Assembly (NCBI RefSeq): GCF_002300555.2
Contig: NZ_NTHN02000001.1
Span: forward strand, 62,001-126,000
DNA: 64,000 nucleotides
Direction of reading: 5' to 3'
Origin: Alloyangia mangrovi
GTDB taxonomy: Bacteria > Pseudomonadota > Alphaproteobacteria > Rhodobacterales > Rhodobacteraceae
Part shown: piece after piece, positions 1 to 64,000 of the stretch
Position numbering within the stretch: position 1 is the first letter of the stretch
How the letters are laid out: each line of letters begins with the position of its first letter
Made by a program: the position numbers and the translations under genes
The notes under the pieces: generated by a model
Database searches by the model: none
What the model saw: only the letters and a program-made list of their open reading frames with translations
Told to the model about the DNA's origin: nothing

Positions 1-659
1 ATGACTTCGCGCCGATGAACAGCGACAACCTCTCGCCCGAGGATTTCACCTATATCACCACCACCGCGGGCTCGCAGATGGCGGTGCTGGCGCGCGCTGA
101 CAGCGGTTGGAACACGCTCGAGGACCTGCAGGCCGCAGCCGCCGGGGGCGAGCCGATCGTCTGGGCCAATTGGGGCACGCAGGTCGAGGCCGGGGCCGAA
201 CTGGTGGCGCGCGGGCTGGGCATTACCGTCAACCACCTGCGCACGGAAGGTGGCAAGGGCGCGCTCAACGCGTTGGTATCGATGGATGCCAACGTCGGCT
301 GGGGCGGCGGCGTGCAAAAACCGCTGGTCGAAGCCGGGGTGCTGAAGATCCTCGCCTCTGCCGAGACGACCCCGGTCGCGCTCGACCCCGAAAAGCCGAC
401 GCTGAAGGACATGGGCATCGCGCTGAACCTCGGCTACCAGTACATCATAACCGCGCCCGCCGGCCTGCCGGACGAGATCCGCGACGAGATCGGCGCCGTG
501 GTGGCCGAGATCCTCGCCGATCCCGAGAGCGAAACCCGCCAGTTTATCGAAAAGCAGTATCCGCCCGCGCCGATCGTCACCCAGGGCGACGCGCTGCGCG
601 AGCAGATGCTCGCCACCTACGACTCCAACGTCGAGATGATGAAGGCCTTCGCGCAATGA
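1..659 (+). CDS. tctC: Tripartite tricarboxylate transporter substrate-binding protein (TctC family), 5'-truncated
   Basis: Periplasmic binding protein of a TctABC secondary carboxylate importer. The window begins inside the gene: the frame is open from base 3, so the ATG at 15 is internal. About 218 C-terminal residues are visible. They carry the typical TctC pattern of a central ligand-binding lobe (IVWANWGTQVEAGAE, then GGKGALNALVSMDANVGW) and a helical C-terminal lobe. The family is usually about 320 residues, so roughly a third, including the signal peptide, lies outside. The stop overlaps the start of tctB (ATGA at 656-659), and tctA follows, which supports the assignment. The ligand cannot be read from sequence. 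A link to the dioxygenase and aldolase genes at 3919-5801 is only positional. Confidence 0.85.
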   Translation, partial: DFAPMNSDNLSPEDFTYITTTAGSQMAVLARADSGWNTLEDLQAAAAGGEPIVWANWGTQVEAGAELVARGLGITVNHLRTEGGKGALNALVSMDANVGWGGGVQKPLVEAGVLKILASAETTPVALDPEKPTLKDMGIALNLGYQYIITAPAGLPDEIRDEIGAVVAEILADPESETRQFIEKQYPPAPIVTQGDALREQMLATYDSNVEMMKAFAQ

Positions 660-1292
660 GCCGTCGTCCCGAGGAAACTGCGGCGGCTCCGGCTCCTGTT
701 CCGGTTCCTGCCGGGCGCTGGAACCTCTGGATCGGGCTTGGCACGCTGGCCTTCGTGGCGCTGTGCCTGCTGGCCTGGTTTCCCCGGGACATCGGCAGCG
801 GTTTCCTGCAGACCAATCTCACCGGGCGCACGGTGCCCGGTGACAGCTTCTTCCCGATCCTGCTTGTAGGCCTCATGGTGCCGCTTGCGGCGCTGCTGAT
901 CCTGAGCCAGCTCGGAACGGCGCGCGGCGCGGACGGCGAGGAGGTCGGCAGCCTCGGCCCTGCCAACCTCGGCTTTCTCGGCCGGTCGCTGCTGCTGACC
1001 GCGGTCAGCCTGCTCGTGATGAACTGGACCGGTCCGGCGCTGGTCTGGCTGACCAACGCTCTGGGGCTCACCGCCTTCAGCGGCTATCGCGCGGCCTCGG
1101 CGAGCTTTCCCTTCGACGTTTCGGGCTTTTTTGGTCGGTGGCACGCTGCTGACCTGCGGCTTCATTCGGATCACCTGCCACAGGCTGCGGATGTCTGACG
1201 TGCTGGTTGCCGCGGCCACGGTCGCGGTGATGATCCTGATCTTCGACGGCCTTCTGGAGAATATCCAGCTGCCCCCGAACGCCGACCTCTGA
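656..1292 (+). pseudogene. tctB: Tripartite tricarboxylate transporter small permease (TctB family), frameshifted
   Basis: Small four-helix membrane subunit of the TctABC importer. Translation from the ATG at 656 (overlapping the tctC stop) gives hydrophobic segments near residues 22-42, 66-84 and 108-130. After the T6 run at 1127-1132 the frame turns into polar, Arg/His-rich sequence and stops at 1198. Reading one base on restores a hydrophobic end (VGGTLLTCGF, then VLVAAATVAVMILIFDGLLE) that stops at 1290-1292, 11 bases before tctA. The natural product is therefore probably about 211 residues, with one surplus T in the run. If the shift is real, the last membrane helix is lost. The TctB call rests on topology and position between tctC and tctA. 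Confidence 0.75.
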
Positions 1293-1303
1293 GGACCCCT
1301 TTC

Positions 1304-2887
1304 ATGGACCTACTCCTGCAATACGTCGGCCTCGGCGTGACTTCCGTGTTCCAGGGCGCCGACGGCGCGCTGCAATTTCTGCCGGTGCTGATGGTGTTGA
1401 TCGGGGTGCTGGTGGGCATCCTCATCGGCGCGGTGCCGGGAATGTCGGGGCCCTTTGCCATGGCCATCGCGCTGCCGATCCTCGTGTCGATCTTCGGCTA
1501 TGGCAACGATGCGCTCTACCCGGTGCTCGGCTGCCTGCTGGGCATCATGAAGGGCGCGACGGTGGGAGGGGCGGTGCCGGCGATCCTGTTCAAGACGCCG
1601 GGCACGCCCGACGCCTTCCTCACCACGCTCGACGGCTATCCGATGGCGCGCAAGGGGCAGGGCCGCAAGGCGATCCAGACCGCGCATTTCGCCTCGGTCA
1701 TGGGCGACAACTTCTCGGACATCGTGCTCTTCATCGCGGCCCCGGCCATCGCCGTGGCGGTTGAGCGCATCCTTGGCCTGCCGGAGAAGTCGGCGCTGAT
1801 CATCCTCTCGCTCTGCTTTATGGCCGCGGTGGTGGGCAAGGCCCCGCTGAAGGGGCTGATCGGCGGGCTGCTGGGGATGTTCGTCTCGCTCATCGGCTCG
1901 ACCATGTCGGGCAACGGCCCGAGACTGACCTTCGGCATCCCCGAACTCGGCAACGGGCTGCCGCTGACCTCGGCGGTGCTCGGGGTGCTGGTGGTCTCGG
2001 AGGTGCTGATCTCGATCGAGGAGATGCACGAGGCCCGCAAGGTCGCGCCCCCCGCGCCCGAGGCACCCGAGATGGGGCCGCGCCTGACATGGGCCGAGCG
2101 CGGGCGGATGCTGCCCGGCATCCTGCGCGCCGCGGTCATCGGCACGGTGATCGGCGCGCTGCCCGGAATCGGGACCACCACCGCGGCAACCCTCAGCTAC
2201 GACACCGCCAAGCGCCGCTCGAAGTCGCCCGAGGCCTTTGGCCAGGGCACGCCCGATGGGGTGGTGGCCACCGAGGCCGCGAATTCCGCCGTCTCGGGTG
2301 CCAACCTCATCCCGGTGATGAGCCTTGGCATTCCGGGCAACTTCGCCGCCGTCTTCATCATTCTCGCGGTGGAGACGATCGGCGATTTCTCTTTCGGCCC
2401 GCAGGTTTTCCAGTTTACCCCGATCCAGCATATCGAGGGTTTCGACACCATCCTCAACACCAACCTCGTGATGGCCTTCGGCATGTTCACGATGATGGTG
2501 GTGGCGAACCTGTTCAACTGGACGCTGGGCGGGCTGCTGATGGGTTTTCTCGGCCATCTCGTGCGCATCCCCAAGGAGCTCATGCTGCCGGTGATCCTGA
2601 CCGTGTCGCTCACTGCGGCCTACGTGCAGGACGGGGGCTACCTCGGGCTGCTGACCGCCGGGGCATTCGCGATGATCGGCTACGCGCTGCGACGGTTGCG
2701 GATCTCGATCCTGCCCTTCGTGATCGGCTTCCTGCTGGCGCCGACGCTCGAGGGTCTGGTGCGCGGCGCCTTCACCGCCTCGGGCGGCGATGCGCTGTTC
2801 CTGCTGAAATCTCCCATCTCGCTCGGGATGCTAGCCTGCTCGGCCTTCTTGCTGATCCGCATGGTCCGTCAGGCACGAAGCGCCTGA
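1304..2887 (+). CDS. tctA: Tripartite tricarboxylate transporter large permease (TctA family)
   Basis: Large membrane subunit, 527 residues with about 12 hydrophobic segments, normal for TctA. Family hallmarks are visible: GAVPGMSGPFAMAIALP near residues 45-61, a matching second-half motif GALPGIGTTTAA near 285, and GATVGGAVPAILFKTPGTP near 85. The two glycine/proline-rich motifs come from the internal duplication of this family. The gene lies 11 bases after the repaired tctB end and closes the tctCBA operon. It drives cation-coupled uptake of a carboxylate delivered by TctC. It converges on the LysR gene at 2910, with 22 bases between the stops and no obvious terminator hairpin there. Confidence 0.93.
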   Translation: MDLLLQYVGLGVTSVFQGADGALQFLPVLMVLIGVLVGILIGAVPGMSGPFAMAIALPILVSIFGYGNDALYPVLGCLLGIMKGATVGGAVPAILFKTPGTPDAFLTTLDGYPMARKGQGRKAIQTAHFASVMGDNFSDIVLFIAAPAIAVAVERILGLPEKSALIILSLCFMAAVVGKAPLKGLIGGLLGMFVSLIGSTMSGNGPRLTFGIPELGNGLPLTSAVLGVLVVSEVLISIEEMHEARKVAPPAPEAPEMGPRLTWAERGRMLPGILRAAVIGTVIGALPGIGTTTAATLSYDTAKRRSKSPEAFGQGTPDGVVATEAANSAVSGANLIPVMSLGIPGNFAAVFIILAVETIGDFSFGPQVFQFTPIQHIEGFDTILNTNLVMAFGMFTMMVVANLFNWTLGGLLMGFLGHLVRIPKELMLPVILTVSLTAAYVQDGGYLGLLTAGAFAMIGYALRRLRISILPFVIGFLLAPTLEGLVRGAFTASGGDALFLLKSPISLGMLACSAFLLIRMVRQARSA

Positions 2888-2909
2888 CACAGACGACCGA
2901 AGCAAACGG

Positions 2910-3800
2910 CTAGTCCTCCGATCCAGCGTCCTTGATCCAGTCGAGGAACGTCTGCGCGGTTTGCGACAGGGGCACCGTGCCGGTGACGTAATACGAGGTG
3001 CCGAGATCGACCTCTGCCTCCGGCCACATGCCCAGGGCGCCGTCGCGGACGGCGCCGCTGGCGATCGAGCGCCACCCCAACATCACGCCGCGCCCGTCGA
3101 GCACCGCCTGTGCCGCCTGCACGTAGTTGTTGAAGGTCTGGCCCGAGAGCCGGCCCCGCTCTATGCCGCGCGCCTTGAAGTAGTCCTCCCAGCCTGCCCA
3201 ATGCTGGTTGTGCGGGCTGCGCACGTGGATCAGCGGCGCGCGGTCCAGCCCGATGCCCCCGGAGGTGAGTTTATCAAGCAGGGCGGGAGCGGCCACCGGG
3301 CAGACCCGCTCGTCGAAGAGCTTCAGCGTCTGTCCCTCGCGCCAGGCGCCCGTGCCATAGCGGATCGCTATATCGATGCCCGGTGACAGATGCGGCAGGT
3401 CGGTGGCGGGGGCCTGCACGTTCACGGTGATCTCGGGGTGGCGCGCGTAGAAGTCCGGCAGGCGGGGCATCAGCCAATAGGTTGCCATCCCGAGCGTGCA
3501 GGACACAGTGACCTGCCCGTCCCCCTGCCCGCTGAGAACGCGGATGTCCTCAAGGGCCGCTGCAATCTGCCCCAGCCCGTCGCGCACCGCGCGGGCGAGC
3601 AGCTCTCCGGCTTCAGTGAGTTGCGCGGGCCGCGTCGCCCGGTCGATCAGCGGTGCGCCGACATGCTCCTCGAGCGCCTTCAGTGCCTGGCTGACGGCGG
3701 GCTGCGTGACGTTGAGACGCGCGGCGGCGCGCTGCATCGATCCATGCCGCGAGACGGCCTCGAAGGTGGTCAGCAGCCGGAGCGGCGGCAGGCGGTCCAT
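2910..3800 (-). CDS. LysR-family transcriptional regulator
   Basis: A 296-residue DNA-binding regulator of the GcvA-like LysR branch. The N-terminal helix-turn-helix spans residues 5-62 (LRLLTTFEAVSRHGSM, then AAARLNVTQPAVSQALKALE). The C-terminal effector-binding domain includes the GMATYWLMPRLPDF and GIDIAIRYGTG segments typical of the GcvA group. The gene is divergent from the dioxygenase gene at 3919, and its start is 118 bases from that start. An inverted repeat at 3810-3823 lies just upstream of its own start, consistent with autoregulation and control of the dioxygenase-aldolase pair. The effector is unknown. Confidence 0.9.
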   Translation of the reverse strand: MDRLPPLRLLTTFEAVSRHGSMQRAAARLNVTQPAVSQALKALEEHVGAPLIDRATRPAQLTEAGELLARAVRDGLGQIAAALEDIRVLSGQGDGQVTVSCTLGMATYWLMPRLPDFYARHPEITVNVQAPATDLPHLSPGIDIAIRYGTGAWREGQTLKLFDERVCPVAAPALLDKLTSGGIGLDRAPLIHVRSPHNQHWAGWEDYFKARGIERGRLSGQTFNNYVQAAQAVLDGRGVMLGWRSIASGAVRDGALGMWPEAEVDLGTSYYVTGTVPLSQTAQTFLDWIKDAGSED

Positions 3801-3809
3801 ATCATTACC

Positions 3810-3823
3810 TAACGCTTAAGTTA
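3810..3823. promoter_or_regulatory. Candidate LysR binding site in the divergent 2910/3919 promoter
   Basis: The inverted repeat TAAC-N6-GTTA lies 10-23 bases upstream of the LysR start, in the 118-base region shared with the dioxygenase gene. LysR proteins usually bind imperfect dyads in such divergent intervals. The assignment is inference from position and symmetry only. Confidence 0.4.
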
Positions 3824-3918
3824 TCTTCACGCTAATCCGCCTGTCCGGAAATGGAAAGCCATGGGATGATTGCCTCGGAACCTCCCGAAAATCATCACTC
3901 AATACATTGGAATTGATC

Positions 3919-5058
3919 ATGAATGTCATGAACTCCCCGATCGCTGCGCCAGTGCTGAAGGACAAGGGCCTCGACATCGTTCTCAGCGATGGTGTCGCGC
4001 ACTACTTTAACTATTATTGGCTGCGCGACAATTGCCCGAGCTCCTTCGACGCCAGCACGCGCGAGCGCAGTTTCGACATTTTCCACCTCGACACGGCGCC
4101 CCGCGCCGCTTCTGCCGAAGTGGTTGGCGACGCGCTGGAGCTCACCTGGGTCGGCGAGGATCATGTCACCCGCTTCCCGCTGGGCTGGCTGGAGACCTAC
4201 CGCCAAGCAGCGCCCCGCCGAGATCCGTCGGACCTGCCGCGCCAAGCATGGTACGGCGATCATTACCCGGAGGTGCCGCGCTTCAGTCAGCCCGAGCTGC
4301 TCTCCGATCCGGCGCTGCGCGCCAAGTGGATCGAGGCGATGCTGGTCGAGGGCTTCACCATTGTCACCGAGATGCCCGATAGCGACGCGGGGCTGACCGA
4401 GACGGTCAACCTGATCGGCCAGGTCCGCCCGACCTTCTTCGGCGACTATTTCGACGTGAAGACCCATATCAACCCGACCAACACCGCCTATACCGCCGCG
4501 GCGCTGGAGTTGCATACCGACACCCCCGCCGAGGAACACGCGCCGGGTGTGCAGTTCTTGCATTGCCGGGCCAATACAGTGCAGGGCGGCGGCAGCCTCT
4601 ATTCCGACGGCGTGGCCGTGGCCAATGACTTCCGTCTTCGCGATCCCGAGGGTTTCAGGCTGCTCTCCGAGGTGGAAATCCCGTTCTATTGCGAGCACGA
4701 CACCTACGACATGCGCTCGCGCCAGACGGTGATCGAGCTCGACCAGCACGGCGAGGTCTCGGGGCTGACGATCAGCCAGCACATGCTCGACATCATCGAT
4801 CTCGACCAGGCACTGCTGGATGACTATTACCCGGCGTTCTGCCGTTTCGGCCGGATGCTGCAGGAAGAGAAATACATGATGAGGTTCGTCATGAAGGCCG
4901 GGGAGTGCATGGTCTTCGACAACCACCGTATCGTGCATGGCCGTGCCGCCTATTCTGCGACCAGCGGAGATCGCTACCTGCGTGGCTGCTACGCCGACCG
5001 GGCCGAGATGCGCTCGACCTACCGTGCGCTGGTCAGCGAGGGGAGGTTCAAGGCATGA
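3919..5058 (+). CDS. Gamma-butyrobetaine dioxygenase-like Fe(II)/2-oxoglutarate oxygenase
   Basis: A 379-residue enzyme with the two-domain layout of gamma-butyrobetaine and trimethyllysine hydroxylases. The N-terminal DUF971-type domain (residues 1-95) carries YYWLRDNC and a later FPLGWLE. The TauD-type jelly roll gives the iron triad H199-x-D201 (ELHTDTP) and H340 (HRIVHGRA), with 2-oxoglutarate-binding R342. Known members hydroxylate gamma-butyrobetaine to L-carnitine, or trimethyllysine. The ATG at 3919 is chosen over an in-frame TTG at 3907; ATG 3928 is also possible. Only one of the N-terminal zinc-site cysteines of the animal enzyme is evident. The stop overlaps the aldolase start. The carnitine genes downstream support a trimethylammonium substrate, but which one is not settled. 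Confidence 0.85.
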   Translation: MNVMNSPIAAPVLKDKGLDIVLSDGVAHYFNYYWLRDNCPSSFDASTRERSFDIFHLDTAPRAASAEVVGDALELTWVGEDHVTRFPLGWLETYRQAAPRRDPSDLPRQAWYGDHYPEVPRFSQPELLSDPALRAKWIEAMLVEGFTIVTEMPDSDAGLTETVNLIGQVRPTFFGDYFDVKTHINPTNTAYTAAALELHTDTPAEEHAPGVQFLHCRANTVQGGGSLYSDGVAVANDFRLRDPEGFRLLSEVEIPFYCEHDTYDMRSRQTVIELDQHGEVSGLTISQHMLDIIDLDQALLDDYYPAFCRFGRMLQEEKYMMRFVMKAGECMVFDNHRIVHGRAAYSATSGDRYLRGCYADRAEMRSTYRALVSEGRFKA

Positions 5059-5801
5059 GCGCGGCCTCTCTCCGCGCCCTGACCGAGAGTGCTGCCGATC
5101 CTGCCGCGCTACGGCAGGATCTCGCGGCGGCCTTCCGCATCTGCCACCTGCTGGGCTGGAGCGAGTCCGTCGGCAATCACTTCAGTGCCGCCGTCTCGGA
5201 GGACGGCGCGCGCTTCCTGCTGAACCCGCGTTGGCAGCATTTCGCGACCATTCGCCCCGAGGATCTGCTGCTGCTCGACAGCGGCGATCAGACGGTGCTG
5301 GAGGGGCCGGATGCCCCCGATGCCTCGGCCTGGTGCGTGCACGGCACGCTGCACCGCAAGAAGCCCGAGGCGAAGGTGATCCTGCATTGCCATTCGCCCT
5401 ATGCCACGGCGCTTTCGTGCCTCAGGGACCCCACGGTCGTGCCGATCGACAACAACACCGCGCGCTTCTACGGGCGCACCGCCTATGACCTCGACTTCGG
5501 CGGCATCGCCGATGCCGTGGAAGAGGGCGAGCGGCTGGCGGATTCGCTGAGCGACAAGGAGGTTCTGGTCATGGGCAACCATGGGGTCACCGTCATCGGG
5601 CAGACCGTAGCGCAGGCCTTCGAGGACCTCTATTTCTTCGAGAAGGCGGCGCAGACGCTGATCCTCGCACGCTCGACCGGCGCGCCACTCGCGGTGCTTT
5701 CAGATGCGGTGGCGCAGAACACCGCCGATGGCTGGCTGGCCTACCGTGGCATGGCGGACCGGCACTTCGATTTCCTCAAGTCACAGGTGCCGGTGCCTTA
5801 G
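5055..5801 (+). CDS. Class II aldolase/adducin family protein
   Basis: A 248-residue protein of the zinc-dependent class II aldolase fold (fuculose-phosphate aldolase/adducin family). Zinc-ligand histidines are visible in ILHCHSPYAT (near residue 112) and in VMGNHGV (near 173). The N-terminal helix carries LGWSESVGNHFSAAV, typical of the substrate-proximal loop. The ATGA overlap with the dioxygenase gene shows tight coupling, so the substrate may be the hydroxylated product of that enzyme. Class II aldolases usually act on hydroxylated carbonyl or phosphorylated sugar substrates. A role on a trimethylammonium compound would be new. A hairpin at 5825-5849 follows the stop. Confidence 0.82.
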   Translation: MSAASLRALTESAADPAALRQDLAAAFRICHLLGWSESVGNHFSAAVSEDGARFLLNPRWQHFATIRPEDLLLLDSGDQTVLEGPDAPDASAWCVHGTLHRKKPEAKVILHCHSPYATALSCLRDPTVVPIDNNTARFYGRTAYDLDFGGIADAVEEGERLADSLSDKEVLVMGNHGVTVIGQTVAQAFEDLYFFEKAAQTLILARSTGAPLAVLSDAVAQNTADGWLAYRGMADRHFDFLKSQVPVP

Positions 5802-5824
5802 ACGCCGGGGGCCTCGCTCCCATG

Positions 5825-5849
5825 CCTCCGCTGCGTTATGCAGCGGGGG
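5825..5849 (+). terminator. Stem-loop after the dioxygenase-aldolase pair
   Basis: A ten-pair stem (5825-5834 with 5840-5849, one T-G pair) closes a five-base loop 23 bases after the aldolase stop. It lies before the next LysR gene and has no T-run. It could be a terminator or mRNA-stabilising hairpin. Confidence 0.45.
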
Positions 5850-5877
5850 CCGTTCCCATGACCATGCGAGGCCAGCC

Positions 5878-6786
5878 ATAAAACGTTTCCCCTCGATCCA
5901 GGCGCTGCGCGCCATCGAAAGCGTCGAGCGCAACGGCGCGCTCTGGCGGGCCGCCGCCGAGCTCAACGTCACCCGCAGTGCGGTCAGCCACCAGCTCCGC
6001 CTGCTGGAGACGGACCTCGGGTTCAAGATCCTCGAGCGCAACGGCAATCGCACCGAGATCACCCCGCGCGCCCGCGCCTATGCCGAGGACGTGCGCCGCG
6101 CGCTCAGCATGATTGCCAGTTCGACGGCGCGCGTCTCGCAGCACGGGCTGACCGGGCGGCTGACGGTGAGCGCGCCGCCGGGCTTCGCCTCGGCCTGGCT
6201 GTGCCTGCACATCGGTGATTTTCTCGCCGAGAACCCTGACGTGGTGCTGAACGTGATCAGCACCCACAACCTTGCGGACACCAACAACCCCGAGGTCGAT
6301 ACCTTCATCACCTTCGGGCAGGAGCCGCGCCCGCATCTGCTGATCGAGCCGCTGATGACGGTCGATTTCACGCCGCTCTGCAGCCCCGCCTACCTGAGCC
6401 AGTTCAAGAATTTCAACGACCTCGGGATCCTCAAGGCGGCGACGCTGTTGCACATGAACGACTTCACCGACTGGGAGAACTGGATGCAGCTTTCGGGACT
6501 GCCGCCGGAGAACGCCCATCGGGGCATCTGCTACTCGGACATGAACATCGTGCACACGGCGGTTCTGGCGGGCCAGGGAATCGCGATCGGGGACACGGTG
6601 TTGTGGCGCGAGGAGTTGCGCCAGGGCAGGTTGATGCGTCCTTTTTCACCATCCCTGCATGCGGACACCGGCTATTTTCTTTGCACGCCGGAGGAAAACC
6701 TCGAAAATCGCACCGTGGTGGAGTTTTGTAACTGGTTGAAAACGCGTCTTGAATTGAGTCGCTTTCGTCGCACACCCGGCGCGTGA
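5878..6786 (+). CDS. LysR-family transcriptional regulator with no standard start codon
   Basis: A GcvA-type LysR protein of about 302 residues. The helix-turn-helix is near residues 5-62 (AAAELNVTRSAVSHQLRLLE) and the effector domain follows (LTGRLTVSAPPGFASAWL). Homologues normally begin with M-[KR]-RFP. Here the matching codon at 5878 is ATA, followed by AAACGTTTCCCC. No ATG, GTG, TTG or CTG occurs in frame until ATGs deep inside the aldolase gene. A GAGG at 5867-5870 has good spacing to the ATA. The ATGs at 5858 and 5864 are in another frame and run into TAA at 5879. Either ATA initiates, or an ATG has mutated or been misread. It probably controls the importer at 6872 onward. Confidence 0.82.
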   Translation: MKRFPSIQALRAIESVERNGALWRAAAELNVTRSAVSHQLRLLETDLGFKILERNGNRTEITPRARAYAEDVRRALSMIASSTARVSQHGLTGRLTVSAPPGFASAWLCLHIGDFLAENPDVVLNVISTHNLADTNNPEVDTFITFGQEPRPHLLIEPLMTVDFTPLCSPAYLSQFKNFNDLGILKAATLLHMNDFTDWENWMQLSGLPPENAHRGICYSDMNIVHTAVLAGQGIAIGDTVLWREELRQGRLMRPFSPSLHADTGYFLCTPEENLENRTVVEFCNWLKTRLELSRFRRTPGA

Positions 6787-6801
6787 CAAATTTTATTTGT
6801 C
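6785..6801. promoter_or_regulatory. 17-bp palindrome upstream of the Pot-type importer
   Basis: GACAAAT-TTT-ATTTGTC is a perfect seven-base inverted repeat overlapping the LysR stop codon, 71 bases before the ABC ATPase start. The AT-rich arms with a three-base centre look more like an operator than a GC-rich terminator. The preceding LysR gene is the natural candidate binder. This is inference. Confidence 0.4.
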
Positions 6802-6871
6802 GGGCGGGTCAAGAAGTTTCATTTGCGGTCCATGTTCTCGTCTCCCTACCCTTGTCGCATAACGGACAGGA

Positions 6872-7921
6872 ATGAAGAGCGAGGCGATTGTGGTGAACAC
6901 AACGCAGATCGAAGCACGTTCGGTCGGAAAAAAATATGGGAAGTTCCATGCGTTACGGGACATTTCCCTGGAAATCGCCGAGGGCGAATTCCTCTCACTG
7001 CTGGGGCCGTCCGGCTCTGGCAAGACCACCTTCCTGACGCTGCTCGGGGGGTATGAAGACACCACCTCGGGGCACCTGTTTCTCGAAGGGCAAGACATGA
7101 CCGGATGGACCGCGAACCAGCGCGGCTTCGGCATGGTCTTTCAGGGCTACGCGCTGTTCCCGCACCTGACGGTGGCCGAGAACATCGCCTTCCCGCTGAA
7201 GGTCCAGAAGCGCAGCAAGGCGCAGATCGCCGAGCGGGTCGCGCAGATGGTCGAGATGGTCGGGCTTGCCGGCCACGAGAACAAGAAACCCAAGGCGCTC
7301 TCGGGGGGCCAGCAGCAGCGCGTGGCGCTGGCCCGGGCGCTGGCCTACGAACCCAAGGTGCTGCTGCTAGACGAGCCCTTCTCGGCGCTCGACAAGAACC
7401 TGCGCGGGCAGATGCAGGAGGAGTTGCGCCGGCTGCACCGCGAGCTCGGCACCACCTTCGTCTTCGTCACCCATGACCAGGAAGAGGCGCTGGCGCTCTC
7501 GTCGCGGATCGCCATCTTCAACCACGGCGAGCTGCAGCAGGTCGGCACGCCCGACGAGGTCTACGAGCGGCCTGCCAATCGCTTTACCGCCGAATTCCTC
7601 GGCGACATCAACATCCTGACGCTCGACGGGCCGGCTGGCATCGCCGGCACCCCGATCCAGCTGCCAGGGAATGCCAGCGGCCTCGGCCATCTGGCGGTGC
7701 GCCCCGAGCACATGCGCCTCGCCGCAGAGGGCGATGCCAACCAGCTTCCCGTGCGGCTGCGGGACAAGGTCTATCTCGGCTCCAAGTCCCGCCTGCTGCT
7801 GGAAACCCGGGGCGGCGAGGAGTTGATGCTCTACCTCGACAATGGCGCCGGTCTCGTGGCGCCGCAGACCGGAGCGGAGATCCGCGTCGCCTGGGACGTC
7901 CAAGACAGCTTCGCCGTCTGA
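6872..7921 (+). CDS. ABC transporter ATP-binding protein (spermidine/putrescine PotA type)
   Basis: Cytoplasmic ATPase of the importer encoded at 6872-10822; 349 residues. Walker A is GPSGSGKTT at 45-53, the Q-loop MVFQGYALFPHLTV is near 89, the signature is LSGGQQQR, and Walker B LLLDEPFSALD is followed by THDQEEALALSSRI. A C-terminal TOBE domain (LAVRPEHMRLA) matches the PotA/MalK group. The ATG at 6872 follows a GGACAGGA ribosome site. The protein contains an A7 run (6928-6934) with an intact frame, unlike the G7 runs elsewhere. Because the operon leads into gamma-butyrobetaine/carnitine genes, a quaternary amine substrate is inferred rather than polyamine. Confidence 0.92.
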   Translation: MKSEAIVVNTTQIEARSVGKKYGKFHALRDISLEIAEGEFLSLLGPSGSGKTTFLTLLGGYEDTTSGHLFLEGQDMTGWTANQRGFGMVFQGYALFPHLTVAENIAFPLKVQKRSKAQIAERVAQMVEMVGLAGHENKKPKALSGGQQQRVALARALAYEPKVLLLDEPFSALDKNLRGQMQEELRRLHRELGTTFVFVTHDQEEALALSSRIAIFNHGELQQVGTPDEVYERPANRFTAEFLGDINILTLDGPAGIAGTPIQLPGNASGLGHLAVRPEHMRLAAEGDANQLPVRLRDKVYLGSKSRLLLETRGGEELMLYLDNGAGLVAPQTGAEIRVAWDVQDSFAV

Positions 7922-8035
7922 CGCCTTCCCGTCTTGCCCCGCCTTGCGATCCGGAGCGCCGCGCGCCTCGGGCCGGGGCAGCTGTGCCTCAAATTACCCC
8001 GAACCCCATCAAGAAACGAAACGACAGGTGAGTAG

Positions 8036-9148
8036 ATGAACAGCCACTTCCAGAACGATTGCGTCGAAATTCTCAAGGAACGCGAGGCCAAGGGCCAGAT
8101 CTCACGCCGCCAGATGCTTCAGGGTCTCGGAGCGCTGATGGGCACCACGGCCATCGGCCTCGGTGCACGCGGCGCGCAGGCCGCAGAGGGAAAGCTGGTC
8201 TTCGTCAATTGGGGCGGCGATGCGCTCGACGCCATGGACGAGGCCTTTGGCCAGCCCTTCACCGCCGAGACAGGCATCAAGGTGCTCTACGACGGCTCCG
8301 GCCCGACCGAGGGCGCGATCATCGCCCAAGCCAAGGGCGGCAACCCGACCTGGGACCTGGTCGATGCCGAGCCCTTCTCGGCGCAGGCGCTCGGCCGCCA
8401 GGGCATGATCGAACCCATCGACTACGCCATCGTCGATCCGGCCAAGCAGCGTGAGGGCTTCCAGTGGGAGTATTCCTCGTCCTGCTACTTCTACTCCTAC
8501 GTCATCGCCTATGACGCCACGCAGTTCGACACCCCGCCGACCTCGCTGGCCGATTTCTTCGACGCCGAGAAGTTCCCCGGCAAGCGCGCCATGTACAAAT
8601 GGGGCGCAGGCATGTGGGAGGCGGCGCTGCTGGCCGACGGCGTGGCGCCCGAGGATCTCTACCCGCTGGATCTGGACCGCGCGCACAAGAAGATCGAGGG
8701 CTTCAAGGAGCATATCGGCGCCTTCTGGGGCGGCGGCGCGGAGAGCCAGTCGCTGCTGCTCAACGGCGACGTGTCGATGGCGCTGATCTGGAACACCCGC
8801 GCGAGCCTCCTGCACAAGGACACCGAGGGCGAGATCACCTTCACCTGGGACGGGGGCATCATCGGGCCGGGCGGCATCGCCGTGGTCAAGGGCAACCCGG
8901 GCGGCACCGAGGCGGCCATGCGTTACATCGCGGCGACGCAGGAGCCCGAGCGGCAGGTGGTGCTGTTCCAGTTGCTCGGCAACGGGCCGAGCAACCCGGC
9001 GGCGGATGCGCTGATCCCCGAGGAAGAGCGCAAGTTCAACCCGATGGATCCCGAGAACCTGCCCAAGCAGACCGCGCTCGACATGGACTGGTACGAGAAG
9101 AACTACAGCGCGGCGCTCGACGCCTACCTGCAGATCATCTCCGCCTGA
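8036..9148 (+). CDS. ABC transporter substrate-binding protein (PotD-like), Tat signal
   Basis: Periplasmic binding protein of 370 residues. The N-terminus has an unusually long polar leader, then SRRQMLQGLG (R24-R25) and a hydrophobic stretch ending ARGAQA. This is a twin-arginine signal, so export in folded form is likely. The mature part opens KLVFVNWGGDALDAMDEAF and contains NPTWDLVDAE and NGDVSMALIWNTRA, as in PotD/extracellular protein family members. It follows the ATPase by 114 bases and precedes both permeases. A perfect hairpin at 9161-9190 follows its stop. A gamma-butyrobetaine or carnitine ligand is inferred from neighbours only. Confidence 0.88.
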   Translation: MNSHFQNDCVEILKEREAKGQISRRQMLQGLGALMGTTAIGLGARGAQAAEGKLVFVNWGGDALDAMDEAFGQPFTAETGIKVLYDGSGPTEGAIIAQAKGGNPTWDLVDAEPFSAQALGRQGMIEPIDYAIVDPAKQREGFQWEYSSSCYFYSYVIAYDATQFDTPPTSLADFFDAEKFPGKRAMYKWGAGMWEAALLADGVAPEDLYPLDLDRAHKKIEGFKEHIGAFWGGGAESQSLLLNGDVSMALIWNTRASLLHKDTEGEITFTWDGGIIGPGGIAVVKGNPGGTEAAMRYIAATQEPERQVVLFQLLGNGPSNPAADALIPEEERKFNPMDPENLPKQTALDMDWYEKNYSAALDAYLQIISA

Positions 9149-9160
9149 TCCCGTCATCCC

Positions 9161-9190
9161 CGCCGCCCCGCGCATCCTCTCGGGGCGGCG
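9161..9190 (+). terminator. Perfect stem-loop between binding-protein and permease genes
   Basis: CGCCGCCCCG pairs perfectly with CGGGGCGGCG across a ten-base loop, 12 bases after the binding-protein stop. Without a T-run and inside an operon, it fits an mRNA-stabilising or partial-termination element that raises binding protein over permeases. Confidence 0.55.
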
Positions 9191-9203
9191 CCAAGGAGCC
9201 CTA

Positions 9204-10013
9204 ATGCGCGCCTATCTTTTTCTGATATGCCCCGTGCTGCTGTTCCTCGGAGGCAGCTACCTGCTGCCCTTCCTGGGGATCATGCAGCTCAGCTTCACCG
9301 ATCCCGAGCCCGGGCTCGGCCAATACAGCCACGTGCTCACCGATCCGCTGACGCTCAGCGTGATCTGGCGCACCCTGCGTATCTGCGTGATCGTCACCGC
9401 CGTCTCGGTCGCCGCTGCCTATGTCATCACCCTCCTGTGGGTCCGCGGCCGCCCGTTGGTGCGCAGCCTGACCGAGCTGTGCATCATGATCCCCTTTTGG
9501 ATCTCGGTGCTCAGCCGCGCCTTCGGCTGGATGTCGATGTTGTCGAACCGCGGCCTGCTCAACAGTTGGCTCAAGGACCTCGGGCTGATCGAGACCTCGC
9601 TGCAGATGACCCGCAACGAGTTCGCCGTGATCATCGGCATGTCGCACTACCTCATTCCCTTCGCGGTCTTCCCGCTGGCCACCGCCATGCGCAACGTCGA
9701 CGAGCGGGTGCTGACCGCCGCCGACGGCATGGGCGCCTCTCGGTTGCGCATCTTTTGGCAGGTGTTCCTGCCGATGACCGCGAGTGGCGTCATCGGCGCG
9801 ACGCTGCTGGTCTTCGTCTTCTCGGTTGGCTTCTTCGTCACACCGGCGCTGCTCGGCGGCGGGCAGTCGGTGCTGATCGCCGAGCTGATCTACCTCTGGA
9901 TCTTCCAGATCCCGCAATGGGGCATGGCCGCCGCGATGAGCGTGATCCTGATGCTCGCGGTGGGTGGCATCTTGGTGCTGCTCATGCGCCGCTACGGGGA
10001 GATGGCGAAATGA
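9204..10013 (+). CDS. ABC transporter permease (PotB type)
   Basis: Inner-membrane permease of 269 residues with about six hydrophobic helices. It begins MRAYLFLICPVLLFLGGSYLLPF. The cytoplasmic ATPase-contact (EAA) loop is visible as ADGMGASRLRIFWQVFLPMT near residues 173-192. The 3' end overlaps the next permease by an ATGA, so the two form a heterodimer with the 6872 ATPase. It is typical of polyamine/iron-type importers of the PotBC class. Specificity is set by the binding protein and is not readable here. Confidence 0.9.
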   Translation: MRAYLFLICPVLLFLGGSYLLPFLGIMQLSFTDPEPGLGQYSHVLTDPLTLSVIWRTLRICVIVTAVSVAAAYVITLLWVRGRPLVRSLTELCIMIPFWISVLSRAFGWMSMLSNRGLLNSWLKDLGLIETSLQMTRNEFAVIIGMSHYLIPFAVFPLATAMRNVDERVLTAADGMGASRLRIFWQVFLPMTASGVIGATLLVFVFSVGFFVTPALLGGGQSVLIAELIYLWIFQIPQWGMAAAMSVILMLAVGGILVLLMRRYGEMAK

Positions 10014-10822
10014 CAAGGCTGCATCCCGGCCGCATCGCCACGCTGCTCACTGCGCTGGTCGCGCTCTTCCTGCTGATGCCGCTTATCGCGGTGGTGCCGG
10101 TGAGCTTCACCTCGCGCCGCTACCTCAGCCTGCCTGACGGGAAGTACTCGCTGCGCCACTATCAGGCGCTCTGGGAAGACCCCGAGTGGCTCGGCAGCTT
10201 TCTCACCTCGTTGCAGGTGGGGGCGATCGCGAGCCTTCTCGCCGTGGCACTGGCCGCCGCGTTCTGCATCGGCATCTGGATGCTGCGCCCGCGCTTCTCG
10301 GGGCTGATGACCGGCTTCGTGCTGCTGCCCATGGTGGCCCCGCCCGTGGTGTCGTCGCTGACGCTTTACTTCTTCCTCAAGAAGCTCACCGAGTGGAACA
10401 GCCTGATCGCCTACGACAGCCTCGGCGGCGTGATCCTCGCCCATATGGTGATGATCGTCCCCTACGCGGTGGTCGTGGTCATGGTCTCGCTGAGCCAGCT
10501 CGACCGGCGCATGGATCTGGCCGCGCAATCCATGGGCGCCAGCGTGCCGACCCGCGTCTTCGGGGTGATCCTGCCCAACATCCGCTTCGGCCTGCTGGGC
10601 GCGTTTTTCCTGTGCTTCCTGCTCAGCTGGGACGAGATCGGCGTGACGCTCTTTGTCACCTCGGTCGAGACCATCACCCTGCCGCGCCGCATGTGGATGG
10701 GATTGCGCGACAACGTCGACCCCTCGATCGCCGCGCTCTCGGTGCTGCTGATCCTCGTGGTGACCGTCCTCGTCGTGCTGCGCGCCGCGATCCTCATGCG
10801 CCGGGAGAAACAGGCCCGCTGA
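10010..10822 (+). CDS. ABC transporter permease (PotC type)
   Basis: Second membrane subunit, 270 residues and six hydrophobic helices. The EAA loop reads AAQSMGASVPTRVFGVILP near residues 173-191. The ATG at 10010 overlaps the stop of the preceding permease. With the 9204 product it forms the transmembrane pore. It ends 92 bases before the acyl-CoA dehydrogenase gene. That gap holds a hairpin at 10832-10862 and a C7 run at 10864-10870. Confidence 0.9.
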   Translation: MTRLHPGRIATLLTALVALFLLMPLIAVVPVSFTSRRYLSLPDGKYSLRHYQALWEDPEWLGSFLTSLQVGAIASLLAVALAAAFCIGIWMLRPRFSGLMTGFVLLPMVAPPVVSSLTLYFFLKKLTEWNSLIAYDSLGGVILAHMVMIVPYAVVVVMVSLSQLDRRMDLAAQSMGASVPTRVFGVILPNIRFGLLGAFFLCFLLSWDEIGVTLFVTSVETITLPRRMWMGLRDNVDPSIAALSVLLILVVTVLVVLRAAILMRREKQAR

Positions 10823-10831
10823 CACCATCTG

Positions 10832-10862
10832 GGTGCCGCGCGGCCTGGCCCGCGCGGTCACC
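10832..10862 (+). terminator. GC-rich stem-loop between importer and catabolic genes
   Basis: GGTG plus CGCGCGG pairs with CCGCGCGG plus CACC around a six-base loop, with a one-base bulge. It begins 10 bases after the permease stop and has no T-run. It probably lowers or separates transcription into the acyl-CoA dehydrogenase operon. Confidence 0.45.
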
Positions 10863-10914
10863 GCCCCCCCGTTCACTCGTAAACACTCCGACCCAAAGAC
10901 AAGAGCGTGCCCCA

Positions 10915-12075
10915 ATGCATTTTGGACTGACCGAAGAGCAGGAGATGATCGTCTCCACCGTCCGCAGTTTCGTCGAAAAGGAAGTCTACCCCCACGAAGC
11001 CGTCGTGGAGCGAACCGGCGAAGTGCCTGCCGAGATCGCGCAGGAGATCAAGCGCAAGTGCCTTGATCTCGGTTTTTATGCCTCGAACTTCCCCGAGAGC
11101 GTCGGCGGGCCCGGCCTGTCGCACCTCGAGTTCGCCCTCGTCGAGCGTGAGCTGGGCCGCGGCTCGATGGCGCTGACCCACTTCTTCGGGCGGCCGCAGA
11201 ACATCCTCATGGCCTGCAGGGGCGAACAGGTCGAGAAGTACCTCATGCCCGCCGTGCGCGGCGAAAAGATGGACGCGCTGGCAATGACAGAACCCGACGC
11301 GGGTTCGGACGTGCGGGGCATGAAATGCTCTGCAGTGCGGGACGGCGGTGACTGGGTGATCAACGGCTCGAAGCACTTCATCTCGGGCGCCGAGCACGCG
11401 GATTTCGTGATCGTCTTCGTCGCCACCGGCGTCGATGAGACTCCGCGCGGCCCGAAGAAGCGGATCACCTGCTTCCTCGTCGACCGCGGCACGCCCGGCT
11501 TCGAGATCGCGCGCGGCTACAATTCGGTCTCGCACCGGGGCTACCAGAACAGCATCCTCTATTTCGACAACTGCCGCCTTTCGGACGCGCAGGTGTTGGG
11601 CGAGGTCGACGGCGGCTTTGACGTGATGAACGAATGGCTCTACGCGACGCGCATCACCGTGGCGACGAACTCGGTGGGCCGCGCACGCCGGGTCTTCGAC
11701 CACGCCGTGCAATATGCGGCCGAGCGCAAGCAGTTCGGCCAGCCGATCGGCAAGTTCCAGGGTGTCAGCTTCCAAATCGCTGACATGATCACCGAGATCG
11801 ATGCTGCCGACATGCTGACGCTTTCCGCCGCCTGGCGCCTTGACCAAGGGCTGCCTGCCAACCGCGAGATCGCCTCGGCCAAGGTCTATGCCTCGGAAAT
11901 GCTGGCCCGCGTGACCGATGCGGCGCTGCAGATCCATGGCGGCATGGGGTTGATGGACGAGCTGCCGATCGAGCGCTTCTGGCGCGACGCCCGGGTGGAG
12001 CGCATCTGGGACGGCACCTCGGAGATCCAGCGCCACATCATCAGCCGGGAGATCTTCCGGCCGCTGGGAGCCTGA
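10915..12075 (+). CDS. Acyl-CoA dehydrogenase, probable gamma-butyrobetainyl-CoA dehydrogenase
   Basis: FAD-dependent alpha,beta-dehydrogenase of 386 residues with all family segments: MTEPDAGSDVRGMK near 124 (FAD/substrate loop), RKQFGQPIGKFQ near 269, and the C-terminal GTSEIQRHIISREI. In medium- and short-chain family members the C-terminal catalytic base is Glu in a Y-E-G-T motif. Here it is W-D-G-T, placing Asp at residue 366. It starts a block with a CoA ligase (12079), CaiD-like hydratase (14134) and carnitine dehydrogenase (15859). Oxidation of gamma-butyrobetainyl-CoA to crotonobetainyl-CoA is the natural inference. An alternative is another branched or polar acyl-CoA. Confidence 0.87.
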   Translation: MHFGLTEEQEMIVSTVRSFVEKEVYPHEAVVERTGEVPAEIAQEIKRKCLDLGFYASNFPESVGGPGLSHLEFALVERELGRGSMALTHFFGRPQNILMACRGEQVEKYLMPAVRGEKMDALAMTEPDAGSDVRGMKCSAVRDGGDWVINGSKHFISGAEHADFVIVFVATGVDETPRGPKKRITCFLVDRGTPGFEIARGYNSVSHRGYQNSILYFDNCRLSDAQVLGEVDGGFDVMNEWLYATRITVATNSVGRARRVFDHAVQYAAERKQFGQPIGKFQGVSFQIADMITEIDAADMLTLSAAWRLDQGLPANREIASAKVYASEMLARVTDAALQIHGGMGLMDELPIERFWRDARVERIWDGTSEIQRHIISREIFRPLGA

Positions 12076-12078
12076 CCC

Positions 12079-14137
12079 ATGGAGCCGTTGAGCCGCTTCT
12101 TTTCACCGAAGGCCATCGCCGTGATCGGCGGTGGCACCTGGTGCGAAAGCGTGGTGCGCCAGTGCCGCGACACCGGCTTCTCGGGGCCGATCTGGCCGGT
12201 ACACCCGAAGAAGATCGAGGTCGGCGGGCTGCCCGCCTATAGGGACCTCTCGTCGTTGCCGGGGGTGCCCGACGCGGCCTTCATCGGCGTCAACCGCGAG
12301 CTCTCGGTGCAAATCGCCGGCGAACTCTCGGCCATGGGCTGCGGCGGCGCGGTCTGCTTTGCCGCGGGCTTCAGCGAGGCGGTGTCCGAGCTTTCGGACG
12401 GTGATGACCTGCAGGCGCAGCTGGTCGCCGCGGCGGGTGGGATGCGGGTGCTGGGGCCGAACTGCTACGGCATTGTCAATGCGCTCGACGGCGTGGCGCT
12501 CTGGCCGGACCGGCACGGGATGACACCGGTGGAGCGCGGCGTCGCCGTCATCGGGCAATCCTCCAACGTGCTCATCAACCTCACCATGCAGCGCCGCGGC
12601 CTGCCGCTGGCGATGGTGGCGGCGGCGGGCAACCAGGCGCAGACCTCGATGGCCGAGCTCGGCATCGCACTGCTCGACGATCCGCGCGTCACCGCACTCG
12701 GCCTGCACATCGAGGGGATCAGCAACCTGCCCGCCTTCGAGCGGCTCGCTGCCCATGCGGTATCTCTCGGCAAGCCGATCGCCGCGCTGCGCGTGGGGTC
12801 CTCCGAACAGGCGCAGGCGGCGGCGGTCTCGCATACCGCCTCGCTCACCGGCTCGGACGCGGGCGCGCGGGCGTTGTTCAAACGGCTCGGCATCGCGCAG
12901 GTCGACTCGGCCTCCGAGCTGGTCGAGACGCTGAAGCTGCTGCATGTCACTGGCGGGCTCGCCTCGAGCCGCATCGTCTCGGCCTCCTGTTCCGGCGGCG
13001 AGGCTTCGCTGATGGCCGACATGGGCGAGGCGGCGGGGGTCTCCTATCCGCCGCTGACCGCCGCGCAGGCAACCGGGCTGCGTGCCGCGCTCGGTCCCAA
13101 GGTCGCACTGGCCAACCCATTGGATTACAACACCTACATCTGGGGCGACGAGGAGGCGCTGGCGGCGACCTTCACCGCACTCTGCGCGCCGGAAGCGGCG
13201 CTGGGTCTTGGCTGCGTGGTGTTGGACTACCCCCGCGACGACCGTTTCGAGGCGCCGGACTACGACCAGGTGCTGCGCGCGGTCGCCAGAACGAGGATGG
13301 TCACCGGAACCCCGATGGCGCTGGTCTCCCTGCTGGCAGAGGGCCTGCCCGAGACAGTGGCGCGCAAGGCGCTGGCGATGGGGGTGGCACCGCTCTGCGG
13401 CATGGGCGATGCGCTGCGGGCGATCCGTGCGGCCTCTGTCTGGGGGGGAGGTGGTTGCCCGCAACGCCCGACCGGAGCCGGTGGTCTGCCCGGTGAACGG
13501 CACCACCGCCGCGCGCGTGTTGAGCGAAGCAGAAGCCAAGGCCCTGCTCTCGGGAGCCGGGATCCGCGTGCCGAGATCGGACCGCGCGGATTGTGCAGAG
13601 AACGCCGGGATTTGCGCCTCCGGGATCGGCTTCCCTGTGGTGCTCAAGGGCGAGGGCATCGCCCACAAGACCGAGGCGGGTGCGGTGGTGCTGAACCTCG
13701 ACTGCCGCGAGGCGGTGACCGAGGCGGCGGCGGGCATGCCCGCGCAGAGCTTCCTCGTCGAGGAGATGATCACCGGTACCGTCGCCGAGCTGCTGATCGG
13801 CGTGACCCGCGACCCGGCGCATGGCTTCGTGCTGACGCTGGGGCTGGGCGGCATCCTCACCGAGTTGATCCGCGACACCGCCTCGGTGCTGGTCCCGGCC
13901 AGCCGCGACGAGATACGCGGTGCCCTCACCGGGCTGCGCACCGGCGCTCTGCTCACCGGGTACCGAGGCCGCCCGGCGGCGGACATGGAGGCAGTACTCG
14001 ACACGATCATGGCTTTGCAGGCCCTCGTGCGCAGCCATGCGGACAACCTTCACGAAATCGAAATCAATCCGCTGATCTGCCGTGCCTCCGGCGCGGTGGC
14101 GGCGGATGCACTCATCAGGATGGGAGAGAGCCAATGA
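12079..14137 (+). pseudogene. Acyl-CoA ligase (acetate-CoA ligase/ADP-forming acyl-CoA synthetase family), frameshifted
   Basis: The repaired product is about 685 residues. The N-terminal CoA-binding Rossmann domain (FSPKAIAVIGGG) is followed by ligase domains with a phospho-histidine motif SHTASLTG (H252) and a C-terminal ATP-grasp domain (GFPVVLKGEGIAHKTEAGAV, then LLIGVTRDPAHGF). The G7 run at 13442-13448 moves translation out of frame after RAASVWG. Dropping one G joins it to GEVVARNARPEP and on to the stop at 14137. Uncorrected, the frame happens to run into the hydratase and mimics a 946-residue fusion. The likely role is CoA activation of gamma-butyrobetaine (or carnitine) before the dehydrogenase. 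The gene lies 3 bases after that gene and overlaps the hydratase start (ATGA). Confidence 0.85.
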
Positions 14138-14919
14138 CCTCTTCGAACGTGCTCACCGAGCGCCGCGGCGCGGTGCTCGAGGTGACGCTGAACCGACCCA
14201 AGGCCAACGCCATCGACATGGCCACCAGCCGCGAGCTGGGCGAGATCTTCACCGAGTTCCGCGACGATCCCGAGCTGCGCGTGGCGATCCTCACGGGTGC
14301 GGGCGAGAAGTTCTTCTGCCCCGGCTGGGATCTCAAGGCTGCCGCCAGCGGCGAGGATGCCGACGGCGATTACGGCAAGGGCGGCTTCGGTGGCCTGCAG
14401 GAGCTCCGCGGGCTCAACAAGCCGGTGATCGCCGCGGTCAACGGCATCGCCTGCGGCGGCGGGCTGGAGCTGGCGATCAGCGCCGACATCATCCTTGCTG
14501 CCGATCACGCCACCTTTGCCCTACCCGAGATCAAGTCGGGCACCGTGGCCGATGCGGCGACGCTCAAGCTGCCCAAGCGCATTCCCTACCACATCGCCAT
14601 GGAGCTTCTTTACACTGGCCGCTGGTTCGATGCCGAGGAGGCGCACCGCTGGGGTCTCGTCAACCGCATCCTCCCCGCCGCCGGGCTGATGGAGGAGGCG
14701 CGCAAGATGGCGGATGAGCTCGCCGCCGGTCCGCCGCTGGTCTTCGCCGCAATCAAGGAGATCGCCCGCGAGGCCGAGGACATGAAGTTCCAGGACGCGC
14801 TGAACAGGATCACCCGCAGCCAGTTCGAGACCGTCGAGCGGCTCTACCGCTCCGAGGACCAGAAGGAAGGCGCCCGCGCCTTCGCCGAGAAACGCGACCC
14901 GGTCTGGAAGGGCCGGTAA
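14134..14919 (+). CDS. caiD: Carnitinyl-CoA dehydratase-like enoyl-CoA hydratase (CaiD-like)
   Basis: A 261-residue crotonase-fold enzyme, the same length as E. coli CaiD as I recall it. Extended similarity to that protein is evident: RPKANAID near 18, TGAGEKFF, GWDLKAAA, KPVIAAVNGIACGGGLELA near 96-115, and the identical C-terminus FAEKRDPVWKGR. The oxyanion-hole segments (GWDLKAA and ACGGGLE) are intact. It would interconvert crotonobetainyl-CoA and L-carnitinyl-CoA in the gamma-butyrobetaine route. The ATG at 14134 overlaps the ligase stop. The same frame is open far upstream only because of the ligase frameshift. BKACE follows 19 bases later. Confidence 0.88.
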   Translation: MTSSNVLTERRGAVLEVTLNRPKANAIDMATSRELGEIFTEFRDDPELRVAILTGAGEKFFCPGWDLKAAASGEDADGDYGKGGFGGLQELRGLNKPVIAAVNGIACGGGLELAISADIILAADHATFALPEIKSGTVADAATLKLPKRIPYHIAMELLYTGRWFDAEEAHRWGLVNRILPAAGLMEEARKMADELAAGPPLVFAAIKEIAREAEDMKFQDALNRITRSQFETVERLYRSEDQKEGARAFAEKRDPVWKGR

Positions 14920-14938
14920 CGAGACGACAGGAGACACC

Positions 14939-15862
14939 ATGCCTCTTCAGATGAACCGCAAGATCTTCCTCACCGCCGCGATCACCGGGGCAGGGGCCAC
15001 TGAAGACAAGAGCCGGCTCGTGCCGCGCTCGCCCAAGGAGATTGCCGATGCCGCCATCGACGCCGCCAAGGCCGGGGCTGCCATCGTGCATTGCCACGTG
15101 CGTGACCCCGAGACCGGCGCGCCCTGTCGCAACCTCGCGTATTACCGCGAGCTGACCGACCGCATCCGCTCCTCCGATGTCGACGTGGTGCTTAACCTCA
15201 CCGCAGGCGTCGGCGGCGACCTGACCTTTGGCGACCCGGAAACGCCGATGGACCTGGACGCGCCGAACACCGACATGGCCGGCGCCACCGAGCGTATGGC
15301 CCATATCCGCGCCTGCCTGCCGGAGATCTGCACGCTCGACTGCGGCTCAATGAACTTCGGCGACGGCGAATACGTGATGACCAACACCACCGGCATGCTG
15401 CGCGCCATGGGCGCGCAGATGACCGAGCTCGGCGTGAAGCCGGAGATCGAGGCCTTCGACACCGGCCACCTGTGGTTCGCCAAGCAGCTGGTGAAAGAGG
15501 GTGTGCTGGAAGACCCTGCGCTTGTGCAGCTCTGCATGGGGGTGCCTTGGGGCGCACCGAACGATCTGAACACCTTCATGGCGATGGTCAACAACGTGCC
15601 CGAGAGCTGGACCTGGTCGGCCTTCAGCCTTGGCCGCGACCAGATGCCCTATGTGGCGGCGGCGGCGCTGGCGGGCGGCAACGTTCGGGTCGGGCTCGAG
15701 GACAACATCTACCTCGAGCGCGGCGTGCTGGCGACCAATGCCCAGCTTGTCGAGAAGGCGGCGAGCCTGCTGACCAACATGGGGGCCTCGCTGATCGGCC
15801 CCGAAGAGGTGCGCGCGCAGCTCGGCCTCGTGAAGCGCGCCGCCCCGGCGGCCGCGGCATGA
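14939..15862 (+). CDS. Beta-keto acid cleavage enzyme (BKACE), probable dehydrocarnitine cleavage
   Basis: A zinc-dependent TIM-barrel enzyme of 307 residues (former DUF849). Known members condense a beta-keto acid with acetyl-CoA to yield acetoacetate and a new acyl-CoA. Metal and active-site signatures are visible: AIVHCHVRDPETG (H51, H53), CTLDCGSMNFG near 131-141, and GLEDN with E254. A published BKACE subgroup cleaves 3-dehydrocarnitine to betainyl-CoA. The overlapping L-carnitine dehydrogenase gene (ATGA at 15859-15862) makes that substrate very likely. It starts 19 bases after the hydratase behind a GGAGACACC-type ribosome site. Confidence 0.9.
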   Translation: MPLQMNRKIFLTAAITGAGATEDKSRLVPRSPKEIADAAIDAAKAGAAIVHCHVRDPETGAPCRNLAYYRELTDRIRSSDVDVVLNLTAGVGGDLTFGDPETPMDLDAPNTDMAGATERMAHIRACLPEICTLDCGSMNFGDGEYVMTNTTGMLRAMGAQMTELGVKPEIEAFDTGHLWFAKQLVKEGVLEDPALVQLCMGVPWGAPNDLNTFMAMVNNVPESWTWSAFSLGRDQMPYVAAAALAGGNVRVGLEDNIYLERGVLATNAQLVEKAASLLTNMGASLIGPEEVRAQLGLVKRAAPAAAA

Positions 15863-17280
15863 GCCGCGCGGCGATCATCGGCGGCGGCGTCATCGGCGGG
15901 GGCTGGGCCGCGCGTTTCCTGCTGAATGGCTGGGACGTGGTGGTCTTCGACCCCGATCCCGGGGCCGCGCGCAAGATCGCCGAGGTGCTGGACAATGCCC
16001 GCGCCTCGCTGCCCGCGCTCTATGCTCGTCCGCTCCCGCCCGAGGGCAGCCTCACCTTCGCCGCCTCGATCGCCCAGGCGGTGGCGGGCGCAGACTGGGT
16101 GCAGGAGAGCGTGTCCGAGCGGCTCGCGCTGAAACACAAGGTCTACGCGGAGATCGCGGCGCATCTGCCCGAGGGGGGCTTCATCGCCTCCTCGACCTCG
16201 GGCTTCAAGGCCAGCGATCTTGCCTCCGGCGGCGCCCCTGTGGTCGTCGTGCATCCGTTCAACCCGGTCTACCTGCTGCCGCTCACTGAGATCTCGGGCG
16301 ATCCGTCGCTTTGCGACACGGCCGCGGCGGTGGTCACCTCCATCGGTATGCACCCACTGGTGCTCCGCAAGGAAATCGACGCCTTCATCGGGAACCGCTT
16401 CCAGGAGGCGGTCTGGCGCGAGGCGCTTTGGATGCTCAAGGACGGCATCGCAACCACGTCCGAGATCGACGACGCGATCCGCATGAGCTTTGGCCTCCGC
16501 TGGGCGCAGATGGGCCTCTTCGAGACCTACCGCATCGCTGGCGGCGAGGCCGGGATGCAGAGCTACATCGAGCAGTTCGGCCCGACCCTCAGCTGGCCCT
16601 GGACCAAGCTGACCGATGTGCCCGATCTCGACGCCGCGCTGATCGAGACGATCGGGAGCCAGTCCGACGCGCAATCCGGGCATCTCGGCATTCGCGAGCT
16701 GGAGCGCCTGCGTGACGACAACCTCGTCGCGATCCTGCGCGGCCTGCGCCGCACAGGAAGCGGCGCGGGCGGCGTGGTGCTGCGGCATGAACAGACCCTG
16801 GAGGCGGAGGGCGAGCTGGACGGCCTGCCGATCACCCTGAGCCAGTCGGTGCCGGTCACCTGGACCGACTACAACGGCCACATGAACGAGGCCGCCTACC
16901 TCGAGCTGGGCACCTGGGCCACGGACGGGCTGATGGCTCTCGTCGGCGCGGATGAGGCCTATGTCTCTGCAGGCAAGAGCTTTTTCACGGTCGATACCCG
17001 TATCCGCTACCTGGGTGAGGTGCACCGCGGGACGATGCTGACGGTGACCACGCAGGTGCTCGAGGGAGCGGGCAAGAAGATGAAACTTTTCCACAGGGTG
17101 ACAAAACCCGATGGGACCCTTGCGGCGACGCTCGAAACCCTGCTTCTTCACACCGACCTGACCACCCGCCGTGCCTGCGCGCCCGAGCCGCAGGTCGCGG
17201 AGGCCCTTGAAACCCTGGCTGCGGTGCATGCCGGGCGCCCCGCGGAGGGCGCCGGTGGTAGCGTCGGCCAACGCAACTGA
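15859..17280 (+). CDS. lcdH: L-carnitine dehydrogenase fused to a thioesterase domain
   Basis: A 473-residue bifunctional protein. Residues 1-310 form a 3-hydroxyacyl-CoA-dehydrogenase-type NAD domain (AIIGGGVIGGGWAARF, then IASSTSGF and VVVHPFNPVYLLPLTEI), the L-carnitine dehydrogenase signature. Residues from about 325 form a hotdog thioesterase domain (TWTDYNGHMNEAAYLE near 335-350). L-carnitine is oxidised to 3-dehydrocarnitine, the BKACE substrate. The thioesterase could then release glycine betaine from betainyl-CoA, as known for enzymes in this pathway. The start overlaps BKACE by an ATGA, so ordered expression is expected. The domain fusion is known in rhizobial and roseobacter relatives. 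Confidence 0.92.
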   Translation: MSRAAIIGGGVIGGGWAARFLLNGWDVVVFDPDPGAARKIAEVLDNARASLPALYARPLPPEGSLTFAASIAQAVAGADWVQESVSERLALKHKVYAEIAAHLPEGGFIASSTSGFKASDLASGGAPVVVVHPFNPVYLLPLTEISGDPSLCDTAAAVVTSIGMHPLVLRKEIDAFIGNRFQEAVWREALWMLKDGIATTSEIDDAIRMSFGLRWAQMGLFETYRIAGGEAGMQSYIEQFGPTLSWPWTKLTDVPDLDAALIETIGSQSDAQSGHLGIRELERLRDDNLVAILRGLRRTGSGAGGVVLRHEQTLEAEGELDGLPITLSQSVPVTWTDYNGHMNEAAYLELGTWATDGLMALVGADEAYVSAGKSFFTVDTRIRYLGEVHRGTMLTVTTQVLEGAGKKMKLFHRVTKPDGTLAATLETLLLHTDLTTRRACAPEPQVAEALETLAAVHAGRPAEGAGGSVGQRN

Positions 17281-17295
17281 AGACCGGAGACACAG

Positions 17296-18036
17296 ATGAC
17301 CATGTCCCCCGAAGAAAAACAGACCCGCGAAGAGCTCGCCGCCTGCTACCGGCTCGCGGCGCTGCACCGGTTCACCGACCTCATCTACACCCATATCACC
17401 GCCCGTGTGCCGGGCGAGGATGGGCATTTCCTGATCAACCCCTACGGCTGGCGCTGGGAAGAGATCACCGCCTCGTCGCTGGTCAAGATCGACGTCGACG
17501 GCAACAAGGTTGACGGCAGCCCTCAGCGGGTGAACCCGGCGGGCTTTACCATCCACTCGGCGGTACACATGACCCGCCACGACGCGGCCTGGATCATGCA
17601 CACTCACACGCGCGCGGGTGTGGCGGTGGCCTGCATGGAGGAGGGGTTGCTGCCGCTCAACCAGATCTCGCTGCAGTTCGCGGGCCGCATCGGCTACCAC
17701 GATTTCGAGGGCATCGCGCTGGATCTGGAAGAGCGCGAGCGCATCGTCGAGGACCTGGGCGATCACCCAGTGCTGATGCTGCGCAATCACGGGCTCATCG
17801 CCACCGGCCGCAGCGCCGCAGAGATGTTCAACAACATGTTCTACCTCGAGCGCGCCTGCGAGATCCAGATCGCCGCCACCTCCAGCGGTCGGCCGCTGCG
17901 ACTGGTAGGTGACGAAATCGCCGCTCGCGTGCACCAGCAATATGTGCAGATGAACGAGGAAGATGGCGACCTCCAGCTCGAGTGGCAGGCTCACCTTCGC
18001 TCGATCGAGGGGGTCGGCACCGACTTCCGAGCCTGA
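17296..18036 (+). CDS. Class II aldolase/adducin family protein (second copy type)
   Basis: A 246-residue zinc aldolase-fold protein, only distantly similar to the one at 5055. Zinc-ligand histidines are in IMHTHTRAGVAV (near 95) and MLRNHGL (near 157). An N-terminal FTDLIYTHITARVPG segment is typical of adducin-like members. It follows carnitine dehydrogenase by 15 bases behind a GGAGACACAG ribosome site, so it belongs to the same transcript. No carnitine step in the known route needs a class II aldolase. Its job is open: side reactions, a further C-C cleavage, or a non-aldolase dehydratase/decarboxylase role as known for some family members. Confidence 0.82.
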   Translation: MTMSPEEKQTREELAACYRLAALHRFTDLIYTHITARVPGEDGHFLINPYGWRWEEITASSLVKIDVDGNKVDGSPQRVNPAGFTIHSAVHMTRHDAAWIMHTHTRAGVAVACMEEGLLPLNQISLQFAGRIGYHDFEGIALDLEERERIVEDLGDHPVLMLRNHGLIATGRSAAEMFNNMFYLERACEIQIAATSSGRPLRLVGDEIAARVHQQYVQMNEEDGDLQLEWQAHLRSIEGVGTDFRA

Positions 18037-18155
18037 GGGGGCGACGGGTCTTATGGAAGCCCTTCCGGGAATGGACTCTCGAGAGGGCGCACTAGATCCG
18101 CCGACAAGGCGGACATTGGCTCCTCCGCGGGCCAGGACAGAAGGAAGGCAATCCA

Positions 18156-19164
18156 ATGAAACAGGTGACGACCAAGGCGCCGGGCGGGCTCGACAACCTC
18201 GTTATGAGCGATGTCGCGGAGCCCTCGGCACCCGGCGCGGGCGAGATCACTGTGCGCCTGCACGCCAGCTCGCTCAATTACCACGATTACCGGGTCTGCG
18301 CCGTCGAGGGAGCCCTGCCCGATGGGCGGATCCCGATGGCCGACGGCGCGGGTTTGGTCGAGGCGGTGGGCGCAGGAGTCGAGGGGGTCGCGGTCGGCGA
18401 CGCGGTCGTGTCCTGCTTCTTCCCTGACTGGCAGACCGGCGACGACCGGCCCAGCAATTTCTCGACCACGCCGGGCGACGGGCGCGACGGCTACGCGCGC
18501 GAGCGGGTGACGCTGCCTGCCACCTGGTTTACCCCTGCGCCCGAGGGCTGGAGCCACGAGGAGGCCTCGACGATCACCACCGCCGGGCTGACCGCCTGGC
18601 GCGCGCTCGTGGTCGATGCCGGGATCAAGGCGGGCGACACGGTCGCAGTGCTCGGAACCGGCGGCGTGTCGATCTACGCGCTGCAGCTCGCCAAGGCGAT
18701 GGGCGCGACGGTGATCGCGACCTCGTCGTCCGATGCCAAGCTCGAGCGCCTGAGTGCTCTGGGGGCGGATCACGTCATCAATTACCGCAGCACGCCCGAG
18801 TGGGGCGAGGAGATGCGCCGCCTCACCGGGGGGGCGCGGCGTCGACATCGTGGTCGAGGTCGGCGGTCCGGCAACGCTGGCGCAATCCATCATGGCGGGG
18901 CGCCCGGGGGCGCATATCGCGCTGATCGGCGTGCTCACCGGGCGCTCCGGCGAGGTCCCTACCGCGCTCCTGATGGCGCGCCAGCAAAGGCTTCAGGGGC
19001 TGATTGTCGGCTCGCGCCAGCACCAGCTCGATTTCGTCAAGGCGCTTGAGGCGCTGAAGCTGCGCCCGGTGATCGATCGCAGCTTTGGGCTGGCCGATCT
19101 GGCCGAGGCCTTCCGCTACCAGGAGAGCGGCGCGCATTTCGGCAAGATTTGCGTGACCGTGTGA
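18156..19164 (+). pseudogene. Zinc-type alcohol dehydrogenase/quinone oxidoreductase family (MDR), frameshifted
   Basis: The repaired product is about 335 residues. The GroES-like N-terminal domain contains SSLNYHDYRV and MADGAGLVEAVGAGVEG. The Rossmann domain contains AVLGTGGVSIYALQLAKAMGA near 165-186. The G7 run at 18828-18834 shifts the frame after RRLTGG; with six G the reading continues RGVDIVVEVGGPATLAQS to the stop at 19164. The usual zinc-ligand cysteines of alcohol dehydrogenases are not evident, so it may be a zinc-free NAD(P)-dependent oxidoreductase. It lies 119 bases after the aldolase, with its own ribosome site, and is followed by a strong hairpin at 19171. The substrate is unknown. 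Confidence 0.82.
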
Positions 19165-19170
19165 GCCTGC

Positions 19171-19197
19171 GGTGGTCTCCCTGGCCGGGAGACCACC
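19171..19197 (+). terminator. Strong terminator-like hairpin closing the carnitine block
   Basis: GGTGGTCTCCC pairs perfectly with GGGAGACCACC around a five-base loop, six bases after the oxidoreductase stop. The 11-pair stem lacks a T-run but its position marks the end of the 10915-19164 transcript. Confidence 0.65.
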
Positions 19198-19309
19198 ACG
19201 CTGCAGGACACTGGAGAGTTTGCTCGGCGATCCCGTCAGGCAGTGCGACGTGGCGCTTGTTATACGCATGTGCAATAAGGTGACTGTCGTATCAAAGGGA
19301 GAGAAGTCC

Positions 19310-20266
19310 ATGCCCGCGCAATCACCGATCCTCGGCGTCTACCTCAGCGCGACGGCCGATCTCGATGCGCTTTACGGAGATGCCCTGCGCAGCTGCGCAA
19401 TGGATGTCGTTCTGCGCCATCCTGCCGAGATCGACCGGCCCGAGGATGTGCGCTTTGCGATTTGCTGGGAGCCGGGAGAGGGCGCGTTTGCGCCCTATCC
19501 GAACCTCGGGCTAGCTATGTCGGTCGCCGCGGGAGTTGATGCTTTACTGGCGCATGACGGCGTGCCCCGGGGGGCCGCCATCGCCCGCGTGCGCGATCCT
19601 CATCAGGCCGAGCTGATGGCCGGCTACGCGGTGCATGAGGTGCTGCACTATGAGCGCGGCTTTTCTGAAATGGCAGGCAATGCTGCGAAAGCGCGATGGG
19701 TGCCGCTCCGGATGCGTGCCCCGGCCTCGGTGCAGGTCGCGGTGCTGGGTCACGGGACCATGGGGCGTGCGGTCGTGAGGGGGTTGCGGTCCGTGGGGTT
19801 CTCGGTCCGCGTGGCCTGTCGCAGCGAGCCGGCGGAGCAGCTTCCGGGTGTCAGATATCTGTCCGGTCCGGGCGCCGTGGCGCGCGCCGCGGAGGGGGCG
19901 CAGTACCTCGTTAACGTGCTGCCGCTGACCGCCGAGACCGAAAACGTTCTGGATGCGGCGCTCTTTGCGCGGCTGGCCCCGGGGGCGCGTCTGGTGCAGA
20001 TCGGTCGCGGGGAGCACCTGGTCGAGGCCGATCTTGAGGCTGCACTGGACAGTGGCCAGCTGGCGGCGGCGACGCTCGATGTCTTCCGAGAGGAACCGCT
20101 GCCGGCAGCGCACCGCTTCTGGCAGGATGCTCGGCTGCGGATCACCCCGCATGTGGCCAGCGACTCGCTGCCCGAAGTGGTCTCTGCGCAGGTGGTCGAG
20201 ACGGTTCGGGCGCTGCGCGACGGGCAACCCATGGCCTATGCGGTCGACCGGGCGCGCGGTTACTGA
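19310..20266 (+). CDS. ghrA: Glyoxylate/hydroxypyruvate reductase A-like D-2-hydroxyacid dehydrogenase
   Basis: A 318-residue NAD(P)-dependent reductase close in length to E. coli GhrA. The nucleotide-binding motif is VAVLGHGTMGRAVVRGL near 144-160. Catalytic segments are VNVLPLTAETEN, LVQIGRGEHLVEADLE (Arg), LDVFREEPLP (Glu) and ITPHVAS (His). The ATG at 19310 is chosen because AAAGGGAGAGAAG precedes it, and upstream in-frame codons do not fit the family. It stands alone after the hairpin at 19171 and converges on the amino acid importer, with 25 bases between stops including a G7 run. It probably reduces glyoxylate or hydroxypyruvate. Confidence 0.87.
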   Translation: MPAQSPILGVYLSATADLDALYGDALRSCAMDVVLRHPAEIDRPEDVRFAICWEPGEGAFAPYPNLGLAMSVAAGVDALLAHDGVPRGAAIARVRDPHQAELMAGYAVHEVLHYERGFSEMAGNAAKARWVPLRMRAPASVQVAVLGHGTMGRAVVRGLRSVGFSVRVACRSEPAEQLPGVRYLSGPGAVARAAEGAQYLVNVLPLTAETENVLDAALFARLAPGARLVQIGRGEHLVEADLEAALDSGQLAAATLDVFREEPLPAAHRFWQDARLRITPHVASDSLPEVVSAQVVETVRALRDGQPMAYAVDRARGY

Positions 20267-20291
20267 CCGGGGGGGCGGAGATGGCGCGGGC

Positions 20292-21122
20292 TCAGCGCCC
20301 GCTCGGCACCCGCCCCTCCATCCAGCGCAGCAGCAGCGTCAGCGTGCCGCTCAGGCTCAGGTAGATGGCGATCAGCAACAGCAACGGTTCGTAGGTGAGG
20401 TAGGTGTCCTGCCGCACACGGGTGATCACCGCGTAAAGGTCGGTGACGGTGATCGTCGCCACCAGCGGCGTCGCCTTCAACTGCAGGATGATCTCGCCCG
20501 CCAGCGTCGGCAGGGCGCGGTGCACGGCGCGGGGCAGCCAGACCCGGCGGAAGATCTTCAGCGGCGACATGCCAAAGGCCCGGGCGGCCTCGAGCTCGCC
20601 GCGCGGCACGCCGGCGAAGGCGCCGCGCATCACTTCGCCCTCGTAGGCGGCGAAGGAGAGAGCCAGCGTCAGGAAACCGTAAGGCCAGGCCTGCCGCAGG
20701 TAGGGCCAGAGCCAGGAGCCTCGGATCTCGGGAAACTGCGCGAAGAGCGCGCCGAGACCGTAGTAGATCAGCCAGAGCTGCAGCAGCAGCGGCGTGCCGC
20801 GGATCATCGTGCAGAAGCCCGCCGCCAGCCAGCGAAGCGGCGCCGGGCCGGCGACCTGCACCGCGCCGAGCGGCAGGGCGAGGGCGAAGCCCGCGGCGAT
20901 GCTCGAGGCCAGAAGCGCCAGAGTCACCAGCAGACCGCGGCCGATCTTCGGCAGGTAGGCGGGCAGCCAGGCCCAGTCCATCTGCGTGAGCATCGCGGCG
21001 AGCGCCGCCAGGGCCAGCGCGGCAAGGGCCAGGCGGTGCGGCATCAGCAGGGGTGCGAGCCGTGCGCGCAGGGGCAGCGAGGGGGCCGGGGGGATCGGGG
21101 TGGCAATATCGATATCGGGCAT
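20292..21122 (-). CDS. Polar amino acid ABC transporter permease (HisM/OccM type)
   Basis: A 276-residue inner-membrane permease of the HisM-like family. A polar N-terminal extension of about 25 residues precedes roughly five hydrophobic helices. The HisMQ signature TMIRGTPLLLQLWLIYYGLG lies near residues 106-125, and the EAA loop EAARAFGMSPLKIFRRVWLP near 178-197. It is last in the minus-strand operon that runs ATPase (22739), binding protein (21924), permease (21132), permease. The two permeases form a heterodimer. The binding protein suggests a basic or polar amino acid ligand. Confidence 0.9.
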   Translation of the reverse strand: MPDIDIATPIPPAPSLPLRARLAPLLMPHRLALAALALAALAAMLTQMDWAWLPAYLPKIGRGLLVTLALLASSIAAGFALALPLGAVQVAGPAPLRWLAAGFCTMIRGTPLLLQLWLIYYGLGALFAQFPEIRGSWLWPYLRQAWPYGFLTLALSFAAYEGEVMRGAFAGVPRGELEAARAFGMSPLKIFRRVWLPRAVHRALPTLAGEIILQLKATPLVATITVTDLYAVITRVRQDTYLTYEPLLLLIAIYLSLSGTLTLLLRWMEGRVPSGR

Positions 21123-21131
21123 GGTCGCTCC

Positions 21132-21852
21132 TCAGGCGGCGGCGGGCAGGCCGCGGCGCGCGCGCCGCTCGAGCCAGCGCAGGCCGAGGTTCGAGATCAG
21201 GGTAAGCGCGAGGTAGAGCAGCCCCGCGGCGACGAAAAACAGGAAGTACTCGCGGGTCGCGGCGGCGGCTTGCTTGGTCACCAGCGTCAGCTCGGAAAAG
21301 CCGATGACGGCGAGCAGCGCGGTGTCCTTGGTGGCGATCATCCAGAGGTTGGCCATGCCGGGCAGGGCGTGCGGCGTCATCGCCGGGAGGGTCACCCGGT
21401 GCAGCACCTTGAGGGGCGACATGCCAAAGGCCTGCGCCGCCTCGATCTGCCCGGGGGGGCACGGCGCGGATCGCACCGCGGATCACCTCGGTGGCGTAGC
21501 CGCCCTGCACCAGGCCGATCACGAGAATGCCGGCGCTGAGGCCGTCGATGTCGATCCCCTCGCGGCCCAGGGCCCCCATCAGCTTGTTCAGCAGATCGGT
21601 GCCCACGTAGTAGAAGAGCAGCATCAGGACGAGCTCGGGCACGGCGCGGATGAGCAGCGTGTAGAGCTCGGCGATGTCGCGCAGGACGCGCCCGCCGTAG
21701 AGCTTGGCGGTGGCGCCGAGCAGGCCGATGACGATGCCGAGCAGATAGCCGCCTGCCGCCAGTTCCACCGAGCGCAGGAAGCCGGCGAGAAGCGCGCCGC
21801 CCCATCCCGGTGAAGAGAATGCGAGCAGGCTGAAATCAAGTGCGTCGAACAT
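21132..21852 (-). pseudogene. Polar amino acid ABC transporter permease (HisQ/OccQ type), frameshifted
   Basis: The repaired product is about 239 residues, starting MFDALDFSLLAF at 21852. It contains the HisMQ motif IRAVPELVLMLLFYYVG near 80-96 and the EAA loop EAAQAFGMSPLKVLHRVTLP. The run of seven G at 21453-21459 (C on the coding strand) breaks the frame after GAIRAVPP. Removing one base gives PPGQIEAAQAFGM and continues to the stop at 21132. Without repair, translation reads far into the next gene out of frame. An upstream ATG at 21885 falls inside a hairpin and is not a likely start. Confidence 0.83.
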
Positions 21853-21884
21853 CGTGCGGCGGTATCCCTTGTCGTTGAAATGCA

Positions 21885-21914
21885 CCGGGCCGCGACGCTG
21901 GTGTCGCGGCCCGG
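21885..21914 (-). terminator. 12-bp perfect hairpin after the binding-protein gene
   Basis: CCGGGCCGCGAC pairs perfectly with GTCGCGGCCCGG around six bases. It lies nine bases beyond the binding-protein stop and 32 bases before the permease start. It fits an mRNA-stabilising or partial-termination element inside the operon. Confidence 0.6.
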
Positions 21915-21923
21915 GAAGACGGC

Positions 21924-22700
21924 TCAGCTGCCGTAGATGTCGAGACCTTCGAAATAGGGCTCAGAGATTGTCTCGTAGGTGCCGTTTTCGCGGATCGCCG
22001 CGATGCCGGCATTGACCCGCTCGAGCAGCTCGCCGTCCTCCTTGCGCAGGCCGACGCCGACGCCTTGACCGAGGATTGCCGGATCGCCCGCCACCGCGCC
22101 ACGGTACTCGCAGCAGGCCGCGCCAGCCTCGGTGTCGAGGAAGGGCATCATCGCCAGCATGTCGCCGATCACCGCATCGATCCGGCCCGCGGCGAGATCC
22201 TGCAGCTCCTCGTCCACCGTCGGGTAGCTGCGGATGTCGGCGGCGGTCTCGGCGAAATGCGCGCGGGCGTAGGTCTCGTGGATGGTGCCTACCGAGACGC
22301 CCAGATAGGCGCCCTTCACCCCCTCGGGGGTGGGCTCTACCTTGCTCTCCTTGAGCGCGATCACGCCGGTCGGCGTGTCATAGTACTTGTCCGAGAAGGC
22401 GATCTGCTTGGCCCGTTCCTCGGTGATGCTCATCGAGGCGATGATCATGTCGATCTTGCCGGTGTTGAGCGCCGGGATGATGCCGTCCCAGGCGACCGGG
22501 GTGATCACGCAATCGGCCTCGATCTCGGCGCAGAGCGCCTCGGCGAAATCGATCTCCCAGCCGCTCCAGGTGCCGTCCGAGGCGGGGCTGTAGAAGGGCG
22601 CATAGGGCTCGGCGGCGATGCCGACCTTGTAGGGGTCGGCAAGCGCCGGTGCGGCGAGCGCGGCGGCGGCAGTAGCGGCAAGCGCGAGTGTCTTGAACAT
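21924..22700 (-). CDS. Polar amino acid ABC transporter substrate-binding protein
   Basis: A 258-residue periplasmic protein with a Sec signal (MFKTLALAATAAAALAAPALA). Family-3 binding-protein features are present: VGIAAEPYAPFYSP at the mature start, GWEIDFAEALCAEI, TPVAWDGIIPALNTGKIDMI near 77-96, SITEERAKQIAFS, and VDEELQDLAAGRIDAVIGD. The pattern resembles lysine/arginine/ornithine- or histidine-binding proteins. Two adjacent cysteines (AACCEY near 203) pair with others at about 66 and 75 as possible disulfides. The ATG at 22700 is preferred over 22730 because the signal peptide starts there. The ligand is probably a basic or imidazole-type amino acid, uncertain. Confidence 0.88.
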   Translation of the reverse strand: MFKTLALAATAAAALAAPALADPYKVGIAAEPYAPFYSPASDGTWSGWEIDFAEALCAEIEADCVITPVAWDGIIPALNTGKIDMIIASMSITEERAKQIAFSDKYYDTPTGVIALKESKVEPTPEGVKGAYLGVSVGTIHETYARAHFAETAADIRSYPTVDEELQDLAAGRIDAVIGDMLAMMPFLDTEAGAACCEYRGAVAGDPAILGQGVGVGLRKEDGELLERVNAGIAAIRENGTYETISEPYFEGLDIYGS

Positions 22701-22738
22701 GGTCTCTCCTCTGTTGGTCTTGTCTTGCAACCGCGCGG

Positions 22739-23512
22739 TCAGGCGATCGAGCGGATGAATTGCTGCATGTGCGGCGAGCGGGGATCACCGAAAATCTGCT
22801 CTGGCGGGCCCTCCTCCTCGATCCGGCCGTCCTTCAGGTAGACGACGTGGCTCGCCACATCGCGGGCGAAGCCCATCTCGTGGGTGACGAGGATCATCGT
22901 GCGCTTCTCGGCGGCAAGGTCGCGGATCACGTTCAGCACCTCGCCGACCAACTCGGGGTCGAGCGCAGAGGTCGGCTCGTCGAAGAGCATGGCCAGCGGC
23001 TCCACCGCGAGCACCCGCGCGATGGCGCAGCGCTGTTGCTGGCCGCCGGACATGTGAGCGGGATAGGCGTCTTCCTTGTCCGCCAGCCCGACGCGGTCGA
23101 GCACCTGCCGGGCGCGGGCGACGGCCTCCTCCTTGGGGATGCCGAGCACCTGCATGGGCACCTCGATCACGTTGCCGAGGACGGTGCGATGCGGCCAGAG
23201 GTTGAAGTTCTGGAACACCATGCCGAGCTGGGCGCGGATGCGCTGCAGCTGCGCGCGGTCCGAGGGCTCGAGCCCGCCGCCGCGGGCCGGGCGCATGGCA
23301 TAGGTCTCGCCGTGGATGGCGATTTGCCCGGCGCTGGGAGTCTCGAGCATGTTGATGCAGCGCAGCATGGTCGACTTGCCCGAGCCGGAACCGCCGATCA
23401 CCGCCACGACGTCGCCGGGATTCGCGGTGAGCGAGATGCCCTTGAGCACCTCGAGGTGTCCGAAGTGCTTGTGAAGGTCGCGGATCTCTACCGCCGGCGT
23501 GGCGTCGTTCAT
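22739..23512 (-). CDS. Polar amino acid ABC transporter ATP-binding protein (HisP/GlnQ type)
   Basis: A 257-residue ATPase, first gene of the importer operon. Walker A is GGSGSGKST near 39-47, and the insertion typical of HisP/OccP (YAMRPARGGGLEPSDRA) follows. The Q-loop is MVFQNFNLWPHRTV, the signature MSGGQQQR, and Walker [20 protein letters not shown] with the switch His in THEMGFA. The HisP-like insertion supports a basic amino acid class importer. Its start is 155 bases from the divergent TetR gene, which probably regulates it. Confidence 0.92.
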   Translation of the reverse strand: MNDATPAVEIRDLHKHFGHLEVLKGISLTANPGDVVAVIGGSGSGKSTMLRCINMLETPSAGQIAIHGETYAMRPARGGGLEPSDRAQLQRIRAQLGMVFQNFNLWPHRTVLGNVIEVPMQVLGIPKEEAVARARQVLDRVGLADKEDAYPAHMSGGQQQRCAIARVLAVEPLAMLFDEPTSALDPELVGEVLNVIRDLAAEKRTMILVTHEMGFARDVASHVVYLKDGRIEEEGPPEQIFGDPRSPHMQQFIRSIA

Positions 23513-23667
23513 GGCTGTCCCTCTGCCGGAACCGGGCGCTCCCGGGCGGCTGCATCTCTTGCAATTTCGTCGCTGTTGTACGAATGTAAAACAAATCTCG
23601 ACGAGGAAGTCAAAGTGACCATACGGAATGCACGGGGACTGACGAATTTGGCGGCACGAGGCCGGGT

Positions 23668-24330
23668 GTGACCCGTCGTGCCTACAGCCGCCTGTCGCAA
23701 GACCAGCGCCGCACCGACCTGCTCGAAGCGACGCTCGCCTGCGTTGCGGATCTCGGCCTCGACAAGGCCGGGGCGCGGCAGATCGCCGAGCGAGCCGGGG
23801 TCTCGGCCGGGCTGATCCGCCACTACTTCCCCTCCAAGGAAGACATGGTGCGTGCCGCCTACGCCTATCTGATGGGGCAGATGACCGCCGCCGCCGAGGA
23901 TTCCGGGACCGGGGAAACCCTGACCCCCGAGGCGGCGCTGGCGGACTTCATCGCCGCCAACTTCGCGCCGCCGAGCCTGTCGGGGGTGAAGGTCTCGCTG
24001 TGGGCGACCTTCATCGGGCGGGTGCGGGTCGATCCCGCCTATGCCGACATCCACCGCGAGGGCTACCGCGAGTTCCTCGACCTGCTCGCGGCGCGGATCC
24101 ACCCGGTGCTGGTCGCGCAGGGCCGCCCTGCGGATCCTGCGCAGTGCCAGCGCCTCGCGATTGCGCTCAACGGCTTGATTGATGGGCTCTGGATCGAGGG
24201 CTCGCTCGGCCACGGGCTCTATGATGCGCGGCGGCTCCCGGGCATCGCGCTGGATGCTGCCGAGGCGATCCTGCGACTGCCAGACACGACGCTGACGCGC
24301 CACATGGTGCCAGAAGACGAAAGGACCTGA
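23668..24330 (+). CDS. TetR-family regulator (BetI-like)
   Basis: A 220-residue repressor with GTG start at 23668. The helix-turn-helix is GARQIAERAGVSAGLIRHYFPSKEDMVRAAY near 34-64. The C-terminal domain (LWATFIGRVRVDPAYADIH, then ALNGLIDGLWIEGSLG) is of the BetI-type TetR C-terminal family. BetI itself responds to choline, but the residues giving that specificity cannot be read here. It is divergent from the amino acid importer (155-base gap) and one base ahead of the aminotransferase gene, so it probably controls both. Confidence 0.85.
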   Translation: MTRRAYSRLSQDQRRTDLLEATLACVADLGLDKAGARQIAERAGVSAGLIRHYFPSKEDMVRAAYAYLMGQMTAAAEDSGTGETLTPEAALADFIAANFAPPSLSGVKVSLWATFIGRVRVDPAYADIHREGYREFLDLLAARIHPVLVAQGRPADPAQCQRLAIALNGLIDGLWIEGSLGHGLYDARRLPGIALDAAEAILRLPDTTLTRHMVPEDERT

Positions 24331-24331
24331 C

Positions 24332-25516
24332 ATGCGGTATGCCGCGATCACCGAGCGCCTGCGTTCGCTGGGCGGAGACAAATGGGCGGTCCACAATGCC
24401 GCGCGCGCCCGGCGCGACGCCGGCGAGGACATCGTCGAGCTGACCATCGGCGAGCCCGACATCGCGCCCGCCCCCGAGCTCGTCGAGCATTGCGTCGCCG
24501 CGCTGCGGGCCGGACGTACCCAGTATTCCAACGGCCGCGGCGAGCCCGGACTCGTGGCGGCTCTGGTCGAGACCTACCGCCCGCGCCAGCCCGATATCTC
24601 CGCCGAAAACGTGCTGTGTTTTCCGGGCACTCAGACCGCGCTTTTCGCCGTGATGCTGGGGCTGGTCGGGCCGGGCGAGGGGGTGCTGATCGGCGACCCC
24701 TATTACGCCACCTACGAGGGCGTGGTGGCCGCCGCGGGCGCGCACGTGCAGCCGGTGCCGCTGCGAATGGAGTGCGATTTCGTGCTGCAGCCGGAGGATC
24801 TGCGCGCCGCGATCACGCCCGAGAGCCGCGTTCTCCTGCTCAACACCCCGCACAACCCGACCGGTGCGGTCATCGACCGCGCGACGCTGGAGGCGCTGGG
24901 GGACATCTGCGCCGAGCGCGATCTCTGGATCGTCTGCGACGAGGTCTACGCCGAGCTGATCTTCGAGGGAAGCTTTGCCTCGCCGCTCGAGATCGCGGCG
25001 CTGCGCGAGCGCGTGGTGGTGGTCTCGTCGATCTCCAAGAGCCACGCCGCCACGGGCTTTCGCAGCGGCTGGGCCATCGGCCCGGCGGCGTTCTGCGCGG
25101 CGCTGCTGCCGGTTTCGGAAACCATGCTGTTCGGCAACCAGCCGTTCATCGCGGACATGACCGCGGCCGCCCTGCGCGGCGCCTTCGACACCTCGGCGCG
25201 GATGCGCGAGGCCTTCGGACGACGGGCGCGGATGCTCTGCGAGCGTCTGAACGCGGTGCCGGGCCTCTCGGCCCAGATGCCGCGCGGGGGCATGTTCCTG
25301 ATGCTGGACGTCTCGGGCACCGGGCTCGATGGCGAGCGGTTTGCTTGGCGGCTGCTGGAGGAGCAGGGCGTTGCGGTGATGCCGGGCCGCGCCTTCGGTA
25401 ACAATGGCGCGGGGCTGGTGCGTGTCGCGCTGACGGTGCCGGACGCGCAGCTTGCGGAGGCGGCTGCGCGGATGGAGGCGCTTTGTGCGGGGCTGCCGGG
25501 CCGCGCCGTGGCCTGA
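24332..25516 (+). CDS. PLP-dependent aminotransferase, class I/II fold (aspartate aminotransferase-like)
   Basis: A 394-residue fold-type I aminotransferase. Visible features are TIGEPDIAPAPELVEH near 39, QYSNGRGEPGL near 68, NTPHNPTGAV near 171, CDEVYAELIF near 202, and the PLP lysine K236 in SISKSHAATGFRSGW. A C-terminal Arg motif (LVRVALTVPD) binds the substrate carboxylate. It starts one base after the TetR stop, so the two are cotranscribed. With the adjacent amino acid importer it probably deaminates the imported amino acid to its 2-oxo acid. The amino acid is unknown. Confidence 0.9.
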   Translation: MRYAAITERLRSLGGDKWAVHNAARARRDAGEDIVELTIGEPDIAPAPELVEHCVAALRAGRTQYSNGRGEPGLVAALVETYRPRQPDISAENVLCFPGTQTALFAVMLGLVGPGEGVLIGDPYYATYEGVVAAAGAHVQPVPLRMECDFVLQPEDLRAAITPESRVLLLNTPHNPTGAVIDRATLEALGDICAERDLWIVCDEVYAELIFEGSFASPLEIAALRERVVVVSSISKSHAATGFRSGWAIGPAAFCAALLPVSETMLFGNQPFIADMTAAALRGAFDTSARMREAFGRRARMLCERLNAVPGLSAQMPRGGMFLMLDVSGTGLDGERFAWRLLEEQGVAVMPGRAFGNNGAGLVRVALTVPDAQLAEAAARMEALCAGLPGRAVA

Positions 25517-25676
25517 CCGCGGTCCAAGCGAGCGCCCGCTTGGGCGCTTCCCGGAGTCTGGTGAGAGAGAAGATCAACAAATGCCGAGCCGGGCGCAACA
25601 GAGTGACGCTGGTGCTTGTGGCCAGCGGTGGTTCGCGTACACCTTGAAAGGACCACGCAAGTCACTGGATCGGTAA

Positions 25677-26573
25677 ATGCGCCTACGTCAAATCGAGGTT
25701 TTCTTTGCGATCTGGCGCAGCGGGTCGGTGACCGCTGCCGCCGAGGAACTGGCAATCTCCCAATCGTCGGTCAGCAAGACGCTCAAGCACGCCGAGCAGA
25801 GCCTCGGGTTCGAGCTGTTCCACCGGGTGCGCGGCAAGCTGGTGCTGTCGGAGGAGGGGGAAATCCTGCTCAACGATGCCGCGCGAATCTTCGAAAGCCT
25901 GGACCAGATGCGCGGCCGCGCCGCCGGATTGCGCAATGGGCTCGCCCGCTCGGTGCGGGTGGTCTGCCTGCCCAGCCTCGGTCAGTGGCTGATCCCGCAG
26001 AGCGTCGTCAAGTTTCACGCGGAATTTCCCAAGGTGGCGATGGAGATCACCACCAAGCACGAGGGCGAGATGCTCGAAGGGGTACGTGCGCGCGAGTACG
26101 ATCTCGCCTTCGCCTTCGGACCGGCCGACGATCCGCCGCATTTTTCCGGGTTGACCAGCGAGAAGGTGACCGAGGGCCAACTGGTCTACATCGAGAGCGG
26201 CCGGGGTGGATGGGCCGCGCCGGTGACCCTCGCCGAGATCAACTACGCGACGCTGATCAACCTCAGCGGGCGGCATTTCCTCGGCAACGCGCTGCGCGAG
26301 GAGCTGGCGGAGCGCGGTCTGCCAGAGCGGTCGAACATCTTGGTGCAGACTTATTCCGTCGCCCGCGAGCTCATCGCCAACGGCCTTGGCAGCTGCATCG
26401 TCGACGAGTTCACCGCGATCACCCGGCCGATCAACGTGCGCATCCGGCCGCTTCGACCGAAGATCCGCTTCGGCATCCATCTCTACCACCGCGAAGGCGT
26501 CGTGCTGTCGCGGCACGAGCGGGCCTTCCTCGAAATGGTGCGCGAGGCCGCGGCCACCGCGCGGCGCCACTGA
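25677..26573 (+). CDS. LysR-family transcriptional regulator
   Basis: A 298-residue regulator. The helix-turn-helix is RLRQIEVFFAIWRSG, then AAEELAISQSSVSKTLKHAE, within residues 1-60. The effector domain has VRVVCLPSLGQWLIPQSVVKF and an AREYDLAFAFGP segment. Unlike the two GcvA-type LysR genes at the left end, it belongs to a CysB/LysR-like branch. It sits at the 3' end of, and converges on, the nine-gene minus-strand operon starting at 37963. The gap to that operon is only 31 bases. It is the likely activator of the operon, acting at the distant 38 kb promoter. Effector unknown. Confidence 0.9.
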   Translation: MRLRQIEVFFAIWRSGSVTAAAEELAISQSSVSKTLKHAEQSLGFELFHRVRGKLVLSEEGEILLNDAARIFESLDQMRGRAAGLRNGLARSVRVVCLPSLGQWLIPQSVVKFHAEFPKVAMEITTKHEGEMLEGVRAREYDLAFAFGPADDPPHFSGLTSEKVTEGQLVYIESGRGGWAAPVTLAEINYATLINLSGRHFLGNALREELAERGLPERSNILVQTYSVARELIANGLGSCIVDEFTAITRPINVRIRPLRPKIRFGIHLYHREGVVLSRHERAFLEMVREAAATARRH

Positions 26574-26604
26574 GCGCCGCGCGGCAGGGTTTCCGGGGCG
26601 GTGT

Positions 26605-27783
26605 TCAGAGCACCGAGGCGACCGCCCGCGCGAGGACCGGGGCCTGTGCCGCATCGAGCCCGGCAAGATTGATCCGCCCGTCCGAGACCATGTAGATCGC
26701 TTGCTCGTCGCGCAGCCGGTCGACCTGTGCGGCGCTGATCGGCAGGCAGGAGAACATGCCCTTCTGCGTGCCGAGGGCGGCGAAGCGCTGTGCGTCTATT
26801 TCCGCCAGTGCCTCGGCAAGCGCCGCGCGGTTGCTCGCCACATGCCGGCGCATCGCCTCGACCTCTCCGCGCCATTGCGCGGCCAGCTCGGGGGTGCCGA
26901 GGATGTCGCGCACCAGCGCCGCGCCGTGGTCCGGCGGCATGGAATAGGCAACTCGGTTGCGCACCCCGAGCTGGGCCTTGGCGATTCCCGCGGCTTCGGC
27001 GGTTTCCGACAGCACGAAGGCGGCGCCGACGCGATCGCGGTAGATGCCGAAGTTCTTCGAGCAGCTGTAGGCCAGCAGGAGCTCGGGCAGCCGGGCTGCC
27101 ATCTTGCGCAGCGCCGCCGCATCCTGCTCGAGACCGTCGCCAAATCCCTGGTAGGCCAGGTCGACGAAGGGCAGCACGCCGCGCGCGGCGATGGCGTCGA
27201 TGATCCGGTCCCAGTCTTCCGCGACGGGGTCGGCGCCGGTCGGATTGTGGCAGCAGCCGTGCAGGAGGATCACGTCGCCCGGGGCCATCGCCGCGATGTC
27301 AGAGAGCATCTCCTCGATGCGCAGCTGGCCGCTGGCGGCGTCGAGATAGCGGTAGCTGGTGGTGCGCAGCCGCGCATCGGCGAGCACCGAGTGGTGGTTG
27401 ACCCATGTCGGGTCGGGCACATGCACCACCGCCTCGGGCGCCTGCTGCGCGATGAGGCCGGCCAGCACCCGCAGCGCCCCGGCGCCGCCGGCGGTCTGCA
27501 CGCCGCCGATCCGGGTCACGGGCGCTTCGCTGCCGAAGGCAAGGTCGCGTACCAGCTCGACGAAGCGCGGATCGCCGCCCGGCCCGACATAGGCCTTGGT
27601 CTGCAGCGTGGCCACATGCGCCGCCTCGGCGGTAGCCACAGAGGGCAGGATCGGGGTGCGTCCCTCGGGGTCCTTGTAGACGCCGACGCCGAGGTCGAGC
27701 TTGCCCTGCCGGGTGTCGGCGCGGAACAGCTCGCTCAGCGACAGGATCTTGTCGGGCGGCGGGGCGGTCATGGTCTGGAACAT
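26605..27783 (-). CDS. Aromatic amino acid aminotransferase (TyrB/AspC family)
   Basis: A 392-residue class I aminotransferase of the aspartate/tyrosine subgroup Ia: GKLDLGVGVYKDPEG near 29, SCSKNFGIYRDRVGA with the PLP lysine, GCCHNPTGADP, and a C-terminal DGRINLAGLD. The start MFQTMTAPPPDKIL at 27783 matches family N-termini. The ATG at 27771 would give an ATGA overlap with the upstream gene. It converts aromatic or dicarboxylic amino acids to 2-oxo acids. It is the last gene of the operon with ammonia-lyase, FAD oxidase and UbiD, which suggests an aromatic or imidazole side chain. Confidence 0.88.
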   Translation of the reverse strand: MFQTMTAPPPDKILSLSELFRADTRQGKLDLGVGVYKDPEGRTPILPSVATAEAAHVATLQTKAYVGPGGDPRFVELVRDLAFGSEAPVTRIGGVQTAGGAGALRVLAGLIAQQAPEAVVHVPDPTWVNHHSVLADARLRTTSYRYLDAASGQLRIEEMLSDIAAMAPGDVILLHGCCHNPTGADPVAEDWDRIIDAIAARGVLPFVDLAYQGFGDGLEQDAAALRKMAARLPELLLAYSCSKNFGIYRDRVGAAFVLSETAEAAGIAKAQLGVRNRVAYSMPPDHGAALVRDILGTPELAAQWRGEVEAMRRHVASNRAALAEALAEIDAQRFAALGTQKGMFSCLPISAAQVDRLRDEQAIYMVSDGRINLAGLDAAQAPVLARAVASVL

Positions 27784-29255
27784 CGGAAAGCGTCCTTATG
27801 GGGCTCGGGGGCGCCTTTGGCATCATCGCCGCAGGAGCCGAAAATATTGCCCGGGTTGAGCCGGTTTGCGGGATCGAAGGCGGATTTGATCCGCCCCATC
27901 AACGCCAGCTCCGCCGCGGGTTTCATGCGCCGCAGCGCGGCGCGCTTGTGCAGGCCGATGCCGTGCTCGGCGCTCACCGTCCCGCCGAGCGAGAGGGCGA
28001 TGGACTCGATCGCCTCGGAGAGCGCCGCCTTGCCGGGCAGCGCGTCGCCAGGTGCTGGGGGCATCACGTTGACGTGGATGTTGCCGTCGCCGATATGGCC
28101 GAAGAACGCCGCCCGCAGGCCCCCGCCAAGCGCCGCGACATGTGCGTCGACGCCCGCCACGAAGCGTGGCACCTGCCCGAGCGGCACGGCGCAATCGGTG
28201 CGCAGGATCGGGCCGCGCCAGAGATCCATCGCCTCTGCCACGCCTTCTCGCAGGCTCCAGAGGCCGAGCCGCTGCGCCTCGCTCTGCGCGAACACGCCAT
28301 CCCCGGCCAGCCCCTCTTCGAACGCCGCCTCGAGCAGCGCGTCGAAACCGGCGGCAAGGTCGAAGAAGCGGCTGGTGCGCTCTGCCTCGAGCAGCAAAAG
28401 CCAGCCGGGAGCGCTTTCCAGCGGTACCTTGGCGACGCCCATCCCGGCGGCGAAGTCGGTGGCGCTGCGCGACATCAGCTCGGCGGCGGTCACCGCATCG
28501 CCGAGCAGGTCGCGCGCCAGTCGCAGCAGCGCCAGCGCCTGCGCCGGTCCTGCCAGGCCGAAAAGCGCCGCCTGCCGGTCCAGCGGTGGGGCGCGCAGCT
28601 TCAGCGTCACCGCGGTGACAAAGGCCAATGTGCCCTCGGAGCCGGCGAGCAGCTGCGGCAGGCTGTAGCCGGTGTTGTCCTTCCACAGCTCCGCCGCGCC
28701 GGCAATGAGAGTGCCATCGGCGAGCACCGCCTCGATCCCGAGGATCTGGTCGCGCGCCATGCCGTGGCGAAGCACGTTGGCGCCGCCGGCATTGGTTGCG
28801 ACCGAGCCGCCGAGCGTCGCGCTGCCGGCGCCGCCGTGGGTAAGCCCGAGGTGCAGACCGGCCTCCCGCGCCGCCGCCTGTGCCTCGGCCAGAACCACGC
28901 CGGCCTCGGCCACCATCAGGCAGGCGTCGCGGTCGATGCGGCGGAGGGTGCGCATGCGTTCGGTCGAGACAACGAGGCTCGCCGCGCCTGCGCCGGGGGT
29001 TGCGCCGCCGGCAAGACCGCTGCCACCGCCGCGCGGCACCAGCAAGATTGGCAGGTCGGCCAGAAGCGCCAGGCCCTCGGACAGCATCTCGGCGGAGGAG
29101 GGGCGGAAGACGCAGAGTTCCGCCTCCTCCTGTCGGTACATGAGATCGCCCCGGTAGGGGGCGATCTGGGTGGGGGCGTCGAGCACGGCGGAGGCCCCGA
29201 ACCTTTCGGCGAGGCGGCGGACCGCCTCTGCCCGGATCGCGGAAGCCTCGCGCAT
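27768..29255 (-). CDS. FAD-binding D-2-hydroxyacid dehydrogenase (GlcD/D-lactate dehydrogenase family)
   Basis: A 495-residue flavoprotein. The N-terminal FAD_binding_4 domain contains LLVPRGGGSGLAGGATPG near 87-104 and GLTHGGAGSATLGGSVATNAGG near 140-161. The C-terminal FAD-oxidase domain contains FGHIGDGNIHVNVMPP near 385-400, VSAEHGIGLHKR near 433 and FDPANRLNPGNIF. It oxidises a D-2-hydroxy acid (D-lactate, glycolate or an aryl-lactate) to a 2-oxo acid and passes electrons to the respiratory chain. The start lies 2 bases from the ammonia-lyase stop, and the stop overlaps the aminotransferase. In context it could feed or drain an aryl-pyruvate pool. Confidence 0.9.
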   Translation of the reverse strand: MREASAIRAEAVRRLAERFGASAVLDAPTQIAPYRGDLMYRQEEAELCVFRPSSAEMLSEGLALLADLPILLVPRGGGSGLAGGATPGAGAASLVVSTERMRTLRRIDRDACLMVAEAGVVLAEAQAAAREAGLHLGLTHGGAGSATLGGSVATNAGGANVLRHGMARDQILGIEAVLADGTLIAGAAELWKDNTGYSLPQLLAGSEGTLAFVTAVTLKLRAPPLDRQAALFGLAGPAQALALLRLARDLLGDAVTAAELMSRSATDFAAGMGVAKVPLESAPGWLLLLEAERTSRFFDLAAGFDALLEAAFEEGLAGDGVFAQSEAQRLGLWSLREGVAEAMDLWRGPILRTDCAVPLGQVPRFVAGVDAHVAALGGGLRAAFFGHIGDGNIHVNVMPPAPGDALPGKAALSEAIESIALSLGGTVSAEHGIGLHKRAALRRMKPAAELALMGRIKSAFDPANRLNPGNIFGSCGDDAKGAPEPHKDAFRCSRP

Positions 29256-29257
29256 GG

Positions 29258-30871
29258 TCAGTTCAGCACGCCGACCGCGGCTTCTACCGCGGCGAGCACT
29301 TCGCCGGATTGCGCCATGGCGAGCACCGGAACCCGCTGGTTTACCATGTAGCTGTCCTCCTGCATGAAGGGCACCTTGGCGCGCAGCGCGTCGTAGGCCG
29401 CCTGGCTGCCCTTGCCAAGCGCGTAGTCGCCGAGCACCTCTTCGGTGAGGAAGATCGCGCGCGCCGCCAGCAGGTACTCGACGCCGACGATCTTGGGCAT
29501 GTTGTCGAGGATTTGCTGCGCCTTGCGGCAGGACCATGCGGCCATCGACACGTGGTCTTCCTGGCTCGACTTGGTCGAGATGGTGTCGGCCACCGAAGGG
29601 AAGGCCAGCGTCTTGTTCTCTGAGGCGACGGCGGCCGCCGAGGTCGCGATGATGCCATAGCCGTAGTTCAGGCCGATCGGCTTTCCCGCGAGGTTCGGCG
29701 GCAGGCCGTAGTTCAGCGTCACATCGTTCAGCGCGAAGAGCCGGCGTTCCGAGATGTTGCCGATCTCGATCAGCGCGATCGACAGGATGTCCATGGCGAA
29801 GGCGATCGGCTCGCAGTGGAAGTTGCCGCCCGACATGAATTCCAGCGCGCCGAGCTCGTTCCAGAACACCAGCGGGTTGTCGGTGGCGGCGTTGAGCTCG
29901 CGGGTGACCAGCGTCTTGGCGTGCTCGAGCTGGTCGCGGCACGAGCCGTGGACCTGCGGCAGGCAGCGGAAGGAATACTGGTCCTGCACGCGCGGGCTAT
30001 GGGTCGGGTGCAGGAAGTCATCCTCGAGATGCACCGCGCGGCAGCCCTCGGTGGTGCGCTTCGAGCCTTCGATGATGCGGCGGATGTTCTCGGCCACCTC
30101 GATCTGGCCCGGCTGCTTGCGGGCGGCGTGGATGCGCGGATCGAAGGCGGCCTGCTCGCCGCGGATCGCCTCGAGCGACAGCGCGCCGGCGGTGTCGGCA
30201 ACCTTCATCATGCGCTCGGCGTCCCAGAGCGTCAGCGCGGCCATGCCGGCGCAGAGCGAGTTGCCGTTGATCAGCGCGAGGCAGTCCTTGGCCTGCAGGT
30301 CGAACTGGATCGGGCTGATGCCGGCCTTTTCCAGTGCCTCGGGGGCCTTCATCGTCACGCCCTCATAGGTGGCCTCGGCCTCGTCGTAGCCGATCAGCAC
30401 CGAGACCATATGCGCCAGCGGCGCAAGGTCACCCGATGCGCCGACAGAGCCCTGGATCGGCACCACCGGGTGCACGCCCTTGTTGAGCATCTCGATCAGC
30501 CGGTCGATCACCTCGACCCGAAGGCCCGAGACGCCGAGGCAGAAGGCGTTGATCCGCACCACCATCATGGCACGCACGATCTCTTCCTTGGCCGGATCGC
30601 CGAAGCCCGAGCAATGCGACAGCACAATGTTCTTCTGGAAGCGCTCATTGTCGGCCTGGCTGATCTTGTAGTCCTTGAGCTTGCCGACGCCGGTGTTGAA
30701 GCCGTAGGTCGCCGGCGCGTTCTCGGTCAGCCAGTTCTCCTCGATGTAGTTGCGGACCTTGACGATCTCGGTGCGCGCCTCGGGCGCGAGCGTCACCTGC
30801 ACGCCGTCGCGGGCGACGCGGACGACGTCCTCGATGGTCAGGCTGTCGCCGTCGAGAATGATTGCGGTCAT
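29258..30871 (-). CDS. HAL/PAL/TAL-family ammonia-lyase with MIO motif, histidine-type active site
   Basis: A 537-residue MIO lyase that eliminates ammonia from an aromatic amino acid. The cofactor triad is A145-S146-G147 in GSVGASGDLAPL, with catalytic Y56 (ATYGFNTGVG). Residues that hold the imidazole in characterised HutH appear conserved: H86 (LSHCSG), Y299/R302 (QDQYSFRC) and E438 (QEDHVSM), plus N202. This points to histidine or a histidine analogue rather than Phe/Tyr. No urocanase, imidazolonepropionase or other hut gene is nearby. Instead it lies between a TRAP transporter and an FAD oxidase, in an operon with UbiD. It is slightly longer than typical HutH (about 510). Confidence 0.87.
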   Translation of the reverse strand: MTAIILDGDSLTIEDVVRVARDGVQVTLAPEARTEIVKVRNYIEENWLTENAPATYGFNTGVGKLKDYKISQADNERFQKNIVLSHCSGFGDPAKEEIVRAMMVVRINAFCLGVSGLRVEVIDRLIEMLNKGVHPVVPIQGSVGASGDLAPLAHMVSVLIGYDEAEATYEGVTMKAPEALEKAGISPIQFDLQAKDCLALINGNSLCAGMAALTLWDAERMMKVADTAGALSLEAIRGEQAAFDPRIHAARKQPGQIEVAENIRRIIEGSKRTTEGCRAVHLEDDFLHPTHSPRVQDQYSFRCLPQVHGSCRDQLEHAKTLVTRELNAATDNPLVFWNELGALEFMSGGNFHCEPIAFAMDILSIALIEIGNISERRLFALNDVTLNYGLPPNLAGKPIGLNYGYGIIATSAAAVASENKTLAFPSVADTISTKSSQEDHVSMAAWSCRKAQQILDNMPKIVGVEYLLAARAIFLTEEVLGDYALGKGSQAAYDALRAKVPFMQEDSYMVNQRVPVLAMAQSGEVLAAVEAAVGVLN

Positions 30872-30937
30872 CTGGGGTAGTCCTTTCGTTGGTCCCGGCC
30901 ACGCGTGCCGGAGAGGGAAGAGGGTACGAGTGAGGGG

Positions 30938-32254
30938 TCAGCCCAGCCCGGTGAGCCAGAGCGCGAGGCCGGGCACGAAGAGCACGAGCAGGATCCGGAG
31001 GATGTCCATCGCGTAGAAGCCGAGCACGCCGAGGTAGGTCTGCTGGATCGGCACGTCCTTGGCGATGGAGTTGATCAGGAACAGGTTCATCCCGAAGGGC
31101 GGCGAGATCATCCCGGTCTCGACGCTCATCAGCACGAGGATGCCGAACCAGATCAGCACGGCGTCGGACGTCATGCCGAAGTCGAGGCTGGTCATCACCG
31201 GCACGAAGACCGGTAGCGTCAGCAGCACCATGGCCAGGCTTTCCATGAAGCAGCCGAGGATTATGTAGATGATCAGCAGGCACAGCAGGATCATCACCGG
31301 CGGCAGCGCCAGCCCGCCAATCCAATGCGAGATCTCATTGGGCAGCTGCGACAGCGCCAGCGCCGCCGAGAAGAGTTCGGCCGCGAACATGATCAGGAAC
31401 ATCATGGCCGAGGTGATCCCCGCCGCAATGACGCTCTCGACGAAGCCCTTCCAGCGCAGCCCGCCGCTGACAACTGCCAGCACCAGCGTCGCGAAGGCGC
31501 CGACGGCGGCGCCGTCGGTGGGCGAGAACCACCCGAGGTAGATGCCCAGCACCACCACGGCAAAGACGATGAGGATCGGCCAGACCGCCCGGGTGGTCTC
31601 GAAGCGCGCGCGCCAGCTCGCGCGGGGCACCGACGGGGCGGCCTCTGGCTTGAACAGCGCCCAGAGGATCACGACGAGCGCGTATTGGATCACCGCGACA
31701 AGCCCCGGCAGCAGCGCCGCCACGAAGAGCAGCCCCACCGACTGTTCGGTGTAGATGGCGTAGATCACCAAGATCACCGAGGGCGGGATCAGGATGCCCA
31801 GCGTGCCGCCGCCCGCGAGCGTGCCGGTGGCCAGCGAGGGCGCGTAGCCCATCTTGCGCATCTCCGGCAGGGCGACCTTGGACATGGTCGCCGCGGTGGC
31901 CAGCGACGAGCCGGAGATCGCGCCGAAGGCGGCGCAGCCGCCGATCGTGGCCACCGCCAGCCCGCCGCGCCAATGCCCGAGCCAGGCCCGCGCCGCGGCG
32001 AAGAGCCGGGTGTTCATCCCGCCGCGCGTGGCGAATTCGCCCATCAGCAGGAAGAAGGGCAGCACCGAGAGCTGGTAGCTGGAGAACTTGGCGAAGGTCA
32101 TCGACTTCAGCGTCGAGAGCACCGGCGAGAGGCCCGTGATCATCGCGTAGCCGGCGATCCCGGCGAGCAGCATGGCCCCGGCCACGGTCATCCGCAGCGC
32201 GATCAGGATCAGCGCGGCGGCGAACATCATCAGGCCGATATCGAACTTATCCAT
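30938..32254 (-). CDS. TRAP transporter large permease (DctM family)
   Basis: A 438-residue membrane protein with about 12 hydrophobic segments. DctM hallmarks include LPFFLLMGEFATRGG near 64-78, GCAAFGAISGSSLATAATMSK (shortened here; near 106-126) and GTLGILIPPSVILVIYA near 149-165. It catalyses sodium-driven uptake of a carboxylate delivered by the DctP-type protein at 32789. Its start overlaps the small permease by eight bases. The 66-base gap to the ammonia-lyase gene holds a ribosome site but no clear terminator, so transcription probably continues. Confidence 0.93.
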   Translation of the reverse strand: MDKFDIGLMMFAAALILIALRMTVAGAMLLAGIAGYAMITGLSPVLSTLKSMTFAKFSSYQLSVLPFFLLMGEFATRGGMNTRLFAAARAWLGHWRGGLAVATIGGCAAFGAISGSSLATAATMSKVALPEMRKMGYAPSLATGTLAGGGTLGILIPPSVILVIYAIYTEQSVGLLFVAALLPGLVAVIQYALVVILWALFKPEAAPSVPRASWRARFETTRAVWPILIVFAVVVLGIYLGWFSPTDGAAVGAFATLVLAVVSGGLRWKGFVESVIAAGITSAMMFLIMFAAELFSAALALSQLPNEISHWIGGLALPPVMILLCLLIIYIILGCFMESLAMVLLTLPVFVPVMTSLDFGMTSDAVLIWFGILVLMSVETGMISPPFGMNLFLINSIAKDVPIQQTYLGVLGFYAMDILRILLVLFVPGLALWLTGLG

Positions 32255-32792
32255 GGAGGGCTGCCTCCGGCTTGCGCGCCTGGCGCCCGGTGGCCACGCG
32301 CAGCGCGGTCCAGGTGGTGTAGAGGATGGTGATCACCCAGATCACGCCGGCGATTGCGCCGACGAGGTATGTGGGCCACTCCGGCAGGCCGAGGAACATC
32401 GACTGCTTGTTGCGCACGAAGGCCGAGTTCCCGCCGACCGTCAGCCGCCAGGTGAGCAGCGCCGCGATCAGCGCGAAAACCAGCGTCACCACCACGTCCG
32501 AGATGTTGCGAACCACCTCGGGCAGCGGCTTTGAGAAATAGTCGACCACGATATTCGCGCCCTGCAGGTGGCACGGCGCAAGGAAGCAGAAGATCGACGC
32601 GCCGATGAGCAGCTCGACGATCTCGTCCGCACCGAGGATGGGATGACCGAAGGCATTTCCGAGCACGTGCACCACCAGCGTCAGCATGGCGGCGACCATG
32701 AACAGCCCGCCGATCAGGGCAAGCCCATGGCAGACCCGCTCCAGGGTCCGCCCTGCACTTGCGTGCAGGGCGTCGTCGCGCGATGCGCTCAT
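32247..32792 (-). CDS. TRAP transporter small permease (DctQ family)
   Basis: A 181-residue protein with four hydrophobic helices (near residues 20-43, 55-75, 92-112, 135-158), standard for DctQ. The ATG at 32792 overlaps the DctP-type stop (ATGA). The longer reading from 32915 would run backwards through the binding-protein gene and is rejected. It forms the membrane complex with the DctM subunit. Confidence 0.9.
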   Translation of the reverse strand: MSASRDDALHASAGRTLERVCHGLALIGGLFMVAAMLTLVVHVLGNAFGHPILGADEIVELLIGASIFCFLAPCHLQGANIVVDYFSKPLPEVVRNISDVVVTLVFALIAALLTWRLTVGGNSAFVRNKQSMFLGLPEWPTYLVGAIAGVIWVITILYTTWTALRVATGRQARKPEAALHG

Positions 32793-33838
32793 TCGGTGCG
32801 CCCGAATTTCGCGGTGATGGCCATCAGGTCGTCGAACATCTCCTGGCCGGGCAGGCCGCGCTTGTTCATCTCCTCGATCCAGATCTCGTAGACAGGCTCG
32901 ACAGAGGCCTTCCATGCCGCGATCTGGTCTTCCGGCAGCGCGTAGAGCGTGCCGCCCTCGGCTGTGATGGTTTCCTTGGCGTCCGCGGTCAGCCCGTCGA
33001 TCTGGTCGGCGATCTCGACCGACTTCTCGAAGCCGATGTTGGCGTCGATCACCGCCCGCAGGTCCTCGGGGAGCGCTTCGAAGCTGCCTTGGTTCATCAG
33101 CACGAAGATGGCGTTCTGATAAAGCGGCGTCTCCATGTGGTACTTGGTGACTTCCTGCAGCTTGTAGGGGGTGACGATGGCCCAGTTGATGGTCATGCCG
33201 TCGACTTGGTGCCGCTCGAGCGCCTCGTAGGTCTCGCCGAGGCTGAGCCCGATCGGGGTGCCGCCCCAGGCCTTGACCGCCTCGCCGGTATAGCGACCGG
33301 GGGCGCGGACCTTCAGGCCCTGCATGTCGTCCATGCTCGAGACCTGCGTGTCGACCGTGTGGAGAACCGCGGCATCGGTGGCGTGCATGTGCAGGATCTT
33401 GATGCCGGCGAACTCGTCCTCCATCAGCCAGTTGTCGGCGAAGGTGAGCAGCGCGCCGGTCTGGCCCGCCGAGGTGCCGACATTGGTGAAGGGCATGTCC
33501 ATGCCCTCGAGACCCGAGAAGCGTCCGGGGGTCAGCCCGGGGATGCCGACGATGATGTCGACCACCTGATCTTCCATCTGCTCGACGAGGTCAGAAGCGG
33601 AGCCGCCGAGCTGCATCGAGGGGTAGAACTCGATCTTCAGCCGGCCGTTGGACTGGGCCTCGACCGCCTCGATGAAGGGCAGCACCATGTGGATCGCCTC
33701 GGGGGCCTGCGGGCCCGAGAAGCTGTGGATCTTGAGCGTGTAGCTGTCCTCGGCGAAGGCCGCGGCAGGGGTGACTGCGGCGGCGGCGGCAAGGGCCGTG
33801 AACTGGCGTCGGGTGGTCCTGATCATGGGATTGCTCAC
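32789..33838 (-). CDS. TRAP transporter substrate-binding protein (DctP family), Tat-like signal
   Basis: A 349-residue periplasmic receptor. The N-terminus MIRTTRRQFTALAAAAA has a twin-arginine-type motif and an AFA cleavage region. Start at 33838 or at the internal ATG 33826. The mature protein has YTLKIHSFSGPQAP, YPSMQLGGSASDLVEQM, MQGLKVRAPGR near 178 (the Arg that binds the ligand carboxylate in DctP proteins) and a helical C-terminus. Dimeric DctP-like members bind carboxylates, including aromatic and 2-oxo acids. In this operon an N-substituted or cyclic amino acid derivative is a plausible ligand. Confidence 0.9.
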   Translation of the reverse strand: MSNPMIRTTRRQFTALAAAAAVTPAAAFAEDSYTLKIHSFSGPQAPEAIHMVLPFIEAVEAQSNGRLKIEFYPSMQLGGSASDLVEQMEDQVVDIIVGIPGLTPGRFSGLEGMDMPFTNVGTSAGQTGALLTFADNWLMEDEFAGIKILHMHATDAAVLHTVDTQVSSMDDMQGLKVRAPGRYTGEAVKAWGGTPIGLSLGETYEALERHQVDGMTINWAIVTPYKLQEVTKYHMETPLYQNAIFVLMNQGSFEALPEDLRAVIDANIGFEKSVEIADQIDGLTADAKETITAEGGTLYALPEDQIAAWKASVEPVYEIWIEEMNKRGLPGQEMFDDLMAITAKFGRTE

Positions 33839-33887
33839 TGTTGGGGATGTTTGTCTTTGCTTGTCCTCCTCCCGTCTTCACCGCGCC

Positions 33888-35324
33888 TCAGTCGGGTGCG
33901 GCCTCCCCCGTCTCCTCGGCGCGCCGCGCCCCGGCGCGGATGCGGGCAACGATCCCGGCGGTCGCGTCATAGGCTGCCTGCGGCGGCAGCGCCGGCGTCC
34001 AGTCGGGCCGGTCGTCGGCCCGGCGGGTGGCGACGAACCCGTAGTTGGTGATCGTCCCGCCAAGCTTCATCGGCTCGGAGCGGTCGGTGCGCATGCCGGG
34101 AACGATGACGATGTCACGCTCGGCGCGCATCCGGGTCATCACCGCGGTGCGCACGGCGAATTCGTCCCAGGGGTCGACGTCCTCGTCCACCACGGTGACG
34201 TGTTTCACAAGGTTGACCGCCGAGAGCGCCCCGAGGATCGCCTTCTTCGGATCGCCGAGGTGATGGCCCTCGGCCAGAGTCACCACCGCCGAGAGGCGGC
34301 CGCAGCCCGAGTTGTCGATGGCCACGCGGCGCACCGAGGGGATGATGCCCTTGAGATGGCTCTCGAGCCCCGCCGCGATCGACACGCCGCCGATCAGAAG
34401 ATGCTCGAGGTGGAAGCCCGGCACGATGGCCTGGAACATCGCATTGCGGCGGGCGGTGATCTTGGTGATCCGCACCAGCTGGCCGGGGCCGTAGTCCTCG
34501 TACATCCCGTGGTATTCGCTGACCGGCCCTTCGTGCACCCGCTCTTCGGGGTCGATCACGCCCTCGATGACGATCTCGCAATCGGCGGGCACCAGCAGGT
34601 CGGAGGTCTTGCAGCGTACGCAGTCGATGGGTGCCCCCTCGAGCGCGCCGGCCACTTCCATCTCGTCATCCCCGAGCTTGAGGTAGAGCGCCGCGGCCAG
34701 CAGCACCGAGGGCGCGTTGCCGAGGGTGATGGCGATGGGCTGCTCCTCGCCGCGGGCGGCGGCGGCGCGGGCCATGACGGCAAGGTGATGGTTGGGCGCG
34801 ATGCCGATCAGCGCGGTGTCCGGCCCGGTGGGGCGCAGGCGCGCATAGGAGAGGTTGGCGATGCCCGCGGCGCTGTCCTTGGCGACGATGCAGCCGGCGG
34901 TGATGTAGGGGCCGCCCTCGTGTTCGAAGAAGCGCGGGATCGGCAGGGCGGAGAGGTCCTTGCCGAGATCGACCTCCTGGCAGGCGCCGGTCTCGACCAC
35001 CTTGGGCGCGACGGGGCGACCGATGGCATCGGAAATCGCCGTTGGCAGGTCGGCGCGGGTCAGGCCGAGCCCCAGCGCGACCCGGTCGATCGAGTTGAGC
35101 ACATTGGCAACCACCGGCATTCCGGTGGGTCCGGTCTGGGTGAAGATCGCCGCGGGTCCATCGTGCAGCGCCGAGGCCATGGCCGAAAGCTCGAACCCGT
35201 CCGGGTCCACCGGCGTGGCGATCTCGGCCAGCTCGCCGCGCGCCTGCAGCAGCGCCATGAAGCCGCGGAAGCTGTTGGTCTTGTCGGCGGCGTTTTCAGG
35301 AAGCGTCATCGTGGTGTCTTTCAT
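33888..35324 (-). CDS. UbiD-family prenylated-FMN decarboxylase
   Basis: A 478-residue member of the UbiD family, which uses prenylated FMN and a divalent metal to (de)carboxylate aromatic, heteroaromatic or alpha,beta-unsaturated acids. Visible are IANLSYARLRPTGPD near 157 (cofactor-binding region with conserved Arg), AIGNAP-type ITLGNAPSVLLAAA, and the EGPVSEYHGMY active-site segment near 269-279. That segment has the E-x-x-x-x-E spacing of the catalytic glutamates. It starts three bases after the carbamoylase stop. Its cofactor maker UbiX is encoded at 38598 on the other strand. The neighbouring ammonia-lyase suggests an aryl- or imidazolyl-acrylate substrate rather than ubiquinone biosynthesis. 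Confidence 0.9.
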   Translation of the reverse strand: MKDTTMTLPENAADKTNSFRGFMALLQARGELAEIATPVDPDGFELSAMASALHDGPAAIFTQTGPTGMPVVANVLNSIDRVALGLGLTRADLPTAISDAIGRPVAPKVVETGACQEVDLGKDLSALPIPRFFEHEGGPYITAGCIVAKDSAAGIANLSYARLRPTGPDTALIGIAPNHHLAVMARAAAARGEEQPIAITLGNAPSVLLAAALYLKLGDDEMEVAGALEGAPIDCVRCKTSDLLVPADCEIVIEGVIDPEERVHEGPVSEYHGMYEDYGPGQLVRITKITARRNAMFQAIVPGFHLEHLLIGGVSIAAGLESHLKGIIPSVRRVAIDNSGCGRLSAVVTLAEGHHLGDPKKAILGALSAVNLVKHVTVVDEDVDPWDEFAVRTAVMTRMRAERDIVIVPGMRTDRSEPMKLGGTITNYGFVATRRADDRPDWTPALPPQAAYDATAGIVARIRAGARRAEETGEAAPD

Positions 35325-35327
35325 GAG

Positions 35328-36584
35328 TCAGGCCGCATCGGCCTTGAGGAGCGTGTCGAGCAGGCAGCGGGCGCCAGCGGCCATCTCTTCGGGGCTGGTC
35401 CATTCCTCGGGGCAATGGCTGAGCCCGCCCTTCGAGGGCACGAAGATCATCGCCGCCGGGGCGATCTGCGACAGGAACACCGCGTCGTGTCCGGCACCCG
35501 AGGCCAGCTCTCGGCTCGCCATCTGGCGCTCGGCGGCCGAGACGGCGATCATCTCGCGCAGCGCGGGCGCACAGGCGGCGGGGGCGACGTTGCTGATCTG
35601 GGTGAAGGCGTCGAGCCTGCAGCCCTCGGCCGCCGCCGCCGCCTCGGCAAGCTGGCGGAAGAGCGCCACCTGCCGGGTCATGAGCGTGCTGCTCTCGGCG
35701 CGCATGTCGATGATGATCTCGGCGCGGCCGGGCACGACGTTGGCGCCGCCCGGAAGGATGTCGACGACGCCGATGGTGGCGACGAAATGCCCTTCGCCCG
35801 CCGCTGCCGCGGCGATCGCCGCATCGCGCATCGCCAGCTGGAAGCGCGCGAGGGCGAGGCTGGCATCTTGGCGTAGGGACATCAGCGTTGTGCCTGCGTG
35901 ACCTGCCTCGCCCGCGAAGGCGAGCTTCAGCCGCACCACACCGGCAATCCCGGAAACCACGCCCACCGGCACCTGCTCGCGCTCCAGCACCATGCCCTGC
36001 TCGATGTGCAACTCGACATATGCAGCGAGGTCGTCACGCCGGGCCTCGTCGAGCCGCGCAACATCGCCGCCGATGCGATCGATGGCGTCGGCCAGTGTCT
36101 CGCCGCCCGGCCCGGTCAGTGCCAGTTCCCGCGCGCCGAGCGCCCCGGCCATGCCGCGGCTGCCGACGCAGGAGAGGCCCCATTCGCTGGGCTCCTCGGC
36201 AAGGAAATCCACCAGCTCGAGGCTGTGCCGCGGCTGGTAGCCCGCCGCCCGCATGGCGCGGATCGCGGCAAGCCCGGCGAGCACACCGCCGATGCCGTCG
36301 AAGCGGCCGCCGTCGGGCACGGTATCGCTGTGCGAGCCGGTCATCACCACGCGCTCGGGCAGCTCGCGGCCCTCAATCCGGCCGATCAGGTTGCCCGCGG
36401 GATCAATGCGCACCGAAAGCCCCTCGGCCTCGAAGGCCGCGCGCAGCCAGTCCCGGCCCTCGAGGAAGAGCCTGGAGAAGGAGCGCCGGGTCCAGGGCCG
36501 GTCGGGATCGGTGATCCCGGCCAGCGCCTCGATGTCGGACCAGAGCGCGGATGCGTCGATGTCGGGCGTCGCGGTCATGGTCAC
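35328..36584 (-). CDS. N-carbamoyl-L-amino acid hydrolase/allantoate amidohydrolase family (M20)
   Basis: A 418-residue binuclear metal hydrolase. Metal-site motifs run in family order: GSHSDTVPDGGRFDG near 85-99, FLAEEPSEWG near 127, YVELHIEQG near 191, and C-terminal SGAGHDAVFL and GGLSHCPEEWTSPE near 365-395. It splits N-carbamoyl amino acids (or ureido acids) into amino acid, CO2 and ammonia. The gene overlaps the hydantoinase-like gene by four bases (ATGA), the classical hydantoin-utilisation pairing. The product would be an L-amino acid available to the operon's ammonia-lyase or aminotransferase. Confidence 0.9.
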   Translation of the reverse strand: MTMTATPDIDASALWSDIEALAGITDPDRPWTRRSFSRLFLEGRDWLRAAFEAEGLSVRIDPAGNLIGRIEGRELPERVVMTGSHSDTVPDGGRFDGIGGVLAGLAAIRAMRAAGYQPRHSLELVDFLAEEPSEWGLSCVGSRGMAGALGARELALTGPGGETLADAIDRIGGDVARLDEARRDDLAAYVELHIEQGMVLEREQVPVGVVSGIAGVVRLKLAFAGEAGHAGTTLMSLRQDASLALARFQLAMRDAAIAAAAAGEGHFVATIGVVDILPGGANVVPGRAEIIIDMRAESSTLMTRQVALFRQLAEAAAAAEGCRLDAFTQISNVAPAACAPALREMIAVSAAERQMASRELASGAGHDAVFLSQIAPAAMIFVPSKGGLSHCPEEWTSPEEMAAGARCLLDTLLKADAA

Positions 36585-37963
36585 TCCGCCGCCAGAGCCG
36601 CGGCGACCGGGCGCGTGGGCTTGACCCAGCTGCCGGTGCCGGGCGCCGCCAGCACCTCGGTGCCGTCGAAGACCAGCTCACCGCGCAGGAAGGTGGCGAT
36701 GGCAGCGTGCTGGATGGCGCGCCCTTCGTAGGGGCTCCAGCCGACCACATTGTGCCCGGAGGCGGCGGCATCGTAGACGCGCGGGCGATGCGCGTAGACC
36801 GCGATGTCGGCGTCGCAGCCCACCGCGAGCTGGCCCTTGCGGTCCGAGATGCGGAACAACCGCGCGGCATTGCCCGACAGCAGCTTCGCCGCATGGGTCA
36901 GCGGCAGACCGCGCGCAACGAGGCCGTCGATCAGCAGGCTGCCCATGACCTCGAGCCCCGGCATGCCCGAGCTGTTCTCAAGCATCACCGGAGAGGACTT
37001 GCGCTCGAGGCTCCACGAGACGTGATCGGTCGACACCACGGTGATATTTCCGCGCGCCAGGTGATCCCAGAGCGCCTCGCGCTCGGCACGGGCGCGGATC
37101 GGCGGGTTGCACTTGGCCTTGCCGACCAGCCGCGAGACATCCTCCTCCTCGCAGCAGACGAGGTAGTGGATGCAGGCCTCGATGGTCGCATCGACCCCCT
37201 GCGCGCGATAGCTTTCGGCCATCTCGTAGCCGCGGCCGAGCGAGCAATGCACGATATGGCCCGAACAGCCGGTGTCCTGGGCGATCTCGTAGACCTCGGC
37301 GATCGCCAGCGTCTCGGAGGCCGCGGGGCGCGAGGCGGTATGGGCCCGGTAGTCGGTGATCGCTGCGGCCTTGACCCGGGCCATGGCGGCCTCGATCATC
37401 TCCTGGTTCTCGTTGTGCACGCCGGCGATGAGCCCGGTCTTGGCAACCTCGGCGAAGGCGGCGTGCAGGAGCGGCGTGGTGATCCGGGGAAAGCGCACCG
37501 GGTCCGTCTCGAAGGTCGAGAACTTGAACGCCGCGGCCCCTGCCTCGGCCAGGCCGGCGATCTGCGACACGCCGTGGTGCGGGTTGATCGTGGCATAGAG
37601 GGCGAAATCGACGCGGGCCTGCTCGGCGGCTTCGGCGGCCTTCTCCCTCAGCAGATCGGGCGTCGAGATCAGCACGCCCTGGTCGTAGGGCATGTCGACG
37701 ATGGTGGTGACGCCGCCGGCCGCCGCGGAACGCGTCGACCAGATGAAATCCTCCTGGTCGCCCTGGCTGCGCGAGTGCACCTGCGGGTCGATCGCCCCGG
37801 GCAGGATGTAGGCACTGCCGAAATCGTCGGTCTGCACGGCGGCGGGCGCGACTCCCTGGCCAAGGCGGGCGATCTTGCCGCCCGCGATCGCGACGTAGCC
37901 GTTCTCGATCACGCCTTCTTCGGTAACGAGCGTGCCGCGCACCACCCTGTCAAAATCAGCCAT
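36581..37963 (-). CDS. Hydantoinase/allantoinase-like cyclic amidohydrolase with QxH metal motif
   Basis: A 460-residue amidohydrolase. The usual first metal motif HxH is Q61-V-H63 (GAIDPQVHSR). The other ligands are present: K147 (AAFKFST, carbamylated-lysine position), H183 (GVHNENQ), H239 (HIVHCSLG) and D313 (VSTDHVSW). Some dihydroorotase-like proteins also have a Gln here, so activity is still possible. ATG 37963 is chosen because GAGGACC precedes it; the longer reading from 38029 lacks a site. First gene of the nine-gene operon. With the carbamoylase, it would open a hydantoin-type ring into an N-carbamoyl amino acid. Confidence 0.85.
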   Translation of the reverse strand: MADFDRVVRGTLVTEEGVIENGYVAIAGGKIARLGQGVAPAAVQTDDFGSAYILPGAIDPQVHSRSQGDQEDFIWSTRSAAAGGVTTIVDMPYDQGVLISTPDLLREKAAEAAEQARVDFALYATINPHHGVSQIAGLAEAGAAAFKFSTFETDPVRFPRITTPLLHAAFAEVAKTGLIAGVHNENQEMIEAAMARVKAAAITDYRAHTASRPAASETLAIAEVYEIAQDTGCSGHIVHCSLGRGYEMAESYRAQGVDATIEACIHYLVCCEEEDVSRLVGKAKCNPPIRARAEREALWDHLARGNITVVSTDHVSWSLERKSSPVMLENSSGMPGLEVMGSLLIDGLVARGLPLTHAAKLLSGNAARLFRISDRKGQLAVGCDADIAVYAHRPRVYDAAASGHNVVGWSPYEGRAIQHAAIATFLRGELVFDGTEVLAAPGTGSWVKPTRPVAAALAAE

Positions 37964-38005
37964 AGGGTCCTCGATCTGTATTTCTCGGACCATGTCTTGG
38001 TCGGC

Positions 38006-38022
38006 TTGAGGGCTGAACTCAA
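38006..38022. promoter_or_regulatory. Candidate operator upstream of the hydantoinase-ammonia-lyase operon
   Basis: TTGAG-N7-CTCAA lies 43-59 bases upstream of the operon's first start. A second partial dyad, GAACT-N9-AGTTC, overlaps at 38015-38033. LysR proteins bind such dyads, and the operon's LysR gene is at 25677. Assignment is inference from symmetry and position. Confidence 0.35.
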
Positions 38023-38064
38023 ATTCCAAGTTCGCCGCAGGTCATGGCCTGAGGGAATACAATC

Positions 38065-38535
38065 TCAGGATGTATCTGCGGCTAGGAACGGTGCCATCCT
38101 GCGCGCGATCTCCGCCTCGCCGAGGCCCAGCAGGCGCAGGTAGCGCGGTGCCAGATCGCCCTCGCCGGCGCCCGCCAGAAACCCATCGGCAAGCGCCTCG
38201 ATGTGCAGCTTCTCTGCCTCCAGCTCGACCGCCTTTATCCTTTCGCGCAAGGCGTTTGCGGCGGGGTCCGCGACCTTTGGCTTGAGCGTCACCCGGACAG
38301 AGCGGAGCGGCCTGATGACCGTCTCGCGCCATTCGGTGGCGGAGCCGATCCAGTCGGAAAAGGCGGGGTCCGAGAGCCCCTGGCCGGCCCTGTCGGCAAG
38401 CACGCAAATCAGGAAAATCGGCACATCCGCGTCAAACTCATGCTGAAGATTCAGGCATTCACCGGAAATTCCGCTTAATCCGTAGAACTTTACCATCTCG
38501 GCAAAAACCGAGGTGCAAAATTTTTCTCTTTCCAT
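38065..38535 (-). CDS. TIGR02444-family protein of unknown function
   Basis: A 156-residue protein matching my recollection of the TIGR02444 (DUF2390) family of proteobacterial hypotheticals. It has an N-terminal helical part (FAEMVKFYGLSG, then LICVLADRAGQGLS) and basic central and charged C-terminal helices. It has no signal peptide or clear catalytic motif. It lies upstream of the hydantoinase operon on the same strand, separated by 101 bases. It is divergent from ubiX. Nothing in the sequence ties it to either. Confidence 0.75.
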   Translation of the reverse strand: MEREKFCTSVFAEMVKFYGLSGISGECLNLQHEFDADVPIFLICVLADRAGQGLSDPAFSDWIGSATEWRETVIRPLRSVRVTLKPKVADPAANALRERIKAVELEAEKLHIEALADGFLAGAGEGDLAPRYLRLLGLGEAEIARRMAPFLAADTS

Positions 38536-38597
38536 GGTCTCCCGCCGAGTGCTTGAAGAGGGCCTATTACACGTACGGACTAAACAAGGTGCAGCAG

Positions 38598-39167
38598 GTG
38601 GCCGAAAGCAGAATCGTCGTCGGAATTTCCGGGGCCTCAGGGGCCATCTACGGGCTGCGCTGCCTCGACATGCTGCGCGCGGCCGGGGTCGAAACGCATC
38701 TCGTGGTCAGCCGCTCGGGCGAGCTGACTTTGCGGTCGGAATGCGGGCTGGGATTGCGCGATCTGGAGGCGCGCTGCGACGAGATCCACGCGGTCGGCAA
38801 CGTCGGCGCGACGATCGCCAGTGGCTCGTTCCGCACGCTGGGGATGATCGTCGCGCCTTGTTCGATCCGCACCCTGTCGGAGATCGTCTCGGGGGTCACC
38901 TCGACGCTGCTCACCCGCGCCGCGGACGTGGTGCTCAAGGAGCGCCGACCGCTGGTGCTGATGGTGCGCGAGAGCCCGCTGCACCTCGGCCACCTACGCA
39001 GCATGACCGCCGCTGCCGAGATGGGCGCGATCATCGCGCCGCCGATGCCCGCCTTCTACGCCGAGCCGCAGAGCATCGATGACCTGGTGAACCACTCGGT
39101 GGGCCGGGCGCTCGACCTCTTTGGCATCGACAGCGACATCACCCGCTGGCGCGGGCTCGGCAAGTAG
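38598..39167 (+). CDS. ubiX: UbiX-family flavin prenyltransferase
   Basis: A 189-residue flavoprotein of the UbiX/Pad1 family that makes prenylated FMN for UbiD decarboxylases. Signatures are RIVVGISGASGAIYGLRCLDML near residues 5-26 (FMN site; quoted in parts), MIVAPCSIRTLSEIVSGV near 91 and KERRPLVLMVRESPLH near 120. I choose GTG 38598 because AAGG lies eight bases ahead and the protein then begins like relatives. GTG 38589 or TTG 38553 are alternatives. It is transcribed away from the operon containing ubiD, but close enough to share a regulator. Confidence 0.9.
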   Translation: MAESRIVVGISGASGAIYGLRCLDMLRAAGVETHLVVSRSGELTLRSECGLGLRDLEARCDEIHAVGNVGATIASGSFRTLGMIVAPCSIRTLSEIVSGVTSTLLTRAADVVLKERRPLVLMVRESPLHLGHLRSMTAAAEMGAIIAPPMPAFYAEPQSIDDLVNHSVGRALDLFGIDSDITRWRGLGK

Positions 39168-39187
39168 GCAGGGCTACGGCGCCCGGC

Positions 39188-40168
39188 TCAGGCCGGGACC
39201 GCCGCCGCGGGAAGGGGGAAATGGCAGGCCGCCTGCTGGCCGAGGGGCGTGGTGGCCAACTCGGGCCGGACCCGCGCGCAGATGTCTTGCGCAAAGGGGC
39301 AGCGGGTGCGGAAGGCGCAGCCACCCTCCTCCTCGAGCCGCGAGGCCCGCACAGCCCGCTCGGGGCTCGGCACCACCTTGGCGCGTGCGTCTGGTACCGG
39401 CACCGCATCAAGCAGCGTCCGGGTGTAGGGATGCGCCGGGCGCTCGAAGATCTGCCGCACGTCGCCGATCTCGACGATCCGCCCCATGTAGAGCACCGCG
39501 ATGCGGTCGCAGATGCTGCGCACCACGGCAAGGTCGTGCGAGATGAAGATCATCGCCAAGCTGCGGGCGCGGCGCATGTCGCGCAGCAGGTTCAGCACCC
39601 GTGCCTGCACCGACACGTCGAGCGAGGCGACCGGCTCGTCGCAGACCAGCATCTCGGGGCGCAGGGCCAGCGCCCGGGCGATGGCGATGCGCTGGCACTG
39701 CCCGCCGGAAAACTGGTGCGGACGACGGCCCTCGACCATGCTGCGGCTCATCCCGACCTCGGCCAGCGCGGTGTCGACCCTCTCGGCTATTTCGGTCTTG
39801 CCGACACCCTGGATCCGCAGCCCCTCGGCGACGATCTCCTCGATCCTCCGGCGCGGGTTGAACGAAGATACCGGGTCCTGGAAGACCATTTGCGCCTGCG
39901 CCCGGAAGGCCTTGAGTTCGGCCGCCTTCGCGGCAGTCAGCGGGCGGCCGTGGAAATCGATCTCGCCGGACACGTTGCGCTCGGCGAAGGGCAGCAGCCG
40001 CAGCACCGCGCGGCCGATGGTGGTCTTGCCAGAGCCGCTCTCGCCGACGAGGCCGAGCGCCTCGGTCGGGCCGAGATCGATGGACACGTCGTCGACCGCC
40101 TTGAAGCTCTGCCGTCCGCGCGGAAAAGTGACGGAAAGGTTGCGGACGTGAAGCAGCGGAGCGGTCAT
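39188..40168 (-). CDS. Oligopeptide/dipeptide ABC transporter ATP-binding protein (DppF type)
   Basis: A 326-residue ATPase. Walker A is GESGSGKTT near 42-50, Q-loop MVFQDPVSSFNPRRRI, and Walker B LVCDEPVASLDVSVQA. The signature reads FSGGQCQR, with Cys where relatives have Gln or Lys. The C-terminal oligopeptide-type extension has four cysteines near 292-317 (CAFRTRCPFAQDIC), probably an iron-sulfur or metal site as in other Dpp/Opp ATPases. The ATG at 40168 overlaps the partner ATPase stop. It is the last gene of the operon from 45725, and ends 20 bases past ubiX in convergent orientation. Confidence 0.9.
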   Translation of the reverse strand: MTAPLLHVRNLSVTFPRGRQSFKAVDDVSIDLGPTEALGLVGESGSGKTTIGRAVLRLLPFAERNVSGEIDFHGRPLTAAKAAELKAFRAQAQMVFQDPVSSFNPRRRIEEIVAEGLRIQGVGKTEIAERVDTALAEVGMSRSMVEGRRPHQFSGGQCQRIAIARALALRPEMLVCDEPVASLDVSVQARVLNLLRDMRRARSLAMIFISHDLAVVRSICDRIAVLYMGRIVEIGDVRQIFERPAHPYTRTLLDAVPVPDARAKVVPSPERAVRASRLEEEGGCAFRTRCPFAQDICARVRPELATTPLGQQAACHFPLPAAAVPA

Positions 40169-41178
40169 CGGGCGCCCTCCAGGGTCTGTGCCGGCACGCG
40201 CGGCGGGTGGTGGCAGGCGGCCTTGTGCCCATCGTCTCCCGCCGGGGCGAGCACCGGCATGGTTTCGGAGCACAGCGGCGTCGCAGCGGCGCAGCGCGGT
40301 GCGAAGGGGCAGGCGCGGATGCCGATCAGCCGGTCGGGCGGCTGGCCGGGGATGCTGACCAGCTCCTGGTCGATCGGCGCCTGCAGGCTCGGCACGGCGG
40401 CGATCAGACGCTGGGTGTATTGATGGCCCGGCGCCTCGAAGACCGCCCGGGTGGGGCCGGTCTCGACCAGCCTCCCGCCATACATCACCGCCACCTCGTC
40501 GGTGCGCCCGGCGACCACGCCAAGGTTGTGGGTGACCTGAATCATCCCCATGCCGGTCTCGGCCTGGAGGATCTGCAGTAGGTCGAGGATTTCCTTCTGC
40601 ACCGTCACGTCGAGCGCCGTGGTGGCCTCGTCGGCGATCAGCAGGTCGGGTTCGATGGCTAGGGCCGAGGCGATCATGATGCGTTGTTTCATGCCGCCCG
40701 AGAACTCGTGCGGGTAGCGGTCGTGGCAGCTCGCGGCGTCCGGGATGCCGACCCGTTCGAGCAGCGAGATCGCCAGCTCCCGCGCCTCTTCGGCCGAGAT
40801 GCCCCGGTGCACCCGCGCCGCCTCGCTGACCTGCGGGCCAACGCGCTCGAAGGCGTTGAGCGAAGCGGTGGGGTTCTGGAACACCACCCCCACCCGCGCG
40901 CCGAGCAGCCTGCGCCGCCGCGCCTCGGGCATGCCGGTGATCGTGTCGCCGTCGAAGCGGATTTCGCCCGAGATGCGCGCCTTGCGCGAGGCGAGCCCCA
41001 TGATCGCGCGGATCAGCATCGACTTGCCGGCGCCGCTCTCGCCGACGATGCCCAGCGTCCGACCGCGCTCGAGTGTCAGCGAGATGTCGTTGAGCAGGTG
41101 CAGCTCGCCCTTTGGCGAGGGCAGCCGCAGGTGCAGGTTGCGGATGTCGAGAAGCGTGTGCTGCGGTTGCGGGGCCAT
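40165..41178 (-). CDS. Oligopeptide/dipeptide ABC transporter ATP-binding protein (DppD type)
   Basis: A 337-residue ATPase. Walker A GESGAGKSM near 42-50, Q-loop VVFQNPTASLNAFERV, signature FSGGMKQR, Walker B LLIADEATTALDVTVQ. The C-terminal cysteine cluster (CPFAPRCAAATPLC near 287-300) is present. Start and stop overlap the flanking genes. With DppF-type, permeases (41178, 42097) and binding protein (44139) it completes an importer. The substrate may not be a peptide: family members also import nickel, sugars, and plant-derived compounds. Confidence 0.9.
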   Translation of the reverse strand: MAPQPQHTLLDIRNLHLRLPSPKGELHLLNDISLTLERGRTLGIVGESGAGKSMLIRAIMGLASRKARISGEIRFDGDTITGMPEARRRRLLGARVGVVFQNPTASLNAFERVGPQVSEAARVHRGISAEEARELAISLLERVGIPDAASCHDRYPHEFSGGMKQRIMIASALAIEPDLLIADEATTALDVTVQKEILDLLQILQAETGMGMIQVTHNLGVVAGRTDEVAVMYGGRLVETGPTRAVFEAPGHQYTQRLIAAVPSLQAPIDQELVSIPGQPPDRLIGIRACPFAPRCAAATPLCSETMPVLAPAGDDGHKAACHHPPRVPAQTLEGAR

Positions 41179-42095
41179 CAGAGCTGCCTTTCGCGGATGT
41201 CGACCCGGCGGGCGAGAAAGTCGCCGACGGTGTTGAGCGCGTAGACGGTCAGCACGATGGCGAGGATCGGCCCGAAGATCAGCAGCGGGAAGCGGCTGAT
41301 GAGATCGGTCGAGCCGGCGATCATGCCGCCCCAGCTCGGCGCCGGAGCAGGGATGCCGAAGCCAAGGAAGCTGAGCGAGCCCTCGGTGATGATCAGCCCC
41401 GCCATCAGCGGCGGCACCACCGCGGTGAGCGTCGGCACGAGGTTGGGAAGGATCTCGCGCAGCAGCACCCGGCCGTGGCCAGCACCCAGCGCGCGGGCCG
41501 CGAGCACGTAGTCGCGGTCGTTCTGGCTGATCACCCCGCCCTTGGTGATCCGGGCGTAGGTGCCAATATCGAGGATGCCCAGCGTCAGCGTCATGGTCAG
41601 CACCGAAGTCCCGGTGACCGAGACGAGTGCGAGGATGATCAGCACTGGCGGCAGCGACGACATGGTGTTGGCGAAGAGATCGACGCCGTGCTCGGCGAAG
41701 CCGCGGAAATAGCCGGCGAGCATCCCGAGGAAGATGCCGCAGACCATCGAAATCACTGTCGCTGCGGTGACGATGATCAGTGTCTGCCGGGCGCCGTAGA
41801 TCACCCGCGACAGGATGCTGCGGCCCAGCCCGTCGGTGCCGAAGAGCCCGTTCAGGGTCCAGTTCGGCGGGGCGGAGAAATCGCCGTAGGGAAAGTTCGG
41901 ATTGACCAGCCCGGGGATGAAATCGGCGAAGGCCGCGATCAGCACGAGGCCGATCAGGAAGAGGATCGAGAAGGCCTCGAGCGGGCTGCTCTGCGGAAAG
42001 CGCATGCGGGCGATCCCGGCGCGCCAGCCGCGTGCCAGCTCGGCGCGGTGCGGCGGCAGCGCGGTGGTGGTGTCGTGGGTCTTGCCGGGGGTCAT
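41178..42095 (-). CDS. Oligopeptide-type ABC transporter permease (DppC type)
   Basis: A 305-residue membrane protein with a polar N-terminus, about six hydrophobic helices and a large periplasmic loop (TLNGLFGTDGLGRSILSRV near 87-105), as in DppC/OppC. The EAA-like loop is AARALGAGHGRVLLREILP near 202-220. It is the partner of the DppB-type permease one base upstream. The stop overlaps the DppD-type start by one base. Confidence 0.9.
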   Translation of the reverse strand: MTPGKTHDTTTALPPHRAELARGWRAGIARMRFPQSSPLEAFSILFLIGLVLIAAFADFIPGLVNPNFPYGDFSAPPNWTLNGLFGTDGLGRSILSRVIYGARQTLIIVTAATVISMVCGIFLGMLAGYFRGFAEHGVDLFANTMSSLPPVLIILALVSVTGTSVLTMTLTLGILDIGTYARITKGGVISQNDRDYVLAARALGAGHGRVLLREILPNLVPTLTAVVPPLMAGLIITEGSLSFLGFGIPAPAPSWGGMIAGSTDLISRFPLLIFGPILAIVLTVYALNTVGDFLARRVDIRERQL

Positions 42096-42096
42096 G

Positions 42097-43062
42097 TCAT
42101 TTCACCTCAACGCGCGGGTCAATGAGCGCGTAGCCGAGATCGACCAGCGCAAAGACCAGCACGAAAATCAGCACGGTCAGCACGAGGATCGCCTGCACCA
42201 TCGCGAGATCGTGGTCCTGCACCGCCGAAAGCACCGTCCAGCCGATGCCGGGGATCGCGAAGAAACTCTCGACAATGAAGGAGCCGCCGAGCAGGTAGGT
42301 CATCGACAGGCCCATCACCGTCAGCACCTGCGGAAGCGACGGGCGCAGCACGTGGTGCCACAGGATGTAGCGCGTCGAAAAACCCTTGGCGCGGGCCGAG
42401 GCGATGAAGTCCTGCTGCAGCGTTGCAAGGAACTCGTTGCGGGCGACGCGGAAGAAATAGGCCACCTGGTGCACGCTCAGGCACATCACCGGCAGGATCA
42501 GGTGGCGCAGGTTGCCGAGCGGGTCGTCGAAGAAGGGCACCCAGCCGGTCGCCGGCAGCCAGCGCAGGAAGATCGAGAACAAGAGGCTCAGCACCACCAC
42601 CGACACGAAGGTCGGCACCGCCAGCATGGCGCTGGCAGCGAAGCGCAGGGCGCTGTCGAGCCGTCCCCCGGCCCGGGCTGCCATGGCAAGCGCCAGCGGC
42701 ACCGCGACCGCCAGCGAGAAGATCATGGCGGCAAAGGCGATCTCGAAGGTCACCAGCGCCCGGTCGAAAAGCACCTGCGCCACCGGCTGCTGGCTGTAGA
42801 GCGTGTGCCCGAGATCCCCCTGCAGCGCGTTGCCCAGCCAACGCAGGTAGCGCTGCCAGGCCGGCAGGTCGTAGCCATAGGCGGCGTTGAGCTGAGCGAT
42901 CTGCTCGGGCGTGGCGAACTCGCCGAGGATTGCCTGCGCCGCCGATCCGGCCATCAGGTCAGATAGAGCCGTGGCCGCGAAGGTCACCAGCAGCAGCACC
43001 GGGATGCCGGCAAGAAGCCGGGTCCCGAGTGCCTTGAGATAGGGGGTGGCTGAGGAGTGCAT
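42097..43062 (-). CDS. Oligopeptide-type ABC transporter permease (DppB type)
   Basis: A 321-residue membrane protein with a DppB-like N-terminal helix (LGTRLLAGIPVLLLVTFAAT), about six membrane spans, a long first periplasmic loop and the EAA loop ASARAKGFSTRYILWHHVLRP near 221-241. It is encoded directly before the DppC-type gene. It follows the ICL/PEP-mutase homologue by 41 bases. Function is membrane translocation with the two ATPases. Confidence 0.9.
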   Translation of the reverse strand: MHSSATPYLKALGTRLLAGIPVLLLVTFAATALSDLMAGSAAQAILGEFATPEQIAQLNAAYGYDLPAWQRYLRWLGNALQGDLGHTLYSQQPVAQVLFDRALVTFEIAFAAMIFSLAVAVPLALAMAARAGGRLDSALRFAASAMLAVPTFVSVVVLSLLFSIFLRWLPATGWVPFFDDPLGNLRHLILPVMCLSVHQVAYFFRVARNEFLATLQQDFIASARAKGFSTRYILWHHVLRPSLPQVLTVMGLSMTYLLGGSFIVESFFAIPGIGWTVLSAVQDHDLAMVQAILVLTVLIFVLVFALVDLGYALIDPRVEVK

Positions 43063-43103
43063 AGTCGTCCTTGTTCTGGCTTGGCCCTTGGGGGTGGCGG
43101 AGC

Positions 43104-44036
43104 TCAGAGCGCGTTCCAGCGCGCGTCGCCCTCCATCCAGCCACGGTCCCGCTCGACCGAGGCGCGGCGTTCCTTGTCGGTCAGCCCGCCCATGTCGTGC
43201 TCGTCGGCATAGCGTGTCGACTGTTCAGCGAACACCCGGCGGCCATAGTCCATCATGCCATACATCGAGCCTTTCTCGAGGTAGTGCATGGTGACGAGGT
43301 TGAAGCCGAGATCGGCGATTTCCTCGAGCGTGACGAAGGGCTTGCCATTGACCCAGGCAACGTCGCCGAACATCTTCCAGCCGGGCAGCCGCGCGGCCAC
43401 CTTCTTGCATTCCTCGAGCGTGCGCAGGGCGTGCACATAGGTCATCTCGGCGCCCAGCTTCTCGGCCATCTCGCAGCGCACGATCGCCTCCTCGAGACCC
43501 AACTCGAGCTTTGCCTCAGTGCGGGCGATGACCACGCAATCGGTGCCCTCGCAGGCCTCGATCGCCGCCTTGATCTTGGCCAGCCAATGCTCGCGCGAGA
43601 CCACCGGGTGGGGCACGTTGCCGTCGACGCGGCCCTCGAGCGTGGCCTTCTCCATCGCCGCGCCGAAGCGGGCGAAGCCGCGCTCGTTGGGGGTGTCCTC
43701 GATCAGGATCGCCGCGGCGCCAGCCTTGGCCAGGCGGTGGCAGGTCCGGTAGACGTTGACCACGTCGCCGAAGCCGTCATCGGCATCGATGATCAGCGGC
43801 AGGGGCGAGTAGTCGGCGATGCGGTCGGTGGCCCAGACCAGTTCCTCCTGGTTGTGCAGCCCGAGGTCGGGCACGCCCGACATGCTGAACCCCAGCGATG
43901 CGCCGGACAGAAGGATGGCCTCGAAGCCCGCCATCTCGGCGGCCTTGGCCGAGTAGCAGTCCCAAACGCAGGGAGTGAAAACCTGCCCCTTGGACATCAG
44001 CTCGCGGAATGTCACGCGCGGGGATTTGTTCAGCAT
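43104..44036 (-). CDS. Isocitrate lyase/PEP mutase superfamily protein without the lyase KKCGH motif
   Basis: A 310-residue TIM-barrel protein. Superfamily features are FTPCVWDCYSAKAAEMAGF near 21, LLSGASLGFSMSGVPD near 42, metal-binding DADDGFGDVVNVYRT near 85-99 and LIEDTPNERG near 115. The catalytic loop of (methyl)isocitrate lyases, KKCGH, is absent; the matching region reads GNVPHPVVSREHWLAKIKAA. It is therefore not a standard isocitrate lyase. It may be a lyase or decarboxylase for a 2-hydroxy or 2-oxo diacid. It lies inside the oligopeptide-type importer operon, between the binding protein and the permeases, so it probably acts on the imported compound. The start MLNKSP at 44036 fits the family. 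Confidence 0.85.
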   Translation of the reverse strand: MLNKSPRVTFRELMSKGQVFTPCVWDCYSAKAAEMAGFEAILLSGASLGFSMSGVPDLGLHNQEELVWATDRIADYSPLPLIIDADDGFGDVVNVYRTCHRLAKAGAAAILIEDTPNERGFARFGAAMEKATLEGRVDGNVPHPVVSREHWLAKIKAAIEACEGTDCVVIARTEAKLELGLEEAIVRCEMAEKLGAEMTYVHALRTLEECKKVAARLPGWKMFGDVAWVNGKPFVTLEEIADLGFNLVTMHYLEKGSMYGMMDYGRRVFAEQSTRYADEHDMGGLTDKERRASVERDRGWMEGDARWNAL

Positions 44037-44069
44037 CGGTCTTTGCCTTGTCGGTTCTGATAACGTTTG

Positions 44070-44097
44070 AAAAAAGGGGCGGCCCTTGACGGGCCGC
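44070..44097 (-). terminator. Intrinsic terminator between binding-protein gene and the rest of the operon
   Basis: On the minus strand the stem GCGGCCC-GTCAA-GGGCCGC (44079-44097) is followed by CCCC and six T (44070-44075). This is a classical rho-independent terminator 42-69 bases after the binding-protein stop. It should limit transcription into the ICL-type and permease genes. Confidence 0.75.
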
Positions 44098-44105
44098 AGT
44101 GCACA

Positions 44106-44126
44106 CCGGGCGGCAGGGCCGCCCGG
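44106..44126 (-). repeat. Second hairpin directly after the binding-protein stop
   Basis: CCGGGCGGC pairs perfectly with GCCGCCCGG around three bases, 13 bases beyond the stop at 44139. Together with the following terminator it would protect the binding-protein mRNA 3' end. Confidence 0.55.
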
Positions 44127-44138
44127 CACGGGGAGCGA

Positions 44139-45725
44139 TCACTCGACGCAGGCTGCGTCGCAGACGAAGAGGTACTGCTTCTGCAGGATGCCGCCGTTCG
44201 AGTTCACCACGCCGCCGGTGTCGTCGCGCAGCAGCAGGTGACGGTGGTCCTCGCCGAAAATGTAGAAGGGCAGGTCCTCGGCGAAGAGCTTCTGCGCCTC
44301 GGCGTAGTCGGCCTTGATCTCGGCCTCGTCTACGGTCTCGGTGGCCGCGGCGAGCAGCTTGTCCATCTCGGGGCTGGAGTAGTGGCTCCAGTTCAGTGCC
44401 CCACCGGTGCCGAGCAGCTTGGATATGTTCGGCTCGGCGCCGTTCGAGACCAGCGCGCCGCCGTCAAAGCAGACGTCATAGGCGAGCTGCTGGTTGCAGG
44501 TGTCGCGCAGGTTGGCCATGGCGACCTCGGTGATCTTGGCGCTGGCATTGTCGTAGGCGTTGATCACCTGCTGGACGTATTCCGCGAGCCGCTTCATGTC
44601 CGAGTTCGGGTAGGTCACGATGTTGACCTCGAAGGGCTTGCCGTCGGCGGCCAGTTCGTCGATCAGCTCCTGCGCCTTCTCGGGATCGTAGCCGGGCACC
44701 TTGTAGTCGGGCGCGAAATAGGCCGAGCTCTCGCCGAAGTAGTTGTCGGGGGCGGTGTAGCCCTTGGTCTGGGTGTAGGCCTGCATCAGCCGGCCGCGGT
44801 CGATCGCGGCATAGAAGGCCTCACGCGCGCGCAGGTCCTGGAAGATACCGTTCTCGAAGTTGAAGTAGCCGCGGTAGATGCCCCGGATCGGGATCTCCTT
44901 GGTGGCCACGCCGGGCGCCTCGGCGTTGTTGCCGAACTGGTAGGTGTAGCCCGCCATCATCGTCGCGCCGCCCTGCACCACGGTCGAGATCCGGCTGTTG
45001 GTCTCGGGGATGATCTTGAACTTCAGCGTGTCGAGATAGGGGCGCGGTGCATCCCAGTAGTCCGGGTTGCGCGCCAGCGTCATGCCGATGCCCTGATCCC
45101 AGCTCTCGAGGGTGAAGGCGCCGGCGCCGACCGGCTGTAGCTTGGTCTTGTCGGTGCCCGCGGCCTCGAGCATCTTGGGCGAGGCAATGAAGGGCACCAG
45201 CTCGGCGACCTGCTGCGCGAAGATGGCGTTGGGGGCGGGCAGGGTGATCTTCAGGGTCAGCGGATCGACCACTTCCATGCCGCCGGCCCAGGTCGCGGCC
45301 CAGGTCCCGGCAGAGGCCAGCGTGTCGGGATCCGCGGCGCGCTCCCAGTTGTACTTCACCGCCTCGGCATCATAGGGCGTGCCGTCGGTGAAGGTCAGGC
45401 CATCGCGCAGCTTCAGCGTCCAGGTCACCGCGTCGTCGCTGGTCAGGCTTTTCGCCATCCCGCCCTGCACCACGCCGTTGACGTCGACGTAGACGATGAA
45501 GCCGTAGATCGCGTCGAGCACATCCATCGGGCCGCCCGGGTAGGTCGAGTTGGTCACCGCCGGATCCCAGCCCTTGATGTCCGAGCCGTTGATGATGGTC
45601 ATCTCGCCGCCACGTGCCGGTTCGGCGGCCGAGGCCGGTGCCAGCGGCGCAGTGAACGACAAGCCGAGCGCAAGCAGTGCGGCGGCCGAAGACATGGTCG
45701 GCCAAACAGGACGTCTCATGGACAT
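44139..45725 (-). CDS. Oligopeptide-type ABC transporter substrate-binding protein (family 5)
   Basis: A 528-residue periplasmic protein with a Sec signal ending APASAAEPARGG. The SBP family 5 pattern is clear: TIINGSDIKGWDPAVTNST, GGMAKSLTSDDAVTWTLKLRDGL (N-terminal consensus; quoted in part), FTDGTPYDAEAVKYNWERA near 112-130, and a C-terminal FAEDLPFYIFGEDHR. It delivers the substrate to the importer encoded at 39188-43062. It is the first gene of the operon, divergent from the LacI gene at 46078 across 352 bases. Ligands in this family range from peptides to opines and sugars. Confidence 0.9.
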   Translation of the reverse strand: MSMRRPVWPTMSSAAALLALGLSFTAPLAPASAAEPARGGEMTIINGSDIKGWDPAVTNSTYPGGPMDVLDAIYGFIVYVDVNGVVQGGMAKSLTSDDAVTWTLKLRDGLTFTDGTPYDAEAVKYNWERAADPDTLASAGTWAATWAGGMEVVDPLTLKITLPAPNAIFAQQVAELVPFIASPKMLEAAGTDKTKLQPVGAGAFTLESWDQGIGMTLARNPDYWDAPRPYLDTLKFKIIPETNSRISTVVQGGATMMAGYTYQFGNNAEAPGVATKEIPIRGIYRGYFNFENGIFQDLRAREAFYAAIDRGRLMQAYTQTKGYTAPDNYFGESSAYFAPDYKVPGYDPEKAQELIDELAADGKPFEVNIVTYPNSDMKRLAEYVQQVINAYDNASAKITEVAMANLRDTCNQQLAYDVCFDGGALVSNGAEPNISKLLGTGGALNWSHYSSPEMDKLLAAATETVDEAEIKADYAEAQKLFAEDLPFYIFGEDHRHLLLRDDTGGVVNSNGGILQKQYLFVCDAACVE

Positions 45726-46077
45726 GATCCCGGTTCCTCTCTGTTGGGGAGATAGCTTGAATTTTATGAAGAAGCGTCAGCTCCTGCGGCCCATTTTCAC
45801 CGGACCAACACCCATGAGGCTACGGATGCCAGCCCCTGACTGTCAACGCGTTATCGATATCATCGTTTGCGGCGATTTGGGGCGCTCGGGCGGCTGAAAG
45901 GTGAGCAAACGGGCAGAGTTGCAGAAAGGGTTTCCATGAATTCATGTCCCAATTCCCTTGGGTTCATTACTGGTGCTTGCTGATGGGAAAGCGGCGGCGA
46001 ATCAGGCATTCCCTCCGCAGGACAAAAATGATGTTATCGTTCTCACGCAGCGGTGAGAGCGTTGAAGGGATGGCAGC
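45726..46077. promoter_or_regulatory. Intergenic region between dipeptide-type operon and LacI gene
   Basis: The 352 bases hold no gene I can support. On the minus strand a TTGACA (complement of 45841-45846) with TAGCCT about 18 bases on could be the promoter of the 44139 operon. GATAACG-like half-sites occur next to it (45847-45857 region), near the LacI start (46028-46044) and again in the operon at 44058-44066. LacI proteins often bind such sites. The match is suggestive only. Confidence 0.35.
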
Positions 46078-47133
46078 ATGGCCGAGAGGCAGACAGGCAG
46101 GAAAGCCGGCACCGGGCGGCCGACGATGAAGGATGTCGGCGCGCTCGCCGGGGTGTCGGTGATGACCGTCTCGCGGGCGCTGTCGATGCCCGACCGGGTG
46201 AGTCCGGAGACGTTGAGCAAGGTGCAGCGGGCGGTGCTGCAGACCGGCTACGTGCCGGACCAGAACGCCGGCGCGCTGTCCTCGAAGCGCTCGCGCATCG
46301 TCGCGCTCTCGCTGCCGACGCTCGCCAACGTGAACTTCGCCGATCTCGCCGAGGGCATCTCCGAGGTGCTGCTGCCGGCGGGGTACCAGCCGCTGATCGG
46401 CCACAGCGGCCACAGCCTCGAGAAGGAGGAGGAACTGGTGCGCATCATGCTGGCGCGCCGTCCCGACGCCTTTGTGCTGGTCGGCACCGCGCACAGCCGC
46501 GAGACCTCGCGCATGCTGCATGCCAGCGGCATCACGGTTATCGAGACCTGGGAGCAGACCGACAACCCGATCGATCTCTGCATCGGCTTTTCCAACCGCC
46601 GTGCCGGCGAGGTCGCCGCCGAGCATCTCGCCTCGCTGGGCCACCTCCGGCTGGCGGCGATCGGCGGCTCGCTGGACGCCGACCTCAAGGACTACCGCGG
46701 AGAGCAGCGCCTGCGTGGCTTCCAGGAGGCGACGCGGCGGCTCGGGCTGCCGACGCCACTGATCATCCGCCAGGCGCAGGTGCCGATCCGCCATGGACAG
46801 GGCGCCGACAGCATGGCGCGGTTGCTGCGCGAACATCCAGAGGTGAGCGCGGTCTTCGCGATCTCCGACACCATGGCCTTCGGCGCGCTGATGGAATGCC
46901 ACCGCCAGGGCGTGGCGGTCCCTGGGCGCATGTCGCTGCTGGGGTTCGGCGATTTTGACATTGCCGCGCAATGCGTTCCCGGTCTGAGCACCATCGCCGT
47001 CGCCCCGCGCGAGATGGGGCGGATCATCGGCGAACGCATCCTGCGACGGATGGACGGCGCAGAGACCTCGGGACATGAGATCGAACCGGTGCTCGTGCTG
47101 CGCGAGAGCACCGGAGCAAACACCGGGTCCTGA
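46078..47133 (+). CDS. LacI-family transcriptional regulator
   Basis: A 351-residue repressor. The LacI helix-turn-helix and hinge are TMKDVGALAGVSVMTVSRAL near 16-35 and VLQTGYVPDQNAGALSSKRS near 53-72. The periplasmic-binding-protein-like effector domain follows (IVALSLPTLANVNFADLAEG, then VFAISDTMAFGAL and LLGFGDFDIA). It resembles the GntR/gluconate-type LacI subgroup. It is divergent from the oligopeptide-type operon and convergent with the Gfo/Idh gene. It could therefore control either the 39-45 kb operon or the sugar genes to its right. Position favours the former. Confidence 0.9.
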   Translation: MAERQTGRKAGTGRPTMKDVGALAGVSVMTVSRALSMPDRVSPETLSKVQRAVLQTGYVPDQNAGALSSKRSRIVALSLPTLANVNFADLAEGISEVLLPAGYQPLIGHSGHSLEKEEELVRIMLARRPDAFVLVGTAHSRETSRMLHASGITVIETWEQTDNPIDLCIGFSNRRAGEVAAEHLASLGHLRLAAIGGSLDADLKDYRGEQRLRGFQEATRRLGLPTPLIIRQAQVPIRHGQGADSMARLLREHPEVSAVFAISDTMAFGALMECHRQGVAVPGRMSLLGFGDFDIAAQCVPGLSTIAVAPREMGRIIGERILRRMDGAETSGHEIEPVLVLRESTGANTGS

Positions 47134-47195
47134 TCGCTCTCAGTTGGGGACGGAGGTGGGGCGCCCATGGCCGCTTTGCCGGGCGCAGGGCCCGT

Positions 47196-48193
47196 TCAGG
47201 GGCCGATCTGCGCGATCATCCGCTCCAGGCGCTCCATGGCCCGCACCCCGTCGCCAATGTCGGGCACATCGCGGCTCTCGCCACGCAGCACCGCCGCGGC
47301 ATCGGCCAGCAACGCGGCGTAGCCTTTATGGTCCTCGTTGGCGGCGGCGGTGAAATTCGGCGTCCAGCTCAGCGTGTCGCAGGCCGGGTCGAGCCGCGCG
47401 GCGGGGTCCTCGGCCTTGAACGGGGGGGTCGCGGTAGAGCGCGACATTGATGATGTTGTCCACGTGCAGCCGCGCGTGATCGCCCATGATGCGGATCTCC
47501 TCCATTGGCGTGCCGCGCGATTGCACTGTGCCCATCACCACGTTGCCGATCACCCCGCCCGCCGTGGTGAAGTTGAGGTGCAGCAGCAGTTTGCCCGGCT
47601 GCGGCGACACAGAGCGTACCTGCATGTCGCCGAAATCCTCGCCGGCGAACCAGGGGATCAGGTCCATGTAATGCACGCAGTGATGCAGGTAGAAGCCGGT
47701 GTAATCGGGCTCGCGCTCGAAATATGTGGGGGCGGTCATATAGGCGCCGGTGATGCCGAGCACATCGCCGAAATTCCCGCTCCGCACCTCGTTCATCGCG
47801 ATCCGGTTGCCGGTGGAATAGCGCTTCATGAAGCCGACGATCACCGGCTTGCCCGCCTTCTCGGCGGCGCGGGCGACCTCGCGGGCGCCCTCGGCGGTGG
47901 CGGCGGGGGGGCTTTTCCATGAAGACCGGCAGCCCGGCCTCGAGCGCGGCGATGCTGGCGGCGCGGTGCAACTCCGGGCCCACCGCCATGCCGATGGCGT
48001 CGAGCCCCGGCGTGGCGATCAGCTCGCGGAAATCCGAGCAGAGGCGCGACACGCCGTATTCGGTGCCGGTGCGTTCGAGCGCCGCGCCATCCCGGTCGCA
48101 GAGCGCGGCGATGCGGATGTCGTTGCGACCGAGCTGCGGCAGCAGCATCTGGCGGGCGTGGCGGCCGCAGCCGATCCAGCCAATATTGATCAT
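47196..48193 (-). pseudogene. Gfo/Idh/MocA-family NAD(P)-dependent oxidoreductase, two frameshifts
   Basis: The repaired product is about 331 residues. The Rossmann N-terminus is INIGWIGCGRHARQMLLPQL, then AIGMAVGPELHR and the family motif VFMEKPP. The C-terminal domain has KPVIVGFMKRYSTGN, YLHHCVHYMDLIPWF and WTPNFTAAANEDH. Two G7 runs (47905-47911 and 47422-47428; C on the coding strand) each add one base. Repair joins MEKPPAATAEG and YRDPPFKAEDP. Having two such breaks in one otherwise well-kept gene argues against true decay. It oxidises a sugar or polyol, probably with the TIM-barrel isomerase whose stop it overlaps (ATGA). Confidence 0.83.
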
Positions 48194-49078
48194 TGGTCGA
48201 CCTCCGCAAGGGCAAGGGCGTTTCGGATGACGCCGAGACCGGCGCGCAGCTTGGCGCTCTCGTCCTCGCGCGGGGCGCGCCAATGGGCGATCGGCAGGGC
48301 GACGCGGTCGTCGGCGCGGCGGAACGGCTCGAGTGAGATGGGCCCGCTGTAGTCCACCTGGTGCAGCGCGCGCATGATCGCGGGCCAGTCGAGGTGGCCG
48401 GTGCCGGGGTGCCCGCGGTGGTTCTCATTGGCCTGGAAATGCGCGATGCGGTCCCCGGCGAGGCGGATCGCGTCGGGGATCGAGCGGTCCTCCATGTTCA
48501 TGTGAAACGTGTCGAGCATCAGCTTCAGCCCGGCATCGTTCACCGCGTCGACCACCTCGACGGCCTGCCGCGTGGTCGACAGGATGTCTGTTTCGAAACG
48601 GTTCAGCGCCTCGACGGCAAAGGTGATCCCGGCGGCCCGCGCCCGGGGGGGCGACTTCGGCGAGGCCCGAGATGGTGCGCTCGGCGCGGGCGGCGATGTC
48701 ACCGTCGCTGCGCGGCACCGGGGGCCGTCCGGCAAAGACCATCGGCTCGCCGTAGAGCGGGCCGCCGACGATGCGCGCGCCCAGTTCGGCGGCGACATCG
48801 ACGCAATGCTTTAGGTAGTCGAGCCCGCCTTGCCGGTTGACCGCATCGTCCGACGCGATGGATCGTTGCGGGTTTACCCGTGCCGCCAGCACGGTGAAGA
48901 TACCCGCGTCCTCGGCGGCCTTGCGCACGTCGGAGAGGGGCAGTGCGTCCTCGGGTTCGGGCACCAGCAGCTCGACGAAGTCAAAGCCGAGGTCAGCGGA
49001 TTTCCGGAAGTAATGCAGGTCCTTGCCGGTGAACGGCCGGGTGAACTGCATGGAGATGATGCCGATGGGGTTGTCCAA
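48190..49078 (-). pseudogene. Sugar phosphate isomerase/epimerase (AP endonuclease 2-like TIM barrel), frameshifted
   Basis: The repaired product is about 295 residues from a TTG start at 49078 behind GAGGAC. It shows the xylose-isomerase-like TIM barrel of this family: [12 protein letters not shown] near 33, [12 protein letters not shown] near 99, [14 protein letters not shown] near 150 (metal Glu), [12 protein letters not shown] near 183 and GHLDW near 218. The G7 run at 48645-48651 splits the frame after GLAEVAP; with six bases it continues [15 protein letters not shown]. Tagatose/psicose-3-epimerase-like activity is typical of such sequences. It is coupled to the Gfo/Idh gene and follows the sugar importer genes, so it isomerises the imported sugar or its oxidised form. 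Confidence 0.83.
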
Positions 49079-49093
49079 GTCCTCGTCCTTTCG

Positions 49094-49927
49094 TCAGCCC
49101 TTTACCGCGCCCTGAGTCAGGCCGGAGATCAGGCGTTTCTGCACCGCCAGGAAGAGCACGGTCGCGGGCAGCGCGCCGACGATGCCGCCCGCGGTCAGCA
49201 GGCCCCATTGCACCTCGTACTCGCCGATCAGGGTCTGAACGGCGACGGTGATCGTGCGCACGTTCCGCCCGCCCAGCGTGAGCGCGTAGAGATACTCGTT
49301 CCAAGATGTGATGAATATGTAGATGCCGGTGGCGATGATCCCCGGCAGGCAGAGCGGCAGCACCACCCGGCGCAGCGCCTGCATCCGGGTGCAGCCGTCG
49401 GTCATCGCCGCCTCGTCGAGCGAGCGCGGGATGCCGTTCATGTAGCTGACCATCATCCAGATCGAGAAGGGGATCGCGACCGTGGAATTGGCGATGATCA
49501 GCGCCAGATGCGTGTCGAGCAGTCCGAGTACGCGCATCAGCACAAAGAGCGGCAGGATCAACAGCACCAGCGGGAACATGTTGATGAGCAGGAACTGCAG
49601 CATCAGGATCCGCTTGCCGCGGAAGTTGAAGCGCGAGAAGGCATAAGCAGCCGTCACGCTGAGCGAGAGCCCCACCACGACAGTGCCGGAGGCAACGATC
49701 AGGCTGTCGAGCAGGTTGTCGGCGAAGCCGACCGTGGCGAAAAGCCGGGTGTAATTCTCGATGGTGGCGTTCCAGATCGAGGGGCCCTCGGTGAAGAGGG
49801 TGCTCTCCTCGCTGATCGAGGTCAGGAACATCCACAGGTAGGGGCCGAGCGTGAAGGCGAGGATCGCCAGCATCGGCAGGTCCACGGTCAGGATGCGCCG
49901 CGGGGTCGAGCGTCGTTTGAGCGCCAT
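49094..49927 (-). CDS. Carbohydrate ABC transporter permease (MalG/UgpE type)
   Basis: A 277-residue CUT1-class permease with six membrane helices. It begins MALKRRSTPRRIL at 49927. Family marks are the FLTSISEESTLFTEGPSIW periplasmic segment and the EAA loop EAAMTDGCTRMQALRRVVLP near 187-206. It shares one base with the upstream permease gene. It is the partner of the MalF-type protein, served by the binding protein at 50936 and the ATPase at 53915. Confidence 0.9.
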   Translation of the reverse strand: MALKRRSTPRRILTVDLPMLAILAFTLGPYLWMFLTSISEESTLFTEGPSIWNATIENYTRLFATVGFADNLLDSLIVASGTVVVGLSLSVTAAYAFSRFNFRGKRILMLQFLLINMFPLVLLILPLFVLMRVLGLLDTHLALIIANSTVAIPFSIWMMVSYMNGIPRSLDEAAMTDGCTRMQALRRVVLPLCLPGIIATGIYIFITSWNEYLYALTLGGRNVRTITVAVQTLIGEYEVQWGLLTAGGIVGALPATVLFLAVQKRLISGLTQGAVKG

Positions 49928-50853
49928 CAGGAAACCGCCTTTCCGGTGCGCTTGAGGTAGACGACCACCACCAGCATCAGCAGCAGGGTGAAAAGCACCG
50001 CGATCGCCGAGCCGTAGCCGAAATCTAGGTTGGTGCGCGCCTTGACGAAGGCGAAGAGCGGCAGCGTGTAGGTGGCATAGCCCGGGCCTCCGCCGGTCAT
50101 GACGAAGATCACGTCGAAACTGTTGGCCACCCAGATCGTGCGCAGCAGTACCGCGGTCACCATGACCCCCGAGATGCCGGGCAGGGTGATGTGCCAGAAC
50201 TGCCGCCAGGGGCTTGCGCCGTCTATCGAGGCGGCCTCGTAGTAGCTGCGGGGGATCGACTGCAGCCCGGCAAGGATCATCACCGCGAAGAAGGGGAAGC
50301 CCTGCCATGTCAGGGTCAGGATGATCGCCGCCAGCGCGGTGTCGGGGTTGGCGAGCCAGGGGATGGCCTTCTGGATGAGGCCGAGACGCAGCAGGAACTC
50401 GTTGGCGACGCCGTAGTTGCTGTCATAGATCCACACCCACATCAGCGCGATCACAACCGAGGGCAGTGCCCAGGGAATGATGATCAGCGCGCGGGCGACG
50501 GGCCGCCAGGGAAAGTCCTGGTTGAGCAGCAGCGCGGTGACCAGCCCCAGCAGCAGCTGCGCCGGGATAGTCGTGCACATCCAGATCACCGTGTGCCAAA
50601 GCGAAATCCATAAGACCTCGTCCTGCAGCGCAGTGCGGAAGTTCTTCAGCCCGACCCAATCGAAGGTGTTGGGCCGGAAGAGCACGTAGTCGTGCAGGCT
50701 CATCCAGGCGGTCTGGACCATCGGGAAGAAGACGATCGCAAGCGTGACGAGAACCGCCGGTGAGAGCATCGCGTAGGGCAGCACCCGCCGTGCGAGCGCG
50801 CGGCGCGGGGGCGCCGCCTGGGTCTGGGCATGGGGCATGGTTGCGTCGGTCAT
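49927..50853 (-). CDS. Carbohydrate ABC transporter permease (MalF/UgpA type)
   Basis: A 308-residue CUT1 permease with a polar 24-residue leader and six helices. The EAA loop is EAASIDGASPWRQFWHITLP near 213-232, followed by GGPGYATYTLPLFAFVKA near 266-283, typical of sugar permeases. It is encoded between the binding protein (82-base gap with a hairpin) and the MalG-type gene. The imported sugar is unknown. Confidence 0.9.
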   Translation of the reverse strand: MTDATMPHAQTQAAPPRRALARRVLPYAMLSPAVLVTLAIVFFPMVQTAWMSLHDYVLFRPNTFDWVGLKNFRTALQDEVLWISLWHTVIWMCTTIPAQLLLGLVTALLLNQDFPWRPVARALIIIPWALPSVVIALMWVWIYDSNYGVANEFLLRLGLIQKAIPWLANPDTALAAIILTLTWQGFPFFAVMILAGLQSIPRSYYEAASIDGASPWRQFWHITLPGISGVMVTAVLLRTIWVANSFDVIFVMTGGGPGYATYTLPLFAFVKARTNLDFGYGSAIAVLFTLLLMLVVVVYLKRTGKAVS

Positions 50854-50890
50854 TGTCCGGATCGCTCGGGGAAAATCGCAGGAAAGGGCC

Positions 50891-50920
50891 GGCCGGGAGG
50901 CGGGAGAATGCCGCCCGGCC
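50891..50920 (-). repeat. Stem-loop between sugar-binding protein and permease genes
   Basis: GGCCGGG plus CGG pairs with CCG plus CCCGGCC around a short loop, with a three-base bulge. It lies 16-45 bases beyond the binding-protein stop. It fits the pattern of hairpins after binding-protein genes seen elsewhere in this window. Confidence 0.5.
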
Positions 50921-50935
50921 GGGTGGTCCGCCGGG

Positions 50936-52150
50936 TCAGCCGCCGTAGAGCTTGGCGATCTCGGCGTTCATCTCCTCGGCGGTGATGTCGCCGGTGAGCA
51001 CGCGCTGCATGGCGGTCGGCCAGATGGTGTTGACGAAATCGGCGGTCTCGGAGCTGTTCGGCAGCATCTGCGCGAAGGGCAGGCTGTCGACGGTGGCCTG
51101 CACGAAGCGCTGCGGGTGCAGGGTCCAGCTTTCGCTGTCGGCCTTCACCACCGGCAGCTGGCCGGTCGCCTCGTTGAACTTGGCGTTGTTGCCGGCCGAG
51201 GACAGGAAGCTGATCCACTTCCAGGCGGCCACGGGATCCTCGGCGCTTGACAACACCGCGGTGCTCTCGTCGCCGAAGGCGGTCCAGCGCCCGCCGCCGC
51301 ATTCCGGCACCGGCGCGGCGGAGACGTTGTCGCCAAGTGCCTCGACCATGCCGTTGGCCGAACCGATGTGGTGGATGGTCATCGCGGTCTTGCCCGCCTT
51401 GAAGGCGCCGATGATTTCCTGGAAGCCGTCATTGGGCGCTGAGGGCGGGAAGACCTCGTCCTTCTGGAAAAGATCGGCGACGAACTGCGTGCCGGCCACG
51501 CCCGCCTCCGAGGTGAGCCCCTCGGTCAGGCTGACGCCTTCGGCCCCCAACACGAAGCTGGCCCAGTGGTCGTGCCCGCCCTTGCTGCCGCGGAAGCCGA
51601 ATCCGTAGACGTCGGTCTGCCCGTCGCCGTCGGTGTCGCGGGTCAGCGCCTTGGCGGCCTCGCGGAACTCCTCGCAGGTGGTCGGTACCTCCAGTCCCAG
51701 TTCGGCAAACATGTCCGGCCGGTAGTAGAGGTAGAGCACCACGTATTGCACCGGCAGGTAGTACTGATTGCCGTCGGGGCCCTTCACCAGGTCGATCAGA
51801 TTGTCCTGCAGGCCCGCCGTGGCGTCCCAGCTTGCCAGCCAATCGTCGATCGGTGCCAGCGCGCCCATCTCGACGAGGCGGGGCTGGGCAAAGGCCTTGA
51901 CCATCGCCGCATCCGGGGCGTTGCCGCCGATGATCGCCGTATAGAGCTGGTCGTAGTAACTGTTCCACGGCACGTTCTCGGCCTCGACGGTAATGCCGGG
52001 ATTGGCCTCTTCGAAGGCGGTGATCAGCGCGTCCATCGGGTTGTCGGCATTGTCGAAGTGATACCAGAAGCGCACCGTGCTGTCGGCATGGGCGAGCCCG
52101 GCGCTGAGAGCCAGCACGGATGCCAGTCCCAGGGTCCTTGCGAGTTTCAT
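50936..52150 (-). CDS. Carbohydrate ABC transporter substrate-binding protein (family 1)
   Basis: A 404-residue periplasmic protein with a Sec signal (MKLARTLGLASVLALSAGLAHA). SBP family 1 features are TVRFWYHFDNADNPMDALI, VPWNSYYDQLYTAIIGG, PVQYVVLYLYYRPDMFAELG near 144-163 and a DGDGQTDVYGFG loop that resembles a calcium-binding site. The ATG at 52150 follows GGAGGAAAAC, a strong ribosome site. It supplies the permeases at 49094-50853. The ligand may be an oligosaccharide or acylated sugar, given the esterase gene immediately upstream. Confidence 0.9.
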   Translation of the reverse strand: MKLARTLGLASVLALSAGLAHADSTVRFWYHFDNADNPMDALITAFEEANPGITVEAENVPWNSYYDQLYTAIIGGNAPDAAMVKAFAQPRLVEMGALAPIDDWLASWDATAGLQDNLIDLVKGPDGNQYYLPVQYVVLYLYYRPDMFAELGLEVPTTCEEFREAAKALTRDTDGDGQTDVYGFGFRGSKGGHDHWASFVLGAEGVSLTEGLTSEAGVAGTQFVADLFQKDEVFPPSAPNDGFQEIIGAFKAGKTAMTIHHIGSANGMVEALGDNVSAAPVPECGGGRWTAFGDESTAVLSSAEDPVAAWKWISFLSSAGNNAKFNEATGQLPVVKADSESWTLHPQRFVQATVDSLPFAQMLPNSSETADFVNTIWPTAMQRVLTGDITAEEMNAEIAKLYGG

Positions 52151-52181
52151 GTTTTCCTCCTCCCTTGGTTGTCCGCCCTCC

Positions 52182-53096
52182 TCAGGCGGTGATCTGCCGA
52201 AAGGCCTCCCCGGATTTGACGAAGGCCTCCCGCGCCTCCGGCAGGGCGTTGCCCATCTGCATGAAGCCGTGCACGACCCCTTTGAAGAGGTCATAGCGGT
52301 CGCCGCGCCCGAGCGCGCGCAGCCGGGCCACCAGCTGTTCGGTGTCCGACAGCAGCGGATCGAGCGCGGCGGCGTTGAGATAGAGCGGCGGCAGAGCGCT
52401 GAGCTGCGCATCGCTGGCGGCGAGTGGCGCGACGCAGGGCTGCGTGCGGTGATCCGCCGCGGCGTACCAGTCCCAGTAGCGCATCATCTTGGCGCGGGTG
52501 AGCCCGGGGCCGTCCGCATTGGAAAGATAGCTCGGGGTCGCGAAATCCGCGCCGTAGACGCCGTAGAACAGCAGCGCGGTCGCGGGCAACTCGGTGCCCT
52601 CGTCCAGCAGCCGGAGCATGGCGGCAAGCGCGAGATTTGCCCCGGCGCTGTCCCCGGCAAGGCTCCAGCGGCGACTGCGGTCGCGCGCGCTCCACGCCTC
52701 GACCACGTCGTCGAGCCCGGCGGGGTAGGGGTGCTCGGGGGCCAGCCGGTAATCGAAGGTCAGCACCGGGCAGGCGCAGGCCTCTGCAAGACGCCGGGCG
52801 GCGCTTTCATGTGTGATCGGCGAGCAGAAGGCCCAGCCACCACCGTGCACGTGCAGGATCGCCTCGCGGCCCGTATCGTTGCGCGGAACGACAAGGCGCG
52901 CAGGCATCCCTGCGTGTATCACGTTGCGCGCCTCGGCCATCTCGGGCAGGTCCTCGTTCCAGCGCAGGTTGCCGAGCGCGGCGAGGGTCCGCCCGTGCTG
53001 CGGCTCGAGCAGGCTGGGATCGCCGAGCCCCGCGTCCTCGCGGGCAAGCCGGTCGAGCACCGCCTGCATGGTCGTGCTGGGGGCCGTCATGCTCAT
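52182..53096 (-). CDS. Alpha/beta hydrolase, hormone-sensitive-lipase family esterase
   Basis: A 304-residue cytoplasmic esterase. The oxyanion motif is HVHGGGWAF near 83-91, the nucleophile elbow [12 protein letters not shown] near 147 (Ser), the acid [11 protein letters not shown] and the base FKGVVHGFM (His). No signal peptide is present. The start at 53096 overlaps the GntR stop (ATGA). It is encoded between that regulator and the sugar-binding protein, so it probably deacylates the imported sugar derivative. Other small ester substrates cannot be excluded. Confidence 0.9.
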
Positions 53097-53794
53097 CGGG
53101 GCGCCTCCGCGCTGGTCAGGTCGGGGCCGAAGTCGACGATGGTGGCGATATGGTGCGACAGCAGCCCTCGCAGCGCCTCGACGTCCCGCGCTTCGAGGGC
53201 CCGCAGGATCGGCACATGCCGCTCGGCGGTTTCCTCCAGCGCGCGGTTGGGCTGCGAGTTGAGGATCTTGTAGCGGTGGTTGTGGATCAGGCAGCGGGTC
53301 AGGATGGGCGTGACCAGCGGCAGGTCGGCGGTTTCGAAGAGACGCGTGTGAAACGCGCGGTCGTGCACCGAGAGCAGGTATTCGTCGCCGTCGCGCGCGG
53401 CGTTGCGCATGGCGTTCAGCATCGCCTGCAGATCGCCCTTCAGCGCCGCATCGGCGCGACGGACCACCCGATCGAGATGGCGGCATTCCACGTCGCGGCG
53501 CAGTTCCAGCAGGGCGCGGGCATCATCGGCATGGCAGGGCGCGACATGGGTGCCGCGGTTCGGCAGGCGCTTGACCAGACCCGCTTCGCTCAGCTGCATC
53601 AACGCCTCGCGCACCGTGCCCTGGCTGCACTGGAAGCGCTGCGCCAGATCGAGCTCGGTCAACGCCTGCTCGGGGGCGAGCTGGCCCAGCACGATCTCCT
53701 TTTGCAGCGCAACGAAGAGCGCATGGCTGCGGCGGCTGGACTGGCGCGGCACAAGTTCGGTCACGGTGGGTGTGGTGAAACTCTCGACGGCCAT
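53093..53794 (-). CDS. GntR-family regulator (FadR subfamily)
   Basis: A 233-residue repressor. The winged helix is in the first 75 residues ([29 protein letters not shown]; key part TVREAL) and an FCD effector domain follows. Metal-ligand positions of the FCD fold are visible in [30 protein letters not shown] and LSHHIATI. It is divergent from the ATPase at 53915 and cotranscribed with the esterase and sugar importer. Two palindromes at 53847-53875 in the shared promoter are the probable operator, so it would control both directions. Confidence 0.9.
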
Positions 53795-53846
53795 GGCGCG
53801 CCGCTCCTCCTCGTGCCCCGCATTCGGGGCTTGTTCGAAAATCTTA

Positions 53847-53875
53847 TTATCGATAACCTACCAATTATCGATAAT
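53847..53875. promoter_or_regulatory. Tandem palindromic operator in the divergent GntR/ATPase promoter
   Basis: TTATCGATAA (53847-53856) and ATTATCGATAAT (53864-53875) are both self-complementary and centred 18 bases apart. They sit midway between the GntR start (53794) and the ATPase start (53915). Repetition on nearly the same DNA face fits binding of two regulator dimers. Assignment to this GntR protein is inference. Confidence 0.6.
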
Positions 53876-53914
53876 GCAACCTTGAAATTTCGAGCGGCAT
53901 TGGAGGAGGACAGA

Positions 53915-54991
53915 ATGGCTGAGATCCGTCTTGAAGGGATCGTCAAGGAATATGGCGCGCTGCGTGCCATCCACGGGGTCGATCTGCAGGTGGACGACGG
54001 CGAATTCGTGGCCTTCGTCGGCCCTTCGGGTTGCGGAAAGTCGACCATGCTGCGGATGATTGCCGGGCTCGAGGAGATCTCGGGTGGTAGGCTGAGCATC
54101 GGGGGTCGGGTGGTCAACGAGGTCGAGCCCAAGGGCCGCGACGTGGCGATGGTCTTTCAGGACTACGCGCTCTACCCGCATATGACGATCCGCGAGAACA
54201 TCGGCTTCGGGCTCAAGATGCGCGGCGGCAAGCCCGCCGAGATCGCCCGTCGCGTCGAAGAGGCGGCGCGGATCCTGCAGATCGGCGATTTCCTCGACCG
54301 CAAGCCGGGGCAGCTTTCGGGTGGCCAGCGCCAGCGCGTCGCCATGGGGCGGGCGATCGTGCGCGAGCCTTCGGTGTTTCTCTTCGACGAGCCGCTCTCG
54401 AACCTCGACGCCAAGCTGCGGGTCGAGATGCGCACCGAGATCAAGCGCCTGCACGCGATGCTGGGCACGACGATGATCTACGTCACCCACGACCAGACCG
54501 AGGCGATGACCTTGGCCGACAAGGTTGTGGTGCTCAAATCCGGGCGCATCGTGCAGGAGGGCCCGCCGATGGAACTCTACAATCGCCCCAACAGCCGCTT
54601 TGTCGGCGAGTTCATCGGCTCGCCGCAGATGAACATCCTGTCGGGCATTCTGGACCGCAGCACCGGCACGCCGCGGCTGCAGGTCGGCAACGGGGCGCTC
54701 GATCTCGGCGAGGTGCCGGCGCAGGACGGCACGAGGCTCGACGTCGGCATCCGCCCGGAGCATCTGATCTGGGCCGAGGGCGCCGCGCCGCGCCTGTCGC
54801 CGGTGGTCGAGGTCTATGAGCCGCTTGGGTCGGATACGCTGGCGATTTGCCGTTTTGGTGGCCACGAGATGACCGCACGGCTGGCGCCCGACATTGCGCT
54901 GCGCCGCGACACGGCAATCCCTCTGAGCTACGACACACGCGATTTGCATTATTTCGACGGTGAATCCGGCGCGCGGCTGATGGCGGCCTGA
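53915..54991 (+). CDS. Carbohydrate ABC transporter ATP-binding protein (MalK/UgpC type)
   Basis: A 358-residue ATPase. Walker [10 protein letters not shown] near 37-45, Q-loop [14 protein letters not shown], signature LSGGQRQR, Walker [32 protein letters not shown]-terminal TOBE/regulatory domain has GIRPEHLIW and [10 protein letters not shown]. The ATG at 53915 follows GGAGGAG. It is the energy subunit for the importer at 49094-52150. It is transcribed divergently from the rest, from the promoter with the tandem palindromes. Confidence 0.93.
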
Positions 54992-55226
54992 TCTCGGAGG
55001 CAGGCGTCGACGCGCAGCGCAGCCGGCGGGAATGCGTCTCGGGGCGAAGACAGGATCAAGCGCGGCCCCGCCGGGGCAAACGTGCATTCCGCAGGAGGCG
55101 TCAAATGCGGAACGGCGTTCCGGCTGACGCGCGTCGCGCGGCGACAGGGGCCTTTTCTTTTCCGAGCCATTGATCCCTGCGCGTGGGGGAGACACCTAGT
55201 GCTCTTAATTCAAAGGAGATGACAGG

Positions 55227-55997
55227 ATGCTCAAGTCCATCGCCAAAGCCACAATCCTCTCCGCCGCGATCACCACCGCGCTTTCCGGGGCCGCCGCCGC
55301 CCAGGAGGCCCAGACCCTGCGGGTGGGCATGTCGGGCGGCTATTTCCCCTTCACCTTCGTCAAGCAGGATGTGCTGCAGGGCTTCGAGGTCGACGTGATG
55401 AACGCCATCGGTGAAGAAACCGGCCTTGATGTAGAATTCGCGACCATGTCCTTCTCGGGTCTCGTCGGCGCGCTGGACGCGGGCCGCATCGACACGATCG
55501 CCAACCAGATCACCATCACCCCCGAGCGCGAGGCCAAATTCGCCTTCACCCAACCTTACGTCTACGACGGCGCGCAGGTGGTGGTGCGCGAGGGCAATGA
55601 CGCGATCACCGGCGTCGAAGACCTGCGCGGCCGCACGGTGGCGGTGAACCTCGGCTCGAACTTCGAGCAGCTGCTGCGCGAGTTGCCCTTCGCCGACGAG
55701 GTCGAGATCAAGACCTACGAGTCCAATATCGCCCAGGACACGGCGCTGGGACGGGTCGATGCCTTCGTGATGGATCGCGTCTCCTCCGCGCAGCTGATCC
55801 AGGAAAGCCCGCTGCCGCTGGCGCTGGCCGGCAAGCCCTTCTCCGAGATCCACAACGCGCTGCCCTTCCGCAACGACGAGGCCGGCACCGCGCTGCGCGA
55901 TGAGGTAGACGCGGCGCTGAGCACGCTGCGCGACAACGGCACGCTGACCGAGATCTCGCAGAAATGGTTCGGCACCGACATCACCAGCCCGGAGTGA
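55227..55997 (+). CDS. Amino acid ABC transporter substrate-binding protein (FliY/TcyJ cystine-like)
   Basis: A 256-residue periplasmic protein with a Sec signal ending SGAAAAQ. Beyond general family 3 features it resembles cystine-binding FliY: SGLVGALDAGRIDTIANQITITPERE near 75-98 (quoted as SGLVGALDAGRIDTIANQ), DLRGRTVAVNLGSNFEQLLR, GRVDAFVMDR and a final GTLTEISQKWFGTDI. A cystine or other sulfur amino acid ligand is therefore likely but unproved. It starts behind AAAGGAGATGACAGG, leads a three-gene operon and lies four bases before the permease. Unlike most binding-protein genes here it is not followed by a hairpin. Confidence 0.87.
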   Translation: MLKSIAKATILSAAITTALSGAAAAQEAQTLRVGMSGGYFPFTFVKQDVLQGFEVDVMNAIGEETGLDVEFATMSFSGLVGALDAGRIDTIANQITITPEREAKFAFTQPYVYDGAQVVVREGNDAITGVEDLRGRTVAVNLGSNFEQLLRELPFADEVEIKTYESNIAQDTALGRVDAFVMDRVSSAQLIQESPLPLALAGKPFSEIHNALPFRNDEAGTALRDEVDAALSTLRDNGTLTEISQKWFGTDITSPE

Positions 55998-56001
55998 TCC
56001 C

Positions 56002-56676
56002 ATGCGGGGACTGGACCTCGACTACATGCTGGGGCTGGTCCCCGTAATTCTCGGCTATGTGCCGCTGACCCTGGGCATGGCGGCGGCGGGGATGGTGCTT
56101 GCGCTCATCCTCGCCTCGCTGCTGGCGGTCGAGCGGGTGTTTCGCCTTCCGTGGCTCGACTGGGCGGTGGTGCTCTTCATCAGTTTCTTCCGGGGAACTC
56201 CGCTCCTTGTGCAGCTCTTTCTCTTCTACTACGGCCTGCCGCAGGTGCTGAGCGTCTTGACCAGCATCGACGGGGTCACCGCCGCGATCATGGGCCTGAC
56301 GCTGCACTTCTCGGCTTACATGGCCGAAACCATCCGCGCGGCGATCCTCGGCGTCGACCGCAGCCAGTGGGAGGCGGCGCAATCCATCGGCATGACCCAG
56401 CTGCAGATGATGCGGCGGATCATCCTGCCGCAAGCCGCGCGGGTCGCGGCGCCGACGCTGGTCAACTACTTCATCGACATGATCAAGGGCACCTCGCTGG
56501 CCTTCACGCTCGGCGTCACCGAGATGATGGGCGCGGCGCAGAAGGAGGCGGCGGGCAGCTTCCTCTACTTCGAGGCCTTCCTTGTCGTGGCGCTGATCTA
56601 CTGGGCCATGGTCGAGCTGCTGAGTCAGGGTCAGAAGCGGCTCGAAACCTACCTGAACAAGGCATATGCACGATGA
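56002..56676 (+). CDS. Amino acid ABC transporter permease (TcyL/cystine-like)
   Basis: A 224-residue HisM-family permease with about five helices. Motifs are FISFFRGTPLLVQLFLFYYG near 64-83 and the EAA loop EAAQSIGMTQLQMMRRIILP near 130-149. It is the only permease in this operon, so it probably forms a homodimer, as in cystine importers. The stop overlaps the ATPase start (ATGA at 56673). Confidence 0.9.
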   Translation: MRGLDLDYMLGLVPVILGYVPLTLGMAAAGMVLALILASLLAVERVFRLPWLDWAVVLFISFFRGTPLLVQLFLFYYGLPQVLSVLTSIDGVTAAIMGLTLHFSAYMAETIRAAILGVDRSQWEAAQSIGMTQLQMMRRIILPQAARVAAPTLVNYFIDMIKGTSLAFTLGVTEMMGAAQKEAAGSFLYFEAFLVVALIYWAMVELLSQGQKRLETYLNKAYAR

Positions 56677-57407
56677 TTTCCATCCGCGGCCTCACGAAGA
56701 GTTTCAACGGCACGGCGGTGCTCGACGGCATCGACCTCGACATCGCGCCGGGCGAGCGCGTGGTGATCATCGGCCCCTCGGGGACCGGCAAGTCGACGCT
56801 GCTGCGCTGCCTCAACTTCCTCGACCATCCCGATGCGGGGCGGATCACCATCGGCGAGGTGACGCTCGACGCCGCCCGTGCGACCAGGGCCGAAATCCTC
56901 GCCCTGCGCCGCCGCTCCGCCTTCGTGTTCCAGAACTACGCGCTCTTCGCCAACAAGACGGCCAAGGAGAACATCATGGAGGCGCTGGTCACCGTGCAGG
57001 GCCGCCCCAAGGCCGAGGCCGAAGCGCGCGCGCTCGAGGTGCTGGCCGAGACCGGGCTTGCCGACAAGGCGGACAGCTACCCGGCGAGCCTCTCGGGCGG
57101 GCAGCAGCAGCGCGTCGGGATCGGCCGGGCCATGGCCATCGGCGCCGAGCTGATGCTCTTCGACGAGCCGACCTCGGCGCTCGATCCCGAGTGGGTGGGC
57201 GAAGTGCTCGACCTCATGCGCCGGGTTGCGGCGCGGCATCAGACCATGCTCATCGTCACCCACGAGATGCAGTTCGCCCGCGAGATCGCCGACCGGGTGA
57301 TCTTCATGCACGGCGGCAAGATCGTCGAGGAGGGCGCCCCCGAGCAGATCTTCGGCGCACCCAAGGACGAGCGGCTGCAGCGCTTCCTTAAGAGGTTGAC
57401 GCACTAG
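56673..57407 (+). CDS. Amino acid ABC transporter ATP-binding protein (TcyN-like)
   Basis: A 244-residue ATPase. Walker A GPSGTGKST near 34-42, Q-loop FVFQNYALFANKTA (with Asn-Lys in place of the usual HxT), signature LSGGQQQR, Walker [20 protein letters not shown]. The LFANKTA variant is shared with cystine-type ATPases in my recollection. It ends the 55227-57407 operon and converges on the GntR gene, with a hairpin at 57432-57464 between them. Confidence 0.92.
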   Translation: MISIRGLTKSFNGTAVLDGIDLDIAPGERVVIIGPSGTGKSTLLRCLNFLDHPDAGRITIGEVTLDAARATRAEILALRRRSAFVFQNYALFANKTAKENIMEALVTVQGRPKAEAEARALEVLAETGLADKADSYPASLSGGQQQRVGIGRAMAIGAELMLFDEPTSALDPEWVGEVLDLMRRVAARHQTMLIVTHEMQFAREIADRVIFMHGGKIVEEGAPEQIFGAPKDERLQRFLKRLTH

Positions 57408-57431
57408 GCCGATCCGGCGCCCGCGGGATGA

Positions 57432-57464
57432 GCTGCCCGGGCGCGGCTCTCGGGCGCGGGCAGC
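57432..57464. terminator. Hairpin between convergent ATPase and GntR genes
   Basis: GCTGCCC pairs with GGGCAGC, with further GC pairing inside, in the 60 bases between stops at 57407 and 57468. It is symmetrical, so it could end transcripts from both sides; it lacks a T-run. Confidence 0.5.
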
Positions 57465-57467
57465 AGG

Positions 57468-58172
57468 TCATGGCACGCGTTTTGCCCCGGCGATCGACGC
57501 CGTATTGCTGATATGCGCGCGCATCTCCGAGGCGGCCGCGACACCGTCGCCCGATTTCAGGGCGGCGAGGATGGCGTGGTGCTCGGAGATCGAGGCCTCC
57601 ATGCGCGAGACTTCCGTGTTGGGGATGGGGACGCGCTGGCTTTCGGTCAGCACGTCGTGGATCGACCGGTAGAACATCCGTAGCATGCTGTTCGGGCAGG
57701 CATCGGCGATCAGCGAGTGAAAGGCGAGGTCGGCCTCGACATGCGCCAGAAGATCGCCGTTGCGCCAGGCCATCTCGAAGGTGCGCGCGGCTTCGGCAAG
57801 CTCGTCCAGCCGCGCTTCGGTCATCGCGGGGGCCGCAAGGCGGCACATCTCGCATTCGATGACGAGCCGTGTCTCGAAGACCTCGGTGATCGAATAGCGG
57901 GCCTCGTGGCGCCAGTTCTGCCCTGCCTTCGGGGCCTGCGTCCGCTCGCCGCTGACGAAAGTGCCGCGGGCGGGCAGGGTGCGAATGAGCCCGAGCGTCT
58001 CGAGCGTCAGCAGCGCTTCGCGCAGCGAGGCGCGGGACACCCCAAGCCGCTCCGACAGGACCCGCTGCGAAGGAAGCTTGGCGTCGGGCGGGAATTCGCC
58101 GCTGCGGATCATCTCCTGGATCCGGCGCGTCACGACCTCGGTGACCGGCAGCTTTCCATAATCCTCGTCCAT
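57468..58172 (-). CDS. GntR-family regulator (FadR subfamily)
   Basis: A 234-residue repressor. The winged helix is KLPSQRVLSERLGVSRASLR near 33-52 and LETLGLIRTLPARGTFV. The FCD domain has ETRLVIECEMCRLAA, HVEADLAFHSLIADA and SEHHAILAALKSGD with metal-ligand histidines. It is divergent from the ABC operon at 58340. Between them lies a perfect TGGT-NNN-ACCA dyad (58279-58293), the consensus for FadR-type regulators, so direct control of the 58340-63296 operon is well supported. Confidence 0.92.
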   Translation of the reverse strand: MDEDYGKLPVTEVVTRRIQEMIRSGEFPPDAKLPSQRVLSERLGVSRASLREALLTLETLGLIRTLPARGTFVSGERTQAPKAGQNWRHEARYSITEVFETRLVIECEMCRLAAPAMTEARLDELAEAARTFEMAWRNGDLLAHVEADLAFHSLIADACPNSMLRMFYRSIHDVLTESQRVPIPNTEVSRMEASISEHHAILAALKSGDGVAAASEMRAHISNTASIAGAKRVP

Positions 58173-58278
58173 CGCTCCGTCCTCAATTTGAGCATCCCGT
58201 GGCGCCAGGCTTCCCGCGGCACCGAATTTACTGATTGCACACTTGCAAATATCTTGCCAGCGTGATCCTACCGGTATG

Positions 58279-58293
58279 ACTGGTCAGACCAGT
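58279..58293. promoter_or_regulatory. FadR-type operator (TGGTNNNACCA) upstream of the amino acid ABC/hydantoinase operon
   Basis: ACTGGTC-A-GACCAGT is a perfect 15-base dyad that contains TGGTCAGACCA, matching the GntR/FadR consensus exactly. It lies 46 bases upstream of the binding-protein start. A TTGCCA (58254-58259) and TATGAC (58275-58280) nearby suggest a promoter that the bound protein would cover. Confidence 0.75.
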
Positions 58294-58339
58294 TTGTTCG
58301 AAGCGAGCTTCGGGCGGCATAACAACAGGGAGAATAATA

Positions 58340-59125
58340 ATGCTCAGGACACTCATCGTTCCGACATGGATCGTCGCCGCAGGCCTTGCTGGCGTTGCGC
58401 AGGCGCAGGAAGCGCTCGAGGTCGGCGCGAACATCGGCAATGTACCGTGGGAATTCCAGGACGAGACCGGCGCCTTCGTTGGCTTCGAGGTTGACCTTGC
58501 GACCGCCGTGGCCGCGCAGCTCGGCCGCGAGCTGGAAATCGTCAACATCCCCTTCAACGGGCTGTTCTCGGCGGTGCAGTCCGGCCGCATCGACATGGCG
58601 ATGTCGTCGATCACCATCACCGGCGAGCGTCTGAAGTCGGTGAGCTTCGCCCAGCCCTACTACGACAGCGACCAGTCTCTGACGGTGACCGCCGAAGGCC
58701 CCGCGTCGCTGGACGAGATGAAGGACAAGGTTGTCGGCGTCGACACCGGCTCGACCGGCGACATGTGGGCGACCGAGCATGCTGCGGAATACGGCTTTGC
58801 CGATATCCGCCGCTACGAGGGCCTGCAGCCAGCGATGCTCGATCTGACCGCGGGCCGGATCGATGGCTACATCTCGGATATCCCGGCGCTTCAGTACTAC
58901 GTGAAGGACAAGCCGGCGCTGAAGGTCGTGCAGCGCATCGCCACGGGCGAGAAGTATTCCTTCATGTTCGCCAAGGACGCCGAGCTTGCCACCGAGGTCG
59001 ACGGCATTCTCACCGGCCTGAAAGAGGACGGCACGCTGGCGGAGCTTCATGAGAAGTGGTTCGGCGCGGCGCCCGAGGCCGGGACCTCGACGGTGACCGT
59101 GCTCGACATGCCGGCCGCCGAGTAA
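58340..59125 (+). CDS. Amino acid ABC transporter substrate-binding protein (family 3)
   Basis: A 261-residue periplasmic protein with a Sec signal ending GVAQAQ. Family features are VGANIGNVPWEFQDETGAFVG (quoted in part), FEVDLATAVAAQLG, IPFNGLFSAVQSGRIDMAMSS near 71-91, SITITGERLKSVSFAQPYYDS (in part) and KVVGVDTGSTGDMWA. The fit to polar amino acid receptors is good, but no ligand can be named. It is first in an operon with permease, ATPase, a class V PLP enzyme and hydantoinase. It is followed by a hairpin at 59134. Confidence 0.9.
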   Translation: MLRTLIVPTWIVAAGLAGVAQAQEALEVGANIGNVPWEFQDETGAFVGFEVDLATAVAAQLGRELEIVNIPFNGLFSAVQSGRIDMAMSSITITGERLKSVSFAQPYYDSDQSLTVTAEGPASLDEMKDKVVGVDTGSTGDMWATEHAAEYGFADIRRYEGLQPAMLDLTAGRIDGYISDIPALQYYVKDKPALKVVQRIATGEKYSFMFAKDAELATEVDGILTGLKEDGTLAELHEKWFGAAPEAGTSTVTVLDMPAAE

Positions 59126-59133
59126 ACGCGCGC

Positions 59134-59159
59134 GACCCGGGCGCGCGAGCGTCCGGGTC
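59134..59159 (+). repeat. Stem-loop after the binding-protein gene
   Basis: GACCCGG pairs with CCGGGTC around 12 bases that contain alternating GC. It begins nine bases after the binding-protein stop and ends 16 bases before the permease start, in keeping with the other post-binding-protein hairpins. Confidence 0.45.
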
Positions 59160-59175
59160 CCTGCAGGGGACTGCA

Positions 59176-59843
59176 ATGGACTTGTTCGAAACCTTCTTCA
59201 ATCTCGAGGTGCTGGCGCGCAGCTTTCCGATGCTGCTCAAAGGGCTCTGGCTCACGCTCGAGCTCGGCGCCGCAAGCATTCTCGCCGGGCTCGTGCTCGG
59301 CCTCGGGCTTTGCATGATGCGGCTCTACTCGGTGCGCCCGGTACAGATCCTCACGCGCATCTACATCGACGTGTTCCGGTCGATCCCGCTGCTGGTGCTG
59401 CTCATCATCGTCTACTACGCGCTGCCCTTCGTGGGTGTGCGGCTCTCGCCCTTCGCCTCGGCGATGACCGCGCTGACCATGGTTTCAGGGGCCTATACCG
59501 CCGAGATCTTCCGCTCCGGCATCGAGGCGATCCCCAAGGGGCAGTTCGAAGCCGCCGCGGCGCTGGGTTTGGGACACCGGCAGACGATGGTCGACGTGAT
59601 CCTGCCGCAGTCGATCCGCATGGTCATCCCACCGCTCACCAATAATTCGATCAACGTGGTCAAGGACACGGCGCTGGCTTCGGTCGTGGCGATGCCCGAT
59701 CTTCTGAAGCAGGCGACGCAGGCGCAGGCGCTTGCGGCCAACCCGAGCCCGCTGATCGGCGCAGCAGCGATCTACCTCGCTTTCCTGCTGCCGCTGGTCT
59801 TGCTCGTCTCGCGGCTGGAACGGCGGCTCAACCGGGGGAAAGC

Positions 59844-59847
<4 letters not shown>
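59176..59847 (+). CDS. Amino acid ABC transporter permease (HisM family)
   Basis: A 223-residue permease with about five helices. Motifs are [20 protein letters not shown] near 65-84 and [20 protein letters not shown] near 127-146. ATG 59176 is chosen for its GCAGGGGACTGCA ribosome region and the family N-terminus. Longer readings cross the binding-protein end out of frame. The stop overlaps the ATPase start (ATGA). A single permease gene implies a homodimer. Confidence 0.9.
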
Positions 59848-60584
<737 letters not shown>

Positions 60585-60618
60585 ACAAGACACACCGAAA
60601 AAGACACAGGGACAGGCG

Positions 60619-61875
60619 ATGTCAGATTACCAAGATCAGCTCGACATGGGCTTTGTGCGCGGCCAGTTTCCCGCGCTCGCCAAGGAGTGGGCGTTTTTCG
60701 ACAACGCCGGCGGCTCGCAGACGCTGCAGGGGGCCATGGACCGAATCGTCGAGTTCCTTACCCACCGCGACGTGCAGATCGGCGGCAGCTACGAGATCTC
60801 GCAGCTCGCGGCAGAGGCGCTGATGGACGGGCGCCGCGCGGCGCAGACCTTCGTCAACGCGGCGCGGCCGGAAGAGATCGTCTTCGGCCCTTCGACCACG
60901 GCGCTGGTCCAGACCCTCGCGGCCGCCATGCGCAGCCAGTTCCAGCCCGGTGACGAGATCATCGTCAGCCATGCCGACCACGAGTCCAACATCGGCCCCT
61001 GGGAGCGGCTGCGCGAGTTCGGCGTGGTGATCAAGGTCTGGCCCTTCGACACGAAGTCAATGCGCCTGCGGCTCGAGGACCTCGCGCCGCTGATGGGACC
61101 GCGCACCAAGCTGGTCTGCGTGCACCATGTCTCGAACATCCTCGGCCAGATCAACCCGGTGGCCGAGATCGCCGAGTTCGTCCACGCGCGCGGCGCCAAG
61201 ATCTGTGTCGACGGCGTCGCCTATGCGCCGCACCGGGCGATCGATGTGACCGGCTGGGATGTCGATTACTATATCTTCAGCCTCTACAAGTGCTACGGGC
61301 CGCATACCGCGATCATGTACGGAAAATACGAGCTTCTGGCCGAGCTCGACGGGCTCTATCACTACTTCTACGGCAAGGATAAGATCCCCGGGAAGCTCGA
61401 GCCGGGAAACCCCAATTACGAGTTGGCCTATTCCACGACCGCGGTGGTTGCCTACATTCAGGAGCTTGGCCGTCGCGCCGGGTCTCAGGCCGAGGGGCGG
61501 GCACTCTTCGAGGCCGGCTTCGAGGCCATCGCCCGCCAGGAAGAGGTGCTGACCAACCGCTTGCTCGACTGGCTGCGCGGACGCAACGACTGCCGGGTGA
61601 TCGGTGATGCGACGAACGAGGGGAACCTGCGGGTGCCGACCGTCTCGTTCCGGGTCGAGGCCGTGAGGTCGGGGGCGGTTGCCCGTGCGATGGACGACCA
61701 CAAGGTCGCCATCCGCTTCGGGGATTTCCACTCGCGCCGACTCGCGGAGTTGCTTGGCGAGGACCATGACGAGGGCGTCGTGCGGGTTTCCATGGTGCAT
61801 TACAACACCCTGGCCGAGCTCGAGCGGATGCTCTCGGCGCTGCCGGAAATCCTCGTGAAGGACAGCGCGGCATGA
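60619..61875 (+). CDS. Class V aminotransferase, cysteine desulfurase-like (VC1184 subfamily) without catalytic cysteine
   Basis: A 418-residue fold-type I PLP enzyme related to SufS/CsdA. Visible are WAFFDNAGGSQT near 25, GPSTTALVQTLAAAM near 94, SHADHESNIGPWERL near 116, HHVSNILGQINPV near 170, and the PLP lysine K224 in FSLYKCYGPHTA. In true desulfurases a mobile loop near residues 365-372 carries the persulfide cysteine. Here it reads IRFGDFHS, with none. It resembles the TIGR01976-type subfamily of uncertain function. It could be a C-S or C-N lyase or an aminotransferase. It overlaps the hydantoinase gene (ATGA), so it probably acts on the same substrate chain. Confidence 0.87.
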   Translation: MSDYQDQLDMGFVRGQFPALAKEWAFFDNAGGSQTLQGAMDRIVEFLTHRDVQIGGSYEISQLAAEALMDGRRAAQTFVNAARPEEIVFGPSTTALVQTLAAAMRSQFQPGDEIIVSHADHESNIGPWERLREFGVVIKVWPFDTKSMRLRLEDLAPLMGPRTKLVCVHHVSNILGQINPVAEIAEFVHARGAKICVDGVAYAPHRAIDVTGWDVDYYIFSLYKCYGPHTAIMYGKYELLAELDGLYHYFYGKDKIPGKLEPGNPNYELAYSTTAVVAYIQELGRRAGSQAEGRALFEAGFEAIARQEEVLTNRLLDWLRGRNDCRVIGDATNEGNLRVPTVSFRVEAVRSGAVARAMDDHKVAIRFGDFHSRRLAELLGEDHDEGVVRVSMVHYNTLAELERMLSALPEILVKDSAA

Positions 61876-63296
61876 GCGGTCCGCGGCCCGATCTGGTGAT
61901 CCGCGGCGGCACGATCATAACCGCCGCGGACCGCTTCCGCGCCGACCTCGCCGTGACGGGCGGCAAGATCACCCAGATCGCCGCCCGCATCGAGGACGGC
62001 GCCGAGGAAATCGATGCCACCGGTCTGCTGCTGCTGCCGGGCGGCATCGATGCCCATGTCCATCTGGCCCAGGAGCAGGGCGATGGCACCGTCATGGCCG
62101 ATGACTTCGACTCGGGCACGCGTTCTGCGGTAGCCGGCGGCAACACCACCGTTCTGCCCTTCGCGCTGCAGCGGCGCGGGCAGTCGCTGCGCCAGGCAGT
62201 CGCGGACTACCACGCACTGGCCGAGGGGAACTGCTGGTGCGACGTGTCCTTCCACATGATCATCACCGACCCCACACCCCAGGTGCTCGGGCAGGAGCTG
62301 CCCGCGCTGGTGCGTGAGGGCTACACCTCCTTCAAGGTCTTCATGACCTATGACGACATGGTCCTGAACGACGCCGAGCTGCTCGAGGTCTTCGACGTCG
62401 CCCGGCGCGAGGGAGCGCTGGTGATGGTCCACGCCGAGGGCCACGATGCGATCAAGTTCATGACCCGCAAGCTTGAGGAGAGCGGCCGCACCGCGCCTTA
62501 TTTCCACGCCGAGGCCCATGCCCATATCGCCGAGCGCGAGGCCACGCACCGCGCCATCAGCCATGCCGAACTGGTCGACGTGCCGGTGGTGATCGTGCAT
62601 GTCTCGGGCCGCGATCCGATGGAGCAGATCCAATGGGCCAAGCGTCGCGGGCTCAACGTCTTTGCCGAGACCTGCCCGCAGTACATCGCGCTGACCAAGG
62701 AGGACCTCAAGGGCCTGAACATGGACTTCGAGGGTGCGAAATACGTTTGCTCGCCGCCGCCGCGGGATCGCGACAGCCAGGAGGCGATCTGGCAGGGGCT
62801 GCGGGATGGCACCTTCGATCTCTTCTCCTCTGATCATTGCCCGTTCTACTTCGATGGCGAAGGCGGGACGGGAAAGGACAATCCGCGCGCCCGCACGTCC
62901 TTTAAATGGGTGCCAAACGGTATCCCGGGTGTCGAGACGCGGCTGCCGATCCTCTATTCCGAGGGCGTCTCGAAGGGCCGGATCAGTCTCGAGCGCTTCG
63001 TTGCCCTGACCTCCAGCAACCCGGCCAAACTCTACGGCATGTACCCGCGGAAAGGCGCCCTGGTGATCGGGGCGGATGCCGACATCACGCTCTGGGATCC
63101 CGAGCGCCGCGCCGTGGTCCGTCAGGAAGACATGCACCATGGCGCGGATTACACGCCCTACGAAGGCATGGAGATCACCGGATGGCCGGTGCGCACCATC
63201 CTGCGCGGGCGCACGGTCTACGCGGCGTCGGAGGGCGTCACGCAGGAGGCTCAAGGTCAGTACCTCGCGCGTGAGAAATCCCCGCAACGTCTTTGA
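61872..63296 (+). CDS. Dihydropyrimidinase/D-hydantoinase family amidohydrolase
   Basis: A 474-residue binuclear zinc enzyme with every ligand in place: H62-x-H64 (GGIDAHVHLAQ), K155 (YTSFKVFMTY, carbamylated-lysine position), H187 (MVHAEGHD), H243 (VIVHVSGRD) and D321 (FSSDHCPF). It opens dihydropyrimidine or 5-substituted hydantoin rings to N-carbamoyl amino acids. Unlike the homologue at 36581, it keeps the full HxH motif. No carbamoylase lies beside it; the one at 35328 is 25 kb away. It is last in the operon regulated from 58279, followed by a strong bidirectional hairpin. A hydantoin or cyclic ureide imported by the ABC system is the likely substrate. Confidence 0.92.
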   Translation: MSGPRPDLVIRGGTIITAADRFRADLAVTGGKITQIAARIEDGAEEIDATGLLLLPGGIDAHVHLAQEQGDGTVMADDFDSGTRSAVAGGNTTVLPFALQRRGQSLRQAVADYHALAEGNCWCDVSFHMIITDPTPQVLGQELPALVREGYTSFKVFMTYDDMVLNDAELLEVFDVARREGALVMVHAEGHDAIKFMTRKLEESGRTAPYFHAEAHAHIAEREATHRAISHAELVDVPVVIVHVSGRDPMEQIQWAKRRGLNVFAETCPQYIALTKEDLKGLNMDFEGAKYVCSPPPRDRDSQEAIWQGLRDGTFDLFSSDHCPFYFDGEGGTGKDNPRARTSFKWVPNGIPGVETRLPILYSEGVSKGRISLERFVALTSSNPAKLYGMYPRKGALVIGADADITLWDPERRAVVRQEDMHHGADYTPYEGMEITGWPVRTILRGRTVYAASEGVTQEAQGQYLAREKSPQRL

Positions 63297-63334
63297 ACAG
63301 GCGTGGTCCAGCCTCCCGGATAGGGCAACATTGT

Positions 63335-63364
63335 CACGGGCGCCCTGCAAGTGGGGCGCCCGTG
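63335..63364. terminator. Strong hairpin between convergent hydantoinase and DUF2147 genes
   Basis: CACGGGCGCCC pairs perfectly with GGGCGCCCGTG around eight bases, midway between stops at 63296 and 63390. The perfect 11-pair stem should serve both directions, although neither side has a clear T-run. Confidence 0.65.
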
Positions 63365-63389
63365 AGGCCTTTGGTCCCAGGCGAGCTTG

Positions 63390-63785
63390 CTATTGAACGC
63401 GGGTCCAGATCTGCCCGCGGCAGAACCCCAGGACGCAGCCATAGACCTCAAGCCGGTCTCCGGTGAGCTCCATCCTGGAGGAGTACGTCTTGTCGCGGTC
63501 GGGCGCCCAGATTCGACCTGCCTCGTATTTCCCCGCGCCCTTGGGCTGCATGTCCCAGACGATCTGCCGCCCGACCGACGCCGATGGGATCGCCCCGCCC
63601 CTCGCATCGAAGGCGCGGCTCAGTGTGCCGCAGACCTTGCCTCCGCAGGGCGCCATGGTCACGAAGCCGAAATGGCCGTCATCACCAGGCTGGGTCCGCC
63701 AGGTCCCTAGGACCGGATCGGCGGCGAGGGCGGGTGCGGCTGCCAGGATCAGCAGGCTGGCGAGCCGTGCGAGGCGGGTCATCAT
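63390..63785 (-). CDS. DUF2147 family secreted protein
   Basis: A 131-residue protein with a Sec signal (MMTRLARLASLLILAAAPALA) and a lipocalin-like DUF2147 domain: VLGTWRTQPGDDGHF near 25-39, PCGGKVCGTLSR near 46 and a C-terminal GCVLGFCRGQIWTRV. Four cysteines probably form two disulfides in the periplasm. The ATG at 63785 follows AAGGGGAAAG. DUF2147 proteins are widespread in alphaproteobacteria and of unknown function. It is not obviously part of the hydantoinase operon, which ends on the other strand. Confidence 0.85.
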   Translation of the reverse strand: MMTRLARLASLLILAAAPALAADPVLGTWRTQPGDDGHFGFVTMAPCGGKVCGTLSRAFDARGGAIPSASVGRQIVWDMQPKGAGKYEAGRIWAPDRDKTYSSRMELTGDRLEVYGCVLGFCRGQIWTRVQ

Positions 63786-63818
63786 GGGCTTTCCCCTTAG
63801 AACACGGATCAAGAGCGG

Positions 63819-64000
63819 TCAGCTTTCGGAGACGAAGAGGTCTGTCAGCAGCGGCTCGGTGGGATCGACCGCATAGTGCGAGAAATCCTCGACTCCCGTT
63901 TCGCGCAGCACGTCCTCGTCGATGAAAAAATTGCCGGTGCAACTCTTGGCGGGGCGGGTCAGGATGGCGTGGGCTGCGTCGGCGACGATTTGCGGCGTCC
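63819..64000 (-). CDS. SDR-family oxidoreductase (HSDL2-like), 3' fragment
   Basis: The last 59 residues of a minus-strand gene that continues past the window edge. The sequence IVADAAHAILTR, CTGNFFIDEDVLRE, then VEDFSHYAVDP matches the C-terminus of HSDL2-like short-chain dehydrogenases (SCTGNFFIDD is characteristic). The Rossmann core and catalytic Tyr-Lys lie outside. An A6 run (T6 on the coding strand) here keeps the frame. The stop is 34 bases upstream of the DUF2147 start on the same strand. Confidence 0.75.
   Translation of the reverse strand, partial: TPQIVADAAHAILTRPAKSCTGNFFIDEDVLRETGVEDFSHYAVDPTEPLLTDLFVSES

Follow-up and report, generated by a model that had tools for sequence, protein, structure and literature searches.

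We propose that a minus-strand operon of ten genes in Alloyangia mangrovi, together with a flanking ubiX and a LysR gene, may serve the catabolism of a histidine that is substituted at ring C2, as ergothioneine is, but retains a free amino group, with an oxidised thiohistidine, for instance 2-sulfonated histidine, as the likeliest candidate. The proposal is tentative, and we know of no abundant natural source of such a compound. The substrate would be imported by a TRAP transporter, and perhaps by an adjacent ABC transporter too, and a GlcD-type oxidase and an aromatic aminotransferase would bring its hydroxy- and keto-acid forms to the level of the amino acid. An ammonia-lyase, HAL2, would then remove ammonia to give a C2-substituted urocanate, as its residues suggest, and a UbiD enzyme with UbiX-made prFMN, a rare prenylated flavin, would act on this imidazole acrylate, with loss of the C2 substituent and a product leading toward hydantoin-5-propionate; this is the weakest step. 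Finally, as matches to curated models indicate, ErtD would convert hydantoin-5-propionate to N-carbamoyl-L-glutamate and ErtE would convert the latter to glutamate, CO2 and ammonia. If correct, this ties a UbiD enzyme to the catabolism of thiohistidine-type compounds through a small, testable gene set common to scattered soil, plant and marine bacteria, provides a bacterial fate for oxidised thiohistidines or 2-oxohistidine, and may reveal a use of prFMN other than decarboxylation.

Organisation of the gene cluster

The operon runs from 38535 to 26605 of the window, by which we mean the whole 64,000-nucleotide stretch analysed. An earlier note on this DNA had counted nine genes; those it reported, their positions and their common strand all stand, but the TIGR02444/DUF2390 gene makes a tenth. 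The flanking positions that it described for ubiX and the LysR gene are also borne out, and its view of a single coherent operon is supported. The genes are listed below, with model scores given against cut-offs.

25677..26573, plus: LysR-family regulator at the far end, convergent with the operon (Pfam HTH_1 and LysR_substrate)
26605..27783, minus: aromatic amino acid aminotransferase, AroAT (NF006719, 488 bits vs 377)
27768..29165, minus: GlcD-type FAD-linked D-2-hydroxyacid oxidase/dehydrogenase (Pfam FAD_binding_4 and FAD-oxidase_C)
29258..30871, minus: HAL2, MIO-type ammonia-lyase (NF006871, 560 vs 524)
30938..32254, minus: TRAP large permease DctM (TIGR00786, 291 vs 268)
32247..32795, minus: TRAP small permease DctQ (by position; 43-71% identity in relatives)
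32789..33838, minus: TRAP solute-binding protein DctP (PF03480, 146 bits vs 23)
33888..35324, minus: UbiD-family prFMN enzyme (TIGR00148, 264 vs 245)
35328..36584, minus: ErtE-type N-carbamyl-L-glutamate amidohydrolase (NF058540, 534 vs 520)
36581..38029, minus: ErtD-type hydantoin-5-propionate amidohydrolase (NF058538, 740 vs 600)
38065..38535, minus: TIGR02444/DUF2390 helical protein, first gene of the operon (74.9 bits vs 48.3)
38553..39167, plus: UbiX flavin prenyltransferase, divergent (NF004685, 253 vs 188)
39188..43062, minus: dipeptide-type ABC transporter, two ATPases and two permeases, named from annotated orthologues (putative member)
43104..44129, minus: PEP-mutase/isocitrate-lyase-family enzyme (PF13714, 116 vs 32; putative member)
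44139..45725, minus: SBP_bac_5 solute-binding protein (PF00496; putative member)

From AroAT upward, the gaps between successive genes are -16 bp (to the oxidase), 92 bp (to HAL2), 66 bp (to DctM), -8 bp (to DctQ), -7 bp (to DctP), 49 bp (to UbiD), 3 bp (to ErtE), -4 bp (to ErtD) and 35 bp (to the TIGR02444 gene). The listed TTG is probably not the true start of ErtD: its model match sets in at residue 26, which favours the internal Met of MADFDRVV. The NCBIfam models gave no match to DctQ. The oxidase scores 214 against a GlcD equivalog cut-off of 568, a result that gives no indication of glycolate as its substrate. In R. johnstonii and Devosia enhydra, too, the cluster has the aminotransferase gene next to the lyase.

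The minus-strand genes past ubiX (39188-45725) include the ABC transporter and the PEP-mutase-family gene, both of which are part of the same cluster in Rhizobiales relatives; in Allorhizobium, and likewise in other Rhizobiales clusters, the ABC orthologues sit between ubiX and ErtD. Among the 79 UbiD loci compared, the PEP-mutase-family gene, whose product has petal death protein, a dimethylmalate lyase, as its closest solved structure, occurs in 27, the SBP_bac_5 gene in 25 and a TIGR02444 match in 23 (at a lenient threshold). The TIGR02444 protein was considered as a prFMN chaperone and the idea was set aside: its predicted structure is folded (pLDDT 93.9) and its model matched nothing in the PDB at E<=0.001.

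Conserved partners, the lyase and the amidohydrolases

The co-occurrence of the lyase, UbiD and both amidohydrolases, which had been suggested as a check, extends well beyond the window genome. In a class sample of 385 genomes UbiD is present in 3 (E<=1e-100) and ErtD above its cut-off in 5, among them all 3 with UbiD, and each of 7 plasmid records carrying the lyase at 60-80% identity also has UbiD; together these overlaps indicate an association that is more than chance. None of four control loci, with UbiD relatives of 35-37% identity, has the partner genes sought. Within the locus sequence examined, both ErtD and ErtE are found in 49/79 UbiD loci, a HAL-family lyase in 27/79, an ErtB-like hydratase in 18/79 (not counting locus L046, whose gene is HutU) and an ergothionase in 0/79. 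By their names, the UbiD records come from Alpha-, Beta- and Gammaproteobacteria and from Actinobacteria.

HAL2 shares 40% identity with the HutH of the same genome, where hutH and hutU are found on a different contig, and it narrowly misses the hutH model TIGR01225 (537.2 vs 539.15) while exceeding the subfamily model NF006871. Aligned to 1gkm and to the genome's HutH, it retains the MIO triad and the catalytic residues Y53, H83, N195, Y280, R283, F329 and E414, in keeping with the earlier guess of an imidazole side chain. At the position of HutH Met382 HAL2 has Gly, as do ergothionases: the residue is G, S or A in 14/14 aligned HAL2 enzymes, G in 3/3 ergothionases and in 9/9 MIO-less HALdivB/C lyases, and M in 5/5 HutH-like enzymes. 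With the catalytic residues kept, this difference hints at a substrate in which the histidine ring bears a substituent at C2. The argument from position 382 concerns one residue. Some genes annotated as histidine ammonia-lyase hence fall into a distinct group of lyases that differ in this pocket residue, an example being hutH of Allorhizobium ampelinum plasmid pAtS4e.

Ergothioneine catabolism comprises five steps, catalysed by ergothionase, thiourocanate hydratase (ErtB), thiohydantoin desulfurase (ErtC), ErtD and ErtE (names from NCBIfam and the PDB). Both amidohydrolases of the window score above the curated cut-offs for the final two, and together they probably form the end of a pathway that gives glutamate, not its start. 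In the ErtD tree, members from ergothionase clusters are placed among the UbiD-linked ErtDs. Relatives' operons contain a thiourocanate hydratase (998 vs 930, locus L021) and a thiohydantoin desulfurase (604 vs 440, locus L020), and their presence in several such operons points the flow toward hydantoin-5-propionate. Ergothioneine itself was rejected as the window substrate. The genome has two PF00221 genes, those of HutH and HAL2. Each encodes the Ala-Ser-Gly MIO triad of an ammonia-lyase, and neither an ergothionase; the one urocanase of the genome is HutU (941 vs a hutU cut-off of 375, 649 vs a thiourocanate-hydratase cut-off of 930). A tblastn search of the whole window for ErtC gave no match at E<=1e-3. 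None of the three ergothionase-type clusters examined contains UbiD, and R. johnstonii and Hyphomicrobiales UR115 have clusters of both types at separate sites.

The UbiD step and competing readings

The closest solved relative of the UbiD enzyme is 6h6v (218 bits), the heteroaromatic-acid decarboxylase HmfF, which acts on furandicarboxylate. The residues that we take to be the Glu-Arg-Glu set (R162, E265, E270) are present in 83-84 of 85 clade rows, and with the presumed metal ligands N157, H180 and E221 the range is 82-84/85. Pocket positions are common to all gene architectures (82-84/85 rows), so one substrate class is likely. Where 6h6v has Arg304, a residue with a substrate role, 82/85 rows have Ile, and furandicarboxylate is therefore an unlikely substrate. 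A role as cis-trans isomerase was also discarded, as it would leave the ring oxygen unsupplied. Opine, willardiine, diphthamide and carboxylated natural-product readings were considered as well and not adopted. The predicted structure has a pLDDT of 82.4.

As to the reaction, cleavage of the C2-S bond (desulfonation), with or without ring hydration, comes close to an even prospect in our judgement; ordinary decarboxylation of a ring carboxylate is somewhat unlikely, and both hydration without desulfonation and some other reaction are improbable. The HudA study (PMC7976604) reports that a prFMN adduct forms at imidazole C2, that this carbon, according to the authors, is open to nucleophilic substitution when it bears a leaving group, and that imidazole-4-carboxylate is weakly decarboxylated (1.3%). 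That weak decarboxylation and the full Glu-Arg-Glu decarboxylase set speak against C2-S cleavage, and a simple desulfonation to urocanate would leave ErtD and ErtE unneeded. A urocanase-family gene is present in 38/43 UbiD genomes and, as HutU, in that of the window, and the 5/43 without a urocanase suggest that UbiD may supply hydration or desulfonation. A bolder idea, which we consider somewhat unlikely, is that the clade's UbiD is not a decarboxylase and that prFMN acts as a covalent electrophile or nucleophile on a sulfonated or oxo C2-urocanate, replacing urocanase and desulfurase to yield hydantoin-5-propionate. If so, bacteria in which no urocanase was found (Devosia enhydra, Martelella limonii) could take oxidised (thio)histidines to glutamate by HAL2, UbiD, ErtD and ErtE alone.

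Unlikely, yet the strongest competitor to the reading as an oxidised-thiohistidine operon, is an ordinary prFMN decarboxylase acting on an imidazole amino acid or acrylate with a ring carboxylate; the product, whether urocanate, thiourocanate or a similar compound, would then be hydrated by HutU or ErtB before ErtD and ErtE. The retained catalytic residues, the kinship with 6h6v, the partial conversion of imidazole-4-carboxylate by HudA and the prevalence of urocanase-family genes fit it. However, the step creates no hydantoin ring oxygen, we know of no carboxylated (thio)histidine of the type needed, and no urocanase match was found in Devosia enhydra, Martelella limonii, a Bifidobacteriaceae MAG or an Alsobacter MAG, whose UbiD loci have ErtD and ErtE and neither ErtB nor ErtC.

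Improbable, in turn, is that UbiD is a prFMN-dependent 2-oxo-urocanate hydratase, forming hydantoin-5-propionate in one redox-neutral step in an operon that degrades 2-oxohistidine, a histidine oxidation product. UbiD, ErtD and ErtE alone would then suffice from acrylate to glutamate, and ErtD and ErtE do occur without ErtB- or ErtC-like genes in 33/79 loci (within the locus sequence examined), including those of the four genomes with no urocanase match. The Bifidobacteriaceae locus is as compact as HAL-ErtD-UbiD-ErtE-UbiX, followed by an apparent amino-acid ABC transporter, but its ErtD (398 and 438 vs 600 and 650) and ErtE (467 vs 520) are below cut-offs. Against this proposal, too, UbiD stands alongside ErtB-like hydratases in the 18 loci noted above, and we know of no UbiD hydratase.

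The flow given in the earlier note, which begins with the opening of a hydantoin or N-carbamoyl amino acid and proceeds by deamination of the aromatic amino acid so freed and decarboxylation of the acrylate to a vinyl compound, is possible on paper from the gene functions, and in bagremycin/ferroverdin biosynthesis a tyrosine ammonia-lyase does occur together with a decarboxylase of the UbiD type (BagA and BagN in the model names). We now regard it as very improbable: by curated models the amidohydrolases are ErtD and ErtE, terminal steps to glutamate, relatives' operons contain thiourocanate hydratase, and no gene was recognised for use of a vinyl product. Moreover, a PF00221 search found no HAL-family gene in 2/30 genomes (Bradyrhizobium dw_78 and Nakamurella, the latter with an ErtD below cut-off), both with UbiD beside ErtD/ErtE-type genes, and in Pandoraea iniqua, which also has these genes, the sole HAL-family gene adjoins a urocanase and is apparently HutH; UbiD thus need not follow an ErtE-fed lyase. 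Single-lyase genomes number seven. Equally improbable is that the substrate of UbiD and UbiX is some unrelated aromatic acid, the two being only co-regulated with histidine-type genes. In favour are the 13/79 loci that have UbiD and no ErtD, ErtE or counted lyase, 9 of them of <20 kb of sequence; against, one of these partners is present in 49/53 loci of >21 kb, and UbiD-lyase or UbiD-ErtE adjacency recurs from Actinobacteria to Alphaproteobacteria.

Relation to known pathways

Among the titles and abstract starts of the open-licence literature, no paper was found that connects UbiD to the catabolism of ergothioneine or urocanate; the words 'ergothioneine' and 'ubid' both occur in one nutrient review there. 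The gene context of some relatives favours a sulfur compound: in R. tropici, lyase-UbiD-UbiX is flanked by a pair of SfnB sulfur-acquisition oxidoreductases and by an NtaA/DmoA monooxygenase, and another NtaA/DmoA-type gene adjoins UbiD in 10/79 loci (family confirmed on the L074 copy). Against this, an NtaA-type gene is also present in 1/4 control loci, SfnB occurs in 1/84 UbiD-clade loci, and neither has a match in the window.

The operon resembles the Hut pathway (HutH, HutU, HutI) in its HutH-family lyase with identical catalytic residues and differs in the 40% identity of HAL2 to the genome's own HutH and its score just under the hutH cut-off. With the heteroaromatic decarboxylases 6h6v and HudA its UbiD shares sequence family, metal and catalytic residues, but it has Ile for Arg304 and another gene context. 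Ergothioneine catabolism has the same final two enzymes and a HAL-superfamily first step, and some relatives of the window operon also carry its hydratase and desulfurase; it uses a MIO-less ergothionase, whereas the window operon has a MIO-type ammonia-lyase, lacks the hydratase and desulfurase, and adds UbiD/UbiX, TRAP, GlcD-type oxidase and aminotransferase genes. A bacterial ergothioneine sulfonate catabolic pathway was reportedly described by Yan, Huang and Zhang (2022, ACS Catal 12:4825), and the window operon may overlap with it. Such a pathway may involve a prFMN step, and a histidine derivative with oxidised sulfur at C2 would suit the pocket of the lyase as well as the sulfur genes seen in relatives, but the window lyase, because its MIO residues are present, should take a primary amine and not the trimethylated compound.

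A ten-gene operon and its host genome

The operon is real and conserved, and it consists of ten minus-strand genes running from 38535 to 26605 in the order TIGR02444, ErtD-type amidohydrolase, ErtE-type carbamoylase, UbiD, DctP, DctQ, DctM, HAL2 (a MIO-type lyase of the HAL family), GlcD-type oxidase and aromatic aminotransferase (AroAT). Counted from the aminotransferase end, the intergenic gaps are -16, 92, 66, -8, -7, 49, 3, -4, and 35 bp. The earlier note had recognized the operon but gave it nine genes, the TIGR02444 gene having been missed.

38065-38535, minus strand: TIGR02444 protein, first gene of the operon
29258-30871, minus strand: HAL2
from 38553, divergent to the operon: ubiX
from 25677, convergent to the operon: LysR gene

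The genome has one UbiD-family match, two PF00221 lyases and a single urocanase, HutU; hutH and hutU sit on a contig other than that of the window. The closest relative found is Mangrovicoccus algicola (UbiD 85%, lyase 89% identity), and HAL2 is rare among genomes of the order, being present in 1 of 390 (E<=1e-150), the window's own.

The TIGR02444/DUF2390 protein recurs beside UbiD clusters, and its structure model is all-helical, with no match in the PDB at E<=0.001. Elsewhere in the window, a 946-aa frame (12079-14919, plus strand) joins an acetate-CoA-ligase-alpha-like part to a crotonobetainyl-CoA-hydratase-like part and adjoins a KCE-like gene (14939-15862), all below cut-offs.

Gene partners of UbiD in related genomes

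A scan for the window's UbiD gave 79 loci, from the best 80 of 83 confirmed relatives, to which all counts out of 79 refer; many of them end inside the cluster, so partner counts cover locus DNA only. The gene set that the earlier note had joined into one pathway is indeed conserved together, with ErtD in 49/79 loci, ErtE in 52/79 and both in 49/79, while a lyase is present in 27/79, either MIO-type (17; 13 HAL2-like and 4 HutH-like) or of the MIO-less HALdivB group (10). UbiX is found in 40/79, the PEP-mutase family in 27/79, TIGR02444 in 23/79, and genes like ErtB (thiourocanate hydratase) and ErtC (thiohydantoin desulfurase) in 18/79 and 17/79, respectively, a urocanase-family gene at one locus being HutU and excluded; in 33/79, ErtD and ErtE are present but nothing like ErtB or ErtC is. 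None of the counted lyases lies within the locus DNA of 38 of the 49 loci with ErtD and ErtE, many of which end within the cluster, and those of the Rhizobium johnstonii, Devosia enhydra and Hyphomicrobiales UR115 clusters were confirmed only by viewing or searching more of the genome. Among loci longer than 21 kb, 49/53 have ErtD, ErtE or a lyase; 13/79 have none of the three, nine of these spanning less than 20 kb, and none was found in four control loci of UbiD relatives (35-37% identity). On plasmids, a lyase at 60-80% identity occurs in seven records, all Agrobacterium or Allorhizobium and all with UbiD (7/7); 4/11 plasmid UbiD records are without it, two of which have a MIO-less lyase.

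Cluster architectures
(A) Burkholderiaceae, Rhodoplanes: fullest form, ErtD-ErtE-UbiD-ErtC-ErtB-TRAP-HAL2-GlcD-AroAT
(B) Rhizobiales: UbiD-UbiX-ABC with PEP-mutase family-TIGR02444 (missing from some)-ErtD-ErtE-HAL2; AroAT lies upstream or follows HAL2
(C) The window and Mangrovicoccus
(D) Bradyrhizobium: cut-offs exceeded by S-methyl thiourocanate hydratase as well as S-methyl thiohydantoin desulfurase in the single strain tested
(E) Pandoraea: ErtB, ErtC, ErtD and ErtE, all four over their cut-offs in the single strain tested; locus without lyase
(F) Actinobacteria: HAL-ErtD-UbiD-ErtE-UbiX; ErtD and ErtE below cut-off in one strain tested
(G) Marine MAGs: MIO-less lyase-UbiD pair
(H) NtaA/DmoA-type monooxygenase adjoining UbiD, 10/79 loci

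The loci of the last kind are L059, L064, L072, L073, L074, L076, L077, L080, L081 and L086 (50-100% identity to the L074 copy). LysR proteins of more than 600 aa adjoin UbiD at L093:8062-9906, with a pair of HTH_1 matches, as a fusion of two LysR proteins would give, and at L123:13806-15677. The latter locus, from Allorhizobium ampelinum, has a second PEP-mutase-family gene and an ABC transporter a few kb upstream of the UbiD cluster (5952-12538).

The reaction order that the earlier note had proposed, from ErtE through the lyase to UbiD, is not supported. A PF00221 search of 30 genomes gave no match in two (Bradyrhizobium dw_78 and Nakamurella) and one match in seven, including P. iniqua, where UbiD occurs with ErtB, ErtC, ErtD and ErtE and the single lyase is probably HutH, since it adjoins urocanase. 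UbiD thus occurs with ErtD/ErtE without a dedicated lyase in these three, an arrangement for which such a chain gives no account.

The lyase and the UbiD step

The best solved match of the window lyase is histidine ammonia-lyase 7tqr (323 bits; ergothionase, 210). Aligned to 1gkm, HAL2 retains the Ala-Ser-Gly triad and the seven catalytic residues, which we take to be Y53, H83, N195, Y280, R283, F329 and E414, and its MIO group suggests a substrate with a free amino group. Among 14 aligned HAL2 proteins, eight have G at the Met382 position, four have S and two have A. The residue there is G in 3/3 ergothionases and in 9/9 MIO-less HALdivB/C lyases; HutH-like proteins have M (5/5), one HALdivA row has K, and another Bradyrhizobium lyase, 47% identical to HAL2, has A. 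Because ergothionase, whose substrate carries a 2-thio ring, also has a small residue here, this one position suggests that HAL2 acts on an imidazole substituted at C2. HALdivA, another divergent group without the MIO triad (L014:5456-7270 and L119:16703-18496; 48% mutual identity), lies near ErtE/UbiD or ErtD.

Near-invariant UbiD positions, including R162, E265, E270, H308 and I316, are kept in 82-84 of 85 rows across all architectures, and it is therefore likely that the clade acts on one substrate class. A hydantoin product requires a ring oxygen, normally from urocanase-type hydration. No PF01175 urocanase match was found in 5/43 UbiD genomes, namely the isolates D. enhydra and M. limonii and Alsobacter, Bifidobacteriaceae and marine-type Rhodospirillales MAGs. 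The last has only a lyase-UbiD pair at its UbiD locus, and the other four combine ErtD with ErtE but have neither ErtB nor ErtC there; the single PF00221 match adjoins ErtD in the three of these that were searched, D. enhydra, M. limonii and the Bifidobacteriaceae MAG. In these four, unless genes are missing from the assemblies, hydration must be supplied by UbiD or an unrecognized enzyme. In the UbiD-family enzyme HudA, prFMN, the UbiD cofactor, is able to bond imidazole C2, and imidazole-4-carboxylate is a poor substrate (PMC7976604).

Beside lyase-UbiD-UbiX in R. tropici stand an NtaA/DmoA gene and two genes for SfnB (597 and 619 bits vs. 431), pointing to sulfur; among 84 loci, though, this was the single one where SfnB was found, and the window gave no SfnB. 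A pathway of ergothioneine sulfonate catabolism has been published (Yan et al. 2022, ACS Catal 12:4825) and would fit. On these grounds we favor, over the rivals of decarboxylation and plain hydration, a UbiD step in which the C2-S bond would be cleaved at the acrylate stage.

Relation to ergothioneine catabolism

The window amidohydrolases exceed the cut-offs of NCBIfam NF058538 (ErtD, 740.4 bits vs. 600; hydantoin-5-propionate amidohydrolase) and NF058540 (ErtE, 534.2 vs. 520; N-carbamyl-L-glutamate amidohydrolase), and their reactions are the final two steps in ergothioneine use. Our preferred view of the operon is that it encodes a variant form of thiohistidine-type catabolism, which would end in glutamate.

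Two further amidohydrolases were noted. An ErtD paralogue in the same genome (G000:C119:29069-30394, L121) is below cut-off (468 vs. 600) and has dipeptide-type ABC genes nearby. A dihydropyrimidinase-type cyclic amidohydrolase in the window (61872-63296, plus strand; NF009941, 728 vs. 647) comes after a cysteine-desulfurase-like gene, with a polar amino-acid binding protein upstream (58340-59125).

R. johnstonii and UR115 each have a separate cluster of an ergothionase-like lyase with ErtD, ErtE, ErtC and ErtB, and another genome (G262) has a third cluster of this kind. The R. johnstonii lyase has ergothionase 6s7j as its best solved match (169 bits), and the names of the other two follow from 49% and 36% identity to it. 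In a midpoint-rooted ErtD tree of 59 rows, the window row adjoins Mangrovicoccus and then D. enhydra with starred support, long branches elsewhere leaving other joins unsure. All three ErtDs from ergothionase clusters fall among the UbiD-linked ones, so both kinds of cluster probably share the ErtD reaction. No ergothionase was found in the 79 UbiD loci, and no UbiD within the 20 kb viewed at the ergothionase-type clusters. Judged by gene content, the window operon is distinct from the ergothioneine pathway itself, whose three clusters viewed here have an ergothionase-like lyase and no UbiD in those 20 kb, whereas the window operon has HAL2 and UbiD.
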